A stretch of 64,000 bases of DNA from Williamsia serinedens (lineage in GTDB: Bacteria; Actinomycetota; Actinomycetes; Mycobacteriales; Mycobacteriaceae), in NCBI RefSeq assembly GCF_024171725.1, contig NZ_JAMTCG010000002.1:434001-498000 (forward strand). The letters are read 5' to 3'. The notes below the pieces were generated by a model. It worked only from the letters and a program-made list of their open reading frames with translations, ran no database searches and had not been told where the DNA came from. This document shows, one piece after another, positions 1 through 64,000 of the stretch. Each line of letters begins with the position of its first letter. Position 1 is the stretch's first letter. The position numbers and the translations under genes are program-made.

Positions 1-109
1 CGGGGTGAGTTCCGGCGGCATCGGCGCTGCCGAGTTGCGGGAGGCGGGTGCGGACGAGACCTATCGCGACGCGCTCGATCTCCTCGAGCACTCACCGCTG
101 TATGCGTGA
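1..109 (+). CDS. C-terminal end of a HAD-like phosphatase (partial)
   Basis: Only the last 35 codons are inside the window, ending at the TGA at 107-109. The readable tail has the pattern of a HAD-superfamily hydrolase C-terminus: a GV-S-G segment, then an ELREAGAD-like stretch, then a closing helix ending LLEHSPLYA. In phosphoglycolate-phosphatase-like HAD proteins this follows the last catalytic loop. The stop overlaps the ATG of the following glycosyltransferase by eight bases (102-109), so it is probably the upstream member of the same operon. The assignment rests on a short tail only. Confidence 0.5.
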   Translation, partial: GVSSGGIGAAELREAGADETYRDALDLLEHSPLYA

Positions 110-821
110 GGTCACGGCCGACGCGGCGCGCGACCGCCCCCCGATCCGAGCGGTCACCGTGGTGATCCCGGTGCACGACGAGGCCGACGAACTGGCCGGC
201 GCTCTCGACGCCGTCGCGGACGCGGCGGCGGTCCTCGACGTCCCCGTCCGTGTGACCGTGGTGCTGGACGCGTGCACCGACGCATCCGCGTCGATCCCCG
301 GACCCGGGATCGACGTTGTGGCCGTCGACGTCCGCAGTGTCGGTGCAGCGCGTCGCTCCGGCTTCGCGTGCCATCACGCGGGGGACGACGTGTGGTTCGC
401 GACCACCGACGCCGACTCGCGCGTGCCCCGGGACTGGCTGCATCGTCACCTGTGGCTCGCGGACGCCGGTGTCGACGCGGTGGTCGGGACGGTGGTCGCG
501 CGGGACTGGGCGCAGTGGTCGGTGGACGCCGGTCGAGTCTTCGACGCCGACTACCGCGCCCGGCAACGTCGGGGGCGGCACGGTCACGTGCACGGCGCCA
601 ACATCGGCGTACGGGGCTCGGCGTACGCGAGAGTCGGAGGCTTCCCCGCGACGCGGTCCGACGAGGACGTCGCCCTGGTGGCCGCCCTCGAGAACGCGAG
701 ATGCACCATCGCGTGGGACACCGAGGCGCCGGTCGCGACGTCCACCCGTCGTGTCGGCCGCGCCCCGGCAGGGTTCGCGGGCGCGCTCGCCGAGATCATC
801 GACCTCCCGGGGACGGCATGA
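102..821 (+). CDS. Family 2 glycosyltransferase
   Basis: A 239-residue protein read from the ATG at 102, inside the end of the preceding gene. The N-terminus has the GT-A opening VVIPVHDEADEL (about residues 18-29), where the nucleotide-sugar domain begins. A D-A-D-S motif near residue 105 is the likely metal-binding DXD. A later R-S-D-E-D-V segment fits the ED acid motif of GT2 enzymes. No membrane segment is visible, so it is likely cytosolic. It overlaps the next gene by four bases (ATGA). Its partners are an acyl-CoA dehydrogenase-like protein, a PIG-L deacetylase and a NodS-like methyltransferase, which suggests assembly of a small amino-sugar glycoconjugate. The sugar and acceptor are not visible. 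Confidence 0.8.
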   Translation: MREVTADAARDRPPIRAVTVVIPVHDEADELAGALDAVADAAAVLDVPVRVTVVLDACTDASASIPGPGIDVVAVDVRSVGAARRSGFACHHAGDDVWFATTDADSRVPRDWLHRHLWLADAGVDAVVGTVVARDWAQWSVDAGRVFDADYRARQRRGRHGHVHGANIGVRGSAYARVGGFPATRSDEDVALVAALENARCTIAWDTEAPVATSTRRVGRAPAGFAGALAEIIDLPGTA

Positions 822-1795
822 TCGCCTGGGTGAGCGACGGAGCACCGACGCCCGCGGACGCCGACGCGGTGACGCGCGCCCGCGCCCTCGTCGGGGGTCT
901 GCGACTGCCCGCGCCGGGGTCGGGGCGAACCGGTGAACGTCTCGACGCGCTGTCCGACCTCGCGCGGGACGACATCCCCACCGGTCGGCTCGTCGAGGCG
1001 CACGTCGACGCCGAGCAGATCCTCGCCGACCTCGGTGTCGGTGCGCCGGGCCCGGACGAGCTGTGGGGTGTCTGGGCCTCGGAGGCGCCGGGAGCGCGCG
1101 TGACCGCCACCCCGCGTGACGGTCGGTGGTTCCTCGACGGGGTGAAGGGTTGGTGCTCCGGCGCCGTCGGGTGCACGCACGCGTTGGTGACCGCGTGGGT
1201 CGACGACGAGCGCGCGCTCTTCGCCGTCGACCTGACGCGCGACGGGGTGGGTTCGGACGGGCCCGACCCGTGGTACTCCGCGGGGATGGCAGCGACCGTC
1301 ACCCGACCCGTCCGTTTCGCCGACACCCCGGCTCGCCGCGTCGGCAGCGGCGCCGACTACTTCGAGCGACCCGGCTTCTGGCACGGGGCCATCGGGGTCG
1401 CCGCGTGCTGGTTCGGTGGCGCCCGTGCCGTCGGCGAGCGGGTGCTGCGGACCAGGCGCGACGACCCCGTCACCCGGTCGCACGTCGGAGCCGTCGACAC
1501 GGCGCTCTGGGCGGGACGCGCCGCGCTCGTCGAGGCGGCGGCCGTCGTCGACCGGCATCCCGCCGACCGTGCCGTCGCCCACACCACTGCGCTGCGCACC
1601 CGGGCGGTCATCGAGGGTGTCGCGGCGACGGTGCTCGACCGCGCCGGTCGGGCGCTGGGCCCGGGGCCGATGGTCGCCGAACCGGATCACGTCGCCGCCG
1701 TCGCGGACCTGACGGTCTACATCCGTCAGTCCCACGCCGACCACGACCTCGCGGCTCTCGGCGACCTCGTCGCCGAGCGGGACGGCCGACCGTGA
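818..1795 (+). CDS. Acyl-CoA dehydrogenase-like flavoprotein
   Basis: A 325-residue protein, shorter than the roughly 380 residues of ordinary acyl-CoA dehydrogenases. The middle carries the ACAD beta-domain signature: W-x-SEAPG-x-x-V, then LDGVKGWCSGA, a variant of the substrate/FAD-binding G-x-K-x-W/F-(C/I)-T/S-G segment. The C-terminal half is helical and Ala/Arg rich like the ACAD four-helix bundle. The usual catalytic Glu could not be placed with certainty. The start ATGA overlaps the glycosyltransferase and the end overlaps the PIG-L gene (GTGA). It probably oxidises an acyl or amine intermediate of the operon's product, but the substrate is unknown. Confidence 0.7.
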   Translation: MIAWVSDGAPTPADADAVTRARALVGGLRLPAPGSGRTGERLDALSDLARDDIPTGRLVEAHVDAEQILADLGVGAPGPDELWGVWASEAPGARVTATPRDGRWFLDGVKGWCSGAVGCTHALVTAWVDDERALFAVDLTRDGVGSDGPDPWYSAGMAATVTRPVRFADTPARRVGSGADYFERPGFWHGAIGVAACWFGGARAVGERVLRTRRDDPVTRSHVGAVDTALWAGRAALVEAAAVVDRHPADRAVAHTTALRTRAVIEGVAATVLDRAGRALGPGPMVAEPDHVAAVADLTVYIRQSHADHDLAALGDLVAERDGRP

Positions 1796-2586
1796 GCGGC
1801 GGCAGCATCGGCAACGGCGCGGTGCCCGCGTTCCGCGGTTCCGACCCCGGGGTGACGTCGGCGCGGCGGTGGCGCGAGTGGATGACGGAGCGCTCGTTCC
1901 CGGTTCTCGACGACGACCACCCCGCGCGGACGGCCTCGGTGCGGATGCTGGTCGTCGCGGCGCACCCGGACGACGAGGTGCTCGGGGCCGGCGGGCTCAT
2001 GGCCCGGACGATCCGCGACGGCGGACAGGTGACGGTGCTCTGCCTGTCCGACGGGGCGGCCTCCCACCCGGGCTCGCCCACCGTCACCCCCGAGGATCTG
2101 GGGCTGCGCCGTCGGGCCGAGCTCGTCGACGCCCTCGACGCCCTCGGTGTCGCGCACGTGCAGCACCGGTCTCTTCCGGACGGTGCGCTGTCCGACCACG
2201 CCGAGGACATGGTGGCCGAGATCGACGAGGCGATCGCGACCTTCGGCGGGCACGACGTCGTCGTCGGGGTGTGGCGCGGTGACCGCCATCCCGACCACGC
2301 CGCGGTCGGATGGGCGGCGGCCACCGCGGCGGCGGGAGCGGGCAGCGTCTACCTGGAGTACCCGGTGTGGATGTGGCACTGGGCCTCCCCCGACGACGTG
2401 TCGGTGCCGTGGGCCCGTGCGCGCGTCCTGCCGTTGCCCGCGGAGGTGGTCGCGGCCAAGCGCGCTGCCGTGGCCCGCTTCGTCAGCCAGGTGGAGGACC
2501 TCTCCGACGATCCGGCCGATCGCGCGATCCTGCCGCCGGAGGTCCTCGAGCGCCTCGTCACCGACACCGAACTGTTCTTCACGTGA
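1792..2586 (+). CDS. PIG-L family N-acetyl sugar deacetylase
   Basis: A 264-residue LmbE/PIG-L protein. The zinc site motif AHPDDEVLGAGG lies near residue 56, and a second metal ligand sits in a W-R-G-D-R-H-P-D-H segment. The family removes acetyl groups from GlcNAc-type substrates, as MshB, BshB and GlcNAc-PI deacetylase do. The GTG at 1792 was chosen because it overlaps the upstream TGA (GTGA), as at the other junctions of this operon; the ATG at 1882 would also keep the catalytic motif. The gene is followed, with a four-base overlap, by a NodS-like methyltransferase. Deacetylation followed by N-methylation of the freed amine is the natural reading. Confidence 0.85.
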   Translation: MSGGSIGNGAVPAFRGSDPGVTSARRWREWMTERSFPVLDDDHPARTASVRMLVVAAHPDDEVLGAGGLMARTIRDGGQVTVLCLSDGAASHPGSPTVTPEDLGLRRRAELVDALDALGVAHVQHRSLPDGALSDHAEDMVAEIDEAIATFGGHDVVVGVWRGDRHPDHAAVGWAAATAAAGAGSVYLEYPVWMWHWASPDDVSVPWARARVLPLPAEVVAAKRAAVARFVSQVEDLSDDPADRAILPPEVLERLVTDTELFFT

Positions 2587-3191
2587 CCGACCCAGCGTAC
2601 TTCGACGCGATGTACGCCGCAGGCGACGACCCGTGGGGGTTCGACCACCTCTGGTACGAGCAGCGCAAGCGCGACCTGACCGTGGCGGTCCTCCCTCGTC
2701 GCCGCTACGACCACGCCCTGGAGGTGGGGTCGTCGACCGGCGTGCTCAGCGCCGCCCTGATCGCCCGGTGCGAGCGCCTGACCTGCGTGGAGCTGCACCC
2801 GCGCGCTGTCGACGTCGCGCGGCGGCGTCTCGCCGCGGCCGGCGATCGCGTCCGGGTCGAGGTCGGCGACATCCGGCGATGGCGTCCCACCGAGGCCCAC
2901 GACCTCGTGGTCCTCAGCGAGGTCCTCTACTACCTGGACGACCGTGACCTCGCGTCGGTCACGTCGTGGTCGCGCACGATGCGCGACGCCGGCGCGACGG
3001 TCGTCGCGGTCGACTTCCGACACCCCGTCCCCGAGCACGTCAGATCGGGCGACGAGGTGCACGCGGTATTGCACGACGCCCTCGGCGCGTCGATGGCGAC
3101 GTACCGCGACGACGACATGGTGATCGAGGTGTTCGCCGCGCCCGGGGAACAGTCGGTGGCGGTGACCGAGGGGCTCGCCCCGCCGCCGTGA
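2583..3191 (+). CDS. NodS-like SAM-dependent methyltransferase
   Basis: A 202-residue class I methyltransferase starting at GTG 2583. The opening YFDAMYAAGDDPWGF followed by a W-Y-E-Q-R-K segment is characteristic of the NodS/nodulation methyltransferase group. Motif I is LEVGSSTGVLS (near residue 45), the acidic ribose-binding residue is in CVELHP, and motif IV is LVVLSEVLYYL. NodS N-methylates the amine exposed by the NodB deacetylase on Nod factors; here the immediate upstream gene is likewise a deacetylase. It is the last gene of the operon. Some actinobacteria carry PIG-L and this methyltransferase as one fused protein, which supports joint function. Confidence 0.8.
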   Translation: MTDPAYFDAMYAAGDDPWGFDHLWYEQRKRDLTVAVLPRRRYDHALEVGSSTGVLSAALIARCERLTCVELHPRAVDVARRRLAAAGDRVRVEVGDIRRWRPTEAHDLVVLSEVLYYLDDRDLASVTSWSRTMRDAGATVVAVDFRHPVPEHVRSGDEVHAVLHDALGASMATYRDDDMVIEVFAAPGEQSVAVTEGLAPPP

Positions 3192-3195
3192 CCGA

Positions 3196-3414
3196 TCAGT
3201 CGCGGGACAGCACGTACAGCGTGGCGGCTCCGGCGCCGGCGAATCCGGCGACCACCGCGGCGCCGATCACCAGCGACCCCACCATGGGCAGAGCGACGAT
3301 CAACAGGCAGGTCGCGAGGGCGAGCAGCAGGACCGTGCCGATGGCGGCGCGATGCTCGGGGGCCAGGCGGCCCCAGGAGGAGCCTCCCGGCCACGTGCTG
3401 TCGGGTCGTGTCAT
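3196..3414 (-). CDS. Small two-helix membrane protein of unknown function
   Basis: A 72-residue protein with a short polar N-terminus (Trp, Gly, Arg) and two hydrophobic stretches at about residues 24-43 and 46-67, predicting a hairpin in the membrane with both ends in the cytosol. It points toward the methyltransferase gene and ends five bases from it. No conserved catalytic motif is visible. Composition matches the native genome. Confidence 0.55.
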   Translation of the reverse strand: MTRPDSTWPGGSSWGRLAPEHRAAIGTVLLLALATCLLIVALPMVGSLVIGAAVVAGFAGAGAATLYVLSRD

Positions 3415-3491
3415 GCTGTCACCCTCCCAGGCGTGCGTCGCGGGACGAGCACCCGTGAGGTGTCGCGGAGGTCTCGCCTCGATCTCGAACA

Positions 3492-3511
3492 GATAACGAC
3501 GGCCCGTTATC
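3492..3511. promoter_or_regulatory. Inverted repeat upstream of dps
   Basis: GATAACG-N6-CGTTATC, perfect seven-base arms, between the small membrane gene (minus) and dps (plus). It lies about 80 bases before the dps start and looks like an operator for a dimeric repressor. Which regulator binds is unknown. The rest of the 179-base gap shows no gene. Confidence 0.5.
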
Positions 3512-3593
3512 GATTCGTGATCTCGACGACGTTCTGGTTGCGATCACCGGCAGCCCCTGTCGGCCCCCGACCTGCATACCTACGGTCGGACAC

Positions 3594-4130
3594 ATGGCTT
3601 TCACCGCACCAGGACTGACAGAGGACAGCGCCGCCACCGTCGTGAAGACCCTCCAGGAGCGCCTCAGCGCCCTGAACGACCTGCACCTGACCCTGAAGCA
3701 CATCCACTGGAATGTCGTCGGCACCAACTTCATCGGTGTCCACGAGATGATCGACCCCCAGGTCGAACTGGTCCGTGGGTACGCCGACACCCTCGCCGAG
3801 CGCATCGCCACGATGGGCGCGTCCCCGCAGGGGACCGCCAAGGCGATCGAGGACAACCGCAGCTGGGACGACTACAGCCTCGGCCGCGACTCGGTGCAGG
3901 CGCATCTGGGTGCGCTCGACCTCGTGTACGTGGGCGTCATCAAGTCGCACCGTGACGCGATCGAGACCACCGGCAAGATCGATCCGGTCACCGAGGACAT
4001 CCTCATCGGCCAGACCGCCGAGCTCGAGAAGTTCCACTGGTTCGTGCGCGCCCACCTGGAGAGCTACACCGGCGAGCTGTCGAACGCCGGCGCCACCACC
4101 GAGCAGGAGGCGGCCGAGAAGGCCCGCTGA
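3594..4130 (+). CDS. dps: Dps, DNA-protecting mini-ferritin
   Basis: A 178-residue ferritin-like protein. The segment LKHIHWNVVG, followed by a VHEMID segment, carries the Dps ferroxidase ligands (His and His from one subunit, Asp and Glu from the neighbour). The later EKFHWFVRAHLE helix is also typical. Dps forms a dodecamer that oxidises Fe(II) with peroxide and shields DNA in stationary phase or oxidative stress. The tail after the last core helix is short and lacks the long Lys-rich extension of some mycobacterial Dps proteins. It is monocistronic, with an inverted repeat upstream (3492-3511) and a strong hairpin downstream (4225-4261). Confidence 0.93.
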   Translation: MAFTAPGLTEDSAATVVKTLQERLSALNDLHLTLKHIHWNVVGTNFIGVHEMIDPQVELVRGYADTLAERIATMGASPQGTAKAIEDNRSWDDYSLGRDSVQAHLGALDLVYVGVIKSHRDAIETTGKIDPVTEDILIGQTAELEKFHWFVRAHLESYTGELSNAGATTEQEAAEKAR

Positions 4131-4224
4131 CCTCGGCGCTCCACGTCGGCGGATGTCGATTTCACGACAGTCCGTGATGACAACCCCATAACGAACGCTC
4201 TCTCCTGCCCGGGAGGCGTCGCCC

Positions 4225-4261
4225 GCGTGGGCGGTTCGGACCCAGTCCGGACCGCCCACGC
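4225..4261. terminator. Strong hairpin between dps and the diacylglycerol kinase gene
   Basis: A 16-base stem starting GCGTGGGCGG, with one G-T wobble, and a five-base loop (CCCAG). It lies between two convergent genes, so it can stop transcription from either side. There is no run of T after the stem, as is common in high-GC actinobacteria. Confidence 0.75.
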
Positions 4262-4353
4262 CTGGCTGTGGGGGTCCTGTGAGACGTCCTGTCCCCCTGT
4301 ACCGTTCACCGGGGCTCTCGCGAAGCCGTTGCCCGACAGGGTGTGTCGGACCC

Positions 4354-4386
4354 TTGTCCACAGGTCGCTGTGGAAAGTGTGGACAA
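4354..4386. promoter_or_regulatory. Cluster of DnaA-box-like 9-mers
   Basis: TTGTCCACA at 4354-4362 and its exact reverse complement TGTGGACAA at 4378-4386 flank a third, weaker copy TGTGGAAAG at 4369-4377. TTGTCCACA fits the mycobacterial DnaA box pattern TT(G/C)TCCACA. The cluster sits in the 274-base gap between convergent dps and diacylglycerol kinase genes, where no promoter is expected. It is not near dnaA, dnaN or an AT-rich unwinding region, so it is not read as oriC. Confidence 0.55.
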
Positions 4387-4404
4387 CTGGACGTGTGGTC
4401 CCGA

Positions 4405-5310
4405 TCACACAGCGGGAACGAGGAATTGCACGGCTGCCGGCAGGGCCTCGACCGTGACCGGCGTGACGCCGAACACCTCGCCGTCGGCCGACGCCGGCAG
4501 GCCATCCGTCGACTCGACGGTCACGGTCGTCGCGCTGAACGTGTGGACACCGTGGTGTCGGACGTGGGTCCCGCGGTAGATCGTCGGGAAGAGTCGGAGC
4601 AGTCGTCCCCGGGAGGTGTGCTCGACGACCGTCACGTCCAGACGCCCGTCGTCGATCCGGGCGTCCGGGCAGATGCGCATCCCGCCGCCGTAGCTCGGGG
4701 TGTTGCCCACCGCCACGAGGATCGCCTCGAGCTCGTGCACCTCACCGTCGACCGTGATGCGCGTGCGGTGCGGTGTCAGGCGCGCGATCTCCGCGATCGC
4801 GGCCAGGGGGTACCGCGCCTGTCCCTGCGGCCATCGCATCGCCACCGCGCGTTCGGTGACCGCGGCGTCGAGGCCGATGGCCGCGACCGTCCCGAACACC
4901 ATCGACCGGTCACCCGCCTGCACGCGTCCGAGGTCGACGGCACGGCTGTGACCTGCGGCGACGATGTCGGCGGCGGCGTCGACGTCCCCGACGGGGATGC
5001 CGAGGGCACGTGCGTGGTCGTTGCCGGTCCCGGCCGGCATGATCCCGACGCGCACCGCGGATCCGACCGCGGCCTCCAGGACACCGGCGATCGTCCCGTC
5101 GCCGCCGATCACGACCACCGCGTCGGGTCCGTCGGCGACCGCCGCCGCCGCGACCCGGCGCGCGTCGTCGGCGTCCGTCCCGGACCGCACGTCGACACCG
5201 AGGCCGCGGGCCCGCAGGGCCGCTACCGCCGCCTGGGCCGTCGCGGCACCGGCACCGTGGCGGGAGCGGGGGTTGACCAGCGCGACGACGTCGCGAACCG
5301 CACGGGTCAC
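4405..5310 (-). CDS. Diacylglycerol kinase / lipid kinase family protein
   Basis: A 301-residue DAGK-catalytic-domain protein. It opens VALVNPRS, has the ATP-binding GGDGTI motif at about residue 74, followed by IMPAGTGNDHA, the usual order in DgkB/YegS-type kinases. It would phosphorylate diacylglycerol or a related lipid at the membrane. The GTG start at 5310 overlaps the stop of the upstream FAD enzyme (CAC/TCA at 5307-5310), implying coupled translation. In M. tuberculosis the neighbouring genes Rv2249c-Rv2252 have the same content (GlpD, TetR, flavoprotein, DAG kinase), and Rv2252 is linked to phosphatidylinositol mannoside formation. Confidence 0.85.
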   Translation of the reverse strand: MTRAVRDVVALVNPRSRHGAGAATAQAAVAALRARGLGVDVRSGTDADDARRVAAAAVADGPDAVVVIGGDGTIAGVLEAAVGSAVRVGIMPAGTGNDHARALGIPVGDVDAAADIVAAGHSRAVDLGRVQAGDRSMVFGTVAAIGLDAAVTERAVAMRWPQGQARYPLAAIAEIARLTPHRTRITVDGEVHELEAILVAVGNTPSYGGGMRICPDARIDDGRLDVTVVEHTSRGRLLRLFPTIYRGTHVRHHGVHTFSATTVTVESTDGLPASADGEVFGVTPVTVEALPAAVQFLVPAV

Positions 5311-6947
5311 GGGATGAGCTTGCCGGGGTTCATCACGCCCGACGGGTCGAGCGTCGCCTTCACCGCCCGGAGGACCTGCACACCGAGGTCCCCGATCTCG
5401 GCCGCGAGGTGGGCGCGGTGGTCGGTGCCGATCGCGTGGTGGTGGGTGATGGTCGCCCGGTGGTCGACGATCGCCCGCGACGCGGCCTCCTTCGCCGCCT
5501 CCCACTGCCCCACCGCATCGCGCTCGTCGAGGCGGTAGACGACGGTGAAGTACAGCGAGGCGGCGGTCGCGTAGGTGTGCGAGATGTGGCAGAGCACCAT
5601 GGCCGGCGAGGCCGCGAACGGTCCGTCGTCGGATCCCAGGGCCGTTGTCAGGGCGTCGGACACGGCCGTGCGGAGCGACACGACACCCGACCACGTCGTC
5701 GCGGTCTCCACCGTCTCGCACCCCACGCCGATCGCGAGCAGGGCGTCGCGCAGGTACGGCGCGTCGAAGCGCCCGTGCGCCCACGCCTGCGCCGGTTCCG
5801 GGCCGAGGTCGGTGGCACCCGCCTCGGTCAGCAGGTCAGCAACGCGTGCCCGCCGGTCGGCGCAGTCGCGCTCGGTGCCCTCGAACCGGGTGATCACCAG
5901 GCACCCGCCCGGCGACCCGTCGGCGCCGATCGCGCCCGGGGAGGCGAGGTTGACGGCGGTCTCCGCCTCGTCGGACATCCGCAGGACGGTGGGCCGGGCG
6001 TCCGAGCGGGCGACCGTGCGCACGGCCGCGGCGCCGCTCGCGAAATCGGGCAGCCGCCACGCCTGCGCCACCACCGCCTCGGGGACGGGGTGGACGCGCA
6101 GCGAGACCTCGGTGACGACACCGAACGTGCCCTCCGAACCCAGGACGAGCTGTCGGAGATCGGGACCGGCCGCGGACCGCTCCACCGGGCCGAGACGGAG
6201 GACGCCGCGGGGGGTGACCAGTGTCAGGCCCACGACCATCTCGTCGAACCGGCCGTAGCCCGCCGACGCCTGCCCCGACGACCGGGTCACGGCGAACCCG
6301 CCGACGGTCGCGTAGCGGAAGCTCTGCGGGAAGTGACCCAGCGACAGCCCGTGCTCGGCCAGCAGCTCCTCGGCGCGCGGGCCGGTGACGCCGGCGCCGA
6401 GGGCGGCGATGCGCGACACCTCGTCGAGGTCGACCAGACCGTCGAAGCGGCGCATGTCGAGGGAGATCACCGCCCGGTGTCCGCCGGCCAGCGGTGCGAG
6501 TCCGCCGGTGACGGCGGTGCCGCCGCCGTAGGTGACCACCGCGACGTCGGCGTCCGCGCACCAGGCGACGACGGCGGCCACCTCGTCGGTGGAGCCGGGC
6601 ACCACCACCGCGTCCGGAGCGGACTGTGTCGTCGCGCGGCGGCGCAGCAGGTCGGGGGTGCTGCGTCCCGCGGCGCGCAGCAACCGGTCGACGGGCGCGC
6701 GGGACACGTGGTCCTCGCCGACGATCCCGGTGAGCTCGGCCAGATCGTCGTCGGTCAGCCGGCAGTCGGGTACGACGACGTCGTCGGGGGTGTGCCGCGA
6801 TCGGGCGTCACCCCGGACACCGAGCGCGTCACGGATCAGACCGAGCATCGCGTCCGACAGGACCGTCTCCCGGTCCGGGTCGCCCCAGCCGTCCCAGCGC
6901 ATCGGGGGTGCGGGGACGGAGGAGAAGGAGGACGCCGACGCTGACAT
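5307..6947 (-). CDS. FAD-binding alkyl-DHAP-synthase-like oxidase
   Basis: A 546-residue VAO/PCMH-type flavoprotein. The N-terminus has MRWDGWGDP, characteristic of alkyldihydroxyacetonephosphate synthase (AGPS). The FAD domain carries VVTYGGGTAVTGGL (about residues 136-149) and SLGHFPQSFRYATVGG. The C-terminus has a triple-His motif, HHHAIGTDH, at about residue 502, matching the catalytic His cluster of AGPS, and ends DPSGVMNPGKLIP. AGPS swaps the acyl chain of acyl-DHAP for an alcohol to make ether lipids. Beside a lipid kinase and GlpD, a role in glycerol-phosphate ether lipids is reasonable, but a simpler glycolate/lactate-type oxidase cannot be excluded. Confidence 0.78.
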   Translation of the reverse strand: MSASASSFSSVPAPPMRWDGWGDPDRETVLSDAMLGLIRDALGVRGDARSRHTPDDVVVPDCRLTDDDLAELTGIVGEDHVSRAPVDRLLRAAGRSTPDLLRRRATTQSAPDAVVVPGSTDEVAAVVAWCADADVAVVTYGGGTAVTGGLAPLAGGHRAVISLDMRRFDGLVDLDEVSRIAALGAGVTGPRAEELLAEHGLSLGHFPQSFRYATVGGFAVTRSSGQASAGYGRFDEMVVGLTLVTPRGVLRLGPVERSAAGPDLRQLVLGSEGTFGVVTEVSLRVHPVPEAVVAQAWRLPDFASGAAAVRTVARSDARPTVLRMSDEAETAVNLASPGAIGADGSPGGCLVITRFEGTERDCADRRARVADLLTEAGATDLGPEPAQAWAHGRFDAPYLRDALLAIGVGCETVETATTWSGVVSLRTAVSDALTTALGSDDGPFAASPAMVLCHISHTYATAASLYFTVVYRLDERDAVGQWEAAKEAASRAIVDHRATITHHHAIGTDHRAHLAAEIGDLGVQVLRAVKATLDPSGVMNPGKLIP

Positions 6948-6972
6948 GCGTTACAGTTTTACACAACATGTC
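6943..6972. promoter_or_regulatory. Shared divergent promoter/operator spanning two start codons
   Basis: Only 20 bases separate the ATG of the minus-strand FAD enzyme (6947) from the ATG of the TetR gene (6968). GACATG at 6943-6948 and CATGTC at 6967-6972 form an inverted repeat that includes both start codons, with an AT-richer TTACAGTTTTACAC core between them. With so little room, at least one transcript is probably leaderless. The core is the likely TetR operator. Confidence 0.5.
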
Positions 6973-7570
6973 AACCAGTAATGCGGTTCTCGACGCGGCG
7001 CGGCGGTGCCTCGTGCGCAGCGAGGGACGGAAGGTGACGCTGGCCGAGGTCGCACGGGAGGCGGGCGTCAGTCGTCCGACCGTCTACCGCCACTGGCCGG
7101 AGATCTCCGCCGTGATCCGCGATCTGCTGACGCGGGAACTCGCGCACCTCAGCGCCGAGCACCTGTCGGCGGTGGACGACGCGCTCGCCCGCGGTGAGGG
7201 CGTCCTGGACGCGGTGGTCGCCGCGGTGGTGCGGGTCGCCGACGCCGTGACCGCGGATCCGCTGTTCGAGTCCCTCACCCGCCGACAGCCCGACCTGCTC
7301 GCGCCGTACGTCTTCGAACGCTTCGGTGCGAGTCAGCAGATGGCGCTGGAGAGTCTCGCGACGCGCCTCACCGCGGCGCAGGACGTCGGTGCCGTCCGCC
7401 GCGGCGACGCAGACCGCATCGCGGCCATGGTCATCCTGGTCGCCCAGTCCGCCATCACCGGCCGCGCCACCGTGGCGGCGATCATCGGCGACGACTGGGC
7501 CGACGAACTCGCCCGTGTGGTGCGCGGTTACCTCGCACCCGACCCGATCTCGGAGGACGATTCCCGATGA
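6968..7570 (+). CDS. TetR-family transcriptional regulator
   Basis: A 200-residue protein with the TetR helix-turn-helix at about residues 17-45: KVTLAEVAREAGVSRPTVYRHWP. The C-terminal part is a variable ligand-binding helical domain. It is divergent from the AGPS-like FAD enzyme and overlaps glpD by four bases (ATGA), so it likely represses both directions in answer to a lipid or glycerol-phosphate-related ligand. M. tuberculosis Rv2250c holds the same position. The ATG at 6968 is used rather than upstream in-frame codons, which lie inside the divergent gene. Confidence 0.85.
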   Translation: MSTSNAVLDAARRCLVRSEGRKVTLAEVAREAGVSRPTVYRHWPEISAVIRDLLTRELAHLSAEHLSAVDDALARGEGVLDAVVAAVVRVADAVTADPLFESLTRRQPDLLAPYVFERFGASQQMALESLATRLTAAQDVGAVRRGDADRIAAMVILVAQSAITGRATVAAIIGDDWADELARVVRGYLAPDPISEDDSR

Positions 7571-9108
7571 GCACACGCCGCCCCGATTTCGCCGGCGACC
7601 TGGGACCGCGTCGTCGCGAGGCCGACCGCGTCCGGCTGCGTACCCAGCGCGCGCCGTGGGACGTCCTCGTCGTCGGTGGTGGCGTGACCGGTGTCGGCGT
7701 CGCGCTCGACGCCGCCTCGCGTGGACTGTCGGTGGCGCTGGTCGAGGCCCACGACCTGGCGTTCGGCACGTCACGGTGGAGCAGCAAGCTCGTCCACGGC
7801 GGCCTCCGCTACCTCGCGTCGGGCCGGGTCGGCATCGCGTGGGAGAGCGCCGTCGAGCGCAACCACCTGATGACGACGATCGCGCCGCACCTTGTCAGCC
7901 CGCTCACCCAGGCCATCCCGATCACGTCGCGCGGCGCGGCGACGATCGTCCACTCCGGGCTGCTGCTCGGTGACCTCCTCCGCCGCGGCGCGCGGACCCC
8001 GCGCAGTGTGCTGGCGCCGCCGCGCCGGATCCACGCCGACGATCTCGCGCGCCTGTGCCCGGCTGTCTCCCTCGACGGTGTGAAGGGCGCATGGACGTCG
8101 CAGGACGGGCAGCTCGTCGACGATGCCCGCCTCGTCGTCGCGATCGCGCGGACCGCGGCCGCCCACGGCGCGACGGTCGTCACCGGCGTGCGGGCCGACG
8201 AGATCACCGGCCGCGGTGCGCGCCTCACCGACACGGCAACCGGGGAGTCGTTCGACGTGGCCGCGCGCACCGTCGTCAACGCCACCGGCGTGTGGGCGGG
8301 CACCGTCGACCCGTCCATCGCCGTCCGGCCGAGCCGCGGTGCGCATCTCGTCGTGTCCGCCGCGCGTCTGGGCAACCCGACCGCGGCGCTGACGGTGCCC
8401 GTCGCCGGGTCACACAGCCGGTTCGTCTTCGCGATCCCCGCCCAGCTCGGACGGGTGCACATCGGACTCACCGACACCGACGCGCCCGGACCCGTCCCCG
8501 ATATCCCGACCGCCACCGAGGACGACGTCGACTTCATCCTCGACACGATCAACACCGCTCTCGCGCGGCCGCTCACGCGCGACGACATCGTGGGGACGTT
8601 CGCCGGTCTGCGTCCGCTGCTGGAGTCCGACGGCGCGACCGCCGACGTGTCGCGGGAGCACTCGGTCACCCGCAACGACGACGGCGTGATCACCGTCGTC
8701 GGCGGGAAGCTCACGACCTATCGGAAGATGGCGTCGGACGCCCTCGACCTCGCCGTCGAGCACGGCGGACTGGACGCACACCCCTGTGTGACCGCGTCCA
8801 TCCCGCTCATCGGTGCGCAGGGACCGCGCAACCGGCGTCTGCCCGCGTCGCTGCTGGCCCGGCACGGCGGCGAGGCCGACCGGGTGGTCGCGATGTCGAC
8901 CGTCGGTGCGCCGCTCGCACCCATCGCCCCGGGGATCGACGTGACGCGCGCCGAGATCGAGTTCGCCGTCACCGCCGAGGGCGCCCGCGACGCCGACGAC
9001 ATCCTCGCGCGTCGCACGCGGATCGGGCTGGTCGACGCCGACGCGGCCCGCGCGCGCCCTGCGGTGGTGCACATCCTCGACCAGATCGGGGCGGCCCACA
9101 CCGCCTAG
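7567..9108 (+). CDS. glpD: FAD-dependent glycerol-3-phosphate dehydrogenase
   Basis: A 513-residue flavoprotein, close in size to mycobacterial GlpD1. The dinucleotide-binding fold is DVLVVGGGVTGVGVALDAASRGL near residue 27 onward; next come the family motif GTSRWSSKLVHGGLRYL and the C-terminal VVGGKLTTYRKMA. It oxidises sn-glycerol-3-phosphate to dihydroxyacetone phosphate at the membrane and passes electrons to quinone. DHAP is also the backbone precursor for alkyl-DHAP synthesis, so the divergent AGPS-like gene is a plausible partner. Its ATG overlaps the TetR stop. Confidence 0.9.
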   Translation: MSTRRPDFAGDLGPRRREADRVRLRTQRAPWDVLVVGGGVTGVGVALDAASRGLSVALVEAHDLAFGTSRWSSKLVHGGLRYLASGRVGIAWESAVERNHLMTTIAPHLVSPLTQAIPITSRGAATIVHSGLLLGDLLRRGARTPRSVLAPPRRIHADDLARLCPAVSLDGVKGAWTSQDGQLVDDARLVVAIARTAAAHGATVVTGVRADEITGRGARLTDTATGESFDVAARTVVNATGVWAGTVDPSIAVRPSRGAHLVVSAARLGNPTAALTVPVAGSHSRFVFAIPAQLGRVHIGLTDTDAPGPVPDIPTATEDDVDFILDTINTALARPLTRDDIVGTFAGLRPLLESDGATADVSREHSVTRNDDGVITVVGGKLTTYRKMASDALDLAVEHGGLDAHPCVTASIPLIGAQGPRNRRLPASLLARHGGEADRVVAMSTVGAPLAPIAPGIDVTRAEIEFAVTAEGARDADDILARRTRIGLVDADAARARPAVVHILDQIGAAHTA

Positions 9109-9115
9109 TGGCGGG

Positions 9116-10210
9116 TCACCAGCCCATGCCGAGGAGTTCGGCGGCGAGGCGGTCGAGGTGGGTGTCCTCCACGTCGAGGTGCGGGCTGATGCGCAGCACC
9201 GACCGCTCCTCCCGCGACAGTGGTGCCCGCCAGGTGTCGGCGCAGGTGACGAGGATGCCCCGCGAGCGCAGTGCCTCACGCGCCGCCGCGACGTCGGAGT
9301 CCTGCCATCCCGGCGGCGGTGCGAGCGTGGTGATCGCCGACGGCTCGTCGAGCGGTTCGACGACCTGCCAGCTGCCGACGCCGTCGAGTCGTGTGCGGGT
9401 GCGCTCGCCGATCGTCGCGAGTTCACGACGGACCCGCTCGAGTCCGTAGCTCTGCAGTTCCTGCACGGCCGTGCCGAAACCGATGCGGCCGGCGATGAAC
9501 GCCTCCGAGCTCTCGATCTCGACGGGACGCAGCGACGTGTCGCTCACCGACAGGAACCCGACGCCGCGTGGGCCGGCGAGCCACTTGCGGCTGGTGCCGT
9601 AGACGATGTCGGCTCCGGTGACGCAGTCGACCTGGCCGATGGCCTGTGCGGCGTCGACGACGACGGGCACGCCCACGCGGTGGGCGAGTTCGACGATCTT
9701 GGCGGCCGGTTGCACCACGCCGCTGTGCGAGCCGATGTGGCAGACGTGGATCACGTCGGGCTGCTCGAACTGCAGCATGTTCTCGAGCGCGTCGGTGTTC
9801 ACCCGGCCGGTGTCGTCGGTGGACGGCATGGTGTGGACCGAGTAGCCGCGGCGCTCGAACTGATCGAGGTTCGGTCCGTACTCGGTGGGGCAGACCCACA
9901 CCGTCGCGGAGACGGGCATGTTCCAGTAGGTCAGCAGCGCACGCAGCGCGGACAACGCACTCTCGCGGAACGCGATGCCGTCGGGGTCGTGTCCGACCAT
10001 CGCCGCGAGGTCGCGGCGGGCACGGTCGAGTCGTTCGGCGCACTGCTCGGCGGCGACATAGGCACCGCGGGCGGACTCCCGCCACAGGTGGTCCGTCACC
10101 TCGCCGATCACCGCGTCCGACGAACGGGAGGCGGCCGCGGAGTCGAGGTGGACGATGTCGGGGGCGACGCGCGAGCGGTGCCACAAGTCCCCCAGCTCGC
10201 TGATGTACAT
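9116..10210 (-). CDS. Class V aminotransferase-fold PLP enzyme, EgtE-like
   Basis: A 364-residue fold-type I PLP enzyme. The opening VHLDSAAASRSS and the ESARGAYVAAE segment resemble EgtE, the hercynylcysteine-sulfoxide C-S lyase of ergothioneine synthesis. The Schiff-base lysine is in YGTSRKWLAGPRGVGFL, with the phosphate-binding Asp in VVDAAQAIGQVD. Against the EgtE call, no egtA-D genes are near; the flanking genes are glpD and an unrelated acidic protein. A cysteine-desulfurase or isopenicillin-epimerase-like paralogue is the alternative. Start ATG at 10210. Confidence 0.65.
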   Translation of the reverse strand: MYISELGDLWHRSRVAPDIVHLDSAAASRSSDAVIGEVTDHLWRESARGAYVAAEQCAERLDRARRDLAAMVGHDPDGIAFRESALSALRALLTYWNMPVSATVWVCPTEYGPNLDQFERRGYSVHTMPSTDDTGRVNTDALENMLQFEQPDVIHVCHIGSHSGVVQPAAKIVELAHRVGVPVVVDAAQAIGQVDCVTGADIVYGTSRKWLAGPRGVGFLSVSDTSLRPVEIESSEAFIAGRIGFGTAVQELQSYGLERVRRELATIGERTRTRLDGVGSWQVVEPLDEPSAITTLAPPPGWQDSDVAAAREALRSRGILVTCADTWRAPLSREERSVLRISPHLDVEDTHLDRLAAELLGMGW

Positions 10211-10290
10211 GCCCCGCCTCTCCGCTCGACCGCGCTGTCACCGTACCGCCGCCCCCACGGGTGGAACCGGCCAGCCGTGGGCTGCGTCGA

Positions 10291-10893
10291 ATGGACGTGG
10301 AGCCTGCTCACACCGACGATCTCGTCTACTCCTTCGGCACCGGTGACGGGTCCGTCCACACGTGGACGTCCCCGCTCGACCGCGACGTGTCCGGCGACGG
10401 TGTGCTCGACGCCCTCACCCTCGACTTCGACGGCGACGGGCACCGCGACGACGCGATGTGGGACAGCGACGGCGACGGCCGCGCCGACCTCGTCGTCGTC
10501 GACGCCGACGGTGAGTACCGCATCTATTCCGACACCGGACGCGGACTGTGGGACCACCGCGTCCACGACGTCGGCCCGGCCCCGCGCGAGCCGGCCGCCG
10601 AGCCCCGGGCCGCGGCGGCGCCGAGCCCGCCTGCCGCCCCGGCAGCCCCCACAACGCCGACTGCCCCCGACGGCATCGGCCTGGTCTTCCCCGCGGGCTC
10701 GTCGACGACACCGGTGCGGGTCCTCGTCGACCTCGACGCCGACGAGCGGGCGGACGCGGCCCTCGTCGACTCCGACGCCGACGGCGTCGCCGACCGATGG
10801 TTGGTGCGAGGTGATCCCGCCTTCGCCGACGGCAGCGGACGCGAGGACGAACCGCTCAGGTCGGCAGTCGGTCGCCGGGACGAACGGGGCTGA
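10291..10893 (+). CDS. Acidic DxDGDG-repeat protein, unknown function
   Basis: About 200 residues from the ATG at 10291. Two blocks of Asp-rich loops (D-x-D/S-GDG pattern, such as DFDGDGHRDDAMWDSDGDG) flank a Pro/Ala-rich linker of about 35 residues. The loops resemble EF-hand, dockerin or thrombospondin-type calcium sites and repeat roughly every 12 residues as L-D-x-D-GDG-x-x-D. No signal peptide or membrane helix is visible. The 3' end overlaps the convergent MFS gene by 38 bases. Mycobacteriales carry similar uncharacterised proteins, some loosely labelled pullulanase; no such domain is seen. Confidence 0.65.
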   Translation: MDVEPAHTDDLVYSFGTGDGSVHTWTSPLDRDVSGDGVLDALTLDFDGDGHRDDAMWDSDGDGRADLVVVDADGEYRIYSDTGRGLWDHRVHDVGPAPREPAAEPRAAAAPSPPAAPAAPTTPTAPDGIGLVFPAGSSTTPVRVLVDLDADERADAALVDSDADGVADRWLVRGDPAFADGSGREDEPLRSAVGRRDERG

Positions 10894-12196
10894 GCGTCTC
10901 GTCGCGAGGGGCGGGGTCCAGCCGCGGATGGATCACCCGCACGACGACGATCGCGACGACGTACAGCACCGCGCCGACGACGGGCAACAGCGGTGACCGA
11001 CCGTCGGGGGCGATGGTGAGCGCCGCGACGGTGACCGCGGCGACGTAGGCGACGTTGAACACCGCGTCCTGCACCGAGAAGACCTGCCCGCGGACCGCGT
11101 CGTCGGTGTCGATCTGCATCGCGGCGTCCCCACACAGCTTGGCCATCTGTCCGATGAGCCCGAGCACCAGCGCGGCGACGCAGATCAGGACGGTGTCGAA
11201 GGACACCAGCGAGAGCTCGGCGACCGTGCCGACGGCGAGCGCGACGAACAGCGTCCGCCGGCGACCGAGGCGGGCGATGGACACGGGCGTCACCACGGCC
11301 GCGGCGACGAGCCCGACCGCGGTGAGCGTGGCGACGAGGCCGATGCCCGCGAGGCCGTCGGACGACCCGCCCGACGACCCGGAGTGCCGGGCGAGGACGA
11401 GCAGCATCAGGGTGTTCAGACCGAACACCAGCCGGTGCCCGCCGATGGCCGAGAGTGCCGCGAGCACCGTCGGCGTGCGGACGACGGCGCGGGCACCGTG
11501 GGCGAACCCGACGGCCACGGCCCGGAGCACCGGACCCCGGGGGTGACGCTCGTCGACATGGGCGCCGTCGACGTCGGGGTGGTCGGGTCCGAGCGCGAGT
11601 CGGCCGAACCCCACGGCGATGGCCGCCGCGACCACGGCCAGTGCCGCGGCGGTGAGTGTGGTCGCGGCGCTGCCGGCGTTGTCGGAGCCGAAGATCGCGC
11701 GCAGGCCGAGCGCGAGACCCGCGCCGAGCGCGAGGGCTCCCGAGCCGATGGTCGTGAAGGCGGCGTTGGTCGGGACCAGCCGCTCGCGGACCGCGACGTG
11801 CGGCAGCGCCGCCGACAGGCCGGACGCGACGAACCGGCTCGACCCGGTCACCGCGAGTGCGGCGACCAGCACGGCGTAGTCGGGGGCACCGAGCGCGATG
11901 GTCGCGGCGGCGATGCAGATCAGCAGACCGCGCAGCAGGTTGGCCCAGATGAGGACGGTCCGTCGGTCCCAGTGGTCGAGGAGCGCGCCCGCGAACGGCC
12001 CGATGACCGAGTACGGCAGCAGCAGCACGGCGAGTCCGCCGGCGACGGCGAGAGGATCGGCGTGACGCTCGGGGTTGAACAGGATGGCCCCGCCGAGCGC
12101 CGCCTGGAACAGGCCGTCGGTGAGTTGGCTGCTGATGCGCACGGTCAGCAGACGCCCGGCGAAGGGACGCTCGCACAGTGCACGAACAGCTTTCAC
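10856..12196 (-). CDS. MFS transporter
   Basis: A 446-residue protein with about twelve hydrophobic helices and no soluble domain. The loop after helix 2 has LLDHWDRRTVLIWANLLRG, the MFS-type D-R/K-R-R signature, and a second copy follows midway (SIARLGRRRTLFVAL). The opening RISSQLTDGLFQAALGGAILF resembles the MFS_3/EntS type. M. tuberculosis Rv0037c, a similar membrane protein, lies next to the yqgE homologue Rv0038, and yqgE lies nearby here. The start is GTG 12196 or 12202. It is probably an exporter of unknown substrate. Confidence 0.8.
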   Translation of the reverse strand: MKAVRALCERPFAGRLLTVRISSQLTDGLFQAALGGAILFNPERHADPLAVAGGLAVLLLPYSVIGPFAGALLDHWDRRTVLIWANLLRGLLICIAAATIALGAPDYAVLVAALAVTGSSRFVASGLSAALPHVAVRERLVPTNAAFTTIGSGALALGAGLALGLRAIFGSDNAGSAATTLTAAALAVVAAAIAVGFGRLALGPDHPDVDGAHVDERHPRGPVLRAVAVGFAHGARAVVRTPTVLAALSAIGGHRLVFGLNTLMLLVLARHSGSSGGSSDGLAGIGLVATLTAVGLVAAAVVTPVSIARLGRRRTLFVALAVGTVAELSLVSFDTVLICVAALVLGLIGQMAKLCGDAAMQIDTDDAVRGQVFSVQDAVFNVAYVAAVTVAALTIAPDGRSPLLPVVGAVLYVVAIVVVRVIHPRLDPAPRDETLSPVRPGDRLPT

Positions 12197-12270
12197 GCAC
12201 ACGAGGGTACGACCAGCGCCGCAGCCGTGCCGTGACCTGTGAGATCGACGACCGGGACCGGCGGACTCCG

Positions 12271-13236
12271 TCAGGGCGCGACGAGCAGGACCACCTTGCC
12301 GCGAGGTGCACCGGACACACTGAGGTCGACGGCGTCCCGCCACTGCGGGAACGGCACGGCTCGCGCGATCGGCAGACGGAACGCGCCACGTGCGGCGAGC
12401 GCCGCGTAGGTCGCGAGCAGCTCGGGCAACGGCGTGAAGGCCGGCGACATCTCGTCGAGGTTGACCCGTGCGCCGGCGGCGCGCGCCTCGTCGTGGTTGC
12501 TGATGGTCATCACGCGCCGGGGGTCGCCGCCGGCGAGTGTGACGAGATCGTGAATCGTCCCCGGGCTCGGCCGCGCGGCGTCGAGGACGAGATCGACGTG
12601 CGAACCCCGGGGCAGGGCGCGTACCCGCTCGACCATCCCGGCGCCGTACCCGGTCACGTGAGCGCCGTACCGGGTCAGGTCGTCGCGATAGGTGCTCCCG
12701 GCGGTCGCGAGGACGTGGGCGCCGCGTGCGAGCGCCATCTGGACCGCCGCGTGGCCGACCATGCCGCCGGCGCCGTGGACGAGAACCGTCGCGCCCGCGT
12801 GGACGCCCATCGCCTGCAGGGTCCACGCAGCGGTCTGCACCACCATGGGCAGCGTCGCCGCCTCCACCGGAGCCAGACCGTCCGGGACCGGTGCCCAGGC
12901 GTCGAGGATCGCCACGTCCGCGGCACCCGCGCTCGGTTGCCGCGCGAAGTCGGCCGAGCCGACGACGAGATCACCGACGCCCGGGGCGCCCTCGGAGAGG
13001 TCCGGCCCGACGGCGTCGACGATCCCGGCGACGTCGTATCCGACACCGCGCGGCAGCGGGGCCTGCAGGAACCCTCGACACAGCTCCCAGTCGGCCGGGT
13101 TGAGGCCGGTCGCGATCGTGCGGACCCGGATGGTGCCGGCCGGCGGGTCCGCGACCTCGACGTGGTCCTCGCAGAGCACGTCGAGCGGTTCCCCGAACGA
13201 GTGGAAGCGCAGGACGCGAGACTGACGTGCAGGCAT
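12271..13236 (-). CDS. Zinc-independent MDR-family quinone oxidoreductase
   Basis: A 321-residue medium-chain dehydrogenase/reductase. It has the N-terminal GroES-like domain (RTIATGLNPADWELCRG, GYDVAGIVDAVG) and the NADPH-binding AGATVLVHGAGGMVGHAAVQMA. The Cys/His zinc ligands of alcohol dehydrogenases are missing, which places it with QOR/zeta-crystallin reductases acting on quinones or enones. It is divergent from a TetR gene whose operator-like repeats lie between them, so it is probably that regulator's target and may answer to electrophiles. Confidence 0.85.
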   Translation of the reverse strand: MPARQSRVLRFHSFGEPLDVLCEDHVEVADPPAGTIRVRTIATGLNPADWELCRGFLQAPLPRGVGYDVAGIVDAVGPDLSEGAPGVGDLVVGSADFARQPSAGAADVAILDAWAPVPDGLAPVEAATLPMVVQTAAWTLQAMGVHAGATVLVHGAGGMVGHAAVQMALARGAHVLATAGSTYRDDLTRYGAHVTGYGAGMVERVRALPRGSHVDLVLDAARPSPGTIHDLVTLAGGDPRRVMTISNHDEARAAGARVNLDEMSPAFTPLPELLATYAALAARGAFRLPIARAVPFPQWRDAVDLSVSGAPRGKVVLLVAP

Positions 13237-13262
13237 GTGTGCCTCCCGGGAGCAGAATCGTT

Positions 13263-13303
13263 GTGACAGTCACTGACACTACACGTAACGACAGCGACTG
13301 TCG
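13263..13303. promoter_or_regulatory. Two operator-like inverted repeats in a divergent promoter
   Basis: GTGAC-A-GTCAC at 13263-13273 and CGACAG-CGA-CTGTCG at 13289-13303 lie in the 80-base gap between the MDR reductase and the TetR gene. Both contain ACAG/CTGT half-sites, so they may be two sites for one TetR dimer. Confidence 0.5.
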
Positions 13304-13316
13304 CTACGATGGTGTG

Positions 13317-13880
13317 ATGCCGAGGAGCGGAGCGGGAGCGCGCGCGAGACTGCGCGAAGCCGCACTGGACCTGTACGAGCAGCAGGGTTACGACGCCACG
13401 ACGACCGCACAGATCGCCGAGCGGGCAGGTGTCACCGAACGGACGTACTTCCGGCACTTCGCCGATAAGCGCGAAGTCCTCTTCGACGGGGAGGCCGCTC
13501 TGCTGGACACGATGGTCGCCGCGATCGTCGACGCGCCCGACGACCTCTCGCTTCTGGCCCTCGTGCTGCGTGCCTACGACGGGGCTGTCCCGCTGGTCGT
13601 CGCCGGCCGCCCCGTCGCGCACCGCCGGGCGCGCATCATCGCGACCTCCCCGGCTCTGCAGGAGCGCGCCCGCGCCAAGGCCGCAGCTGTCGACGAGGCC
13701 GTGACCCACGCCGTCGCGGGACGCGGTGTCCCCGAGCCGACGGCCCGCCTGACCGCGCGGATCGGGGCGGCGATCTTCGAACGCGCCGTCGCGGACTGGA
13801 ACGGGGTCGGCGCCGACGATCTCACCAGGCTGATCGATGCGGCGAGCGCCGAGGTGTCCGACCTCGTCCGGCGCGACTGA
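13317..13880 (+). CDS. TetR-family transcriptional regulator
   Basis: A 187-residue protein. The HTH reads TTTAQIAERAGVTERTYFRHFADKREVLF at about residues 28-56, the canonical TetR recognition helix. The remaining helical domain is Ala/Arg rich with no recognisable ligand signature. It is divergent from the MDR reductase at 13236, with two inverted repeats between. ATG 13317 is directly preceded in frame by a GTG; the ATG is preferred. Confidence 0.85.
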   Translation: MPRSGAGARARLREAALDLYEQQGYDATTTAQIAERAGVTERTYFRHFADKREVLFDGEAALLDTMVAAIVDAPDDLSLLALVLRAYDGAVPLVVAGRPVAHRRARIIATSPALQERARAKAAAVDEAVTHAVAGRGVPEPTARLTARIGAAIFERAVADWNGVGADDLTRLIDAASAEVSDLVRRD

Positions 13881-13935
13881 GCGTCGCGGGGTCAAGGCAC
13901 CGCAGTGTGCCGGTGGTGCGTGCCACAATGAGGTG

Positions 13936-14565
13936 ATGCCGATGCCGCATGATCCGGAGCACCAGGGACCCGAGTACGGGGGCCCGGACGACACGGTGTC
14001 AGCCAATCGGATTCGCGCCGGCAGCGTCCTCGTCGCGAGCACCACGCTGACCGAGCCGACGTTCCGCCGGACGGTCATCTACATCATCGAGCACAACGAC
14101 GCGGGCAGCCTCGGGGTCGTCGTCAACCGGATGAGCCAGACCGCCGTGCACAACCTCCTCCCCCGGTGGACCGACCTGTCGGCCTCACCACGGGCGGTGT
14201 TCATCGGCGGGCCGGTGAAGCAGGACGCGGCCCTGTGCCTCGGCGTCGTCCGCCGCGGTGTCGACGCGACCGGGGTGTCGGGTCTGCGCCCGGTCGACGG
14301 ACGTGTGGTCCTCGTCGACCTCGACGCCGATCCCGAGGAGCTGGCCGACGTGCTCGACGGGCTGCGCATCTTCGCCGGGTACTCCGGCTGGGGCATCGGC
14401 CAGCTCGAGGACGAACTGCGCCGCGACTCGTGGCTCGTCGGCTCAGCGCTTCCCGGCGACCTCCTGGCCTCGGCCCAGACCGACGTCTTCGCCTCGGTGC
14501 TCCGTCGGCAACCGTGGCCGCTGCCCCTCCTGGCGACCCACCCCGTCGACGTCGACCGGAACTGA
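13936..14565 (+). CDS. YqgE/AlgH (UPF0301) family protein
   Basis: A 209-residue protein with the family hallmarks G-S-V-LVAS, FRRTVIYIIEHNDAGSLGVVVNRM, AVFIGGPVKQDA and IFAGYSGWGIGQLEDEL. The family is widespread, but its biochemical role is unsettled. In M. tuberculosis the homologue (Rv0038) lies just before leuS (Rv0041) and next to an MFS gene. The same neighbours occur here at greater distance, so the region appears expanded by inserted genes. Start ATG 13936, after a GAGGTG Shine-Dalgarno-like segment. Confidence 0.9.
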   Translation: MPMPHDPEHQGPEYGGPDDTVSANRIRAGSVLVASTTLTEPTFRRTVIYIIEHNDAGSLGVVVNRMSQTAVHNLLPRWTDLSASPRAVFIGGPVKQDAALCLGVVRRGVDATGVSGLRPVDGRVVLVDLDADPEELADVLDGLRIFAGYSGWGIGQLEDELRRDSWLVGSALPGDLLASAQTDVFASVLRRQPWPLPLLATHPVDVDRN

Positions 14566-14591
14566 CGTCGCGGCGCTCGACGCCGCACCCG

Positions 14592-15023
14592 TCACTCCAG
14601 GACGAACACCGGGATCTGCCGGTCGGTCTTGGTCTGGTACTCCGCGTACGGCGGGTACGCGTCGACCGCGAGCGACCACCAGTGCTCCCGCTCGTCGCCC
14701 GACAGTTCGCGAGCGGTCATCTCGCGGACCTCGGTGCCGTCCTGCACCGTCACCGCCGGGTTGGCCTTGACGTTGTGGTACCAGGCGGGATGTCGCGGGT
14801 CGCCGCCCTTGGACGCGACCATCGCGTACTTGCCGTTCTCCTCGACCCGCATCAGCGGCGTGTAGCGCTTCTGACCCGACTTCGCGCCGGTCGTCGTGAA
14901 CAGCACGACGGGTCGGCCCATCACCTCGACACCGTCGGTGGTGCCCTGCTCGAGGATCTTCTCGGTCTGGTCGCGAACCCAGTCGGTGGGGCTCAGTTCC
15001 GGTTTCTCCGCCATGCCGTCCAT
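14592..15023 (-). CDS. Deazaflavin (F420)-dependent nitroreductase family protein
   Basis: A 143-residue split-beta-barrel protein of the Ddn/Rv3547 family. The signature runs G-R-P-V-V-L-F-TTTGAKSGQKRYTPLMR, then YAMVASKGGDPRHPAWYHN and NPAVTVQDG, which form the F420-binding pocket. Family members reduce quinones or activate nitro-drugs such as pretomanid. A second ATG at 15014 is an equally possible start. It is monocistronic and convergent with yqgE. Confidence 0.88.
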   Translation of the reverse strand: MDGMAEKPELSPTDWVRDQTEKILEQGTTDGVEVMGRPVVLFTTTGAKSGQKRYTPLMRVEENGKYAMVASKGGDPRHPAWYHNVKANPAVTVQDGTEVREMTARELSGDEREHWWSLAVDAYPPYAEYQTKTDRQIPVFVLE

Positions 15024-15158
15024 CAACGCCGCCGGGCCGTCAGGATTCCGCCGAACGCTCGTCGGTGCGTTCCGCGGTGTGCGCGCCAAGCGGCCTCCCA
15101 GTGATCTCCAAGCGGGCCGTCGGACCGTGGTCCCACCACACCGACACCGGAGGACACG

Positions 15159-15848
15159 ATGACCACCAGCCAGACCGCCCCCGCCGCCGAACTCGACCTG
15201 CTCGGCATGCAGGTCGCCCACCGCGGCATGCTCGCCGACTCGGACCGTTTCGCGACGATGCTCGCCGCAGTCGGGGCCGGCGCGCCCTGCTCGCGACGCC
15301 GGGCGAGTGCGATCGGCGCGTACCTGCGTGACTTCGCCGACTCGATCCACCACCACCACACCGTCGAGGACGACGTCCTGTGGCCGTTGATCGTCGAGGC
15401 CGTCGGCGACTCGGTCGACCTGACCGAGCTCACCGACGACCACGACAGCCTCGACCCGCTGCTCGATCGACTCCGGTCGCTCACCGCTCATTTCGTCGCG
15501 TCGTACCGCACCGCGGACCCCGACCCGTCGACGGCTGCTGCGCTCGGTGGCCTGCTCCGCGATCTGCACACGCTGCTCGACGAGCACATCGCCGAGGAGG
15601 AGCGACTCGTGTTCCCGATCATCCGCGGGCACCTCTCGCCCGAGGCGTGGTCGTCGGTGGAGGAGACCGCCCGCAAGAGCGGCAAGCTCGGTTTCGAGTT
15701 CCCGCGGTTCCTCGTGCACACCACGCCCGCCGAGCTCGACCGTGCCCTCGCCGACGGCGGTGTCGGCCTGCGACTGATGCTCTCGGTCATCAAGGCCACC
15801 GCGGGACGCGCGTTCGCCCGGCGCGAGGCGGTCATCGCCGGCGCGTGA
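15159..15848 (+). CDS. Hemerythrin-like HHE-domain protein
   Basis: A 229-residue four-helix protein. Iron-ligand candidates appear in order: H in VAHRGM, the H-HHH-T-VEDDVLWP helix, TDDHDSLDPLL, and LDEHIAEEERLVFP, the spacing of a hemerythrin/HHE diiron site. About 60 residues follow the last ligand helix. Such proteins in actinobacteria bind oxygen or NO or take part in oxidative stress. A clear GGAGG Shine-Dalgarno precedes the ATG. Confidence 0.87.
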   Translation: MTTSQTAPAAELDLLGMQVAHRGMLADSDRFATMLAAVGAGAPCSRRRASAIGAYLRDFADSIHHHHTVEDDVLWPLIVEAVGDSVDLTELTDDHDSLDPLLDRLRSLTAHFVASYRTADPDPSTAAALGGLLRDLHTLLDEHIAEEERLVFPIIRGHLSPEAWSSVEETARKSGKLGFEFPRFLVHTTPAELDRALADGGVGLRLMLSVIKATAGRAFARREAVIAGA

Positions 15849-15895
15849 GCGCCTGCCCGACGCCGGCGCGGAAGCGGTTGTGCCACCGTGGACGC

Positions 15896-16441
15896 ATGCA
15901 CACCTACCCGATCGAGGTGGTGTCCCTCCTGGTGTCCCCGCGTCACGCGTACTTCGGGCGACCGAAGGACGGCGCCGCCGACGACGTGGAGACGTCGCAT
16001 CCCGCGAGCGTCGAGATCGTCGCCGACAAGGGGATCCGTGGTGACCGGTTCTTCGGGGTGCGCGCCCACACCGAGGCGGCCGTGACCTTTCTCGCGCTCG
16101 AGGCGTGGGAGGCCGCGGCCGCCGACGCCGATCCCCACCTCGCGCGCCGCAACGTGATGGTCCGCGGACTCGAGCTGGACCCGCTGCGTGGCGTCGAGTT
16201 CACCCTCGACACCGGCGACGGACCGATCCGCTTCCGCGGCGGCCGTCCGGCACACCCGTGCTCGTGGATGGACACGATGGCCGGCTACGGCACGCGCAAG
16301 GCACTCATCGGACGGGGCGGCCTGCGGGCGCAGCCGCTCACCGACGGGATCCTCCGGGTCGGCCCCGGCGTCGTCGTCGCCGACGTCGACCTCGACCCGG
16401 CCCGCGCGGCCGATCAGGTGCGCCGGGCTCAGCCGATCTGA
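15896..16441 (+). CDS. MOSC-domain protein
   Basis: A 181-residue stand-alone MOSC domain. It begins VVSLLVSPRHAYFGRP, carries GIRGDRFFG and NVMVRGLEL, and has the conserved cysteine in RPAHPCSWMD near residue 122. That cysteine is thought to carry sulfur for molybdenum-cofactor chemistry, as in YiiM, MOCOS and mARC. A role in detoxifying N-hydroxylated bases or sulfur transfer is possible. It is convergent with the FAD oxidase at 16445, with only three bases between. Confidence 0.87.
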   Translation: MHTYPIEVVSLLVSPRHAYFGRPKDGAADDVETSHPASVEIVADKGIRGDRFFGVRAHTEAAVTFLALEAWEAAAADADPHLARRNVMVRGLELDPLRGVEFTLDTGDGPIRFRGGRPAHPCSWMDTMAGYGTRKALIGRGGLRAQPLTDGILRVGPGVVVADVDLDPARAADQVRRAQPI

Positions 16442-16444
16442 GTT

Positions 16445-17794
16445 CTAGGGGTCGAGAACCTTTCCCGGGTTGAACAGGTTCTGCGGGTCGAGCGCGGTCT
16501 TGACGGCCGCCATGAGGACGCACGCGGACCCGTGTTCGTCGGCGAGGTAGCGCTTCTTCGCGAGCCCGATCCCGTGTTCGCCCGTCGCGGTGCCCCCGAC
16601 CGACAGAGCGTGCTCCACCATGCGGTCGGAGAAGCGGCGTGCCCGGTCGAACGTGGCACCCGAGTACGGCACGACCGCGTGGACGTTGCCGTCCCCGATG
16701 TGTCCGGCGGTGGTCACGTGGACGCCCAGCTCGTCGGCGACGCGGTGAGCGCGCGCGACCGCCTCGGCGATGCGTGAGTAGGCGACGGCGGTGTCGGTCA
16801 CGAGAAAACCGTGGCCCGGATGCGCCGCTTTGATCGCCGGGAACAGCCGATGACGCATGTCCCACAGCGCAGTGCGGTCTGCGGCGGACTGCGCTCGGCA
16901 GCCGTCGAGGAGTCCGTGGTCCCGCGCGATGGCCTCCACGCCGTCGAGGACGTCCACCAACGCCGCGCTCGAGGTGGCCTCCACGTCGACGAACAGGGCG
17001 GGTGATGGCGGGAGCCCACCCCCGCAGAAGCCGTTCAGCGCGGAGGTCGCGGCGGCGTCGACGAATTCGAGTCTCGACACCGGTGCCGCCGTGCCGATCA
17101 GGTCGGTCGCCGCGTCGACCGCGGCCTCGACGTCGGGAAACGAGAGCCGAACCGACCCCTGCGAGTCCGGTACCGGGTGCAGTCGGACGGTGAGCTCGGT
17201 GATCACCCCGAGCGTGCCGCCCGAGCCGATGAACAGGTCCTTCAGGTCGTATCCACTGCTCGTCTTGGCGACCTGCCGCCCGAGCCGGTGGACGGTGCCG
17301 TCGGCCGTCACGACGGTCAGCGACAGGACGTTGCGGCGCATGCCGCCGTAGCGCACCGATGTCGTCCCGCTCGCGTTGGTGGCGGCCATGCCCCCGAGGG
17401 TGGCGTCGGCTCCGGGATCGACCGGGAAGTGCAGGCCGTATGGGGACACCGCCGCCGACAGCTGTCGCCGCGTCACCCCGGGCTGCACCACGGCGACGAA
17501 ATCGGACTGGTCGACCCTGATGATCTCGGACATCGCGGAGACGTCCAGCATCACCTCGTCTCCCAGCGGCAGCAGATGGCCCTCGAGACTCGTCCGCGCA
17601 CCCACCGGGATGACCGGGACCCCGACGGCGGCTGCCCATCGCACGCACGCCACGACGTCTGCGGTGCTGCGAGCGCGGACGACCCCGCGCGGCACCCGAC
17701 CGCGTAGGCCCGTCTCGTCGCGGGTGAAGCCCTCCCGCACCGACAGACGCGTGTCGATACCGGGGGCGAGGACGTCCGCCGGGGTCGGGGTCAT
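16445..17794 (-). CDS. GlcD/D-lactate-dehydrogenase-type FAD oxidase
   Basis: A 449-residue VAO-type flavoenzyme. The FAD domain has VPVIPVGARTSLEGHLLPL and PGADATLGGMAATNASGT; the C-terminal lobe has TAGHIGDGNVHAVVP and TGEHGIGLAKKRYL, the metal and substrate loops of D-2-hydroxyacid dehydrogenases, and the end LDPQNLFNPGKVL. It oxidises a D-2-hydroxy acid to the 2-oxo acid, transferring electrons to quinone or cytochrome. It is the last gene of a five-gene operon and overlaps the methyltransferase stop by four bases. Together with the FMN oxidase upstream it gives the operon two flavoenzymes of probable opposite stereochemical preference. Confidence 0.88.
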   Translation of the reverse strand: MTPTPADVLAPGIDTRLSVREGFTRDETGLRGRVPRGVVRARSTADVVACVRWAAAVGVPVIPVGARTSLEGHLLPLGDEVMLDVSAMSEIIRVDQSDFVAVVQPGVTRRQLSAAVSPYGLHFPVDPGADATLGGMAATNASGTTSVRYGGMRRNVLSLTVVTADGTVHRLGRQVAKTSSGYDLKDLFIGSGGTLGVITELTVRLHPVPDSQGSVRLSFPDVEAAVDAATDLIGTAAPVSRLEFVDAAATSALNGFCGGGLPPSPALFVDVEATSSAALVDVLDGVEAIARDHGLLDGCRAQSAADRTALWDMRHRLFPAIKAAHPGHGFLVTDTAVAYSRIAEAVARAHRVADELGVHVTTAGHIGDGNVHAVVPYSGATFDRARRFSDRMVEHALSVGGTATGEHGIGLAKKRYLADEHGSACVLMAAVKTALDPQNLFNPGKVLDP

Positions 17795-18801
17795 CGCTCG
17801 AGGATGGTCGTGACCAGCATGGTGTGGTCCGAGTGACGCTGTCGGACCGTCCATCCCAGCTCGGCGAACGCCGCGGTGTACTCCTCGTCGCTCCACAACC
17901 GGACGCCCGTGATCGCGTGGTAGATCTCGTAGGTCGGCGAGAACCACGGCTGCTGCGTCCATGACGGCGCGGTCAACCGGATGCCGTCACCGATCACCAC
18001 TCGTCGCAGGTTCGGGAACCACTCCATCCATCCGCGGAGGACGGCCGCGATCCCGCCACCGTCGCTCGCCAGCTGGTGCAGGAGGAAGAACGACATCGCC
18101 GTCGTGACCGCGTCGCAGTCGACCTCGTCCAGCCAGGACGGCCGGTCGTCGGTCGACTGGACGGACCCGGTGAGCAGCGAGATCCGCTGCGCCAGGCCGC
18201 GTGCCGCCATGTCGACCGTGGCGTCTGCGATGACCCCGTCCTCGATGTCGACGCCGATGAACTGTTCGTGCGGCGCGAGCGCGGAGAGCAGGGCGACGCG
18301 TCCCGCGTCGGCGCATCCCAGGTCGATGGTGACCCCGGGTTCGTCGGCCGCCAGCGCGCCGCCGACGGCGGCCAGGATCTCCGGCCGACGGCGGGCGATG
18401 TCGGTGCAACCGCGTGCGACGTTGTCGGGCTCGGTGGCAGCGGGCACACGGTCGGCCTCACGCGCCGACGCCAGACGGCGGAAGGTGGGCTCCCAGCCGC
18501 GCACCGTCACCCGGACGAACCCCCGGTGGGCCGCGACGTCGCGTCCGGCGACCGTCAGCCGGAGTGTCTCCCCCTCGCGGATCAGCAGACCTGCGCGGGT
18601 GAGGCCGTCGGCGACGACGTCCTCCATGGGGGTGCTGACGTGGACGGGTACGCCATCGAGGAGATCTGTCCACCAGCCGTAGTCGTCGGCGGCGACGACG
18701 AGATGGCCTGCGGTGTGACCGTCGACGATGTCGCGCATCGACATCGCGGGGAGCTCGGTGGTGCCGTCGGTGTGTCGGGTGGTGGAGTCGGTGAGGGTCA
18801 T
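17791..18801 (-). CDS. SAM-dependent methyltransferase (natural-product type)
   Basis: A 336-residue protein. The first 140 residues look like the dimerisation/winged-helix part found in small-molecule O-methyltransferases. The SAM site follows: TIDLGCADAGRVALLSAL (about residues 172-189), acidic residue in FIGVDIEDG, then a TAMSFFLLHQLASDGGG segment. The end is a beta-strand MLVTTILE. The substrate is unknown. It overlaps its neighbours by four bases on both sides, so its dose is tied to RidA and the FAD oxidase. The closest reading is a methyltransferase for an acidic or hydroxylated metabolite handled by the operon. Confidence 0.8.
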   Translation of the reverse strand: MTLTDSTTRHTDGTTELPAMSMRDIVDGHTAGHLVVAADDYGWWTDLLDGVPVHVSTPMEDVVADGLTRAGLLIREGETLRLTVAGRDVAAHRGFVRVTVRGWEPTFRRLASAREADRVPAATEPDNVARGCTDIARRRPEILAAVGGALAADEPGVTIDLGCADAGRVALLSALAPHEQFIGVDIEDGVIADATVDMAARGLAQRISLLTGSVQSTDDRPSWLDEVDCDAVTTAMSFFLLHQLASDGGGIAAVLRGWMEWFPNLRRVVIGDGIRLTAPSWTQQPWFSPTYEIYHAITGVRLWSDEEYTAAFAELGWTVRQRHSDHTMLVTTILER

Positions 18802-19181
18802 GGTGTCTCCTTCGTGGTGCAGGCGATGGCCTGGATCTCGATGAGCAACCCGTCGATGGGCAGCGTCGCGATGGTGGTGGTGCGGGCGGGGACGCCCGCG
18901 GCCCCGGCGACGCTGCCGAGGAAGTACTGGGTGAACGCCGCGTTCCACGCGGCGAAGTGACCGCGGTCGGCGAGAAAGCACTCGAGGCGCAGGACCGCCG
19001 CGCGCGTCGAGATGTGCTGTGCCAGGACCTGGTCGAGTTGGTCGAGTACGTCGTCGCACTGCCGGGCGAAGTCCGGGAACCTCGGGACCATCGACGCGGT
19101 GTCGATGCTCGCGAGGCCCGAGGTGTACACCAGCCCGGCGTGGATGCGGGCAGACGGGAAGCGGGGCGCGGTCCGTGTCAT
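18798..19181 (-). CDS. RidA/YjgF-family enamine/imine deaminase
   Basis: A 127-residue protein of the usual RidA length: RIHAGLVYTSGLASID at the N-terminus, the FLADRGHFAAWNAAFTQYF helix, and the C-terminal PARTTTIATLPIDGLLIEIQAIA strand, whose Arg is the usual carboxylate-binding residue. RidA hydrolyses reactive enamines such as 2-aminoacrylate formed by PLP or flavin enzymes. Its place between an amino acid permease/FMN oxidase and a methyltransferase suggests the operon generates an imine from an amino acid. ATG 19181 overlaps the FMN oxidase stop by four bases. Confidence 0.9.
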   Translation of the reverse strand: MTRTAPRFPSARIHAGLVYTSGLASIDTASMVPRFPDFARQCDDVLDQLDQVLAQHISTRAAVLRLECFLADRGHFAAWNAAFTQYFLGSVAGAAGVPARTTTIATLPIDGLLIEIQAIACTTKETP

Positions 19182-20269
19182 CGGAGGATCTCCACCACCC
19201 GGTCAGAGGTGACGGCCCGCAAGTCGGCGGCACCGGCGAGAGTCATGAGGACGCGAAGTTCCTCGGTGACGAGCTCGAGGACGCGGGTGACCCCCGCCTC
19301 TCCCCCGGCGGCCAGCCCGTAGACGATGGCCCGGCCGAGGATGACCGCGTCCGCCCCGAGCGCGAGTGCCACGAAGACATCGGCGCCGGTGCGGAAGCCG
19401 CTGTCGACGACGACGGGCACGTCGGGCCCGACCGCCGCCCGGATCGCGGGCAGGACCGCGAGGCTCGACGGTGCCGGGTCGACCTGGCGCCCGCCGTGGT
19501 TCGACACGACCACTCCGGTGGCACCAGCGTCCATCGCCCGCAGCGCGGCGGCGGGCGTCAGGACACCCTTGGCGATCCACGGGAGTCGAAACCGGCGGGC
19601 CGCGTGCGTCAGATCGTCCCACGTCCACGCCGCCCCGCCGCCGGACATCAACTGCCCCATCACCTCTGCGACTCGTGGTGCGTCGCCGGCTGAGACCGGG
19701 GTGTTGCCGCAGAACGGCGTGAGATCGGGAGAGAACCGGTTCCGCATGTTGCGGGTCCGGAACCCACCGACGGGGCAGTCCACGGTCACGCACAGGGCCT
19801 CGTACCCGGCGTCGGCGATGCGCCCTGCGACGTCGACCGCACCGGCGAAGGGATGCAGCTGAGCCATCCGCGCCGCGGCGGGAGCGGTGGCCCGGAGGTC
19901 TGCGTAGGAGAAACTGCCCGCCTCGGGTGCGATGTCCACGACACCGAACGCCGCGGACGCCCGCATCACCGCGCGATGGCCGTCGGGGTGGAACAGGGTG
20001 TCCCCGCCGAAGGGTGCGGCCAGCAGGGGTGCCGACAACGGGATGTCCAGCAGGGTCGTCCCCGTGTCGGGAAGGGCGACGCCGCTCATCGGTTCCGGTA
20101 CGACGGCCCACCGCGAGAGGGCCTGCCGGTTGCGCAGCAGCGTCGTCTCCCCGCCGGCCCCGCCCTCGAGGAAGTCGGCGACGTCCCCGGGGAGGACGCC
20201 CAGGGCGGTCTCGTGGATCTCGTCCAGCGACCCGAACTCGACGGTCGTGGGATACATGGTGTCGGTCAC
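19178..20269 (-). CDS. FMN-dependent alpha-hydroxy-acid oxidase family protein
   Basis: A 363-residue TIM-barrel flavoprotein of the lactate/glycolate oxidase family. Features include VADFLEGGAGGETTLLRN, APFGGDTLFHPDGHRAV, WIAKGVLTPAAALRAMDAG and the catalytic VVSNHGGRQVD (His and Arg), then VVVDSGFRTGADVFVALALGADAV. The S-Y-A-D-L...AQLHP stretch departs from the usual W-x-QLY, so the substrate may not be simple lactate or glycolate. GTG 20269 was chosen because GTGA overlaps the permease stop; ATG 20257 is an alternative. It probably acts on an amino- or hydroxy-acid brought in by the permease. Confidence 0.87.
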   Translation of the reverse strand: MTDTMYPTTVEFGSLDEIHETALGVLPGDVADFLEGGAGGETTLLRNRQALSRWAVVPEPMSGVALPDTGTTLLDIPLSAPLLAAPFGGDTLFHPDGHRAVMRASAAFGVVDIAPEAGSFSYADLRATAPAAARMAQLHPFAGAVDVAGRIADAGYEALCVTVDCPVGGFRTRNMRNRFSPDLTPFCGNTPVSAGDAPRVAEVMGQLMSGGGAAWTWDDLTHAARRFRLPWIAKGVLTPAAALRAMDAGATGVVVSNHGGRQVDPAPSSLAVLPAIRAAVGPDVPVVVDSGFRTGADVFVALALGADAVILGRAIVYGLAAGGEAGVTRVLELVTEELRVLMTLAGAADLRAVTSDRVVEILR

Positions 20270-21672
20270 GCCGTCACGCCTTCGGTCGTCGCGACGGGCA
20301 TCGGATCCTGCTGTGACACAGGCGCGGTGACGAGGTGTCGTCGTGAGTAGAGGAGGAACACCGCCACGCCGGCGGCGCTCCAGACCGCGAACCGAACCCA
20401 TGTGAGCCCGTCCAGGGTGGTCAGCAACCAGACGCATCCGGCGATGGCGAGCACCGGGATGAGCGGCATAAGGGGGACGCGGAACGTCCGGGGTCGCTCG
20501 GGTGATCGGTAGCGGAGCACCATCACCCCGAGGGCGACTGCGGCGAACGCGAACAGTGCACCGATGTTGACCAGCTCGGCGACCGTGTCGATGGGGAGGA
20601 GCCCCGCGATCACCGCGCCGACGACACCGAGCACGAGCCCGAGGCGCCGCGGCGCGCCGCGTGACGACGTCGCCGACAGGCCCCGGGGCAGCATGCCGTC
20701 GCGGCAGAGGGCGAAGACCAGCCGGGTCTGACCGTAGAACAGCATGAGCAGGCCCTTGGTCAGGGCGATCACGGAGGCGACGAGGATGACGTCGCCGATC
20801 CAGCCCGCGCCGAGCGCCTCGAGAGCGGTGGCCACCGGTGCCTCGTTGTTCAGGGACGGATAGGGGGCGACGCCGGTGAGGACGGCGGCGACGGCCACGT
20901 AGAGCACGGTGGCGATCACGACGGATCCGATGATCCCCCAGGGCAGGTCGCGACCGGGCCGCTTCGTCTCCTCCGCCGAGGTGGCGACGATGTCGAAGCC
21001 GAGGTAGGCGAAGAAGGCCAGTGCTGCACCGGCCGCGATTCCGTGGACACCGAACGGGGCGAACGGGGTCCAGTGCGACGTCGAGATGTGCGGTGCCCCG
21101 ATCGCGATCACCAGGACGAGCACACCGACGGTCACCACGACCAGGGTCTTGACCACGGCCGCGGTCATGCGCACGTCGAGCACGAGGATGCCCACGATGA
21201 CGGCGACGATCGCCACGGCCGGCACGTTGATCACCCCACCCGCCGACGGTCCCGCGGTGACAGCGGTCGGCAGGGTCACCCCGAACAGGCTCTTGCACGC
21301 GGCGGTGAACAGACCGGACCACCCGATCGCGACCGCGGATCCTGCGACGACCAACTCCAGCAACAGATTCCAGCCGACCAGGAACGCCGGACCCTCGCCC
21401 ATCGACTCCCGCGTGTAGGTGTAGGCGCTCCCGGACCGCGGTGTCATCGACGCCAGCTCGCTGTAGCAGAGCGCGACCAGCACGCAGATGACGCCTGCGA
21501 GCACGAAGGACAGCATGATGGCGGGGCCGGCTTTCGTGGCGGCGGCCACGCCCGTGGTGACGAAGATGCCGGCGCCGACGATGGCTCCGACCCCCATCGC
21601 GATGAGGTCGACGCGGCCGAGGCGTCGCCGGAGCGCCGGCGCGGTGGCAGAGGAAGCGGGCAGGTGGGACAT
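20266..21672 (-). CDS. APC-superfamily amino acid permease
   Basis: A 468-residue, 12-13-helix transporter. The N-terminal DLIAMGVGAIVGAGIFVTTG is the substrate-binding helix 1 of APC carriers, followed by CYSELASMTPRSGSAYTYT. FFAYLGFDIVATSAEETKRPGRDLPWGI is the helix 6-7 signature, resembling cationic-amino-acid (CAT) carriers. It heads a five-gene operon in which every junction overlaps by four bases, so it supplies the substrate for the enzymes that follow. A 72-base gap separates it from the MFS gene upstream, where its promoter probably lies. Confidence 0.9.
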   Translation of the reverse strand: MSHLPASSATAPALRRRLGRVDLIAMGVGAIVGAGIFVTTGVAAATKAGPAIMLSFVLAGVICVLVALCYSELASMTPRSGSAYTYTRESMGEGPAFLVGWNLLLELVVAGSAVAIGWSGLFTAACKSLFGVTLPTAVTAGPSAGGVINVPAVAIVAVIVGILVLDVRMTAAVVKTLVVVTVGVLVLVIAIGAPHISTSHWTPFAPFGVHGIAAGAALAFFAYLGFDIVATSAEETKRPGRDLPWGIIGSVVIATVLYVAVAAVLTGVAPYPSLNNEAPVATALEALGAGWIGDVILVASVIALTKGLLMLFYGQTRLVFALCRDGMLPRGLSATSSRGAPRRLGLVLGVVGAVIAGLLPIDTVAELVNIGALFAFAAVALGVMVLRYRSPERPRTFRVPLMPLIPVLAIAGCVWLLTTLDGLTWVRFAVWSAAGVAVFLLYSRRHLVTAPVSQQDPMPVATTEGVTA

Positions 21673-21744
21673 GGGATCCTCGCGGTCGTTCGTGAACGGT
21701 GTCCGCGGGTACGACGTCGGGCCCGGCGGGGTGGTGGAGAGCTG

Positions 21745-22926
21745 TCAGACGAGCGCGTCCGACGGGGTCTCCGGCGCCGATGCCGGAGCCGGACGGCGCC
21801 TGACGGCGACGACCGAGGTGATGAGCAGTGCGCCGAGAGCGACGGCGGCGACGACGACGGCCACCGACATCGACCAGGCGGTGGCCACGGCGCCGAACGC
21901 GATGGTGGCGACCGCGGCGAACAGGTACGAGACGGCCGCATAGCGTGCGGCTGCCCGGGCGTGATCACCCGGCGCGGACGCTGCGCTGACGATTCGCAGG
22001 CCGGACCGGTAGGCGAGGCCCTGCCCGGTTCCCGCGACGACGCCCGCGACGAGCAGCACGGTCACGTCGGGGACGAGGGGGACGATACCGGCCACGAGCA
22101 CGCCGACGACGATCAGCGTCTGCGCGACAACGGGTTTCGCCATGCGCGATGTCGCCGGCACCACTCGTTGGACGAGCCACGCGGCCACCAGGTAGACCGT
22201 CACCGGCGCTGCGAGGACGGCGAGGTCGTCGGTGGCGAGCAGCGACGCGCCGTAGCTGGGGAGCAGTGCGACCACCAGCCCTGCCGACACCCACGCAGAG
22301 ACACCGCTGACGTATCCGGTGACCGGGCGGTAGGCGCCGTCCGCGGGGAGCCGTGAGGTCGACACCGTCGGTGCTGGGGACTCGGCCGCCTCGGTGAGTG
22401 GGGCACGGTCGAGGACGACGCCGATTCCCGCGGCGGTGAGCAGGCCGGCGTGGACCAGGTAGACCAGGACCGTCGGGGCCGGCAGGTATTGCGCGCACAC
22501 GGCGGCGGCGACGGTGCCGAGCGCCGAACCGAGGACGGTCGCGGTCGCCATCGTGGTGCGGCCGCGGTCGCCCGCACGCTCGAGCACGAGGCCGGAGATG
22601 GAACCCGTGACGAGGCCGACGGACACGCCCGCAGCGACACGAGCAACGCATGCCCCCGTCGCGGAGTCCGCGACCGCCATCACGATGTCGGCCGCCACCC
22701 CGGCGATCACCCCGACGGCGATGCGCCACCACCATCCGGTGCGGCCGGCGGGCCGTCCGAGTACGGCCAGGGTGGGGACGAGTGCGAGCAGGTACGCCGC
22801 GAACACCACCGTGACCAGGAGCGGGGCCAGGTGCCACGTCGACCGGTACAGCGGCATCATCCCGGTCGCGAGGTTGGGCTGGGCCATCACGAGGACGAAG
22901 AGGATCCCGGGCATCGCGACACGCAT
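21745..22926 (-). CDS. MFS transporter under TetR control
   Basis: A 393-residue protein with about twelve hydrophobic helices, MPGILFVLVMAQPNLATGM at the N-terminus and no large loop. It lacks the strict D-R-x-G-R-R loop but keeps a G-RPAG-RTGWWWR turn after helix 2. It lies divergent from a TetR gene with two related palindromes between, the common arrangement of a drug or metabolite efflux pump and its repressor. It runs in the same direction as the permease operon at 21672 and could read into it. Confidence 0.78.
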   Translation of the reverse strand: MRVAMPGILFVLVMAQPNLATGMMPLYRSTWHLAPLLVTVVFAAYLLALVPTLAVLGRPAGRTGWWWRIAVGVIAGVAADIVMAVADSATGACVARVAAGVSVGLVTGSISGLVLERAGDRGRTTMATATVLGSALGTVAAAVCAQYLPAPTVLVYLVHAGLLTAAGIGVVLDRAPLTEAAESPAPTVSTSRLPADGAYRPVTGYVSGVSAWVSAGLVVALLPSYGASLLATDDLAVLAAPVTVYLVAAWLVQRVVPATSRMAKPVVAQTLIVVGVLVAGIVPLVPDVTVLLVAGVVAGTGQGLAYRSGLRIVSAASAPGDHARAAARYAAVSYLFAAVATIAFGAVATAWSMSVAVVVAAVALGALLITSVVAVRRRPAPASAPETPSDALV

Positions 22927-22951
22927 GTCCGTCTCCCTTCGCCGTGAAATG

Positions 22952-23012
22952 AGAAGTTCTTGTCACTTGGCGGAGGACGCTAGCGCACCGACGATGAATT
23001 GGGAAGATCTTC
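22952..23012. promoter_or_regulatory. Paired palindromic operators between MFS and TetR genes
   Basis: AGAAGTTCT at 22952-22960 and GAAGATCTTC at 23003-23012 are related palindromes in the 104-base gap, each close to one divergent start. Their flanks also match (AATGAG and AATTGG before the core). They most likely bind the TetR protein encoded at 23031. Confidence 0.6.
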
Positions 23013-23030
23013 TCGGATAGAATCCGTCGC

Positions 23031-23642
23031 ATGGTGGTCCGGAACACATCCGCGCGGACTCGCAGCGACGCGATCCGCAGTCGATCCGCGCTCACCGACG
23101 CGGTGGGGCGTCTGCTCGAGGACGGTCGCGTCGACTTCTCCGTCCCGGAGCTCGCGAGCGAGGCCGGCGTCGGGGTCGCCACCGCCTACCGACACTTCCC
23201 CTCACCGTCGGATGCGTTGCACGCTTACTACTCCCGGGCCGCCGGCGAACTCGTTGACGCGCTGCTGCGCATCGACGTCGACGCCCCCGCGCCGAGGTTC
23301 GACGCCTATTGCGAGCAATGGGTCGCCCAGGCGCAGGTGTGGGGGCCGGCGGTCCGACACATCCGCAGTCACCAGGGCTTCATCGAGCGCCTCGTCGCCG
23401 GTGACCCCGCGATCGTCGCGCTGCACGGCGCCCTGGCCGCAGTGGTGCAGGAACTGGTCGACGCCCAGATCGTGCCCGCGTCCGATGTCACCGCGACCGT
23501 CCTCCTGTGGGTCACCGTGTTCGACGAGCGGGTCGTGTACGACCTCGCGCACCACCACGGGTGGTCCACCGCCCAGATCGTCGACCACCTCACGTCCGCC
23601 GTGCGGGGGGCCCTCCGGTTCCGGGACCCGTCCACGGGGTGA
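23031..23642 (+). CDS. TetR-family transcriptional regulator
   Basis: A 203-residue protein. The HTH is FSVPELASEAGVGVATAYRHFPSPSDAL at about residues 36-63. The ligand domain is long, with many His and Trp residues. It is divergent from an MFS efflux gene with two palindromic sites between. Its last 53 bases overlap the 3' end of the convergent Mur-ligase gene, a long overlap for two real genes, but both readings carry clear family signatures. Confidence 0.87.
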   Translation: MVVRNTSARTRSDAIRSRSALTDAVGRLLEDGRVDFSVPELASEAGVGVATAYRHFPSPSDALHAYYSRAAGELVDALLRIDVDAPAPRFDAYCEQWVAQAQVWGPAVRHIRSHQGFIERLVAGDPAIVALHGALAAVVQELVDAQIVPASDVTATVLLWVTVFDERVVYDLAHHHGWSTAQIVDHLTSAVRGALRFRDPSTG

Positions 23643-25104
23643 GGTCGGCGACGGCCTGCGCGAGCCGCGCGTGATCGTCGAACGCGACGACCTGCGAGCC
23701 GTACTCCCGGCGTAGGTCACTCCCCCGACCCGCGACGACGATCGTGTCGCCGCGCCGGGCTCCGGTCACCGCCACGCGGAACGCCTCGTCGCGGTCGGCG
23801 ACCTCGAGCACCTCGGCCCGGCCGGCGCCGACGGCCCCCGCCGTCACCTCGGCGCGGATCGCGGCGGGGTCCTCGCTGCCGGGACTCTCGTCGGTGACGA
23901 CGACGAGGTCGGCGTACGCCGCCGCCGTCGCACCGATCGGCCGCCGCTTCGCGGGGTCGCGATCACCGGTGGCGCCGATGACCACGATCAGCCGGCCGGG
24001 CGTGCGCGACCGCAGGTACGGCAGCGTCGCGCGGTGCCCGGCGACGTTGTGCATGTGGTCGACGAGTGCGGTGAACAACTGGCCGACACGCCCCGGCTCG
24101 CACCGTCCCGGGATGCTTCGCAGCGCCGAGATGCCCTGTGCCACGGCCTCGACGGGAAGGCCGTCACCGACGAGCACTGCCGCGGCGACGACTGCGTTGG
24201 CCACCTGGTGGGGTCCGAGGACCTGCAGGCGCACCTCTGCGTCACCGACCGGGGTGTGGACGACGAACCGGTGCCCGAGATGGTCGGCCTCGGTGTCGGG
24301 TGCGCGCACGTCGACCGCGTGGACGTCCGCGGGCGTGTCCGACACCGAGCACGTCGTCACCGGGACCCCGACCTCGCGCGCCAAGCGACGGCCGTGCTCG
24401 TCGTCGACACACACGACGGCGCGGCCAGTGCGGTCGGCGGTGAACAACGACGTCTTCGCGCGGTAGTAGGCCTCCATCGACCCGTGGAAGTCGAGGTGCT
24501 CGGGCGCCAGGTTGGTCAGCGCCACCGAGCGGAAGCGCACGCCGTCGACGCGTCGGTGGACCGCAGCGTGGGAGGAGACCTCGACCACCGCACTGTCGCA
24601 GCCACCGCGGCGGAACAGGTCCAGGGTCCGGTGGACGACGGTCGCCTCCGGCGTGGTGCGTGTGGGTGCCAGGGCGACGCCCGGCCCGGTGATCTCGATG
24701 CCCGACATCAGCCCGGGCTCCCGACCGGCCCCGACGAGCCCGGCGTGGACCATGGCCGCGGTGCTCGACTTGCCGTTGGTACCGGTCACTCCGTACACCG
24801 CGAGATCCGCCGACGGACGCCGATGGAACCAGTCGGCGAGCGGTCCCGCGATGCGGCGCGGGTCGTCGACGACGACGGTCGGCAGCAGGCGCGCCGGACG
24901 GTCGCTGATGACGAGCGCCGCACCCGCGGCGGCGACGTCGTCCTCGAAGTCGAGGCCGTGTCGGCGCGCACCGGGGATCGCGAGGTAGGCATCCCCGGCA
25001 CAGACGCTCCGGGAGTCGTCGACGATGTCGAGGATCGGGAGCGGTGACGTCGAGCCGACGCTGCGCGCGCCGAGGAACCGGGCGATCTCGCGGGCGGTCG
25101 GCAT
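23590..25104 (-). CDS. MurE-like Mur ligase with altered amino-acid site
   Basis: A 504-residue Mur ligase with MurE architecture: UDP-binding domain (DDSRSVCAGDAYLAIPGA, residues 29-46), P-loop GTNGKSS (108-114), LAPEHLDFHGSMEAYYRAK with the Lys that is carbamylated in MurE, and a C-terminal domain. The meso-diaminopimelate motif DNPR (D-D-N-P-R-S-E-D-P in MurE) reads D-E-S-P-G-S-E-D-P here (residues 405-413), and D-Y-A-H is D-H-M-H. It is therefore unlikely to be the normal DAP-adding enzyme, and no mur cluster is near. It should form an amide bond on a UDP-MurNAc-like or other carboxylate, using an unknown amino acid. Confidence 0.82.
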   Translation of the reverse strand: MPTAREIARFLGARSVGSTSPLPILDIVDDSRSVCAGDAYLAIPGARRHGLDFEDDVAAAGAALVISDRPARLLPTVVVDDPRRIAGPLADWFHRRPSADLAVYGVTGTNGKSSTAAMVHAGLVGAGREPGLMSGIEITGPGVALAPTRTTPEATVVHRTLDLFRRGGCDSAVVEVSSHAAVHRRVDGVRFRSVALTNLAPEHLDFHGSMEAYYRAKTSLFTADRTGRAVVCVDDEHGRRLAREVGVPVTTCSVSDTPADVHAVDVRAPDTEADHLGHRFVVHTPVGDAEVRLQVLGPHQVANAVVAAAVLVGDGLPVEAVAQGISALRSIPGRCEPGRVGQLFTALVDHMHNVAGHRATLPYLRSRTPGRLIVVIGATGDRDPAKRRPIGATAAAYADLVVVTDESPGSEDPAAIRAEVTAGAVGAGRAEVLEVADRDEAFRVAVTGARRGDTIVVAGRGSDLRREYGSQVVAFDDHARLAQAVADLTPWTGPGTGGPPARRT

Positions 25105-25156
25105 CGCGATCGGGATACCCGGACGACGGCTCGGGCAAACGGGCAGAGTGGTGGAC

Positions 25157-25888
25157 ATGGCCTCGCAGACCGACCTCGACTTCTGGTTCGACCCCGTGTG
25201 CCCGTTCGCCTGGATGACCAGCAAGTGGGTCCGCAGCGTCGCGCGGCAACGCGACTACACCGTCGGCTGGCGGTTCATCTCCCTGCGACAGCTCAACGCC
25301 GGCGTCGACTACGACAGCCACTTCCCGCCCGAGTACGAGGCGCAGCACACCGCGGGCCTCCGACTGCTGCGGGTCGCGTCGAGCATCCGTGACCGACACG
25401 GCGACGAGGCCGTCGGCCCGTTCTACGAGGCGCTCGGCACGGCGATCTTCGACACCGAGCCCGCCCCCGACGACGCCGAGGGCCAGGCCCGCCGCGGTAC
25501 GCCCGAGTTCGTCGCGCCGATCCTCGCCGGGCTCGACCTGCCGGCCGACCACGCCGACGCCCTCGACGACGCCGGCCGCGACGCAGGGATCCAACAGGAG
25601 ACCGACTGCGCACTGGAACTCACCGGCAAGGACGTCGGCACCCCGATCCTGCAGTTCTCCCCGCCTACGGGGGTCGCGTTCTTCGGCCCGGTGATCAGCC
25701 GACTCCCCGACGACGCCGACGCCCTCGAACTGTGGGACCACGTCATCGGGCTGGCCAGTTTCCCCGGCTTCGCGGAGATGAAGCGGTCACTACGCGAGCG
25801 GCCTCAGCTGCGTGCGTTCGGCGTCGAGCCAGGCACCGAGGGACTCACCGAGGACTGGCACCAAGGGAGTCGTCGGCAGAAGAAATAG
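25157..25888 (+). CDS. DsbA-family protein related to mycothiol-dependent nitroreductase
   Basis: A 243-residue thioredoxin-fold protein with an inserted helical domain. It opens DLDFWFDPVCPFAWMTSKWV, and has GKDVGTPILQF and GVAFFGPVISRLP with the cis-Pro. It resembles M. tuberculosis Rv2466c (mycoredoxin-like, mycothiol-dependent, activates TP053), whose active site is CPWC; here it is C-P-F-A, leaving one cysteine. A single-Cys form can still form a mixed disulfide with mycothiol, or may act more like a GST-kappa isomerase. It is divergent from the Mur-ligase gene by 52 bases, and its end overlaps the convergent symporter gene by 44 bases. Confidence 0.82.
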   Translation: MASQTDLDFWFDPVCPFAWMTSKWVRSVARQRDYTVGWRFISLRQLNAGVDYDSHFPPEYEAQHTAGLRLLRVASSIRDRHGDEAVGPFYEALGTAIFDTEPAPDDAEGQARRGTPEFVAPILAGLDLPADHADALDDAGRDAGIQQETDCALELTGKDVGTPILQFSPPTGVAFFGPVISRLPDDADALELWDHVIGLASFPGFAEMKRSLRERPQLRAFGVEPGTEGLTEDWHQGSRRQKK

Positions 25889-26849
25889 CTGGGTTCTCCC
25901 GCGACAGCCGCGCGGCGTACCAGGCGCACATCATCAGCTGGATCTGGTGGAACACCAACAGCGGCAGCACGATCAGGCCGATCTGTTGGTTCGCGAACAG
26001 CACCGCGGCCATCGGGAGGCCCGTCGCGAGGCTCTTCTTGGTGCCGCAGAACTGGATCGCGACCGCGTCGGCCCGGCCGAAGTGGAACCGTCGGGCCACC
26101 CAGCCGGTCAGGAACAGCATGACCGCGACCAGGACCACGGAGCCGCCGATCACGACGAGGATCTGCCACCAGCGGACGATCGACCAGATGTGTTCGCGCA
26201 CGCCCTCGCTGAAGGCGACGTAGACGACCAGCACGATCGACCCGCGGTCGACGAGCTTGGTGGGTCCCGCGTGACGGGTCAGGAATCCCCCGACGAGCGG
26301 TCGGGCGAGCTGCCCGACGACGAACGGCACCAGGATCTGCAGGACGATCTGCAGGATCGCCGACGCGTCGATGTGGACGCCCGACCCGCCGCTGAGCAGC
26401 GCGACCACCAGCAGCGGGGTCAGGATGACGCCGATCAGGTTCGACGCGGAGGCGCTCACGATCGCGCCGGCGACGTTCCCGCGGGCGATCGAGGTGAACG
26501 CGATCGACGACTGCACCGTCGACGGCAGGAGGCAGAGGAAGACGACACCGAGGGCGAGATCGTCGCCGAGCACCGGGCTCGCCAGCGGGCGCAGCGCGAC
26601 GCCGATGATCGGGAACAGCACGAACGTGAACGCCAGGATCGTCAGGTGCAGACGCCAGTGGGTCAGGCCCTCGAGAGCCTCGCGGGGGTGCATCCGCGCG
26701 CCGTAGAGGAAGAACAGCAGCGCGATCGCGGCGACGACGACCCAGGACATGATGTCGGCGAACACCCCGCGGGCCGGTAGGACCGACGCGACGACGACGG
26801 CGGCGAGGATCGCCAGGATGAAGCCGTCGACGTGGAGCTTCTTCAGCAC
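25845..26849 (-). CDS. Bile-acid:sodium-symporter-family carrier
   Basis: A 334-residue membrane protein with about ten helices of the SBF/BASS (DUF4137-like, YfeH) type. Family segments include LPSTVQSSIAFTSIARGN, SASNLIGVILTPL and QFCGTKKSLATGLPMA. The latter two hold the crossover motifs that bind sodium in BASS structures. The GTG start at 26849 ([10 protein letters not shown]) overlaps the upstream SdpI-like stop by seven bases. It would import an organic anion with Na+; the substrate is unknown. Its 3' end overlaps the convergent DsbA-like gene by 44 bases. Confidence 0.87.
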   Translation of the reverse strand: MLKKLHVDGFILAILAAVVVASVLPARGVFADIMSWVVVAAIALLFFLYGARMHPREALEGLTHWRLHLTILAFTFVLFPIIGVALRPLASPVLGDDLALGVVFLCLLPSTVQSSIAFTSIARGNVAGAIVSASASNLIGVILTPLLVVALLSGGSGVHIDASAILQIVLQILVPFVVGQLARPLVGGFLTRHAGPTKLVDRGSIVLVVYVAFSEGVREHIWSIVRWWQILVVIGGSVVLVAVMLFLTGWVARRFHFGRADAVAIQFCGTKKSLATGLPMAAVLFANQQIGLIVLPLLVFHQIQLMMCAWYAARLSRENPAISSADDSLGASPR

Positions 26850-27286
26850 CGCGCGGCAGGGTCGGCAGCGGTCCCGCATGCTCCGGCGAGCACACAGCTG
26901 CCGCATCCGCCCGTCCCGCACGACGACTCCTCGTCATCCGCGTCGGGCACGCGCATGGCGGCCCGCAGCCCGAAGGACGCGGCGGCACCCACGATGACCA
27001 ATGCGGCGACCACCGCGACGGCGGCGAACACGGTGCCGGTCACCGAACCCGCCGCGAGGCCGAGGACGGCACCGAGGGCCGCGATCAGCCCGGCCCCGAG
27101 CAGGCCGGGTCCGGCGACGGCGTGGGTCGCGCGGAACGCGTCGTCGGAGCGGAGGGTGACCGGGGTGCGGATGCCGACGAAGCGGTTCCGCGGCAGGCGG
27201 CGCGTCACACCGAGCGCACCGACCACGAGGACGACGACGGCCAGAACGGCGTCGAGGACTCCCAGGACGAGGGCTGCGGTGGTCAC
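26843..27286 (-). CDS. SdpI-family-like membrane protein with Cys-rich tail
   Basis: A 147-residue protein with three hydrophobic helices. The loop [26 protein letters not shown] matches the SdpI/YhfL family signature (N-x-x-G-I-R-T-P-x-T-L-x-S). It ends in an unusual tail with five cysteines (C-x4-C-x2-C-x5-C, then a final Cys), which could bind a metal or form disulfides. In Bacillus SdpI gives immunity to a killing factor, but actinobacterial members are uncharacterised. The GTG at 27286 is 68 bases from the divergent leuS start. Confidence 0.75.
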
Positions 27287-27354
27287 CGACCCAGGATACG
27301 AGGCGCCCGCGACCGGGGGTCTGCGGGCCTGTGGCCACGCTTTACGCTGGTCAG

Positions 27355-30186
27355 GTGACAAGCGACACCACCTCTGCCACCGGCCACCGCTACACCGCGG
27401 CGGTGGCCGGCGACATCGAGGCCCGCTGGCAGCGGATCTGGACCGAGCGGGGCACCTTCGAGGCGCCCAATCCGGTCGGACCGCTCGCGGGTGATCTCGG
27501 CGGCACCACCGAGAAGTTGTTCGTGCAGGACATGTTCCCCTACCCGTCCGGCTCGGGGCTGCACGTCGGCCACCCGCTGGGCTTCATCGCCAGCGACGTG
27601 TACGCCCGCTTCCACCGGATGATCGGCGTCAACGTCCTCCACACGATGGGCTTCGACGCGTTCGGGCTGCCCGCCGAGCAGTACGCCGTCCAGACGGGCA
27701 CGCACCCGCGCACCACCACCGAGGCGAACGTCGAGCGCTACCTCGCCCAGATCCGTCGCCTCGGTCTGGGTCACGACGAGCGCCGTCGGGTGTCGACCAC
27801 CGACGTCGACTTCTACAAGTGGACGCAGTGGATCTTCCTGCAGATCCACGGTGCCTGGTACGACGAGGACGCGAACCGCGCCCGACCGGTCGCCGAGCTG
27901 ATCGCCGAGTTCGACGCCGGGACCCGCGTTCCCGCCGACGGGTCGGTGTGGGCCGAACTCGACGACGCCGCGAAGGCGGCCGTCGTGGACTCGTACCGTC
28001 TCGTCTACCAGTCCGACTCGATGGTCAACTGGTGTCCCGGGCTGGGCACCGTGTTGGCCAACGAGGAGGTCACGGCCGACGGGCGCAGCGATCGCGGCAA
28101 CTTCCCGGTGTTCCGGAAGCGGCTGCGGCAGTGGATGATGCGCATCACCGCCTACTCCGACCGCCTGCTCGACGATCTCGAGCTGCTCGACTGGCCGGAC
28201 AAGGTGAAGTCGATGCAGCAGAACTGGATCGGGCGATCCCGCGGTGCGCGCGTGTCGTTCTCGGTCCCCGGCGTGGACACCCCGATCGAGGTGTTCACCA
28301 CTCGTCCCGACACGCTGTTCGGCGCCACCTACATGGTGCTCGCGCCCGAGCACGATCTGGTCGACCGGATCGTCGCCGACGCCTGGCCCGCGGACGTCGA
28401 CGCCCGCTGGACCGGTGGTGCCGCGTCCCCGGCCGACGCCGTCGCCGCCTATCGCGCGTCGGTCGCCGCCAAGTCGGACCTCGAGCGCCAGGAGAACAAG
28501 GAGAAGACCGGCGTCTTCACCGGCGCGTTCGCGGTGAACCCCGTGAACGGCGAACGGGTCCCGGTGTTCATCGCCGACTACGTGCTGATCGGCTACGGCA
28601 CCGGCGCGATCATGGCGGTCCCCGCGCACGACGGACGTGACTTCGAGTTCGCGACCGCGTTCGGTCTGCCCATCGTCGAGGTCATCGGGTCCGACGAGGG
28701 TGTCGCGGAGGCCGCCTTCGTGGGCGACGGACCACTGGTGAACTCCGGATTCCTGGACGGGATGCGCGTCGACGAGGCCAAAGCCGCCATCATCGACCGT
28801 CTCGAGGCCGACGGGACCGGCACGGGCACAGTGCAGTACAAGTTGCGTGACTGGCTCTTCGCGCGCCAGCGGTACTGGGGAGAGCCCTTCCCCATCGTCT
28901 ACGACGATGCGGGACAGGCCCATCAGATCCCCGAGTCACAATTGCCGGTCGAGCTGCCCGAGGTCGACGACTTCGCGCCGGTCTCGTTCGACCCCGACGA
29001 CGCGGACAGCGTCCCCTCTCCCCCGCTGGCGAAGGCGACCGACTGGGTGAACGTCGAACTCGATCTGGGTGACGGACTGCAGCACTACACCCGCGACACC
29101 AACGTGATGCCCCAGTGGGCGGGCAGCTCCTGGTACCAGCTGCGCTACATCGACCCGACCGACGAGAACCGGTTCTGCGAACCGGAGAACGAGCAGTACT
29201 GGATGGGTCCGCGCCCGGATCTGCACGGGGAGAACGACCCCGGTGGACTGGACCTGTACATCGGCGGCGTCGAGCACGCGGTGCTGCACCTGCTGTACGC
29301 GCGGTTCTGGCACAAGGTCCTCTACGACCTGGGCCACGTCTCGAGCATCGAGCCGTATCGGAAGCTCTACAACCAGGGCATGATCCAGGCTTTCGCCTAC
29401 ACCGACGCGCGCGGGATCTACGTGCCGGCCGAGGAGGTCGAGGAGCGCGACGGCGGCTTCTTCTTCCAGGGCCAGCCGGTCCGCCGCGAGTACGGGAAGA
29501 TGGGCAAGTCGCTCAAGAACTCCGTTGCGCCCGACGACATCTGCCGGGACTACGGTGCGGATACCCTGCGTGTCTACGAGCTGTCGATGGGTCCGCTGGA
29601 CCAGTCGCGTCCGTGGGCGACGAAGGACGTCGTCGGCGCGCAGCGGTTCCTGCAGCGCGTGTGGCGGCTCGTCGTCGACGAGGAGTCCGGCTCGGTGCGG
29701 CTGACGGACGACGCCCCGGCCGACGAGACGGCGAAGACGTTGCACCGCACCATCGCCGGCGTGCGCGACGACTACGCGGCGCTGCGGTTCAACACCGCGA
29801 TCGCGAAGCTCATCGAGTACACGAACCACCTCACCAAGCAGTACCCGGACGGCGCACCGCGGGATGCGGTGTCGCCCCTGGTCTCGATGGTCGCGCCGGT
29901 GGCCCCGCACCTCGCCGAGGAGTTGTGGTCGGCTCTCGGACATGACGAGTCGCTCGCACACGGGCCGTTCCCCGTCGCCGACGAGTCGCTGCTCGTCGAG
30001 GACACCGTGGAGATCCCGGTGCAGGTGAAGGGCAAGGTGCGCAGCAGGATCACCGTCGCGGCCGAGGCCGATGAGGCGACCGTCGTCGGTGCTGCGCTGG
30101 CAGACGACAAGATCGCCGCCTTGCTCGACGGCGAGCCGCGCAAGGTGATCTATGTTCCCGGCCGCATGGTGAACGTCGTCCCCTGA
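27355..30186 (+). CDS. leuS: Leucyl-tRNA synthetase
   Basis: A 943-residue class I synthetase charging tRNA-Leu. It has the HIGH motif as H-V-G-H in [16 protein letters not shown] (residues 62-76) and KMGKS at about 715-719. Between them lie the CP1 editing domain with [15 protein letters not shown] and a [18 protein letters not shown] loop. The C-terminal anticodon domain ends [11 protein letters not shown]. The GTG start at 27355 is preferred because earlier codons lie in the promoter gap, but an in-frame GTG at 27331 exists. The AT-rich two-gene island begins directly downstream. Confidence 0.97.
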
Positions 30187-30268
30187 GTGATTCACAAATT
30201 GCAGATGCGGGCGCGCTGCTCAAAAGCCGCGGGCTACTCTGGCGAGATCGTTGGGGGGAGCAGGAGCA

Positions 30269-31591
30269 TTGAGTTCGACGAAGCATGTGCGTACTGAACT
30301 CGACAGCAACTTTGTCCTGATTAGAGCACAGGCGGGAGCATCTAGAACATTAATCGTATTCGTCCACGGACTCGGGGGGAGCGAAGATACCTGGGCGAAG
30401 TTCCCCGAACTGGCTATCGATGGGCTGGGCGGCGCCTCCAAAGATTCGGCCATCTTTCGCTACTACAAGGGAGCCAAATCCCTACTTCGCCGACGCCCTT
30501 CGCCACAAGTTAGGTCGCGTCAATTAGCGAACCATCTCACACAAGTTGCGAATGATTACCAAGAAATCTATTTGGTCGGTCACAGCCTGGGCGGCTTAAT
30601 AGCCGAGGATGCGGTACGCCGATTCCACCAGCAGAAGAAGGGGAGCTACCCTGAAGTCGGAATTATCGCCGGTGTTATCGTCTTCGGCAGCCCTAGACTC
30701 GGCTCGAAGTGGGTCCGCAGTTGGTCGGCCATCGCACTAAGGGAGTCGTTCTACCTCCGACGACACTCGGGTATACAAGGCGATATTGAGGAATTCTTCA
30801 GTAATCACGTTAATGTTGATATTGATGTGGCGCCGTCGAATGGGAAGGTACAAATTCCGCGTTTCGTGTGCGCCGGGACAAAGGACCGGATGGTCGATGA
30901 ATTAAGTGCAACTTTCGGGGTGCGCGAGGCGCAAATTAAGCTTCTCGATTGTGGCCATAAAAAGTTGGTGAAGCCTGAAACCGCGGACTCGCCATCTGCT
31001 GCATGGCTTGGTGGCGTAATTCGTGAAATTTCTAGCCGCCGGCAGGAATGGTATGCATCCCTAGCCGAAAAGGCTAACAAGCCCCCAATGGCGAGCCAGA
31101 ATCTACCTGGTCCGCTAGTCCTTGTGACTGAGGTAAATTCTGATATTGACCTTACTGATTGGGTGGATGTGTATAACGAAGTTCGTAACCGACTTACAAC
31201 CGAAGCGGTGGTTTTTGTCGATCGGATAGCCGCTCCCGCCGGCATGGACGCATCCATACTTGTGGCGATTCAGCGACCTGACCGTTTAGTCAACGACATA
31301 TACCAGCCAACTCCGCTTCTGCAGAGACTCGATCAAAGGTTTCGTACTCGAACAGTATCGCTTATGGTGGCCGCGCCAAACACCCCGGCGGTGCAAAAGC
31401 TAGCCGCTGTAAAAGAAATTCTTCATGACGCGGCAAGTGATGGTTCTGCTCATCGGCTAGCAGTCAAGGAGTTCTCTGACGTTGAGAGTTTCGGTGATGG
31501 CCTACTCCGGTGGTTCACCGGCATAGTTGCCGCCGATCCCCGGCGTCGTCAGCTCATTTACGCCAACAGCGAAGGAAGGGATCGGCTGTGA
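30269..31591 (+). CDS. Alpha/beta-hydrolase with unknown C-terminal region (foreign island)
   Basis: A 440-residue protein beginning at TTG, with GGGGGGAG eight bases upstream. The N-terminal part (about 1-255) is a PGAP1/lipase-like alpha/beta-hydrolase: oxyanion region LIVFVHGLGGSEDTW, nucleophile elbow G-H-S-L-G-G (Ser near 106), probable acid Asp near 206 in CAGTKDRMVD, and His near 230 in LDCGHKKLV. Residues 275-440 contain alternating strands (PLVLVTEV, AVVFVDRI, ASILVAI, TVSLMVAAP) and match no family I recognise. There is no signal peptide. Codon use is far more A/T rich than the flanks. The stop overlaps the next gene by four bases, so the pair is coupled. It is a possible toxic or nucleotide-, lipid- or protein-cleaving effector; the substrate is unknown. 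Confidence 0.78.
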   Translation: MSSTKHVRTELDSNFVLIRAQAGASRTLIVFVHGLGGSEDTWAKFPELAIDGLGGASKDSAIFRYYKGAKSLLRRRPSPQVRSRQLANHLTQVANDYQEIYLVGHSLGGLIAEDAVRRFHQQKKGSYPEVGIIAGVIVFGSPRLGSKWVRSWSAIALRESFYLRRHSGIQGDIEEFFSNHVNVDIDVAPSNGKVQIPRFVCAGTKDRMVDELSATFGVREAQIKLLDCGHKKLVKPETADSPSAAWLGGVIREISSRRQEWYASLAEKANKPPMASQNLPGPLVLVTEVNSDIDLTDWVDVYNEVRNRLTTEAVVFVDRIAAPAGMDASILVAIQRPDRLVNDIYQPTPLLQRLDQRFRTRTVSLMVAAPNTPAVQKLAAVKEILHDAASDGSAHRLAVKEFSDVESFGDGLLRWFTGIVAADPRRRQLIYANSEGRDRL

Positions 31592-34038
31592 GTTTAGAAT
31601 GGCTAGCGGCGTTGATAAGCCCACACGAGATCGCGCCTCATCCAAATTTCTCGAATGACGACAATTTGTCTAGGCCGCCCGCCGTTCTCGCCGCGATCGT
31701 GCTCGGCCAAAATCCATGGGGACGTGCGCAATTACGCGCACTCGCGTCGGACGAACCCCATCACGAAATGCCAGAATACTTGCACGCCGCCCTTCAGTCA
31801 CTCGACTTTCGCGAACAGCATCTGGGCATTGAAAGTCTGTCTAGCCACTTAGAGTCGGAAAGTCAGACCGCTGAAACAGTCCCCGAATGCTGCGCTCTTG
31901 CCATCTTTGTTTCGGCTTGTCTGGCAGAGCTGGAAGACTATGACCAGTGCGAACAAATCCTTACGTCTCAGTTGCAGCACCTCGAGGCGCTTAACGACTC
32001 CCATGAATCTAGAGTCTGGCGGAGTGCCTTGCTTGCGCAAAGGGGTCTGCGAAGACTTGACGCTGGTCTTTCGCCAATTTCTGACGCCAAGCTGGCGTAT
32101 GAGATTTTAGAAACCGTAGATTCGCGGCAGTGCGCTGATTTTCCGACCAACTCGGGAACGGGCGAACCGCCTCACATAATAGTTTCTCGAATGGTCGCGG
32201 CCCTGCAACGGTCGGCGTGGAGCCTGTCGCCCGGACAGTTCTGGACCGAAAACGCCGGTACGGCCAATTCCAGTCTCTCGAATAACCCATTTGACTCCAT
32301 TTTCGCTCGGATACGCTCTCCTCGATCTGAGTTACTATTGACCATCAGTCGCGACGCCGCAAATGAGTACGAACGGCTCGTCGAGGATAAATTCGGCGAC
32401 ATTGTTCCAAGCAGCGCAACGACAATTGGTCGAACACGGCCGGATATCTTCTACTCATTGCTCCGCTATGAATTGCTTGGGCATCAAGCGTCGAGGGAGA
32501 CTAGGAAGGAGCTGGCATTATTCAGAGTTGTTCAGGCCGAAAGGCCGTTCTCCGTTGAATTCGCCGAGGATATTCTTCGCCTACTCCGACGTTCTGGCGA
32601 CGATAAGACGCTATCTCGATTCGTGAGGGCATTGCGTTCGTCCGGGCCATTGGCGGCCGTCACTAGGGATGCGCGACAGATAGTTAGAACACGCCGGAGG
32701 TTGGGCAACGTTGATGTTGCGGAGTTGTCCGTTTTAAAGCACTCTGCGGACTTAATGACTGCAGACGACGCGCGCGCGGCATTCGATCTGGTGGCGAACG
32801 AAGTCGAGCACGGCGAATCCAGGATGGTGGGCAGGTGGCGGCATGAAACGACCTGGGCGGAGGCGGCTTGGACCACCTTGGCCACGCTGGCGAACACGGT
32901 CGGAGAGGCCGACCGTATTGCAGCAACACTTGCGGATGTGGCGACGCAGTATTCTTCCGATGAGCTGTGGGATCGCCTGATCGGCCGCGCCCTGAACATA
33001 CTGGACGTAACGCGTCCGGCCACGGGTGCTGTCGCGGAAAGCTGGAAGTCGGCCCTGGGTCGGAATGCCGATATCGGTCGAGCCACGATGCGCGCCTATC
33101 TGCAGTTGACCAGAAGTGAAGACCTGCTTAGCGAACGCCTCGAGGGCACACCGTCGGATCTCTCCGACGTAGTAGAACTATTTAACGCAACTATTGCACT
33201 CGGCCGGGACTTTCCGAACTCAAAACTTCGAGTGTCGAAGCGCCTGGCGTCGGAGAAGCTTTATCAGATCCGTAGCAACGCGCGCCAGGGACAGTTCTCG
33301 GGTTGGGCTTACGATCCGGGTGAGATAGCTACTTTGCTTTTGATCGAGGACCCCGACGAAGAATATTGCGGCGAGGTGCTCGACTTCATCTTTGACGCCA
33401 ACGTCCCCCGGAACGATCGTTCCGTAGCATTAGGTCGGCTGGCCCGCGAGACGCCATCAATTCCGGCTAATGTCCTCGCCACTTACGCGGAACGGGTCAC
33501 CCAGCTCGTTAATCAACGATCGCCGGTTTCGATGTTCGGCGATCCGGATTCCGAAGTATTCATTTCCGCATTAGAATTCGCCATCGCGTATCAATTGTTG
33601 TCGCCTGATGAGGTTGCCCACTATCTCACGCTCTTGTCCGCGTCTCCTTCGCTTACCACTCGCCGAGATGGGTGCGTTGCCCTTGCTGAGGCTGTAAGGA
33701 TCGAATTCCGTCCGGAACTGTTGTGGATTTTAGTAAGGCTTTCCTATGATGAAGACGCTGAGGTACGGGCGTCCAGCGCGAGAGGAATAATTCAATCTCT
33801 GTCTCGAGACGGCTCGCCGTCAGGACGGATCCTAGAACGCATCGAGGCGCTGAGTCGCGAGGACGGTATGGCCATGCCCTTTGCAATCGTCCGGGAGCTG
33901 CGATTAGTTCGCGGTAAATTCGCTGCATCGAAAGATTTTCAGACGGTGGTCTACGGAATTCTTGATCGCTACAGAAGTGGACACATGTCGGAGCAAGTCA
34001 GACGTGCAGCGCGCGAACTCATTACTCAGTGGGCTTGA
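31588..34038 (+). CDS. Large helical-repeat (HEAT/TPR-like) protein (foreign island)
   Basis: An 816-residue protein from GTG 31588, with AAGGAAGG about eight bases upstream. It is almost entirely amphipathic helices with no membrane segment, P-loop or nuclease motif. Residues 85-165 (CALAIFVSACLAELEDYDQCEQIL and so on) look TPR-like. A HEAT-like repeat lies near 689-740 (PELLWILVRLSYDEDAEVRASSARGIIQSL). Such superhelices act as sensors or scaffolds, so it probably binds and controls the hydrolase made from the same message. Composition is as foreign as its partner's. I do not recognise the family. Confidence 0.75.
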   Translation: MSLEWLAALISPHEIAPHPNFSNDDNLSRPPAVLAAIVLGQNPWGRAQLRALASDEPHHEMPEYLHAALQSLDFREQHLGIESLSSHLESESQTAETVPECCALAIFVSACLAELEDYDQCEQILTSQLQHLEALNDSHESRVWRSALLAQRGLRRLDAGLSPISDAKLAYEILETVDSRQCADFPTNSGTGEPPHIIVSRMVAALQRSAWSLSPGQFWTENAGTANSSLSNNPFDSIFARIRSPRSELLLTISRDAANEYERLVEDKFGDIVPSSATTIGRTRPDIFYSLLRYELLGHQASRETRKELALFRVVQAERPFSVEFAEDILRLLRRSGDDKTLSRFVRALRSSGPLAAVTRDARQIVRTRRRLGNVDVAELSVLKHSADLMTADDARAAFDLVANEVEHGESRMVGRWRHETTWAEAAWTTLATLANTVGEADRIAATLADVATQYSSDELWDRLIGRALNILDVTRPATGAVAESWKSALGRNADIGRATMRAYLQLTRSEDLLSERLEGTPSDLSDVVELFNATIALGRDFPNSKLRVSKRLASEKLYQIRSNARQGQFSGWAYDPGEIATLLLIEDPDEEYCGEVLDFIFDANVPRNDRSVALGRLARETPSIPANVLATYAERVTQLVNQRSPVSMFGDPDSEVFISALEFAIAYQLLSPDEVAHYLTLLSASPSLTTRRDGCVALAEAVRIEFRPELLWILVRLSYDEDAEVRASSARGIIQSLSRDGSPSGRILERIEALSREDGMAMPFAIVRELRLVRGKFAASKDFQTVVYGILDRYRSGHMSEQVRRAARELITQWA

Positions 34039-34064
34039 CCTGATAATGCACTGGGGGGATCCTT

Positions 34065-34193
34065 ATGCGCGTCGGCGGTTGTCCGGCGTTGATCCCAGAA
34101 GTGCGCAGCGACGACGCCGATCGTCGCCGGGTCGAACTACGGGTCGAGACCGCGTTCCTTCTGGGACTCGCAGTCGCAGTGCGGGTCCCTTGA
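34065..34193 (+). CDS. Possible 42-residue small protein at the island edge
   Basis: ATG 34065 is preceded by GGGGGGAT with seven-base spacing, a better ribosome site than most in the window. The reading frame runs 42 codons, Arg/Asp rich at first and then with a hydrophobic end, FLLGLAVAVRV. GC is back to native level here, so it may be a remnant at the right junction rather than part of the island. The remainder of the 273-base gap to 34312 shows no gene. Confidence 0.3.
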   Translation: MRVGGCPALIPEVRSDDADRRRVELRVETAFLLGLAVAVRVP

Positions 34194-34311
34194 GGATGAG
34201 GATCGCTCATACCAGCCTTCGAGAAGTCGGAGAAGACGGGGAATCACGCTTATCGGACATACGCGCAGAGTCTCAGGCGCTGCAGTCGCCGGACCGACAG
34301 ACTCTTTGTCT

Positions 34312-35007
34312 GTGACGAGAGGTGTGGCGACGGCGTCGACGCCGCGGTTCGTGTTGATCCTCATCGGCGTGGGCGGCTTCCTCGACGCGTACACATACCT
34401 GACGCGCGGGGGAGTGTTCGCGAACACGCAGACCGGCAACGTCATCCTGCTCGCGACGTCGAGCGCCGCGGGCGAGTGGCACCGCGCTGTCGCCCACCTG
34501 TGGTCGATCCTGGCGTTCGTCGTCGGTGTCCTGGTGGCGACGATGCTGCGGACGTGGTGGCGTGACGCGACCAGCGCGTCACTGCTGTTGTCCGTGACGC
34601 TCGCGCAGGCCGTCGTCCTGGGGCTCGTTGCCGCCGTCCCGGCTTCCTGGCCGAACGTGGTCGTCACTGTGCCGATCGCCTTCGTCGCGGCGATGCAGAT
34701 GGAACTCTTCCGGTCGATCGGTGGTTTGCCCATCATCACCATCGCGACGACCGGCAACCTGATGCGTTTCGTCGAGTCGGTGCATGCGGTGATCACCCAG
34801 CGCGACAGCGACAGTCGTCGTCGGTGTGCGCTCTACTCCGCGGTCGTCGCTGCGTTCGCCGGGGGAGCGGTGGTCGGTGCCGTGATCTCCCGGTGGCTCG
34901 GCACTCCTGCGGTCGCCGTGTGCGGGGGGGCGATGGTCGTCGTCGCGCTGATGGTCCTGTACGACGCCCGTCAGATCGACGGCGACGCAGCAGAACCCGA
35001 GGGGTGA
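34312..35007 (+). CDS. YoaK/DUF1275 family membrane protein
   Basis: A 231-residue protein with six or seven hydrophobic helices. The N-terminal GVGGFLDAYTYLTRGGVFANTQTGNVILLA is the DUF1275 signature, and a second one, MQMELFRSIGGLPIITIATTGNLMRFVES, follows in the fourth helix. The family is related to SLC26-like membrane folds, and its function is unknown. GTG 34312 is used; a TTG two codons earlier is possible. It is the first clearly native gene right of the island. Confidence 0.85.
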   Translation: MTRGVATASTPRFVLILIGVGGFLDAYTYLTRGGVFANTQTGNVILLATSSAAGEWHRAVAHLWSILAFVVGVLVATMLRTWWRDATSASLLLSVTLAQAVVLGLVAAVPASWPNVVVTVPIAFVAAMQMELFRSIGGLPIITIATTGNLMRFVESVHAVITQRDSDSRRRCALYSAVVAAFAGGAVVGAVISRWLGTPAVAVCGGAMVVVALMVLYDARQIDGDAAEPEG

Positions 35008-35008
35008 C

Positions 35009-35344
35009 TCACTTCGCCGGCAGCGTGAGCACGAACGCCGCCGCGCGGTCCACCCAGTCGCCGAGGTCGTCGTCGTCGACGAGACCGGGTGGATCGATGC
35101 GCAACCAACCACGAGCGGGTTTGCCGGACATGATCATCGGGTTCACGTGGTCGCGTGCGAGCAGCGCATCGGCTTCGTCGGGGTCGACACGGATCATCAA
35201 CCCCTGCTGCTTGCTCAGGATGACCACGGCCATGTGACCGTCGACGAGAAAGGCCAACCCGCCGAACATCCGCTTCTCGGTGAGGTGCGGCTCGGTCTCC
35301 ATCGCATCGCGGATGCGGTCGGCCAGCGCCTCGTCGTACGCCAT
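35009..35344 (-). CDS. TfoX N-terminal-domain protein
   Basis: A 111-residue stand-alone TfoX_N domain, with the core EKRMFGGLAFLVDGHMAVVIL and a later RGWLRIDPPGL. In gamma-proteobacteria TfoX regulates competence, but the single-domain actinobacterial proteins are uncharacterised and may just bind small ligands. It follows the esterase gene by four bases on the same strand, so the two form an operon. Confidence 0.85.
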   Translation of the reverse strand: MAYDEALADRIRDAMETEPHLTEKRMFGGLAFLVDGHMAVVILSKQQGLMIRVDPDEADALLARDHVNPMIMSGKPARGWLRIDPPGLVDDDDLGDWVDRAAAFVLTLPAK

Positions 35345-35348
35345 CTGC

Positions 35349-36464
35349 TCAGTGGGTGGCGATGGCGTTCGGGTCGGATTCGACGTGGCGGTGCGACAAC
35401 TCACGCAGCGCGCGGAACACCCGTCGGGACGACTCGGCCCACGGCATGAGGATCGGGAACACGTGGAACATGCCCTCCTCCTCCATCGCGTACACCGTGA
35501 CGCCTGCCGCGGACAGGCCGTTGGCGAATTTGCGGATCCCGTCACGGAACATCTCGTCCGCGCCCCAGCAGACGAACGTGGGCGGGAACCAATCCGGATG
35601 CGGCTTGGCGTAGATCGCCGACACCCGCTCGTCGTTGGGCTGCACGCCCTGCAGGTACGGGCTCACCGGCACGTTCCACGGAAGGATGTCGAGCTGGGCG
35701 TTCTCGGTGATCGACGGGTGGTTGAGGTCCAGATCGACCTCGGGCGAGAAAAGCATCACCGCAGCAGGTTTCGGCAGCTCGTGATCGTGCAGGTACGAGA
35801 CCAGCGACGTCGCGAGGCCGCCGCCACCGGAATCGCCGGCGACGACGAGGTGCTCGGGGTCGACGCCGCGTTCGAGCAGACCCCGGTAGACGTCGGCGGC
35901 GTCGTGCACGCCGGCGGGGAAGGGGAACTCGGGGGCCATCCGGTAGTCGGCGATGAACACCTCGTAGCCGGTGATGTTCACCAGCGATGCGGCGAAGGCG
36001 GAGTACATGATCGGTGACGTCCCGATGTAGCCGCCGCCGTGGAGGTAGAGCACCGTCGCGGTGATGGTCTCCTTGTCCGTGACCTGCTCGACGTACTCGT
36101 CGGAACTCGCCTTCGACCGACACCAGATGCCCTCGACGCCGCCGATCGTGTCGTCGGTGATCTCGACGTTGTCGGTGACGCTGATGAACGGGGGCATCAC
36201 GGTGCGGCAGATCTCGTCGAGGATCTTCTCCATCGACCGGAACTCGTCGATCGGCAACGACATCGCGTAGCCCATGAACGACCGGATGGTCTGCCGGGTC
36301 ACCGACTGCCCGATGTTGTCGAGCAGTCCGCCCGGACCCCGCCAGAACTTCCGGAACGGGACCCGCGCGAGACCGTTCAGCATGCTTTCGGCCAATCCGA
36401 CCATCGCCAGGGCCGTCACCGGCGCCGACGCGGTCTCCACCTCGGGACGATCCGCCATCACCAT
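35349..36464 (-). CDS. HSL-type alpha/beta-hydrolase esterase
   Basis: A 371-residue hormone-sensitive-lipase-type esterase. It has the oxyanion motif YLHGGGYIGT near 142-151, nucleophile GDSGGGG, acid in a W-G-A-D-E-M segment and the catalytic His in EEEGMFHVFP. A 90-residue N-terminal cap precedes the core. It would hydrolyse short acyl esters in the cytosol. It is first in a two-gene unit with the TfoX-like gene and divergent from the arsR-type gene. Confidence 0.88.
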   Translation of the reverse strand: MVMADRPEVETASAPVTALAMVGLAESMLNGLARVPFRKFWRGPGGLLDNIGQSVTRQTIRSFMGYAMSLPIDEFRSMEKILDEICRTVMPPFISVTDNVEITDDTIGGVEGIWCRSKASSDEYVEQVTDKETITATVLYLHGGGYIGTSPIMYSAFAASLVNITGYEVFIADYRMAPEFPFPAGVHDAADVYRGLLERGVDPEHLVVAGDSGGGGLATSLVSYLHDHELPKPAAVMLFSPEVDLDLNHPSITENAQLDILPWNVPVSPYLQGVQPNDERVSAIYAKPHPDWFPPTFVCWGADEMFRDGIRKFANGLSAAGVTVYAMEEEGMFHVFPILMPWAESSRRVFRALRELSHRHVESDPNAIATH

Positions 36465-36521
36465 GCAGGTCAGTGTAGGGACCGCGTTGTCAGTACAGCG
36501 CCATCTGTATCGTTATCGCCC

Positions 36522-36851
36522 ATGACGACGGCACTGCGACACGACGCTCTTGTCCGGTTCGGACAGGCGCTGTCCGACCCCACACGAGTGCGCGTGCTCC
36601 TGCTGCTCAGCGCGTCGCCGTCTCACCCGTCCGACCTCGCCGAGAAGCTGGGGGTGTCGCGACAGATCGTGTCGAACCACCTCGCATGTCTGCGCGGGTG
36701 CGGGCTGGTAGTCGCAGTACCCCAGGGACGGCGAGTGCGGTACGAACTCGCCGATGAGCGGATCAGCCGTGCTCTGCAGGAGCTGACCGGACTGGTCCTT
36801 GCCGTCGATCCCACCTGCTGTCCGGACTCCGGCAGCGACGGATGCTGCTGA
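36522..36851 (+). CDS. ArsR/SmtB-family metal-sensing repressor
   Basis: A 109-residue winged-helix repressor: ALSDPTRVRVLLLLSAS, recognition helix VSRQIVSNHLACLRGCGLV, wing PQGRRVRYEL. Cysteines in the recognition region (LACLRGC) and a CC-x6-CC tail offer thiolate sites, as in CmtR-type Cd/Pb sensors. It overlaps the cation-efflux gene by one base (TGATG), so it should repress its own operon until metal binds. TATCGTTATCG just upstream of the ATG could be part of the operator. Confidence 0.88.
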   Translation: MTTALRHDALVRFGQALSDPTRVRVLLLLSASPSHPSDLAEKLGVSRQIVSNHLACLRGCGLVVAVPQGRRVRYELADERISRALQELTGLVLAVDPTCCPDSGSDGCC

Positions 36852-37516
36852 TGGTGACACTCACCGATTCGCGCCGGTCCGTCGTGACACGACGGATCCG
36901 GTGGTTCGTCGCGATCACCATCTCGTACAACGTCGTCGAGGCGGCGGTGGCCCTCGTCGAGGGCAGCCGCGTCTCGTCGACGGCGTTGATCGGGTTCGGA
37001 CTCGACTCGGTCATCGAGGTGTCGTCGGCCGCGGCCGTCGCCTGGCAATTCGCCGGTCGCGACCCTGAGTCACGTGAGCGCGTCGCCCTCCGGGTCATCG
37101 CGATGTCGTTCTTCGCGCTCGCCGCCTACGTGACCGTCGACGCGGTCCGCACCCTCCTCGGCGCGGACGACGCCCGACACTCGACGGTCGGGATCGCCCT
37201 GACTGCGCTGAGTCTCGTGGTCATGCCGGTGCTGTCGTACGCGCAGCGTCGCGCGGGACGCGAACTCGGTTCGATGTCTGCGGTGGCGGACTCCAAGCAG
37301 ACCCTGCTGTGCACCTACCTGTCCGCGGTCGTGCTCGCCGGCCTCGTGGTCAACAGCCTGCTCGGATGGTCGTGGGCCGACCCGATCGCCGCTCTCGTCA
37401 TCGCAGCCATCGCGGTCCGTGAGGGCCTGAACGCATGGCGAGGCGAGTCCTGCTGCGCACCGGCGTGGCCCGGGTCCGACACGGACCCGGGCCACACCTG
37501 CGCGTGCTGCGACTGA
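36851..37516 (+). CDS. CDF-like cation efflux transporter
   Basis: A 221-residue protein with six hydrophobic helices, resembling the membrane half of cation diffusion facilitators (NVVEAAVALVEG, STALIGFGLDSVIEVSSA, and WADPIAALVIAAIAVREG). The usual cytosolic ferredoxin-like domain is missing. Instead there is a short Cys/His tail, S-CC-A followed by G-H-T-C-A-CC. With the Cys-rich ArsR protein encoded upstream, a soft-metal ion (Cd, Pb, Zn) is likely. A perfect terminator hairpin lies inside the last codons, and the stop is four bases from the convergent lon stop. Confidence 0.82.
   Translation: MVTLTDSRRSVVTRRIRWFVAITISYNVVEAAVALVEGSRVSSTALIGFGLDSVIEVSSAAAVAWQFAGRDPESRERVALRVIAMSFFALAAYVTVDAVRTLLGADDARHSTVGIALTALSLVVMPVLSYAQRRAGRELGSMSAVADSKQTLLCTYLSAVVLAGLVVNSLLGWSWADPIAALVIAAIAVREGLNAWRGESCCAPAWPGSDTDPGHTCACCD
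37465..37495. terminator. Perfect hairpin embedded in the 3' end of the cation transporter gene
   Basis: Fourteen-base perfect arms beginning GTGGCCCGGG with a three-base loop (ACA), ending 21 bases before the end of the transporter gene and 25 bases before the convergent lon stop. It probably serves both convergent genes. It encodes the A-W-P-G-S-D-T-D-P-G-H linker of the transporter tail. Confidence 0.75.
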
Positions 37517-37520
37517 TCGA

Positions 37521-39842
37521 TCAGGCGGCTGCCGTCACCTGCGCCGGTGCCTCTTCCAGCGCGACCGCGACGATGTCGGCGACGTCGGTCATCGGGCGCA
37601 CGTCCAGCGCCTCGAGCACCTCGGCCGGGACGTCATCCAGATCGGGCGCGTTGCGGTGCGGCACGAAGACGGTCGACAACCCGGCCCGCTGGGCGGCGAG
37701 GAGCTTCTGCTTCACGCCACCGATCGGCAGGACCCGGCCGTTCAGCGTGACCTCACCGGTCATGCCGACGTCCGCGCGGACGCGGCGCCCGGTCGCCATC
37801 GACACCAGCGCGGTGACCATGGTGACGCCGGCCGACGGCCCGTCCTTGGGGATCGCCCCCGCCGGGACGTGGACGTGGATGCCCTTCTCGAGCGCGGCGG
37901 GGTCGACGCCGAGCTCGGCCGCGTGCGATCGCACGTAGGACAGCGCGATCTGCGCCGATTCCTTCATCACGTCGCCGAGCTGACCGGTCAGGTTCAGACC
38001 CGGCTTGCCGTCGGTCGCGGTCGCCTCGATGTAGAGGACGTCGCCACCCATGCCGGTCACGGCCAGACCCGTCGCGACGCCGGGCACCGCGGTCCGCTCG
38101 TCGGAGTCCGGGGTGAAGCGCGGCTTGCCGATGAAGTCGGTGAGGTTGTCGACGTCGACGGTCACCGCTTCCGTCGACCCGTCCGCCAGACGCGTCGCAG
38201 CCTTCCGCAGTGCCGTGGCGAGGAACCTCTCGAACTGTCGCACACCGGGTTCCCGGGTGTGATTCGCGGCGATCTCCCGCAGAGCCTCGTCGGTGATGAC
38301 CACCTCGTCCTCGGTCAACGCCGCACGCTCCCGCTGCCGGGGCAGCAGGTGGTCACGCGCGATGGCGACCTTGTCGTCCTCGGTGTACCCGTCGATGGTG
38401 ATCAGCTCCATGCGGTCCAACAGCGGACCCGGGATCTGTTCCACCACATTGGCGGTCGCGAGGAACACGACGTCGGACAGGTCGAGGTCGAGATCGAGGT
38501 AGTGGTCACGGAACGTGTGGTTCTGCGCCGGGTCGAGCACCTCCAGCAGAGCCGCCGCGGGGTCGCCGCGGAAGTCCGACCCGACCTTGTCGACCTCGTC
38601 GAGCAGGACGACAGGGTTCATCGAACCGGCCTCGTTGATCGCTCGCACGATGCGGCCGGGCAGCGCTCCGACGTAGGTGCGCCGGTGCCCACGGATCTCG
38701 GCCTCGTCGCGCACACCACCGAGCGCGACACGGACGAAGTTGCGCCCCAACGCCTTCGCGACGCTCTCGCCCAGTGACGTCTTGCCGACCCCGGGAGGGC
38801 CGGCGAGTGCCAGCACGGCACCCGAACCGCGTCCGCCGACGACCTGCAGGCCGCGGTCGGCGCGACGGGCACGCACGGCGAGGTACTCGACGATGCGGTC
38901 CTTCACGTCCGACAGCCCGTGGTGATCGGCGTCCAGGATGCGCCGCGCCTCGACGATGTCGGTCGAGTCGGTGGTCGTCACCGACCACGGCAGGTCCAGC
39001 ACGGTGTCGAGCCAGGTGCGGATCCAGCCGGTCTCGGGGCTCTGGTCGCTGGCGCGCTCCAACTTGTCGACCTCGCGCATCGCCGCCGTGCGGACAGCAT
39101 CGGGCAGATCGGCCGCCTCGACGCGGGCGCGGTAGTCGTCGGAGCCCTCCGGCTCACCCTCGCCGAGCTCCTTGCGGATGGCGGCGAGCTGCTGACGGAG
39201 CAGGAACTCCTTCTGCTGCTTCTCCATGCCGTCACGGACGTCGTCGGCGATCTTGTCGTTCACCTCCACCTCGGCGAGGTGGTCCGTGGTCCAGCCGATC
39301 AGTGCGCGCAGACGGTCGGCGACGTCGGGGGTCTCCAGGAGCTGGCGCTTCTGGACGTCGCTGAGATACGACGCGTAGCCGGCGGTGTCGGCGAGCGCCG
39401 ACGGCTCGGTGAGCCGGTTGACGGAGTCGATGACCTGCCACGCCTCGCGGCGCTGCAGGATCGCCAGGACGAGTTTTTTGTACTCGGCGGCGAGCTCGCG
39501 GACCTCGTCGGTGACGGGGCCCTCCTCGACGAGGTCGACCTCGACCCACAATGCGGCGCCGGGGCCGGTGGTGCCGGACCCGATGTGGGCGCGGGACTCG
39601 CCCTTCACGACGGCGGCCGGTTCGCCACCGGCGAGGCGCCCGACTTGCACGATCGATGCGACGACACCGTGCGACGGGTAACGGTCCTCGAGGCGCGGCG
39701 CGACGAGCAGCTTCTTCGAGCCGCCGGCGGCCTGTGCCGCGTCGACGGCGGCGCGTGCGGCGTCATCGAGTTCGAGGGGAACGACCATCCCGGGCAGGAC
39801 GATCGGGTTGGTCAGGAACAGGACGGGGAGACGTTCGCTCAT
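37521..39842 (-). CDS. lon: ATP-dependent Lon protease
   Basis: A 773-residue LonA protease degrading misfolded and some regulatory proteins in the cytosol. It has the N-terminal LON substrate domain (LPVLFLTNPIVLPGMVVPLEL), AAA+ domain with Walker A GPPGVGKTS (348-356) and Walker B VVLLDEVDK. The peptidase domain has catalytic Ser near 670 in KDGPSAGVTM and Lys near 711 in IGGVKQK. It starts at ATG 39842 after GGAGG. Two HspR-type HAIR repeats lie immediately upstream, so heat-shock control is expected, as for Streptomyces lon. M. tuberculosis lacks Lon, while many other mycobacteriales keep it. Confidence 0.97.
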   Translation of the reverse strand: MSERLPVLFLTNPIVLPGMVVPLELDDAARAAVDAAQAAGGSKKLLVAPRLEDRYPSHGVVASIVQVGRLAGGEPAAVVKGESRAHIGSGTTGPGAALWVEVDLVEEGPVTDEVRELAAEYKKLVLAILQRREAWQVIDSVNRLTEPSALADTAGYASYLSDVQKRQLLETPDVADRLRALIGWTTDHLAEVEVNDKIADDVRDGMEKQQKEFLLRQQLAAIRKELGEGEPEGSDDYRARVEAADLPDAVRTAAMREVDKLERASDQSPETGWIRTWLDTVLDLPWSVTTTDSTDIVEARRILDADHHGLSDVKDRIVEYLAVRARRADRGLQVVGGRGSGAVLALAGPPGVGKTSLGESVAKALGRNFVRVALGGVRDEAEIRGHRRTYVGALPGRIVRAINEAGSMNPVVLLDEVDKVGSDFRGDPAAALLEVLDPAQNHTFRDHYLDLDLDLSDVVFLATANVVEQIPGPLLDRMELITIDGYTEDDKVAIARDHLLPRQRERAALTEDEVVITDEALREIAANHTREPGVRQFERFLATALRKAATRLADGSTEAVTVDVDNLTDFIGKPRFTPDSDERTAVPGVATGLAVTGMGGDVLYIEATATDGKPGLNLTGQLGDVMKESAQIALSYVRSHAAELGVDPAALEKGIHVHVPAGAIPKDGPSAGVTMVTALVSMATGRRVRADVGMTGEVTLNGRVLPIGGVKQKLLAAQRAGLSTVFVPHRNAPDLDDVPAEVLEALDVRPMTDVADIVAVALEEAPAQVTAAA

Positions 39843-39854
39843 GCTTCCTCCAGT

Positions 39855-39875
39855 GTTGAGCACTGACCGCTCAAC
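39855..39875. promoter_or_regulatory. HAIR box 1 (HspR operator) upstream of lon
   Basis: GTTGAGC-N7-GCTCAAC, perfect seven-base arms and the exact 7-7-7 layout of the HAIR element CTTGAGT-N7-ACTCAAG. It lies 12 bases before the lon ATG, where binding would block transcription. Confidence 0.8.
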
Positions 39876-39885
39876 TGACCCTGGA

Positions 39886-39906
39886 CTTGAGGTGTTCCCG
39901 CTCAAC
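39886..39906. promoter_or_regulatory. HAIR box 2 (HspR operator) upstream of lon
   Basis: CTTGAGG-N7-GCTCAAC, the same 7-7-7 layout with one arm closer to the consensus and some mismatches between arms. It is centred 31 bases from box 1, three helical turns, so both could be bound on one DNA face. Confidence 0.7.
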
Positions 39907-39940
39907 CCCGGTGTTCGTCGACAGCGAAATCGCCGGACGA

Positions 39941-40615
39941 TCACGCGATCGGCTCACCCCGGTGGATGCCGACCGTGGTCCCGAGCAGTTCGCGCAGCAC
40001 CACGGCCAGGCTGTCCGACAGACGTGCCGCCTCGAGCCGGGCCGCCTCAGGCCCGTCGCCCCGCGCGACCGCGTGAGCGATCGCCGAGCGCTGGCGGGCA
40101 CTCGCGTGCAGGCGGTCCTGGTCACCCCGGGCGAGCATGCGCAATCGCGCCGTGTGCACCGACAGTTCCTCCAGCAGGCGCGCGATGTAACCGTTCCCGC
40201 AGCGCTTCCGCACCTGCGCGTCGAACTCCCGGGACAGGGCGTGCAGATCGTCGAGGTCGATGCGGTCGGCGGAGGCGAGCTCGTTGAAAGAGCCCGCGAG
40301 TGAGGTGAAATGGTCGCGTTCCCGCGATCGCGCGACCAACGTCAGTGCGTAGGGCTCGAGCGCTTCCCGTGCCTGGTAGAGCTCGACCGCCGTCTCGGCA
40401 GACACCGCGGTGACCACCGCGGAGCGGCCCGGGGGCTGATGCAGCAGGCCGTCCCGCCGAAGGCGGGCGACGGCCTGGCGAACGGGTGTTCGCGACACCG
40501 ACATCGCCGCGGCGATCTCGCTCTCGCTGAGGACCGTCCCCGCGGGCATGTCCCCACGAACGATCTGGTCCCGCAGTGCGGCGTAGACGTCGTGTGAGCG
40601 ATCGGTGGCTGGCAC
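39941..40615 (-). CDS. GntR/FadR-subfamily regulator
   Basis: A 224-residue protein with an N-terminal winged helix (VYAALRDQIVRGDMPAGTVLSESEIAAAMSVSRTPVRQAVARL) and a C-terminal FCD helical domain. The FCD domain carries metal/ligand residues in LSREFDAQVRKRCGN and later His (ELSVHTARLR, RSAIAHAVARGD). These regulators usually answer to small carboxylates. It is divergent from a carboxymuconolactone-decarboxylase-like gene, with GntR-type palindromes between, so that gene is the probable target. Confidence 0.9.
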   Translation of the reverse strand: MPATDRSHDVYAALRDQIVRGDMPAGTVLSESEIAAAMSVSRTPVRQAVARLRRDGLLHQPPGRSAVVTAVSAETAVELYQAREALEPYALTLVARSRERDHFTSLAGSFNELASADRIDLDDLHALSREFDAQVRKRCGNGYIARLLEELSVHTARLRMLARGDQDRLHASARQRSAIAHAVARGDGPEAARLEAARLSDSLAVVLRELLGTTVGIHRGEPIA

Positions 40616-40631
40616 ACCGCAACCCTACGGT

Positions 40632-40661
40632 GGTATACCGAAAGTATCCAGACGGGATACT
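40632..40661. promoter_or_regulatory. GntR-type operators between the regulator and CMD-like gene
   Basis: GGTATACC at 40632-40639 is an eight-base palindrome of the form bound by FadR-type GntR proteins. It is followed at 40643-40661 by AGTATCC-AGACG-GGATACT, perfect seven-base arms. Both share a GTAT core. They lie in the 64-base divergent promoter, so the GntR protein likely controls itself and the CMD-like gene. Confidence 0.65.
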
Positions 40662-40679
40662 GATGAGAGGGAAACGACG

Positions 40680-41255
40680 ATGGCTCGACCGGCCACCTAC
40701 GACGCGCATATCTCGGTACCGCTGCCCACGGATGACGAGATCAGGCGTGTCATCGGCGACGACTACGACCCCGCCACCACGCTCAACGTCGTGAAGATGT
40801 TCGCGGGGACCGCGGACATCCACCCCGGCCTGATCGGGATGGTTCGCGCGATCTTCGGCACGGAGGGGATCGACGCACGTCACCGCGAGGTGATCATCCT
40901 GCGGGCAGCAGCCGTGCTGAACGCACCCTACGAGTGGCAGGCAAACGAGCAGATGGCGCGCAACGCGGGACTCAGCGCCCACGAGATCGACGCCGTCGCG
41001 GCGGACGATGCGGTCACCGGCATCGACGAGGAGTTCGTGCTGCTGTGCACGGCGGTGGACGAGATGTACTCGCCGGCGGCAACGCTCACGGACGAGACGC
41101 TGGCGACGATGCTCGAGACCTTCGGTGCTCTATTCACTCGCAAGTACATCGCCACCATCGCATGGTTCAGCCTTCTCAGCCTGTTCCTGAACGCCACTCG
41201 CGTTCCCCTCGAGACGACCGACAAGATCGGTAACCGGACGTCGCCGCTGGGCTGA
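40680..41255 (+). CDS. Carboxymuconolactone-decarboxylase-like protein
   Basis: A 191-residue all-helical AhpD/CMD-fold protein: IHPGLIGMVRAIFG, ARHREVIILRAAAVLNAPYEWQANEQMARNAGLS. The E-W-x-x-(N/H)-E/A-R-x-A-G-L segment marks the family. The C-x-x-C pair of AhpD peroxidases is absent, so it is not a thiol peroxidase and may act as a decarboxylase or isomerase. A GAGAGG Shine-Dalgarno precedes ATG 40680. Divergent GntR control suggests an inducible carbon-source enzyme. Its TGA abuts the convergent stop at 41256 with no spacer. Confidence 0.82.
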   Translation: MARPATYDAHISVPLPTDDEIRRVIGDDYDPATTLNVVKMFAGTADIHPGLIGMVRAIFGTEGIDARHREVIILRAAAVLNAPYEWQANEQMARNAGLSAHEIDAVAADDAVTGIDEEFVLLCTAVDEMYSPAATLTDETLATMLETFGALFTRKYIATIAWFSLLSLFLNATRVPLETTDKIGNRTSPLG

Positions 41256-42023
41256 TCAGCTCGTCGACGCTCCGACGATGGCGTCGAGGGTCCAGCGATC
41301 GGGTGAGGGCGAGGACACGTAGACACTGTCCTGACGGGCGACGGTCCCGACGCCGTCTGCGGTGCGGATGCGGACGTCGACGAGCAGTCGCGCGGTCGAC
41401 TCGGTCGTCGTCACGGTGGCGCACCAGCCGTCTGTCGACGCGGGGAGTGCCGAGATCCAGGTCTGGAGCTCGTCGGTCGACGGGGTGACCGCCCCGGTCG
41501 ACATCGTGGCCCGGGCACCGGCGACGGAACGGTCGGTGACCGCTGCTTTCAGGAAGGCAGCGACCGCACCCACCGGGGTTGTCGGATCCTGGCCCCCCGC
41601 GATGGTCGTCGCGTCACCACGTGTCCCCGGGTCGCAGAACGGGACCCGGGCGGCGCTGGTGGAGGAGTCGCCATGTACGAGGAAAACAGTCACACCCGCA
41701 GCGACGGCGACGACGACCAGGACGACGGCCGCGACGAGGAGCCGGGTCGGTCGGCGACGGCTGGTCCGGGCGCGTTCCCGGCCCGCGACGGCGAGCTGTT
41801 CGAGGCCCGCCGACCACGATTCGGGCGAGCGGTACTCGGCTGCGGCGAGCGGTGGCGCCTCGGGTGACCCGCGGGGCGGTTCCGGCTCGCGCATCGCGAA
41901 CCAGGGAGGTTCGGGCAGCGACGCCCGCGGCGGCTCGGGGCGCTCAGGCTGCTCGGGGCGGTTCGGCTGCTCGTCGGGGGAGTCGGGTTCGTCCTGGGTC
42001 GGGCGATCGGGGCTGTTGGTCAC
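41256..42023 (-). CDS. Single-pass membrane protein with Pro-rich cytosolic N-terminus
   Basis: A 255-residue protein. Residues 1-90 are Pro/Glu rich and disordered; one membrane helix lies at about 96-118 (RLLVAAVVLVVVAVAAGVTVFLV). The external domain of about 135 residues has two Cys (PFCDPGT and DGWCATV) that could pair. Domain spacing, with TPVGAVAAFLKAAVTDRS followed by sheet-like strands, recalls the NTF2-like extracellular domains common in mycobacterial membrane proteins. It overlaps the lipoprotein gene upstream by four bases, so the two proteins probably act together in the envelope. Confidence 0.72.
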   Translation of the reverse strand: MTNSPDRPTQDEPDSPDEQPNRPEQPERPEPPRASLPEPPWFAMREPEPPRGSPEAPPLAAAEYRSPESWSAGLEQLAVAGRERARTSRRRPTRLLVAAVVLVVVAVAAGVTVFLVHGDSSTSAARVPFCDPGTRGDATTIAGGQDPTTPVGAVAAFLKAAVTDRSVAGARATMSTGAVTPSTDELQTWISALPASTDGWCATVTTTESTARLLVDVRIRTADGVGTVARQDSVYVSSPSPDRWTLDAIVGASTS

Positions 42024-42532
42024 TGCGACACCTCACCCCGGATCTTCATGTCGCCGGGCACACCGTCGACCGTCGCACGAAGGGCGAAGCTCGTGGTGCC
42101 GCCGCCCGGCGGTCGGGTGGTCAGCGTCAGCAGCACCGTGTCGGGTGCGGTCTGTCGCATCCGTAGGCAGTAGGTGCTCCCGACGGGGAAGCCGGTGAGC
42201 GCGGCGTCGATCAGGGGATCCGTGCCCATCGGCTGGTTCTCCCGGATGGCGCGCTTGGCGCGGGCGGCGTCGCGGGCGGTGATGATCGACCAGTGGTAGT
42301 CGGCCACCACCCCGAGTGCCGACTGATAGTCCCCCGGACCGCGCGTCACGGTCTCGCCGGGCGCAGCTGTCGACGGATCGCACTCGATCGGGGACTCGGC
42401 GGGCAGCGCGGCAACTGACACCGACCCGGACGGCGCGGTCGCGTAGTCCGGAGCAGGTGACCCGCCGCAGCCCGAGACGCCGATCGTCCCGGCGAGCAGC
42501 CCGAGCGAGCCGATGATGCGGAGGCGCGACAC
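42020..42532 (-). CDS. Secreted lipoprotein of unknown function
   Basis: A 170-residue protein with a lipoprotein signal peptide: basic start MSRLRI, hydrophobic core, lipobox V-S-G-C at about residues 19-22, followed by GGS. The mature domain has two further cysteines (PIECDPS and STYCLRM). Its end overlaps the membrane-protein gene downstream by four bases (ATGA). No family is recognised. Confidence 0.75.
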   Translation of the reverse strand: MSRLRIIGSLGLLAGTIGVSGCGGSPAPDYATAPSGSVSVAALPAESPIECDPSTAAPGETVTRGPGDYQSALGVVADYHWSIITARDAARAKRAIRENQPMGTDPLIDAALTGFPVGSTYCLRMRQTAPDTVLLTLTTRPPGGGTTSFALRATVDGVPGDMKIRGEVSQ

Positions 42533-42559
42533 CTGACGCAGATTACTGGTGGGGCCGGA

Positions 42560-43777
42560 TCACCTGCGGTGCTTGCCCCCGGTCGACGCGGCGGCGTACT
42601 GCGGGTACTCGATCTGCAGGCCCGGGAACGCCTTCTGCGCCTCCTTGCCGAAGTTGACCACCGCCGCGGTGACGGAGTCCCGCGCGGTCTGCGCGAAGAC
42701 ACCGGCCGCCTTGTACGGCGCGTCCGCGGCGTCGTGGCCGATCGAGATCGGCACCGTCGCACCGCCGACCTTCACCGAGCCCGAGACGTCGCCGTTCTTG
42801 GCCACGACGTAGTCGACCCCGGTGCCGTGCAGCTCGTACTGGTTCGCGTCCGGGTTCGGGGGAGCGGGCTTGGACTTGCTCGGGTCCTCGTTCGTCGCGC
42901 CGCCGATCGGAGCGTTCGGGTTACCACCCGGATCGCCGGCGCCGACGGCGTAGCCGATCGCGCCGCCGATACCGCCACCGATGAGGGCGCCGAGTGCAGC
43001 ACCGCCTGCCGCGCCGGCAACCGGACCGACACCAAGGCCGATGAGCGCGCCGGTCCCTGCGCCGGGGCCAGCGAGAACGAAGCCGGCCGGCGCAGAGATA
43101 GCTGCGCCGATGGCCAAACCTGTCAGCGCGCCGACACCGGCGCCGACCGGGAGACCGATGATGGCGCCGGGGACTGCACCTATGGCCGCGCCGGTGGCGC
43201 CACCAAGGAGGATGCCGACGGTGGTGGAGGCCGCGGTGCGGGCGGCCTGGTCCTTCGGGAAGCCGATGGACTCGTAGTACGTGGCGACGCGGGCCTCGAT
43301 GGTCGCGGCCTGGCCGTTGAGGTTGCGGGCGTCGGCGTCCGACAGCCACGCCGGCTGCGGAGTCCGGATGTTGCCGAGCTTGATGACGCCCGGCCGCGGC
43401 AGGATCGGGTTCACCGGCGCGACCCGGCGCGGGGCGGTGAGCACCGGCGGGATCGGGTTGTAGTTCCCGGAATAGACCGGCGGGGTGTAGCCGGGGGAGT
43501 CCTCGTAGATGACCGGTGCGTCGTAGGTCGGCGCCGGGATGATGCTGGGCCCTGCGGGCGGGGGCGGTGCCTGCGGCGTCGGTGTGCCGGGGGCGGTCCC
43601 GGGTGCCGTGCCCGGGGCGGACTCCGGTGCGGTGCCGGGCGCCGTCTCGTTGCTCGGCGGCGCGGTACCCGGTGCCGGGGCCGCGACGGCCTGGCCCGCG
43701 GCGGCCGAGGCGATCGCTGCTGCCAGCACCACGCCGGCGGTCGTACGGGTCATCCGCTGCGAATGACGCTGTGACAC
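42560..43777 (-). CDS. Exported Pro/Gly-rich protein with PGTA repeats and glycine zipper
   Basis: A 405-residue exported protein starting at GTG 43777, with AGGAG seven bases upstream. A signal peptide (AGVVLAAAIASAAAGQAVAAPA) leads into a P-G-T-A repeat run (A-P-G-T-A-P-E-S-A, then A-P-G-T copies), a Pro/Tyr-rich segment, a conserved block (AWLSDADARNLNGQAATIEARVATYYESIGFP), then about 110 residues of G/A-rich glycine-zipper helices (repeated IGLPVGAG, IGAAISAP, LIGLGVGP) and a C-terminal domain ending basic. Similar proteins in mycolic-acid bacteria are sometimes named insoluble domain protein. Envelope insertion or self-association is likely, but function is unknown. Confidence 0.72.
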   Translation of the reverse strand: MSQRHSQRMTRTTAGVVLAAAIASAAAGQAVAAPAPGTAPPSNETAPGTAPESAPGTAPGTAPGTPTPQAPPPPAGPSIIPAPTYDAPVIYEDSPGYTPPVYSGNYNPIPPVLTAPRRVAPVNPILPRPGVIKLGNIRTPQPAWLSDADARNLNGQAATIEARVATYYESIGFPKDQAARTAASTTVGILLGGATGAAIGAVPGAIIGLPVGAGVGALTGLAIGAAISAPAGFVLAGPGAGTGALIGLGVGPVAGAAGGAALGALIGGGIGGAIGYAVGAGDPGGNPNAPIGGATNEDPSKSKPAPPNPDANQYELHGTGVDYVVAKNGDVSGSVKVGGATVPISIGHDAADAPYKAAGVFAQTARDSVTAAVVNFGKEAQKAFPGLQIEYPQYAAASTGGKHRR

Positions 43778-43919
43778 GGTCGTTCTCCTCGTGGTCGGTC
43801 CGGCGCGCAGCCCAGGACCGCACGTGCCGACCCCGAGCCGTCCGCTACCCCCAGACGAAATGTTGAGCAGAGTTAATCACGTACGTATGCACGGGACAAA
43901 CGGGGGCTGTGGATACCGA

Positions 43920-44462
43920 TCAGGCCGATCGAGACGGGTCGACGATCAACCACGCGATCTCGTCGAGGACCCCGTCGGGGAGGGGTTCCGCGCCGTACAT
44001 CGTCTGTCGGGCCATGAGTCCGTCGACGGCGATCCGGAAGAGTTCCGCGCGGGCGGGGCCGATCGGGTTGCCCGCCGCGGCGAAACCCTCGCTCACGGTC
44101 CGCACGAACTGCGCCTGCTGCTCGTCGAAGGCTGCCTTGACCTCCGGGCTGGTCACCGACTCCCCACGGAGGTGGTGGCGCGCGATCACGCGCAGCCGGT
44201 TGTCCCCGGTCGTCATCTCACGGACGAACCCGGTCAGCGCGGCGACGACCGACCCCGGTGACCAGTCCTCGAGGGCGAAGAACCGCACGACGGTCTCGAG
44301 GTCGCGGCGGAAGACCTCCTCCAGCGCCAGCGACAGCAACTTCGACCGCGACGGGGCGTGGTAGTTGACCGCCCCCTGTCCGAGGCCGGCCTGCGCGTCG
44401 ACCGCGCGGTGCGTGAACCCGCGGGGACCGCGCTCGGCCAGGACGACGACGGCCGCGGCCAT
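43920..44462 (-). CDS. TetR-family regulator (start uncertain)
   Basis: The HTH is AERGPRGFTHRAVDAQAGLGQGAVNYHAPSRSKLLSLAL. From ATG 44462 the protein is 180 residues and begins only about eight residues before helix 2, slightly short for the family. The open frame continues upstream (GSTRRDTI) but shows no ATG, GTG or TTG near the expected position, so an unusual start or slight truncation is possible. It is divergent from a PhlG-like hydrolase gene, matching PhlG/PhlF-type arrangements, in which a TetR repressor controls phloroglucinol metabolism. Confidence 0.75.
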   Translation of the reverse strand: MAAAVVVLAERGPRGFTHRAVDAQAGLGQGAVNYHAPSRSKLLSLALEEVFRRDLETVVRFFALEDWSPGSVVAALTGFVREMTTGDNRLRVIARHHLRGESVTSPEVKAAFDEQQAQFVRTVSEGFAAAGNPIGPARAELFRIAVDGLMARQTMYGAEPLPDGVLDEIAWLIVDPSRSA

Positions 44463-44694
44463 GATCGTGTCGCGGCGGGTCGACCCCGGCGTGGGCGCGG
44501 GACCGTCGGTGCCGGCATCCGGGGAGCTTGCAGATGCGGATCGAGCGTCGATGGGTCTGCCCTTTCGTGGCGGCGACCGACCCCCGACGCGGTCGAACAG
44601 CTGTTGGTGAGGACACGGTAGTCCACCGACCTGTGTCGGAGGATGCCCAACCCGATGCGAACGATCTGGCGCCTCGAGCGCCGGTCGACCTACA

Positions 44695-44710
44695 CTCAAC
44701 CGATGTTGAG
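44695..44710. promoter_or_regulatory. CTCAAC-CGAT-GTTGAG operator at the PhlG-like gene start
   Basis: A perfect six-base inverted repeat overlapping the proposed ATG at 44703. A near copy, TCAAC-CGGT-GTTGA, lies upstream of the amidase gene (49727-49740). The remainder of the 240-base divergent gap (44463-44702) contains no other gene that I can see. Confidence 0.5.
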
Positions 44711-45662
44711 CATGGGGAGGCGTCAGTTCCTGGTGAGCGCGGCGACGGCCGCGGGGGCGATCGCCGGGGGAGCGGTGGCGGGGACGGCGAGCGCCGACAC
44801 CCCGCCCTCGAGCACGGGGAGTGCCGTGGGTCAGAACTGCACGGTCCGCTATCAGGGCTATCGCACCGAGGACTACGCGAAGCCGTACGCGAAGTACTTC
44901 AAGACCCGCACCGATCCGCCGCAGCAAGGTGTCGCCGACGCTTTCGCGGGGCCGCCTCTGCCCGCCGGGTCGATCCCCCCGTTCGAGCAGATCGCCGCGG
45001 ACCTGAAGCCCTCGGGATATTCACCGATCGAGTTCGGCTACGGGCAGCGGTCGGACGGCGTCCTGTTCGTCGCGGTGCTCACCACGATGCCCCGCAACAC
45101 CGCGGCGATGTGGGACTGGTGGTTCGGGTGGCACTCGAACGAGTCGGCCAAGTACAAGCTGTGGCACCCCGACGCGCATGAGTACGCGGGGTTGAAGACC
45201 GACCTGACCTCTGCCCCGATCACCGACCGCGCTCGGTACGTCGGGAACATCAGCTACGTCGACGAGTACATCGGCCCCAAGCTGCAGCAGCTCGGCATCG
45301 CCTTCCGTGACCCGCGCAGCGTCGGGCTGACCGTTCCCGACGGCCACACGATCATCGCGGGTCGCGTCGGGAGTTCCATCGCCCCGGTCGATCTCGGGTG
45401 GCTCGCGCATCAGGTGCGTCCCGTGTCGGGCGGTGTCGAGATGCGCAGCCGCTTCTACCTGAACATCCGTGGTCTGCACGTGCCCGACCTCGGCCAGGCG
45501 GCGTGCGCGATCGGTCGTGGCCCCGCGGTCGACCCGGGCGACCTGTTCCTCGGCGTCGACGTCGCCCGGAACCTGCTGCTGCACTGCGGTCAGGAGATGA
45601 ACCACTTGTCGCGGTTCCTGCCGGAGCTCTACCGCGAGTTCTCCGGGGCGCGCGCGACGTAG
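44703..45662 (+). CDS. Tat-exported PhlG-like (DAPG hydrolase family) protein
   Basis: A 319-residue protein. The start M-L-S-M-G-R-R-Q-F-L, followed by an Ala/Gly hydrophobic stretch ending GTASA, is a twin-arginine signal. The mature part has MWDWWFGWHSNESAKYKLWHPDAHEY, resembling the zinc-binding WWFGWH...WHP-x-x-H region of 2,4-diacetylphloroglucinol hydrolase PhlG. Further His come in DGHTIIAG and in HCGQEMNHLSRFLPELYREF near the end. PhlG cleaves a carbon-carbon bond of an aromatic ketone; the exported form suggests periplasmic action on an aromatic or steroidal substrate. The start could also be ATG 44712. Confidence 0.72.
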   Translation: MLSMGRRQFLVSAATAAGAIAGGAVAGTASADTPPSSTGSAVGQNCTVRYQGYRTEDYAKPYAKYFKTRTDPPQQGVADAFAGPPLPAGSIPPFEQIAADLKPSGYSPIEFGYGQRSDGVLFVAVLTTMPRNTAAMWDWWFGWHSNESAKYKLWHPDAHEYAGLKTDLTSAPITDRARYVGNISYVDEYIGPKLQQLGIAFRDPRSVGLTVPDGHTIIAGRVGSSIAPVDLGWLAHQVRPVSGGVEMRSRFYLNIRGLHVPDLGQAACAIGRGPAVDPGDLFLGVDVARNLLLHCGQEMNHLSRFLPELYREFSGARAT

Positions 45663-45671
45663 CCTCGCGCC

Positions 45672-46166
45672 ATGGGAACCGAGACGACACGACTCGAGGC
45701 GCACCGTCGCATCGACGCGCCGGCCGACGCGATCTTCGCTGTGCTGACGGACCCTCAGGGGCACGTGGCGATCGACTCGTCCGGGATGCTCATGGCCGCC
45801 GACGGGGACCGCGTCACCGCGGCCGGCGACACGTTCGTGGTGCACATGGACCGCGAGGCTCTCGGCGACCGGCCGATGGGGGAGTACGACGTCACGGTCA
45901 CCGTGACCACGTTCGTCCCCGACCGCGAGATCGCCTGGACCATCGTCGGGGTGATGCGGCCACCGATCGGTCACGTCTACGGGTACCGGCTCGAACCGAA
46001 CGGCGACGCAACCGATGTCACGTCCTACATGGACTGGTCGGACATCCACCCCGACTACCGCGACGCCGGGCTGTTCCCCGTCATCAACCCGGAGTCGCTC
46101 CGGGCGACACTGGGGATCCTCGCCCGCACCATTCGTCGCGGTTATCCCCAGGCGACTCCGCGCTGA
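45672..46166 (+). CDS. SRPBCC (START-like) family protein
   Basis: A 164-residue helix-grip protein: RIDAPADAIFAVLTDPQGHVAIDSSG at the N-terminus, strands through the middle and a long C-terminal helix (ESLRATLGILARTIRRG). Members bind hydrophobic ligands or act as cyclases. It follows the PhlG-like gene by nine bases on the same strand, so they may share a message and a ligand. Confidence 0.82.
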   Translation: MGTETTRLEAHRRIDAPADAIFAVLTDPQGHVAIDSSGMLMAADGDRVTAAGDTFVVHMDREALGDRPMGEYDVTVTVTTFVPDREIAWTIVGVMRPPIGHVYGYRLEPNGDATDVTSYMDWSDIHPDYRDAGLFPVINPESLRATLGILARTIRRGYPQATPR

Positions 46167-46169
46167 GCG

Positions 46170-47666
46170 TCAGCTCTTCTGCGCCACAGCCTCTTTCGCC
46201 TCGGCGAAGAGACGCGTGGCCTCGTCGGCGTCGTCGACCTGCGGGGGTGATCCGGCGAGCGGGGCGGTGGCCGTCTCGCGGAGGAACAGGACGGCGACCA
46301 GGCCCACGACGCCGCCGGCGACGAGGTAGAACCCCGGCATCAGGTGGTTGCCGGATGCGGTCACCAGCGCCGAGGTGACCAGCGGCGTCGTGCCACCGAA
46401 CGCGGACACCGCGACGTTGAACCCGATCGAGAGTGCGCCGTACCGCACGACGGTGGGGAACAGCGCGGGCAGCGTCGCGGCCGTCGGTGCGGCGAAACCG
46501 GCCAACAGCACACCGAGGACGATGCACGCCACGATCGGGGCCCACAGCGGTTTCTGGTCGAGCAGCCAGAAGGCCGGGACCGCCAGGACGATCTGCCCGA
46601 CGGCGGCGGCGGCGAACACCGGTCGTCGTCCGACGTGATCCGACAGCCGTCCGATCACGACGATGAGCCCGACGACGACGAGCATCGCCAACAGGACCAG
46701 CAGGTCCGCGCTCAGCTGACTGCGGCCGATCACGTCGGTGAAATACGTGGGGAGGTAGGCGGTCACCATGTAGTTGGTGACGTTGTAGAGGACCACCAGG
46801 CCGATGCAGATGAGCAGCGCGCGCCAGTGGTCGACGACGACGGTGCGGATGTTGCGACCCGCGGTCTGGGTCTCCTTCACCTTCGCCTCGTGCTCGTCGA
46901 GTTGGGCGCGGTAGGCGGGTGTGTCCTCGAGTTTGAGTCGCAGGTACAGGCCGATGATGCCCATCGGCCCGGCGATGAAGAACGGGATCCGCCAACCCCA
47001 GTCGGTCATCGTGGCCTCGCCCAGTCCCGCGTTGAGGACGGTCACCAGCAGCGAGCCCATCGAGTACCCGATGAACGTGCCGAAATCGAGCCAGCTGCCG
47101 AGGAACCCGCGCCGTCGGTCGGGCGCGTACTCGGCGATGAACGTGGTCGCACCGCCGTACTCGCCGCCGGTCGAGAAGCCCTGCACCATCCGCGCGACGA
47201 GCAGGAGTATCGGTGCCCAGATGCCGATGGAGCCGTAGCTGGGGATCAGTCCGACCGCGAACGTGCCGATCGACATCATGATCATCGTGGCCGCGAGGAC
47301 CTTCTGCCGGCCGATCCTGTCGCCGAGGGGGCCGAAGAACAGCCCGCCGAGCGGCCGGACGATGAACGCGGCCGCGAACGTGGCGAACGTGGCGAGCAGC
47401 TGGGCACTGCTGGACGCGGACGGGTAGAAGACCTTGCCCAGCGTGGCGGCGAGGTAGCCGTACACGCCGAAGTCGAACCACTCCATGGTGTTGCCCAGCG
47501 CGGCCGCGGTCACCGCGCGCTTGAGCATGGGCTGGTCGACGACGGTGATCGACTCGCGGGTCAGCGGCGGTTTGGCCCGCATGAGTCGTCGCAGCGAGTC
47601 CCACCGGGACCTGCGCAGCGTCTCGACTTCCCAGTCGCCGGGGCGGTGGTCGATCTCGGTGCTCAC
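46170..47666 (-). CDS. MHS-family (ProP-like) MFS metabolite:proton symporter
   Basis: A 498-residue, 12-helix carrier. Helix 1 has ALGNTMEWFDFGVYGYLA, and the loop after helix 2 has GPLGDRIGRQKVL, the MHS signature, with ARMVQGFSTGGEYGGATTFIAEYAP in helix 4. These mark the ProP/KgtP/ShiA group, which imports osmolytes or organic acids with protons. The N-terminus is a 60-residue charged extension. GTG 47666 (VSTEIDHRPGDWE) is used; GTG 47696 is a possible longer start. Confidence 0.9.
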   Translation of the reverse strand: MSTEIDHRPGDWEVETLRRSRWDSLRRLMRAKPPLTRESITVVDQPMLKRAVTAAALGNTMEWFDFGVYGYLAATLGKVFYPSASSSAQLLATFATFAAAFIVRPLGGLFFGPLGDRIGRQKVLAATMIMMSIGTFAVGLIPSYGSIGIWAPILLLVARMVQGFSTGGEYGGATTFIAEYAPDRRRGFLGSWLDFGTFIGYSMGSLLVTVLNAGLGEATMTDWGWRIPFFIAGPMGIIGLYLRLKLEDTPAYRAQLDEHEAKVKETQTAGRNIRTVVVDHWRALLICIGLVVLYNVTNYMVTAYLPTYFTDVIGRSQLSADLLVLLAMLVVVGLIVVIGRLSDHVGRRPVFAAAAVGQIVLAVPAFWLLDQKPLWAPIVACIVLGVLLAGFAAPTAATLPALFPTVVRYGALSIGFNVAVSAFGGTTPLVTSALVTASGNHLMPGFYLVAGGVVGLVAVLFLRETATAPLAGSPPQVDDADEATRLFAEAKEAVAQKS

Positions 47667-47722
47667 TTCGTGAGCGTACGGAAGCTCCTGGCGCACGCAT
47701 GCGCCGCCCGTACGCTGGAGTG

Positions 47723-48220
47723 ATGCGACACCCGACCCCGGAGAAGCCCGGTCCCGGCCAGGAATCGGTGTGGGACTACCCGCGACCGCCCCGCCTCGAG
47801 ACGTTCGCCGGGTCGATCACGATCGAGCTCGGCGGACAGACCATCGCGTCGGCGACCCACGGGTGGCGCGTGCTCGAGACGAGCCACCCGCCGACCTACT
47901 ACATCCCGGCAGCCGCCTTCGTCGACGGCGCGCTGCGTCCGACCGAGGGCGCCTCGTGGTGTGAGTGGAAGGGGCAGGCCGCCTACTTCGACCTGGTCAC
48001 CCCCGAGGTCGCGGCCCACCGTGCGGCGTGGACGTACCCGAACCCGACGCCGGGGTTCACCGACCTCGCCGGCGCGATCGCGGTGATGCCCGGGCTCGTC
48101 GACCGCGCGACCGTCGACGGCGAGACCGTGGTGCCCCAGCCGGGGAACTTCTACGGCGGCTGGGTGACCAGCAAGGTCGTCGGACCGTTCAAGGGGATCC
48201 CCGGGTCGATGGGCTGGTAG
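47723..48220 (+). CDS. DUF427 domain protein
   Basis: A 165-residue protein with the DUF427 pattern: VWDYPRPPRLE, VLETSHPPTYYIPAAAF, SWCEWKGQAAYFDL and AWTYPNPTPGFTDLAGAIA. The fold is a small beta barrel with conserved Trp, Cys and Pro. A role in cysteine or redox biology has been suggested for related proteins but is not established. CTGGAG precedes ATG 47723. Confidence 0.87.
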   Translation: MRHPTPEKPGPGQESVWDYPRPPRLETFAGSITIELGGQTIASATHGWRVLETSHPPTYYIPAAAFVDGALRPTEGASWCEWKGQAAYFDLVTPEVAAHRAAWTYPNPTPGFTDLAGAIAVMPGLVDRATVDGETVVPQPGNFYGGWVTSKVVGPFKGIPGSMGW

Positions 48221-48229
48221 CCCCACCGC

Positions 48230-49711
48230 TCAGCGGATCGGCGGGCGTCGAACCGCCCAGGGGAGCGCCTCCTCGAGGCGCGCCGACAGCGAGAACAGCA
48301 GTCCCTCGCCGCCGGGTGGTGCGACGAACTGCACGCCGATCGGCAACCCGGCACTGGACTCGTGCAGCGGCACACTGACCGCAGGACGGCCGGTGATGTT
48401 GGCCAGCTGCGTGAACGGCACCCACCGGAGGTTGCGCAACACGCCGGCCTGCGCGGCGCCCGTCGACGCGATGAGCCGCCCGAGGCGTGCGCGCAGCGCG
48501 ATGCCGGCGCCCGCCCGCTCCAGACCCGAGGTCGCATACGCCCCGAGGGGCGGCGCGGTGGTCGCGGTGGTCGGTGTGAGCAGCAGGTCGTGGTCGCGGT
48601 GGAACTCACTGAGCGCCCGCACGTGGGTGTGCCAGCGCAGCAACGCGCGTTCGTGATCGACGGCGCCGGTGGCGCGACCGAGGGCGGCGAGGACCCGGGT
48701 GTCGAGCTCGAAATCATCGTCACGGGCGCCACGTTCGCGCAGCTCGTCGACGGTCGCTGCCACGTGGGCGAACCACGGGACGAGGAAGTCCTCGGCGAGC
48801 TGCTGCTCGTCGATCGCGGGGCGCGCCTCGACGACGGTGTGCCCCAGCTCGGTCAGCTGATCGGCCGTCGCCCGGACCGCGGCGACCACCTCGGGGTCGG
48901 GTCCGTCGGCGAGAGACGACTCGAGCTGCACACCGATCCGCAGTCGCGGTGGATCCTGCTGTGTCGCAGCGACGTAGCTGCGCGCCGGGGAGGCGAAGGT
49001 GTACGGGGGCGCCACGGGGTCGGTGCCCCGGACGACGTCGAGGAACAGGGCGCTGTCGCGGACGGTCCGGGACACGACGCCGGTGACCGCGCCACCGTAA
49101 AAGAACTCGCCCTGCCCGGGCCCGGTGGGCACCACGCCCCGGCCGGGCTTGAGCCCGAAGACACCGCAGCACGCGGCCGGGATGCGGATGGACCCCCCAC
49201 CGTCGTTCGCGCCCGCCACCGGGACGATGCCCGCGGCGACAGCGGCGGCGGAGCCGCCCGAGGACCCGCCGGGGGATCGCGTCAGGTCCCACGGGTTGTG
49301 GGTGGGACCGAACAGGGCGGGGTTCGTCGTGCCCTTGATCCCGAACTCGGGGACGTTGGTCCGGCCGAACACGACCGCACCGGCGTTGAGCCATCGAGCG
49401 ACCACGGTGTCGGTCTCCGGCGCCACCGCGTCGGCGAGAGCGCGCGAACCGCCGGTCTCGACGACACCCGCCTGTGACTGGAAGAGGTCCTTCAGCAGGA
49501 ACGGCACCCCGGCGAGCGGACCGTCGAGAGCACACATGGCCCGGTCGCGGACGTCGTCGTCGAGGCGACGGGTGATCGCGTGGATCTGCGGGTCCACCGT
49601 GTCGGCCCGGACGATGGCGGCCTCGAGCAGCTCGCTCGCGGTCACGGCGCCGTCGCGGACCGACGCGGCCATCGCGGTCGCGTCGAGCGCGAGGTAGTCG
49701 CCCTGGTCCAT
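48230..49711 (-). CDS. Amidase-signature hydrolase
   Basis: A 493-residue amidase-signature enzyme. The Ser-cisSer-Lys triad is visible: Lys in [10 protein letters not shown] (near 74), the Gly/Ser loop [18 protein letters not shown] (near 144-161), and [23 protein letters not shown] holding the nucleophilic Ser. It has the length and insertions of 6-aminohexanoate-cyclic-dimer hydrolase-like members. It hydrolyses amide bonds of small molecules in the cytosol. An inverted repeat sits 16 bases upstream. It is convergent with the DUF427 gene. Confidence 0.92.
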
Positions 49712-49726
49712 TGCCCGGGCCTCCCG

Positions 49727-49740
49727 TCAACCGGTGTTGA
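49727..49740. promoter_or_regulatory. TCAAC-CGGT-GTTGA operator upstream of the amidase gene
   Basis: Inverted repeat, 16 bases before the amidase ATG, nearly identical to the repeat at the PhlG-like gene (44695-44710). Its arms also resemble HAIR half-sites, but the spacer is four bases instead of seven. Confidence 0.45.
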
Positions 49741-49760
49741 GGGAACCGTACCCGGTCGCC

Positions 49761-50816
49761 TCAGACCGTTCCGGGGCCCTCGGCCGCCGTAGGGTCCGCG
49801 CTCCAGTCGATCTCGACGCGGTCGCCGCCGGCGTCGTGCGCGGCCTGCATGGCGACCTCGGCACGGTGGAGGAGGTCGTCGATGGTGGTCTGCACGTCGG
49901 TCGAGGCGATGGGTGTCACCGCGAACGCGACACCGACGCTGGCGCTCACGGGCACAGGGTCTTCGACGTCGAACACCAACTCGCGGAACCGGTTCGCGAA
50001 GATCTCGACGCCCTCGTCGGTGACGCCGGCCAGCGCGGAGAACTCGGCGTCGCCTGTGCGCGCCACGAAGTCGCCGCCGCGGACGCCCTGTGCGAGGCGG
50101 TGGGCGACGCGCTTGAGCACCTGCTCGCCGCGTTCGCGACCGTCGCCGACGGTGATGTCCTGGAACTGGTCGAGGTGCACGCGCACGACGACGAGCCGAC
50201 TCTTGCGGTTCAACGCCGACAGGCTCGTCTGCGCCGCCGAGTACAGCCCGTGTCGTGTGAGTACCTCGGTCAACGTGTCCTGCATCGGTTCCCCCGTCTG
50301 CGTCGCCGTCCGATCCCGCCCGGCGATCGTCAGACCATGATGCAGGATCACCGGCACCGCGAGGGCCGCAAACGCGGCCTGGACCACGAACGGTGACAAC
50401 TCCGCGATGTCCTCGCCACCGTCGGCCACCCCGATCACCGTCACCAGGAAGACCACCACGGTCGCGGCGATCATCTGTCCGCCGAACGCGGGGCGGGTGG
50501 AGAACGTCGCGGCGTACATGCCGACGAAGGCCAACGGCACGGTCGCCACGAGTCCGACGCGGCCGTCGACCGCCGCCACCCCGGCGGCGAGACAGGCGAC
50601 GTTCGATCCGGCGATGAACGCCGTGCGGATGCGGGGCCCGGGCTCCGGCCGCGACAGCCAGATCACGGCGACGACGACGGCGATCGCCGCCGCGACGCCG
50701 ACGACGACGTAGCGTGCCGTCGAGTCCGGCCCACCCGGCGCCGAGACCATCGCGACCCATGCCGCCGCGACGAGCAGCGAGAGCCAGGCGATCCCACCGG
50801 CCAACGAGCGTCTCAG
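49761..50816 (-). CDS. Membrane protein with degenerate GGDEF domain
   Basis: About 351 residues: five or six membrane helices (residues 1-165), then a GGDEF-fold domain (TEVLTRHGLYSAAQ, LVVVRVHLDQFQDITVGDGRERGEQVLKRVAHRL, RTGDAEFSAL, VSASVGVAF). The signature loop reads T-G-D-A-E-F instead of G-G-D-E-F, so cyclase activity is doubtful and it may be a nucleotide-binding sensor. The start is unclear. GGAGG at 50823-50827 sits six bases before a CTG (50816), TTG 50804 is the next choice, and an in-frame GTG lies at 50942. Confidence 0.72.
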   Translation of the reverse strand: MRRSLAGGIAWLSLLVAAAWVAMVSAPGGPDSTARYVVVGVAAAIAVVVAVIWLSRPEPGPRIRTAFIAGSNVACLAAGVAAVDGRVGLVATVPLAFVGMYAATFSTRPAFGGQMIAATVVVFLVTVIGVADGGEDIAELSPFVVQAAFAALAVPVILHHGLTIAGRDRTATQTGEPMQDTLTEVLTRHGLYSAAQTSLSALNRKSRLVVVRVHLDQFQDITVGDGRERGEQVLKRVAHRLAQGVRGGDFVARTGDAEFSALAGVTDEGVEIFANRFRELVFDVEDPVPVSASVGVAFAVTPIASTDVQTTIDDLLHRAEVAMQAAHDAGGDRVEIDWSADPTAAEGPGTV

Positions 50817-50942
50817 GGTGCACCTCCGGGGCGAGTCGGTCCGGGTTCCTTCGGACCGTGTCGGTGGTGATTGTCCTATGGGATCGGCCGTTCGTGCGCC
50901 CGGACACGGACATCGGGCGCGTGCGCTACTCTCGCCGGACAC

Positions 50943-50956
50943 TAGAACACGTTCTC
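50943..50956 (+). promoter_or_regulatory. KstR-type operator upstream of the ketosteroid isomerase gene
   Basis: TAGAACACGTTCTC matches the KstR consensus TNNAACNNGTTNNA at every fixed base except the last, and has the AGAAC-AC-GTTCT palindrome. It lies 22 bases before the GTG at 50978. KstR represses the cholesterol/steroid degradation genes in mycobacteria and rhodococci. Confidence 0.75.
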
Positions 50957-50977
50957 GTTTTCGACAGGAGCACCCCC

Positions 50978-51361
50978 GTGACCACCAGTGTGTCCACCGA
51001 CAGCATCACCGCCACGGTCCAGGCCTACGTCGACCACCTCGCCGCCGGCGACGCCGAGAAGATCGTCGGACTGTTCGCCGACGGGGCCACCGTCGAGGAC
51101 CCCATCGGCAGCGACCTGAAGACGACCCGCGAGGAACTGCTCGAGTTCTACGGCGGCGTCTGCGCGATGAGCCCGTCGACGGAGTTGAAGTGGGTGCGGG
51201 TCGCCGGGGACACGGCGGTCTTCGAATTCGTCCTCCACACGAAGGCCGGCGACAGCACGTTCACCGTCACGCCGATCGACATCATGCGGTTCGACGACGA
51301 CGCGCACGTGGTCAGCATGCGTGCGGTGTGGGATCCCGAGAAGGACATCGCCATCTCCTGA
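50978..51361 (+). CDS. Steroid delta-isomerase-like (SnoaL/NTF2-fold) protein
   Basis: A 127-residue NTF2-fold protein from GTG 50978, with AGGAG seven bases upstream. TATVQAYVDHLAAGDAEKIVGLFADGATVEDPIGS has the Tyr and Asp positions of ketosteroid isomerase (Tyr14 and Asp38 in Comamonas KSI), and a second Asp lies in VTPIDIMRF. KSI moves the C5-C6 double bond of 3-oxo steroids into conjugation. The KstR-type operator directly upstream supports a steroid role. The gene stands alone, away from other steroid genes in this window. Confidence 0.85.
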   Translation: MTTSVSTDSITATVQAYVDHLAAGDAEKIVGLFADGATVEDPIGSDLKTTREELLEFYGGVCAMSPSTELKWVRVAGDTAVFEFVLHTKAGDSTFTVTPIDIMRFDDDAHVVSMRAVWDPEKDIAIS

Positions 51362-51406
51362 CACCGCAGGTGTGACACGACGCCGGGTGGGGTAGCCCCG
51401 TCGGCG

Positions 51407-52426
51407 ATGTCCCCGCGTTCCCCATCGTCGTCGGACGACGTGCGCATCGTCGTAGACCCCGGTCCACCCGCGACCACCGTCGACCGCGTGCGCGACCGCC
51501 TCGCCGAGAGACTGTCGACGTCGCTCGGGGTCGACTCGGTCACCGTCGACACGGAGATGCTCGCCCTCGGACCGGACGGCGCCCTGCTGGTACCCGAGCT
51601 CGTCGAACGCACGCATCGGAACTCGTCGGCGGCAGTCGTCGTCACGGAGTTCCCGCGTCTGCGCGGTCGGCACCAGGTGATGGTCGAGATCGACCACGAC
51701 GCATGTACGGCACTCGTCTCGTTGCCGGCACTCGGTGTCGCACCCGACCGACGACTCATCCGGGTGATCGAGGACGCGATCCGACGGCTGCGTGACCGCG
51801 ACGCGGCTCCCACGGTGCACGGTGCGCGGTGGTTCGCAGTCGACGGTGGTGAGTATCTCGCGACCCGGTCGGCCCTGGGACGCACCCGCATGGTCCTCGG
51901 GATGGTGCGCGGCAACCGACCGTGGCGGCTCATCCCCACCCTGACCGGCGTGATGGCCGCGGCCGCCGCGACCGCGTCCTTCGGTGTCTTCTACTCGTCG
52001 ATCTGGGCAATGGCGAACGCGCTGAGCCCGTGGCGCCTGGCCGGCCTGTCGGTGCTGTCGGTGACGGTGATGACGGTCTGGCTCATCGCGAACAACCGGC
52101 TCTGGGAACGACGGGACGCCCTGCCCCGGTATCGCGCCCGGCTCTACAACGCGGCGACCACCGTCACCATCGTGCTCAACGCGATCGTCCTCTACCTGGG
52201 CCTGCTCGTCGTGACGCTCTGCGGTGCGCTCGCGGTCATCGACGACGGCTACCTCGCCTCCCAGGTGGGCAGCCACACCGGTCTGCGCGGGTACGTCTTC
52301 CTGGCCTGGCTCGCGACGTCGATGGGCACCGTTGCCGGGGCAGTCGGGTCGAGCGCGGACAGCTACGACGACATCCTCGAGGCGACCTACGGACACCGGG
52401 AACGCGCACGGCGCCAGCGGGAGTAG
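51407..52426 (+). CDS. Multi-pass membrane protein, unknown function
   Basis: A 339-residue protein. The first 170 residues are soluble, with an Asp/Arg-rich strand-helix pattern. Four hydrophobic helices follow at about 182-203, 208-228, 247-278 and 295-312, and the tail is charged. No catalytic motif is recognised. Homologues seem confined to actinobacteria. It may be transcribed with the rhodanese gene ten bases downstream. Confidence 0.65.
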   Translation: MSPRSPSSSDDVRIVVDPGPPATTVDRVRDRLAERLSTSLGVDSVTVDTEMLALGPDGALLVPELVERTHRNSSAAVVVTEFPRLRGRHQVMVEIDHDACTALVSLPALGVAPDRRLIRVIEDAIRRLRDRDAAPTVHGARWFAVDGGEYLATRSALGRTRMVLGMVRGNRPWRLIPTLTGVMAAAAATASFGVFYSSIWAMANALSPWRLAGLSVLSVTVMTVWLIANNRLWERRDALPRYRARLYNAATTVTIVLNAIVLYLGLLVVTLCGALAVIDDGYLASQVGSHTGLRGYVFLAWLATSMGTVAGAVGSSADSYDDILEATYGHRERARRQRE

Positions 52427-52435
52427 ACACGTCCC

Positions 52436-53281
52436 ATGGACCACGACGCGGTGACGATCGATGCGGACGACCTGGCCACGCGACTGACCTCGGCCGACCC
52501 GCCGGTGGTGCTCGACGTCCGATGGCGCCTCGGCGACGACCGCGGCCACGACCACTTCCGTGAGGGACACATCCCGGGCGCCGTGTACGTCGACCTCGAC
52601 ACCGAACTCGCCGGACCGGCCGACCCCGCTCGGGGACGACATCCGCTGCCGGACATCGAGGTGCTGCAGGACGCCGCACGCCGGTGGGGAGTGCGCGACG
52701 ACAGGACGGTGGTCGCGTACGACGACAACGGCAACCGGTCCGCGGCGCGCGCATGGTGGCTGCTCCGCTGGGCCGGTGTCGGTGACGTGCGACTGCTCGA
52801 CGGCGGGTTGCGGGCGTGGCTGGAGTCCGGCCGCGACCTGCACACCGGAGACGGTGTGCCCGCGGCGCCGGGCACGGCCACGCTGCGCGCCGGGAGCCTG
52901 CCGACCGTGGACATCGACGACGTCGCGACGTTCCGCGGAACGCTGCTCGACGCACGGGCGGGGGAGCGGTACCGCGGCGAGGTCGAGCCGATCGACCCGC
53001 GGGCGGGCCACATCCCGGGTGCGGTCAGCGCACCGACGGCCGGCAACCTCGACGCCACAGGCCGGTTCCTGCAACCGGCGGAGCTGCGCACGCGGTTCGC
53101 TGCGCTCGGCGTGGATCCCGCGGCCCCGGCGGCCGTCTACTGCGGCTCGGGGATCACCGCCGCCCACCAGGTCGCGGCCCTGGCCATCGCCGGCGTCGAC
53201 GCCGCCCTCTACCCGGGCTCGTGGTCGCAGTGGTCGTCGGATCCCGACCGCCCGGCGGCCACCGGGCCGCAACCCCGATGA
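52436..53281 (+). CDS. Two-domain rhodanese-type sulfurtransferase
   Basis: A 281-residue SseA-type protein with two rhodanese domains. The N-terminal inactive domain has VVLDVRWRLGD and HFREGHIPGAVYVDLDTEL. The C-terminal domain has LLDARAGERYRGEVEPIDPRAGHIPGAV and the active loop YCGSGITAAH with the persulfide Cys. It transfers sulfur from thiosulfate or 3-mercaptopyruvate to cyanide or thiols. Confidence 0.92.
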   Translation: MDHDAVTIDADDLATRLTSADPPVVLDVRWRLGDDRGHDHFREGHIPGAVYVDLDTELAGPADPARGRHPLPDIEVLQDAARRWGVRDDRTVVAYDDNGNRSAARAWWLLRWAGVGDVRLLDGGLRAWLESGRDLHTGDGVPAAPGTATLRAGSLPTVDIDDVATFRGTLLDARAGERYRGEVEPIDPRAGHIPGAVSAPTAGNLDATGRFLQPAELRTRFAALGVDPAAPAAVYCGSGITAAHQVAALAIAGVDAALYPGSWSQWSSDPDRPAATGPQPR

Positions 53282-53282
53282 G

Positions 53283-54170
53283 TCAGCTCGGCGGCCAGTC
53301 GGCGGTCTCCGCGGCTGCCCGGTGGGTCTGGCGCAGGAATGCCAGCAGCGTCCCGTCGGGATCGGCGGACTGACGGACCAGGTGGTACGGCAGTATCCAT
53401 TCTCCCAGCTCGCTGTTCCAGACACCGGGCGCCTCGACGGCCGGATGGGTGTCATACCCGTCGGGGTGTGGATAGGCGTAGGAGTAGAAGACCCCCTCGT
53501 CGGCGCCGCCGGGCCAGAACCCGGCGCTCGACACCTCGTCGCTGTAGGCCTCGTGCATCACATGGTCCGGACAGTTCGGGATGCCGCCGGGGTGCTGCGG
53601 CGCCGGCCGCCCCGAGAAGCGCGTCACCGCGAGATCGAAGGCACCCCAGAAGAAGTGCACGGGGCTCGACTTCCCGCGGAACTCGCCCCGGAACCGGGAG
53701 AACACCCGGTGCGCGTCGACGAGAAGACGCCAGAACGACGACACCGCGTCGGCGTCGTAGGGGCGTTCGGCGGTGTCCTCGGCGAACGGGACGACCTCCG
53801 GCAACTCCACCGGGGAGCCGTGCAGCGTCACCTCGATCCCGAGATCTCGGAGGTGGCCCAGGTACTCCTCGTAGAAGTCCGCGGTCGAGCGCGGCCGCAG
53901 CGCCATGCGTCGGACGTCGCCGTCGGTGGTCAGCACCACGAGCTCATGGGACGTGAAGTCGAATCGGATCTCCAGGCCCCGTTCTCCGACGGGGATCAGT
54001 GACGTCGTGAGACCTGTCGCGTCGACGTAGAGCGTGACACCCCACCAATGGTTCAGTGCCGGAGCGAGTTCCATCCGCGTCTTGCCGACGATCTGCGTCC
54101 ACAGGTGCACGGTGTCCCGGGTCGCCTCCCACTCGTCGACACGCAGCGCCGGCCATGCTCGTGCGCTCAC
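53283..54170 (-). CDS. DUF5996 family protein
   Basis: A 295-residue protein beginning AWPALRVDEWEATRDTVHLWTQIVGKTRM and carrying LNHWWGVTLYV, IRFDFTSHELVV, PVHFFWGAFDLAVTRFSGR and HEAYSDEVSSAGFWPGG. These Trp/His-rich blocks define DUF5996. The family has no known function. The His, Asp and Glu residues could bind a metal. It lies two bases downstream of the chloroperoxidase-like gene on the same strand. Confidence 0.8.
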   Translation of the reverse strand: MSARAWPALRVDEWEATRDTVHLWTQIVGKTRMELAPALNHWWGVTLYVDATGLTTSLIPVGERGLEIRFDFTSHELVVLTTDGDVRRMALRPRSTADFYEEYLGHLRDLGIEVTLHGSPVELPEVVPFAEDTAERPYDADAVSSFWRLLVDAHRVFSRFRGEFRGKSSPVHFFWGAFDLAVTRFSGRPAPQHPGGIPNCPDHVMHEAYSDEVSSAGFWPGGADEGVFYSYAYPHPDGYDTHPAVEAPGVWNSELGEWILPYHLVRQSADPDGTLLAFLRQTHRAAAETADWPPS

Positions 54171-54171
54171 G

Positions 54172-54996
54172 TCAGCTGCGGAAGAACTCGAGAAGGTCGG
54201 CGTTGATCGTCTCCGCCTCGGTGGTCGGCATGCCGTGGGGGAAGCCCGGGTAGGTCTTCAGCGTGCTGTTCGGGAGCAGTTCGGCTGACCGCACGCCGGT
54301 GTTCTCGTAGGGGACGACCTGGTCGTCCTCGCCGTGCAGGACCAGAGTCGGGATCGTGATGGACCGGAGGTCCTCGGTGAAGTCGGTCTGGGAGAACGCC
54401 ACGATCCCGTCGTAGTGGGCCTTGGCGCCACCGGACATCCCCTGGCGGTACCAGTTCGCGATGACTCCCTCCGAGGGCGCCGCCCCCGGCCGGTTGTAGC
54501 CGTAGAACGGCCCCTCGGCGAACGTCCGGAAGAGGTGGGCACGGCCGGTGGCCACCTGCTCCTGCAGCCCGTCGAAGAAGCTCTTCTCGATGCCGTCGGG
54601 GTTGCTGTCGGTCTTCACCATGATGGGCGGGACCGAGCTGATGAGAACGGCTTTCACCGCGCGCTCGCTGCCGTGCCGCGCCAGGTAGTGGGCCACCTCG
54701 CCGCCACCGGTGGAGTGTCCGACATGGATGGCGTCGGTCAGGTCGAGGTGGTTCACCACGGCGGCGAGGTCGTCGGCGTAGTGGTCCATGTCGTGGCCGG
54801 AATCGACCTGCTCGGAGCGCCCGTGACCCCGTCGATCGTGGGCGACGACGCGATAACCGTGGCCCAGGAAGAACATCATCTGCGTGTCCCAGTCGTCGGA
54901 CGACAGCGGCCACCCGTGGCTGAAGACGATCGGCTGGCCCGACCCCCAGTCCTTGTAGAAGATCTCGACTCCGTCGGGGGTGGTGATCGTCGGCAT
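54172..54996 (-). CDS. Non-haem chloroperoxidase-like alpha/beta-hydrolase
   Basis: A 274-residue alpha/beta-hydrolase of the perhydrolase (cofactor-free chloroperoxidase) type. It opens TTPDGVEIFYKDWGSGQPIVFSHGWPL and has VVAHDRRGHGRSE, the nucleophile elbow GHSTGGGE, acid in HGEDDQVVPY and the catalytic His in YPGFPHGMP. It has esterase and perhydrolase activity in the family. It is probably co-transcribed with the DUF5996 gene. Confidence 0.92.
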   Translation of the reverse strand: MPTITTPDGVEIFYKDWGSGQPIVFSHGWPLSSDDWDTQMMFFLGHGYRVVAHDRRGHGRSEQVDSGHDMDHYADDLAAVVNHLDLTDAIHVGHSTGGGEVAHYLARHGSERAVKAVLISSVPPIMVKTDSNPDGIEKSFFDGLQEQVATGRAHLFRTFAEGPFYGYNRPGAAPSEGVIANWYRQGMSGGAKAHYDGIVAFSQTDFTEDLRSITIPTLVLHGEDDQVVPYENTGVRSAELLPNSTLKTYPGFPHGMPTTEAETINADLLEFFRS

Positions 54997-55036
54997 GGGC
55001 ACTCCTGCGCTCGTACGGGCTCGGCCGTGAGTCACC

Positions 55037-56665
55037 TTATGGCGATGACGTCGCCGTGTCAGCGGATGTCGAAGGCGCACGCATGCGGTCATCGGCGATG
55101 GCCACGAAGGGTTGCTGGATCACGGATCCGGGCACCGTGTGCGATCGTGCGGCCTCGATGGCGGCGTGGTCGGAGGCGGTCCATCGCGTCTGCGTCTGGC
55201 TCTCGTACTCCGACCACGAGCGCACCATGAAGTGCTCGAGCATCACGTCGGGGGCGTCGCCCTGACGGAACAGGCCCCACCGGTAGGCGCCGGTTCGACG
55301 CCGCGCCCGGCCGACGGCACGCATGGCGCTCACGAACGCGCGCTCCCGGCCGGGGAGCACCGTCCACCGCACGGTCACCAGGACGGGGCCGTCCGTGGGG
55401 TCGACGTCGAAGACGATGGTCGGGGTGGGCCACGCGGTGGACACGGCGCGGTCGAGTGTGCCCGTCTCGGCACGCAGCGGGAGAACCACCACGCTCGCCG
55501 CCACCAGGACGAGGATCGCCGCGGCGATCGCCAGGGTCGGACCCAGCCCGACCGCCCCGGCCAGCGCGCCCCAGACGTAGGAGCCGACGGCCTGCGATCC
55601 CATGAAGACCAGCAGGTAGACCGACATCGCCCGGGCGCGGACCCACTGCGCCAGGGACAACTGCACCGACGCGTTCAGGACCGTGAGCGTCCCGATCCAA
55701 GCGGTACCCGCGAAGAACAGGAGCACCGCCGTCGGGACGAGGGGGAGGTGACCGATCGCGATCACCCCGGCCGCGTAGATCAGCGCAGACGCCGCGAGGA
55801 TGACGTTCGGTCCGACCTGTCGTCGAGCGCGGGGGATGACGACGACGCCCGCGACGCCTCCCACCCCGAGGACACCCAGGATGGCGCCGTAGCCCGAGGC
55901 GTCGAGGTGCAGGTGGTCCGACGACGCCGACGGCAACAGTGCCCAGAGGGCCGACGCGGGGACGGCGAACAGCGCCGACCGGAGCATGATGCGCCGCACG
56001 ATCGGCGCCGACCGCACGTATCGCAGGCCGGACGCGATGGCCGCACCCGGCGACTCGCGCCCGGTGGCGCGGTGGTCGCGCGGCCTCCGCCAGAGCACGA
56101 GTGCCGCGATGATGGCGACGAACGACACGGCGTTGAGTGCGAAGACCGCCGTCGGACCGGAGATCGCGACGACGAGACCGCCCAGGGCCGGGCCGACGGC
56201 CCGGGCGGCGTTGACGGTGACGCTGCCGAGGGATGACGCGGCCGGGATCTGTGCGCGGGGAACCAGTTCGGGCTGTATCGCCTGCCACGCCGGTGACGTC
56301 AGAGCCGCGCCGCAGGCCAGCAGGAAGGTCATCGCGAGCAGGGTCGCCGGCGTCAGCGCGCCGACCCAGGACACTGCGGTGAGGACCGCCGCGCCGAGCA
56401 GTGAGTAGATCGAGGTGGCGATCAGCAGGCGACGTCGGTCGAGCAGGTCGGCGAGGACCCCGGCCGGCAACGACAGCACCAGGCTGGGAGCGAGTCCCGC
56501 GGTCTGCACGAGCGCGATCACGGTGGTGCTCGCCCCGCGGTCGACCAGGAACCACTGGGCACCGACGGTCTGCATCCACAGACCGATGTTGGACACCAGC
56601 TGTGCGACGAACAGGTTGCGATAGACGGCGTTCCGAAGTGGGGCCCAGGCCGACGTGCTGTCCAC
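55037..56665 (-). CDS. MFS_3 (EntS-like) transporter with C-terminal ABM-like domain
   Basis: A 542-residue protein. Residues 1-400 form a 12-helix MFS_3 carrier (RNLFVAQLVSNIGLWMQTVGAQWFL, AGVLADLLDRRRLLIATSIYSLL). The last 120 residues are soluble, with VTVRWTVLPGRERAFVSAMRAV and MLEHFMVRSWSEYESQTQTR, resembling an antibiotic-biosynthesis-monooxygenase (dimeric alpha-beta barrel) fold. This fusion recurs in the DUF894 branch of MFS proteins. GTG 56665 is the likeliest start. It is an exporter of unknown substrate and divergent from a VOC gene. Confidence 0.83.
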   Translation of the reverse strand: MDSTSAWAPLRNAVYRNLFVAQLVSNIGLWMQTVGAQWFLVDRGASTTVIALVQTAGLAPSLVLSLPAGVLADLLDRRRLLIATSIYSLLGAAVLTAVSWVGALTPATLLAMTFLLACGAALTSPAWQAIQPELVPRAQIPAASSLGSVTVNAARAVGPALGGLVVAISGPTAVFALNAVSFVAIIAALVLWRRPRDHRATGRESPGAAIASGLRYVRSAPIVRRIMLRSALFAVPASALWALLPSASSDHLHLDASGYGAILGVLGVGGVAGVVVIPRARRQVGPNVILAASALIYAAGVIAIGHLPLVPTAVLLFFAGTAWIGTLTVLNASVQLSLAQWVRARAMSVYLLVFMGSQAVGSYVWGALAGAVGLGPTLAIAAAILVLVAASVVVLPLRAETGTLDRAVSTAWPTPTIVFDVDPTDGPVLVTVRWTVLPGRERAFVSAMRAVGRARRRTGAYRWGLFRQGDAPDVMLEHFMVRSWSEYESQTQTRWTASDHAAIEAARSHTVPGSVIQQPFVAIADDRMRAPSTSADTATSSP

Positions 56666-56785
56666 GGGCGAGAACAGTAATTCCCCCGCGCCTGGTCCGC
56701 GGGTCGTGCGCGAAGCGGTGTTTGCCGTTTCCGTCGACGGGGCACCCGTGCGGCGACCAGTCAGACCACGACGAACGGAGAAGTG

Positions 56786-57142
56786 ATGGCCACGGGCAAC
56801 ACGACGGTGTGGGTACCTGTCGACGACATGGACGCCGCAGTGCGGTTCTACGGCGAGACCCTGGGTCTCTCGGTGAAGTCGACCGGGTCGGACTGGTCCG
56901 AGATCGACGCGGGACCGCTGACCATCGGGCTGAACGCGCGCGAGGGCACGTCGCGACCGGGTGACAAGGGTGGCGCCGTGATCACCTTCCAACCGGAGGG
57001 GTCGATCGACGACGAGGTGTCCCGACTGCAGGGGCAGGGCGTCGAGTTCCCCGGTGGCATCAGCGACCACCCGTGGGGACGCATCGCTCCGTTCGCCGAT
57101 CCGGACGGCAACGAACTGCAGATCTACGCGCCGCCGGCCTGA
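56786..57142 (+). CDS. VOC (glyoxalase/bleomycin-resistance) family protein
   Basis: A 118-residue single VOC module: VWVPVDDMDAAVRFYGETLGL at the start and GRIAPFADPDGNELQIYAPP at the end, with metal-ligand candidates at the usual Glu near the C-terminus. Members are isomerases, dioxygenases or drug-binding proteins. CGGAG precedes the ATG at 56786. It is divergent from the exporter gene. Confidence 0.88.
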   Translation: MATGNTTVWVPVDDMDAAVRFYGETLGLSVKSTGSDWSEIDAGPLTIGLNAREGTSRPGDKGGAVITFQPEGSIDDEVSRLQGQGVEFPGGISDHPWGRIAPFADPDGNELQIYAPPA

Positions 57143-57148
57143 GGGTCG

Positions 57149-57826
57149 TCAGCCCCGACCGGTCGGCTTCAGCACGATCTCGGTCGGGTGGGCGTCGGCC
57201 GACGCGGTGACCGCGGCGACGACGGCGGCAGCCACCGACTCCACCCGGAGGAAGCGGCTGCCGTCGTAGTCGTCGCCCTCCATGGCGACGATGTCGCGCT
57301 GCATGTCGGTGTCGATGCGTCCCGGGTAGACGGTGGTGACGCGCAGGTCGGGTTCCTCGGCCCGCAGGGAGTCGGCGAAGGCGCGCGCGGCGAACTTGCT
57401 GGCCGCGTAGGCGCTCCATCCCGGCTTCGCGTCGCGTCCGGCACCGGAGTTGATGATGACGACGTGGCCGCGCGCTGCACGCAGGGCGGGCAACAGCTGT
57501 CGGGTGAGTTCGGCGACGGCGATGAAGTTGACCTCCATCATCGCGCGGTACTCGTCGGCGTAGGTGTCCTCGACGGGTGCGATCGCCCCGACACCGGCGT
57601 TGTGCACCAGCACGTCGAGTTCGCTGATGGGTTCGGTCGCCGCCTCCATCTCCTCGTGGTCGGTCAGCTCCACCGGCCATGTCGACGCGCCGTCGAGATC
57701 GGCTGCCAGAGCGTCCAGTTCCGCGCTCGGACGTCCGCCGAGCAGCAGGTCGTGGGTGGGGGACAGCGCGCGGGCGATCGCGGCGCCGAGTCCGCGGGAC
57801 GCTCCGGTGACGAGGGCGGTGGGCAT
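57149..57826 (-). CDS. Short-chain dehydrogenase/reductase
   Basis: A 225-residue classical SDR. The cofactor motif is TGASRGLGAAIA (near residue 7), VLVHNAGVG follows, and the catalytic residues are Ser in INSGAG and Y-x-x-x-K in WSAYAASKFAARAFADSLR; then comes VYPGRIDTDM. The Thr-Gly and Arg after it favour NADP(H). The substrate is unknown. It is convergent with the VOC gene and lies 31 bases downstream of the YceI remnant on the same strand. Confidence 0.92.
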   Translation of the reverse strand: MPTALVTGASRGLGAAIARALSPTHDLLLGGRPSAELDALAADLDGASTWPVELTDHEEMEAATEPISELDVLVHNAGVGAIAPVEDTYADEYRAMMEVNFIAVAELTRQLLPALRAARGHVVIINSGAGRDAKPGWSAYAASKFAARAFADSLRAEEPDLRVTTVYPGRIDTDMQRDIVAMEGDDYDGSRFLRVESVAAAVVAAVTASADAHPTEIVLKPTGRG

Positions 57827-57857
57827 GCCCGCGACACTACTGGCGCGTCGGCCCGCC

Positions 57858-58130
57858 TCAGCGTCGTGCGAGGTTGAGCAGGAACTCGATCGTGCCGGTG
57901 TCCTCGACCTGGACGAAATCCCCGATCCTCGGCGGCTCGACGCCGTGGTCGGACCAGCGGACGGGCACGGCGCCCTGGACGATGACCGCGTCACCGGAGC
58001 GGGCCACGCGCAGGTCGGTGGTCACCGGCCGGCTGGTGCCCTTGATCTCCATGGTCCCGGTCGCGCGGACGGTCGCGGGCGCGCCACTGGAGGGAACGGT
58101 CGACAGGTCGACGCCTCCGGTGAGCCACCG
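57858..58130 (-). pseudogene. Remnant of a YceI-family gene (C-terminal half only)
   Basis: About 90 codons read as the C-terminal half of a YceI lipocalin-like protein: GVDLSTVPSSGAPATVRATGTMEIKGTSRPV, then VQGAVPVRWSDHGVEPPRIGDFVQVEDTGTIEFLLNLA. Full YceI proteins are about 170-220 residues, and the N-terminal half is absent. Upstream, after a short gap, comes the end of the DICT gene. The only internal ATG (58052) would give 65 residues. The remaining sequence keeps good codon use, so the loss looks recent or the fragment may still be used. Confidence 0.65.
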
Positions 58131-58163
58131 AGGGTACCGACGATGTCTGATTCGGGTGGTTCG

Positions 58164-58185
58164 GCGGCGTTCCGCGGAACGCCGC
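58164..58185. terminator. Perfect palindrome downstream of the DICT gene
   Basis: A 22-base perfect palindrome centred on a GC pair, with arms GGCGTTCC/GGAACGCC. It starts three bases after the DICT-gene stop and separates that gene from the YceI remnant. There is no T run, so it may equally be a protein-binding site. Confidence 0.55.
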
Positions 58186-58188
58186 GAC

Positions 58189-59349
58189 TCAGCCCGTGAA
58201 CCGCGACAGGATGCTGTTGACGGCCTGGGTGACGGTGACGCGGTCGAAGCTCTGCACGAAGTCGAAGGTGCGGTCCAGATCGGGCCCGTTGTCGTGCAGG
58301 TCCCGGGCGGACAGCAGCGCGGCGTAGTGCGGGCCGAGGACGGCGACGGTCCACTCGTTGACCAGGTCGTCCTCGGGGGCGAGCGGGGCGTGCTGCACGT
58401 TGCCCTCGATGCGGTCCTCGAGACCGACACCGTAGACGCCGGCGAAACCCGTTGCCTCCGAAAGCAGATGCCACCGCTTCGACGTCTCGGTCGTGAAATG
58501 ACGCTTGTGTTGGAAGGTGCCTATCACGATCATCGAGTGCCCGACGCCGGCGGCCTGCGCCTCCAGCGACTTGCTCATCTCGATGAGTAGCTGCTTGGTG
58601 CCGCGCCGGGGTCGGACGCCCTGCGAGGCGATCGCATATGGCGTCGGCAGCTCGGTACGGGGGGTGTTCCAGACGGGGGCGTCGGGCAGAGCCACGACCG
58701 GTTCGCCCACGAACCCGCGCGGGTCGTCGACGGCGGGGTAGAGCGCACCGACCCCGAATCCGGCACCGGCGGTCAGGGCGGCCTCGCGGAGGTCGTCGGA
58801 ATCGACACCCTCGGCGACGAGGACGGCGTGGCTGCGCTCGATGTACGCCTGGAGGGCGTTCGCGAGGTCTGCCATGTCCGGGTCGGTCATGCGCGCAAGC
58901 AGTTCCGGCGGCGTGATGATGATGTCCGGCTCGATGAGCGGCAGCATCGCCAGCGCGTTCTCGGTGGAGCCCATGTCGTCGACGCAGATCAACCGGCCGC
59001 GGTCGCGGGCGTCGGCGATGGTGCGCAGGCACCGATGGGGGTGGGCGATCACGTCGTCGGGGGAGACGCACACGACGACCTTGGCCAGCGGATGCAGGTC
59101 GTCGTCGGTGAAGGACTCGGTGACGTCCATGTCGATGGAGACCAAGAGCGGCAGTGTGTCGGCGACGTCGACGGCGGTGGCGGTTCCGCGGACCGAGCTG
59201 GTCGGTGCGGCGACCTGCTGACTCATCAGGCCGGCGGCGCGCAGCAGATCCTCGGTCTGATCGATGCGGGTGTGGTGCGTTCCCCGCAGACGGAGTTCCG
59301 CGGCCGCCAGCGCCCCGTCGGACAGCCGTCGAACCGGCGCGAATTGCAT
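58189..59349 (-). CDS. EAL-like/DICT-domain signalling protein
   Basis: A 386-residue protein. The first half resembles a degenerate EAL fold: FAPVRRLSDGALAAAELRLRG in place of the E-A-L-x-R start, then LVSIDMD, ICVDDMGSTENALAMLPLIEPDIIITP and AVLVAEGVDSDDLREAALTAGAGFGVGALY. The metal-binding residues of active phosphodiesterases are mostly lost. The C-terminal part (about 255-380) is a DICT domain (LLIEMSKSLEAQAAGV, IVIGTFQHKRHFT, YAALLSARDL). DICT is a sensor domain often attached to GGDEF/EAL and two-component proteins, thought to sense light or redox state. It probably works with the HTH protein encoded 64 bases upstream. Confidence 0.78.
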   Translation of the reverse strand: MQFAPVRRLSDGALAAAELRLRGTHHTRIDQTEDLLRAAGLMSQQVAAPTSSVRGTATAVDVADTLPLLVSIDMDVTESFTDDDLHPLAKVVVCVSPDDVIAHPHRCLRTIADARDRGRLICVDDMGSTENALAMLPLIEPDIIITPPELLARMTDPDMADLANALQAYIERSHAVLVAEGVDSDDLREAALTAGAGFGVGALYPAVDDPRGFVGEPVVALPDAPVWNTPRTELPTPYAIASQGVRPRRGTKQLLIEMSKSLEAQAAGVGHSMIVIGTFQHKRHFTTETSKRWHLLSEATGFAGVYGVGLEDRIEGNVQHAPLAPEDDLVNEWTVAVLGPHYAALLSARDLHDNGPDLDRTFDFVQSFDRVTVTQAVNSILSRFTG

Positions 59350-59413
59350 GACACCCTCTCGATCACGCTCACGTGCATGGCGCGCCGCCGGCGCGATGCT
59401 GGACCAGGGACAG

Positions 59414-59674
59414 TTATGCCACCGAGTCGGCTGATTCGCTCACCGGATGTGACCGGGTGAACAGAGACCGCCGCCACGGCTGCGTGGTCGGTGCCCCGTA
59501 CTGCATGTGCCGCAACTGCTCGGCCAGCGCGTCGATCGTGTCGACCTTCAGGATCACCATCATCTCGTGCGCCCACCGAATCACCTCGTCCTCGGTGATG
59601 TCGAGGGCGCGGGCCGTCTCGGCCAGCGATTCGCCGTGCGCGACGTGATCGGCGATCGACTTCAACTCGGTCAT
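59414..59674 (-). CDS. Stand-alone LuxR-like helix-turn-helix protein
   Basis: An 86-residue protein. Residues 10-58 (VAHGESLAETARALDITEDEVIRWAHEMMVILKVDTIDALAEQL) align in pattern with LuxR/NarL-type HTH domains: an A-x-x-L-x-I-x-x-x-x-V turn and an L-K-V-x-x-x-x-x-A recognition end. Arg/Lys in the recognition helix are partly replaced by acidic or aromatic residues. There is no receiver domain. It lies upstream of the DICT gene on the same strand and may be its output partner or antagonist. Confidence 0.65.
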   Translation of the reverse strand: MTELKSIADHVAHGESLAETARALDITEDEVIRWAHEMMVILKVDTIDALAEQLRHMQYGAPTTQPWRRSLFTRSHPVSESADSVA

Positions 59675-59839
59675 GTCTTCGACGGTAGGGATCCGAACGC
59701 GTGATCGACAGCCAGGACGGGAACAGCCGCACGATCGTGTCAGCTGTAACGATGCGATAACGGGGATGCAGGATGGCTGATGGGTGTCGGCACCGCCCCT
59801 GACGAGCGGGAACGAGCGATCGGGGGCCAGAATGGCCAC

Positions 59840-61180
59840 GTGCCGAACGTGGGTTTCACCTCGACGCAGCTGGCGGCCCGCGCGGCCTACCTGTTGCGGG
59901 GCAACGACCTGGGAACGATGACCAGCGCCGCCCCCAAGCTCTACCCCCACATGTGGAGTTGGGACGCCGCCTTCGTCGCGGTCGGTCTCGCGCCGCTGTC
60001 GGTGGAACGTGCCGTGATCGAGATGGACACGCTGCTCTCGGCGCAGTGGAGCAACGGGATGATCCCGCACATCGTCTTCGCGAACGGCCGCGACGGGTAT
60101 TTCCCGGGCCCCGCGCGATGGGAGACCGCGCGGCTGGCCGCGCACGCGCCGACGTTCGTCGACACCTCGGGCATCACCCAGCCGCCCGTGCACGCGATCG
60201 CGGTGCAACGCATCCTCGACCACTCCCGACGGCGAGGACGCACCACCCGCCAGGCCGCCGACGAGTTCATCGATCGCCGCTGGGGGAACCTGGTGCGCTG
60301 GCACCGGTGGCTCGCGCACGCACGTGACCCCCAGGGTCGCGGTCGGATCACGCTGTTCCACGGGTGGGAGTCCGGCATGGACAACTCCCCCCGGTGGGAC
60401 GCGGCCTACGCGAACGTGGTCGTCGGGGACGATCTCCCGCCCTACCGACGGGCCGATCTCGACCACGTCGACGACTCGGCGATGCGTCCCAGCGACTCCG
60501 AGTACGACCGCTATCTCTGGCTCGTCGAACAGATGAAGCGCGCCCACTACGACGACGAGAAGCTCCCGCAGGTGATGGATTTCGCCGTCGAGGACGTGTT
60601 CGTCAGCGCCATCTTCGCCGTCGCGTGTGACGTCCTCGCCACCATCGGCGAGGACTACGCCAAGCCGAGGTCGGACGTCCGCGACCTCCGCGCATGGTCC
60701 GACAGGTTCCGCGCCGGCGTCGTCGCCGCGAGTTCGGAACGCAACGGGATGGCGCGCGACTTCGACCTCCGCGCCGGGCGATGGATCACCACCGAGACCA
60801 TCGCCGCGTTCGCGCCCCTCCTCTGCGGCGGCCTGCCCCGCGACCGCGAGCGGACACTGGTGCGTGTCTTCGACGGACCGCGCTTCTGCGGCCACCCCGA
60901 CCTGCGGTACGTGGTGCCGCCGTCGACGTCGCCGATCTCCCCGGACTTCCGACCCAAGGAGTACTGGCGCGGTCCGGTGTGGCCGGTGATGACGTGGTTG
61001 TTCTCGTGGGCGTTCGCGCGGCGGGGCTGGCCCGAACGCGCGGTCAGGTTGCGCGACGAGGGTCTGCGACAGGCGCAGGACGGGTCGTTCGCCGAGTACT
61101 ACGAGCCGTTCACCGGCGAGCCGCTCGGCAGCATGCAACAGAGCTGGACGGCGGCCGCCGTCTTGGACTGGCTCGACTGA
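59840..61180 (+). CDS. ggh: Glucosylglycerate hydrolase (GH63)
   Basis: A 446-residue (alpha/alpha)6-barrel glycosidase. FTSTQLAARAAYLLRGNDLGTMTSAAPKLYPHMWSWDAAFVAVGLAPLS, AQWSNGMIPHIVF and the end MQQSWTAAAVLDWL match mycobacterial GgH. The acid Asp is in W-S-W-D-A-A, and the general base Glu is likely in the F-A-E-Y-Y-E-P segment. The enzyme splits glucosylglycerate, a solute stored under nitrogen limitation, into glucose and glycerate. From GTG 59840 the length equals the M. hassiacum enzyme as I recall it. ATG 59780, with a better AGGA site, would add 20 residues. The 165-base gap upstream holds a CACGATCGTG palindrome at 59730-59739. Confidence 0.88.
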   Translation: MPNVGFTSTQLAARAAYLLRGNDLGTMTSAAPKLYPHMWSWDAAFVAVGLAPLSVERAVIEMDTLLSAQWSNGMIPHIVFANGRDGYFPGPARWETARLAAHAPTFVDTSGITQPPVHAIAVQRILDHSRRRGRTTRQAADEFIDRRWGNLVRWHRWLAHARDPQGRGRITLFHGWESGMDNSPRWDAAYANVVVGDDLPPYRRADLDHVDDSAMRPSDSEYDRYLWLVEQMKRAHYDDEKLPQVMDFAVEDVFVSAIFAVACDVLATIGEDYAKPRSDVRDLRAWSDRFRAGVVAASSERNGMARDFDLRAGRWITTETIAAFAPLLCGGLPRDRERTLVRVFDGPRFCGHPDLRYVVPPSTSPISPDFRPKEYWRGPVWPVMTWLFSWAFARRGWPERAVRLRDEGLRQAQDGSFAEYYEPFTGEPLGSMQQSWTAAAVLDWLD

Positions 61181-61197
61181 GGGTATGACGGTCTCTT

Positions 61198-61479
61198 GTG
61201 ACCGACAGAGACCTGACCATCCGCATCGGACGCGACGAGCTGATCGTCCGTCAGAGGTGGGAGGCCGCGAGCATCGCCAACGACTTCCTCATCGCCGTCT
61301 GGTTCGTGATCGGCAGCGTGCTGTTCTTCTGGGAGTCGACGACCTTCGCCGCGACGTGGTTCTTCCTGATCGGCAGCATCCAGTTCCTCATCCGCCCGGC
61401 CATCCGGCTGAGCCGACGGTTCCACCTGCAGCGCATCCGCGGCGGGCAGGTCCAGGCCGACAGCGCCGACGACTACTGA
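61198..61479 (+). CDS. YrhK-like small membrane protein
   Basis: A 93-residue protein with two helices (ANDFLIAVWFVIGSVLFFW and TWFFLIGSIQFLIRPAIRLSRRFH), the paired pattern of the YrhK domain. It begins at GTG 61198, 17 bases after the hydrolase stop, and so is probably co-transcribed with it. Its end overlaps the convergent DUF421 gene by seven bases. Confidence 0.72.
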   Translation: MTDRDLTIRIGRDELIVRQRWEAASIANDFLIAVWFVIGSVLFFWESTTFAATWFFLIGSIQFLIRPAIRLSRRFHLQRIRGGQVQADSADDY

Positions 61480-61958
61480 TCGTCGTCGATCACCGTCACC
61501 GCGCCCTTGGGCTCGACGATCGCCCACCGCACCGTGGCCGCCGAGAAGTGTCCGTGGCGGCGGAGGATGCCGTCGAGATCGGCGTCGGTGAGCCCGGCGC
61601 GTCGTGCCGCCCGGCGGTTCACGTGTCCGTGCTCCACGAGCACCCTGATCGGTGGATCCACCAGTCGCGCCACCCCGGGGAGGAACCTCGCGCGGGTGAG
61701 CGCCGAATGAGCGGCCAGCAGCGCGACGAGGGCGACGGAACCGACGAGGCAGGAGGTGTCCGCCGCGGTGGCGGTGCGGCCCACGATCGCACCGATGGCG
61801 ACGGCGGCGGCCCAGTCGTACGGCGCGAACTCGGCGATGGTGCGGCGCTCGGAGAGGCGTAGCGCGATCGCCGCGGTCGCGAACATCGCCACCGTCTTGA
61901 CTGCCGTAAGCACCAACCGGCCGGCGTCGCCGACGAGTTGGTCGGTGAATGAGGTCAT
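61473..61958 (-). CDS. DUF421 (YetF-like) membrane protein
   Basis: A 161-residue protein with three N-terminal helices (TAVKTVAMFATAAIALRLSERRTIAEFAPYDWAAAVAIGAIVGRTAT, VALVALLAAHSAL) and a YetF-type cytosolic domain (LVEHGHVNRRAARRAGLTDADLDGILRRHG, then WAIVEPKGAVTVI). The R-T-x-A-E-F-x-x-(F/Y)-D and E-x-x-G-x-x-x-V-I signatures are typical. Function is unknown. In-frame upstream ATGs exist, but 61958 matches the usual start. Confidence 0.85.
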   Translation of the reverse strand: MTSFTDQLVGDAGRLVLTAVKTVAMFATAAIALRLSERRTIAEFAPYDWAAAVAIGAIVGRTATAADTSCLVGSVALVALLAAHSALTRARFLPGVARLVDPPIRVLVEHGHVNRRAARRAGLTDADLDGILRRHGHFSAATVRWAIVEPKGAVTVIDDDQ

Positions 61959-62063
61959 GCCACCGGTGATGCCCCGGAGTGACGAGAAATGGGTAAAGGA
62001 ACTTTTACCCTTGGTCGTTCGTCGGGATGTCATGGACACCCCTGGTGCTGGGATGATGCACGC

Positions 62064-63419
62064 GTGATCGTCCTCGAGATCCTCGCCGGACTGCTGGTCG
62101 TCGTGGTCATCACGGCGTTCACCGGCTACTTCGTGGCGCAGGAGTTCGCGTACATGGCGGCCGACCGCTCGCGACTCGGCGCCGCAGCAGATGCCGGTGA
62201 CGGCGCCGCAGCGCGTGCGCTCACCGTCACCCGGCGCACGTCGTTCATGCTCTCCGGTGCGCAGCTCGGCATCACGGTCACCGGACTGCTCGTGGGGTAC
62301 GTCGCGGAACCGCTGATCGGTCAGGGGGTCGGCGAGCTCCTCGGCGGGATCGGTATCGGTACCGCCGTCGGCGTCACCATCGGCACCGTCGTCGCCGTCG
62401 TCGTCTCGACCGGCGTGCAGATGGTGTTCGGTGAGCTCTTCCCCAAGAACCTCGCGATCGCCCGGCCGGAGCCGGTCGCGCGGTGGTTGGCGCGGTCGAC
62501 CACGATCTACCTCTCGCTGTTCGGGTGGCTCATCTGGCTCTTCGACCAGTCGTCGAACCTGTTGCTGAAGGCTTTGAAGATCGAACCCGTCCACGACGTG
62601 GAACACTCGGCGACCCCGCGGGACCTCACCCACATCGTCGCCGCCTCACGGGCGACCGGCGAGATCGACGACGACACCTCGACGCTGCTCGACCGCATCC
62701 TCGACTTCCCCACGCGGACCGCCGATCACGCGATGGTGCCGCGCCCGCGCGTCGACACGCTGGCGGCCGACACACCGGTCGCCGAGGTTCGCGCGCGGAT
62801 GGCGACCGGTCACACGCGGTACCCCGTTCTCGGGTCCGACCCCGACGACCTGCGCGGCATCGTGTCGCTGCACGACCTGCTCGACGACTCCGTGACGGGT
62901 GTCGCCGCCGACGTCGCCCGACCGGCCGTCGCCGTCCCGACGTCGCTTCCTCTGCCGGAAGTGCTGCAGGAGATGGACACCCGGCGGGTACAGATGGTGG
63001 CGGTGATCGACGAGTACGGCGGGTTCGCGGGCATCCTCACCCGCGAGGACGTCGCCGAGGAGCTGCTCGGGGACATCGCCGACGAGCACGACGTCGTCGT
63101 GGCCGCGCTGCGGTCGTCCACGGAGTCGTCGTGGACCGTCCGGGGTGACCTGGCCGTCGACGAACTCGAGCGGCTGGTCGGGCACAAGCTCCCGGCCGGT
63201 GACCACGAGACCGTCGCGGGGGCGGTTCTCGCCGTGCTGCAACGTTTCCCGGAGACCGGTGAGACCGTCCTCGTCGATCTCGAGCCCGACCCGACGGAGG
63301 CCGCCCGCACCGACGACCACCCCCGCCGCACGCTGGCGTTCACCGTCCGTGAGGTGCGCCGACGGGTACCGGCCGTCGTCGAGGTCGACCTGCGCGAGGA
63401 CTCGGAGGTGCTGCGATGA
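62064..63419 (+). CDS. CNNM/CorC-type (hemolysin C family) membrane protein
   Basis: A 451-residue protein from GTG 62064. It has the DUF21/CNNM membrane domain (residues 1-190: FVAQEFAYMAADRSRL, SGAQLGITVTGLLVGYVAEP, FGELFPKNLAIARPE), two CBS domains (about 205-330; TRYPVLG, VQMVAVIDEYGGFAGILTREDV) and a C-terminal CorC_HlyC domain (VRGDLAVDELERLVG). These proteins export Mg2+ or Co2+ or support cation balance, with CBS domains binding adenine nucleotides. It overlaps the next, related gene by four bases, suggesting a heteromeric pair. Confidence 0.9.
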   Translation: MIVLEILAGLLVVVVITAFTGYFVAQEFAYMAADRSRLGAAADAGDGAAARALTVTRRTSFMLSGAQLGITVTGLLVGYVAEPLIGQGVGELLGGIGIGTAVGVTIGTVVAVVVSTGVQMVFGELFPKNLAIARPEPVARWLARSTTIYLSLFGWLIWLFDQSSNLLLKALKIEPVHDVEHSATPRDLTHIVAASRATGEIDDDTSTLLDRILDFPTRTADHAMVPRPRVDTLAADTPVAEVRARMATGHTRYPVLGSDPDDLRGIVSLHDLLDDSVTGVAADVARPAVAVPTSLPLPEVLQEMDTRRVQMVAVIDEYGGFAGILTREDVAEELLGDIADEHDVVVAALRSSTESSWTVRGDLAVDELERLVGHKLPAGDHETVAGAVLAVLQRFPETGETVLVDLEPDPTEAARTDDHPRRTLAFTVREVRRRVPAVVEVDLREDSEVLR

Positions 63420-64000
63420 GCAACCCGTGGGTCGTCCTGGCCGTCAGCGTCCTGCTGATCGCGGCAAGCGCATTCTTCGTCGCCGTCGAGTTCGCCCTGA
63501 TCGCCGCGCGCACGCACCGACTCGCGGAGGACGCGGCCACCAGTCGCTCCGCCCGTGCGGCCGTCCGCAGCGCCACCGACCTGTCGGTGCTGCTGGCGGG
63601 CGCGCAGCTGGGCATCACCGTGTGCACCCTCGCGCTCGGTGCCGTCACGAAACCCGCTGTGCACTATGCGTTGACGCCGCTCATCGAGGGCTGGGGTGCA
63701 CCCACCTGGGTCGCCGACGTCGCGGGGTTCGTCCTCGCGTTGGTCGTCGTCACCTTCCTGCACCTGGTCGTCGGTGAGATGGCGCCGAAGTCCTGGGCCA
63801 TCGCACACCCGGAGAAGTCGGCGATCCTGCTGGCGTTGCCGATGCGCGGCTTCCTGATCGTCACCCGCCCGCTCCTGTTGTCGCTCAACACGATCGCGAA
63901 CTGGTTCCTGCGCCGCGTCGGCGTCGAGCCCGTCGACGAGACGTCGTCGGGGCAGGACCCCGCCGCGCTGCGCCACCTGGTCGAGCACTCCGGGACCACC
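63416..64000 (+). CDS. Second CNNM/CorC-type membrane protein (partial, cut by window end)
   Basis: The first 195 residues of a CNNM-domain protein: FFVAVEFALIAARTHRLAEDA, AGAQLGITVCTLALGAVTKPAVH, VVGEMAPKSWAIAHPEKSA. It is paralogous to the previous gene and overlaps it (ATGA), the usual tandem arrangement in actinobacteria. The CBS region begins near the cut; its presence cannot be checked. Confidence 0.88.
   Translation, partial: MSNPWVVLAVSVLLIAASAFFVAVEFALIAARTHRLAEDAATSRSARAAVRSATDLSVLLAGAQLGITVCTLALGAVTKPAVHYALTPLIEGWGAPTWVADVAGFVLALVVVTFLHLVVGEMAPKSWAIAHPEKSAILLALPMRGFLIVTRPLLLSLNTIANWFLRRVGVEPVDETSSGQDPAALRHLVEHSGTT

Follow-up and report, generated by a model that had tools for sequence, protein, structure and literature searches.

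A low-GC two-gene cassette of Williamsia serinedens as a candidate conflict system with an exchangeable part ahead of a conserved core

A 3.9 kb low-GC cassette in Williamsia serinedens encodes an alpha/beta-hydrolase with a C-terminal domain, here called X, and a large TPR/HEAT-like helical protein. We consider it likely that this is a horizontally moved conflict system in which X and the helical protein form a fixed core, and in which the part located before X can be swapped. The features that carry this reading are borne by the sequences themselves, namely the pairing of the two genes, the exchange of parts before X, an intact catalytic triad, a foreign composition, and empty sites in relatives. 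Such a pattern of parts would be expected of a bacterial self-defence system, and an anti-phage function is proposed accordingly as a putative role.

The cassette spans positions 30187 to 34055 (no strand assigned) of the window, which is the whole 64-kb stretch of DNA that was analysed. It lies between leuS (27331 to 30186, + strand) and the remnant of a symporter gene, followed by a YoaK-like gene (34306 to 35007, + strand); the names of both flanking genes are those given by the first-pass annotation. The drop in GC content that had been noticed between these two genes is evident: the block has a GC content of 0.551, compared to a mean of 0.710 (SD 0.013, minimum 0.677) for 262 equally long control blocks elsewhere in the 64-kb window, and the drop is also visible in the 1-kb GC profile. 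Its right edge falls at approximately 34055. The remnant (34047 to 34175, − strand) extends past the end of the block and is not part of the cassette. It consists of 43 residues of a C-terminus with an in-frame stop. In G044, whose leuS is the closest, the symporter-like ORF is open, and 36 of the 43 residues are identical to it. We take this protein to be a sodium/alanine-type symporter. At the insertion edges, an attachment-site search yielded no standout pair of flanking repeats, and no tRNA was found.

The cassette is sporadic in the genus, being found in one of eight genomes including the host, with no match in the seven others searched. Three of these other genomes carry a clear YoaK orthologue (88-94% identical). 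In two of them (G094 and G079) leuS and the YoaK-like gene are within about 30 bp of each other, and in the third (G044) the interval is filled by other genes. The low GC content and the empty sites together uphold the foreign origin proposed earlier, and the genomes of the genus that were compared do not share the locus by descent. We found no point in favour of the view that these are ordinary native genes of unusual composition. This explanation is contradicted both by a GC content outside the range of all control blocks and by the two closed leuS-YoaK intervals, and we regard it as extremely improbable. Across the cassette and its relatives, the helical gene has a lower GC content than the rest of its own locus in all 14 pairs measured, with gaps ranging from 0.02 (L036) to 0.15 (the window).

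The hydrolase-X gene (30251 to 31591, + strand) encodes 446 amino acids if translation begins at the TTG codon at 30251. The likelier start is the in-frame TTG at 30269, which has an AGGAG sequence immediately upstream and would give 440 amino acids. The use of this start explains why the triad had been placed at about Ser106, Asp206 and His230 in the first-pass annotation, which correspond to S112, D212 and H236 in the 446-residue numbering. The stop codon (31589-31591) overlaps the GTG start codon of the helical gene at 31588 by four bases (GTGA), so the TTG-started gene and its overlap with an 816-residue gene are present as first described.

The alpha/beta-hydrolase domain (30338 to 31031, + strand, approximate limits) is Abhydrolase_6/DUF676-like, with both Pfam families matched above the cut-off (E 1.1e-8 and 3.3e-7, respectively). 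Its nucleophile elbow of the GxSxG type reads H-S-L-G-G, and the defining features of the alpha/beta-hydrolase superfamily, including the triad, are present. The H-S-L-G-G stretch with S112, as well as D212 and H236, is invariant in all four aligned hydrolases, and the triad is readable in a fifth sequence. The protein is probably a membrane-lipid or ester hydrolase. Further hydrolase matches (E 2.9e-7 to 9e-4), which cover mostly the generic hydrolase core, were set aside. According to Pfam, neither protein of the window pair contains an NTPase, vWA, caspase or GTPase domain, in agreement with the earlier remark that no NTPase joins them, and PADLOC returned no match for either one.

Contact-dependent killing is known to make use of hydrolase toxins with cognate partners, and this precedent raises the possibility that the cassette serves interbacterial competition, with an exported hydrolase toxin accompanied by a helical chaperone or immunity protein. 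However, the window hydrolase has no stretch above the hydropathy threshold for a transmembrane (TM) or signal-like helix, and we judge this explanation very unlikely.

Domain X occupies approximately residues 285-430 (about 150 residues; 31103 to 31541, + strand, approximate limits) and matches no Pfam family above the cut-off. The first-pass annotation had described a novel C-terminal region of the hydrolase. The region is real, but it is not specific to hydrolases. Rather, X also occurs behind other N-terminal parts, which indicates that X and its helical partner make up the conserved core and that the hydrolase is one of several interchangeable parts. A profile built from four hydrolase-linked X domains detects X in the TM-X form (E 8.7e-32), the bDLD3-X form (E 7.6e-8) and L053 (E 4.8e-6), with the next match among 1493 ORFs at E 4.1. 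Single or reversed searches give weaker values, as the window X alone reaches other X domains with E values between 0.0009 and 0.0044, and a profile of the TM and bDLD3 X domains matches the window X only at E 0.046. The X match of L081 is also weak (E 0.005), and this protein lies on a long branch. In seven of 16 loci the corresponding domain is X-like, and its link to X holds only for the group as a whole, at the profile-profile level (hhalign 90.9%, E 1.1e-6); the domain from L045 additionally gives a weak HMM match to X. When X alone was sought in 197 genomes of the class, a search of limited sensitivity for such a short domain, only that of the window was found.

The TPR/HEAT-like helical protein (31588 to 34038, + strand, 816 amino acids) appears related to HEAT proteins, mainly through its relatives. 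By itself, the window protein yields a best HEAT match of E 0.09 in Pfam, which is below the cut-off. A fused relative (L084) matches HEAT_2 (E 3.9e-8) and HEAT, both above the cut-off, and a 10-row profile of the family gives matches to PP2A-A and alphaRep chains in its C-terminal part (E 2.5e-4 to 5.4e-4). The helical-repeat nature proposed earlier is thus weakly indicated by the window sequence and is supported through these relatives. The N-terminal WLAALISPHEIAPHPNF segment is among the best-conserved parts of the protein.

The split form of the helical protein is present in 16 actinobacterial genomes, and the gene directly 5ˊ of it encodes X in nine and an X-like domain in seven. All 16 homologues are therefore paired rather than single. 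The part ahead of X or the X-like domain is a hydrolase in five genomes, including the form described here, a TM region in three, bDLD3 in one and a separate TM gene in seven. L055 enters these counts as a TM plus X-like locus on the basis of a TM gene read by eye, and lies outside the tree because its C-terminal part could not be aligned. Partial helical matches in L005 and L006 (E 4e-4 and 6e-4) were excluded from the counts, as were weak matches in G1065, G1090, G469, G354 and G322 (E 3e-5 to 4e-4). Of 13 stretches found by pattern in genome contigs, 10 contain a helical gene by profile; L046, L048 and L050 do not and were rejected.

On the helical tree, which leaves out the DUF4365 fusions L085 and L086, five partner states are distributed over 21 rows with at least six state changes. 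The hydrolase forms do not constitute a clade (AU p 1.5e-5 for all five and 8.6e-4 for the four nearest). The pairing of hydrolase and helical protein, which is drawn entirely from sequence and synteny, recurs in five genomes. The hydrolase, suspected from the start to be the effector, is a probable effector and one of several parts exchanged before X. Six aligned separate TM proteins have two invariant Cys residues in common. The TM partners from L037, L035, L051, L052 and L078 match no Pfam family, and our assumed lead for their identity is SLATT. These proteins may be anchors or sensors instead of effectors.

The single bDLD3 form (match E 4e-23) is accompanied by PNP_UDP_1-bDLD3 (nucleosidase-bDLD3), bDLD3-NACHT and WD40 genes. 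In the sections of PMC8195603 drawn on here, a combination of this kind is described as a counter-invader arrangement, and fusions of bDLD3 to alpha/beta-hydrolases are named for the hydrolysis of membrane lipids. bDLD3 is an adaptor seen in only one of 16 genomes, and we count this against a reading based on swapped effectors.

In eight further genomes, corresponding to all eight long fused relatives, a distant helical relative carries a DUF4365 nuclease domain as a fusion. One of them could be aligned with 627 columns of the helical profile (E 4e-19), and a GTD...QxK pattern occurs in seven of the eight. In the portion of PMC10810196 considered here, Q62 and K64 are named as potential active-site residues of DUF4365 where this domain is part of a short-Argonaute complex. 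The L040 fusion matches PADLOC Aga_REase (1.3e-17) over its DUF4365 part only. No Argonaute or APAZ domain was found inside the fusion proteins, and a 300-residue ORF after the L040 fusion has no Pfam match.

These exchanges bear on two further explanations. The cassette could be a non-defence membrane module, wherein the hydrolase remodels lipids or esters on a helical scaffold and the TM forms represent a membrane-stress or signalling system. Both the frequency of TM genes and regions among the 16 loci and the two invariant Cys residues are consistent with this possibility, yet it does not account for the exchange to bDLD3 beside a NACHT/WD40 set, for DUF4365 fusions in distant relatives, or for sporadic low-GC cassettes in place of vertical descent, and we consider it unlikely. 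Alternatively, two overlapping genes of sporadic distribution and foreign composition could be a toxin-antitoxin-like pair, in which a growth-arresting hydrolase is merely neutralised by the helical protein and addiction instead of sensing is selected. Antitoxins are normally small and toxin-specific. In contrast, the helical partner is large and remains constant while the presumed toxin is swapped, and in eight genomes a distant relative of it is fused to DUF4365. This explanation is quite unlikely.

Several search results weigh against the conflict reading, as does the lack of PADLOC matches for the window pair. In viral contigs, the queries A1, A5, A6 and the hydrolase produced pattern matches and no relative, and the IUPAC pattern gave no stretches. 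No helical match was found in plasmids with the window and Ornithinimicrobium proteins as queries, or in phages with the Ornithinimicrobium protein only. With the hydrolase, three plasmid records match over about half of the protein only (23-26% identity). Neighbourhoods were compared by PADLOC, which matched 29 families among 102 neighbour ORFs of relatives versus five among 53 window ORFs. The proposed enrichment of defence genes is thereby suggested, but the signal is weak. The 25 commonest Pfam families among the 102 ORFs include conjugative coupling proteins, in two cases.

If X and the helical protein are the base of a conflict system, whatever precedes X would be the effector itself, or else a membrane part or adaptor that serves one. 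The window effector would be a soluble alpha/beta-hydrolase of the DUF676/lipase-like group, and the helical protein would act as both receptor and regulator. Its conserved N-terminal segment might dock on X and thereby keep the hydrolase inactive. Upon sensing an invader or its damage, the helical protein could change shape or assemble, and the hydrolase would then attack membrane lipid or ester bonds, presumably resulting in growth stop or death of the infected cell.

A broader proposal, which we put forward tentatively and at somewhat less than even confidence, is that X and the helical protein form a new NTPase-free receptor-adaptor immunity core that drives a hydrolase, a membrane protein or a nuclease and plugs into the Death-domain/NACHT network via bDLD3. 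X would be a new adaptor, and at the N-terminus of the helical protein the APHxN segment would be the common contact for effectors. If true, bacterial immunity would gain a core in which no NTPase switch is needed to couple a repeat-protein receptor to exchangeable effectors, and one partner family would bring together membrane hydrolases and membrane proteins with Death-like adaptors and a nuclease domain of the Argonaute type. X would also provide a new domain for finding further effectors, in a two-gene system open to testing.

No description of an X plus helical system was found in the literature searched. Pfam presumably contains models for EAD besides bDLD3, for EACC1 and for TRADD-N. 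In Pfam scans, the window proteins have no EAD or bDLD domain, and there is no match to EACC1 in the 5ˊ gene, to a caspase or cyclase in the 3ˊ gene, or to TRADD-N, a comparison made by sequence rather than fold. In the sections cited here, EAD/bDLD systems (Kaur et al., eLife 2020, PMC7159879; eLife 2021, PMC8195603) likewise have a constant core with exchangeable effectors or adaptors, contain alpha/beta-hydrolase, TM and bDLD3 parts, and include actinobacterial hosts. The cassette family resembles them in exchanging effectors on a constant core, with bDLD3 in one relative, but its core is X plus a TPR/HEAT-like protein without an NTPase switch in the window pair. EACC1 systems, as outlined in the part of PMC7159879 used here, also comprise two genes with one constant and one variable component, are prevalent in actinobacteria, and have a membrane-linked 5ˊ component as in our TM forms. 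Their 3ˊ gene varies (caspase or cyclase), whereas here the 3ˊ gene encodes the constant helical protein. Bacterial TRADD-N proteins, in the cited sections of PMC8195603, share the order of a varying N-terminal effector, a middle domain and C-terminal TPR/HEAT repeats, although this architecture is split over two genes in the cassette. DUF4365-APAZ short Argonaute (SPARDA) systems, as covered in the same portion of PMC10810196, have DUF4365 with its QxK motif in common with the fused relatives, but these carry the helical protein in place of Argonaute/APAZ, and the window pair has no such domain. Finally, sensors of the STAND/NLR-like type that carry TPR or WD40 repeats follow the same logic of a repeat sensor joined to an effector. 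Unlike them, the cassette has no STAND NTPase; a bDLD3-NACHT gene adjoins one of its relatives, the other neighbourhoods having been covered by bulk scans.

The block at 30187-34055 has a GC content of 0.551, compared with a mean of 0.710 (SD 0.013, minimum 0.677) for 262 blocks of the same size from the rest of the window, and it carries two co-directed ORFs. The first encodes hydrolase-X, a hydrolase with a C-terminal domain termed X. Its ORF has a first possible start at TTG 30251 (446 aa); from the sequence, TTG 30269, with AGGAG just in front of it, is the more probable start. The second begins with GTG, codes for a TPR/HEAT-like helical protein of 816 aa, and shares GTGA at 31588-31591 with the stop of the first.

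The flanking genes, leuS and a YoaK-like gene, were sought in eight genomes of the genus Williamsia including the window's own, and the other seven yielded no match to the helical protein. In two of these genomes (G094 and G079), the flanks lie about 30 bp or less apart. In the closest genome by leuS (G044, 95% identical), the interval is occupied by other genes, including an open ORF of 514 aa, which from its sequence we take to be symporter-like. A remnant of this ORF, 43 residues with an in-frame stop, is present on the minus strand of the window at about 34047-34175. Therefore, the cassette seems to sit in a previously variable interval and to have replaced part of it. The 3ˊ side of leuS may be a recurrent place of insertion. 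The search for tRNAs in the window was negative, and repeats flanking the insertion did not stand out. In genome G107, a different low-GC pair (L116 6557-8485, GC 0.57-0.59) adjoins the same end of leuS, and is made up of a 209-aa ORF that matches nothing in Pfam and an HTH plus IrrE-type protein.

The hydrolase gene matches Abhydrolase_6 (1.1e-8) and DUF676 (3.3e-7), both over the Pfam cut-off. Its triad of S112, D212, and H236 is invariant in all four aligned relatives, one of which (L047) is an ORF cut at its 5ˊ side by the locus end, and the same residues are readable in a fifth, L081. X forms a separate domain at residues ~285-430, with no Pfam match over the cut-off; its 8-row alignment matches no solved structure at E under 0.5. 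When a profile of just the four hydrolase-linked X domains was run against 1493 ORFs, it recovered the X domains of a transmembrane (TM) protein (8.7e-32), a protein with the Death-like domain bDLD3 (7.6e-8), and a stand-alone gene (4.8e-6), with the next match at E 4.1. The reverse test is weaker: with X of the window alone as the query, other X domains score only 0.0009 to 0.0044. The TM-X and bDLD3-X domains, combined as a profile, find three hydrolase X domains at 1.3e-19 to 5.8e-11 and that of the window only at 0.046.

The helical protein alone has a HEAT match under the Pfam threshold only, and no PADLOC or NCBIfam match. Its 10-row profile matches the HEAT structures PP2A-A and alphaRep (E 2.5e-4 to 5.4e-4) over the last fifth of the profile. 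Conservation is among the highest in its first 20 residues (W..A...P...APHPN).

Sequence or profile searches (E up to 0.001) found helical matches in 5 of 201 genomes of the family, 7/397 of the order, 9/296 of the class, 2/396 of the phylum, and 10/250 of another family, counts that include the genome of the window itself and, in part, repeats. When genome_contigs were scanned with a pattern, 13 stretches came back, of which 10 are real. In total, the helical protein is a gene of its own (split form) in 16 genomes, and in eight a distant relative is fused to a DUF4365 nuclease domain. Hosts of the split form include Rhodococcus triatomae, a Mycobacterium MAG, Microbispora, Ornithinimicrobium (two), Pseudonocardia oroxyli, Nonomuraea deserti, Kribbella jiaozuonensis (two copies), and an Actinomycetota MAG; four named hosts are taken to be the same as G095, G367, G1201, and G717, and each is counted once. 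No virus, phage, or plasmid relative of the helical protein appeared in the searches made. The two Kribbella copies (L052, L054) have equal gene lengths and profile scores, and downstream of each is a 359-aa gene that is integrase-like by sequence.

The gene immediately 5ˊ of the split helical one encodes hydrolase-X in five of 16 cases (window, L043, L044, L047, L081), X or an X-like domain with a TM region fused to it in three (L035; L051/L077, L052), and bDLD3-X in one (L036). The remaining seven have a separate TM gene followed by X or an X-like domain (L045, L049, L053, L055, L078, L079, L080), the TM gene of L055 being identified by eye. X is profile-supported in nine of the 16 (window, L043, L044, L047, L035, L036, L053, L078, and weakly L081). 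The other seven are X-like (group A14), and the profile of this group as a whole matches X (hhalign 90.9%, E 1.1e-6, 132 columns). The exact 4-base overlap recurs in nine of 14 measured pairs, the other gaps being -22, -16, -1, -1, and +8. In all 14, which include the window, the helical gene is poorer in GC than its locus is otherwise, the difference running from 0.02 (L036) to 0.15 (window), with up to 0.13 in relatives. Six separate TM partners (L053, L078, L079, L080, L037, L045; alignment A15) have a common C-terminal domain with two invariant cysteines, which is possibly exported. Residues 6-61 of the L052 TM partner weakly match (E 1e-3) the N terminus of HaaT, a TPR protein of cyclophane RiPP clusters.

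DUF4365 is detected in all eight fused proteins at E 5e-19 or better, and seven contain a GTD...QxK pattern. Excerpts of a study of a short-Argonaute complex describe Q62 and K64 as potential active-site residues of its DUF4365 domain (PMC10810196). The one fusion compared with the split-form profile (L084) aligned over 627 columns (E 4e-19). The fused relatives match HEAT_2, at best with 3.9e-8, and, weakly, several TPR models, and the APHxN part of the conserved N-terminal segment stands shortly behind the nuclease domain.

A tree was built from helical proteins of 15 split and six fused forms (21 in all). In it, one clade (100/100) unites four hydrolase forms with the bDLD3-X form and a single TM-X form. 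The Ornithinimicrobium hydrolase form sits nearer to the TM and bDLD3 forms (100/98), and the position of L081 is unsure because it lies on a long branch. Monophyly was rejected for all five hydrolase forms (AU p 1.5e-5) and for the four nearest (AU p 8.6e-4), groups that were set by partner type, the four being picked once the tree was known. With five states of the partner, this tree requires at least six changes.

From these sequences, we favour a reading in which the helical protein is a sensor, X an adaptor, and the hydrolase an effector that would be held inactive until triggered. Alongside the synteny, effector exchange, and triad that we observe, this arrangement would involve a contact, an inhibition, a trigger, a substrate, and an outcome that we infer. 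Less probable, though possible, are a toxin-antitoxin pair, a membrane housekeeping function, or an interbacterial toxin, which would account less well for the exchange with bDLD3 and the fusion to a nuclease.

The bDLD3 form (G481, L036) adjoins genes for PNP_UDP_1-bDLD3 (nucleosidase-type), bDLD3-NACHT/AAA, and WD40 proteins. Excerpts of PMC8195603 describe such combinations as counter-invader systems, and name alpha/beta-hydrolases fused to bDLD3 for the hydrolysis of membrane lipids. On the other side of the bDLD3 form, L036 encodes another PNP_UDP_1 protein and one of FGE-sulfatase type; together, these neighbouring genes lie at 2608-7555 and 12656-16338 of the locus. Near relatives more broadly, 29 PADLOC families were matched among 102 neighbour ORFs (16 loci in 15 genomes, two loci being the Kribbella copies), versus five among 53 control ORFs of the window. 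These neighbour ORFs come from a simple custom gene caller that left out ORFs shorter than 110 aa, cut by a locus end, or with a coding signal under threshold. The excess of defence genes is only suggestive, as the count is of families instead of ORFs and many of the matches are to generic ATPases. A Phage_integrase match occurs in three of the neighbour ORFs. In G527, a Beta_protein family gene (L035 13322-14374, Pfam 2e-70) lies near the TM-X pair.

No description of a core of X and the helical family without an NTPase was found in the part of the literature searched, which did not include preprints. A constant core with exchangeable effectors is a principle already known from the EAD, EACC1, and TRADD-N systems, as excerpts of PMC7159879 and PMC8195603 present them.
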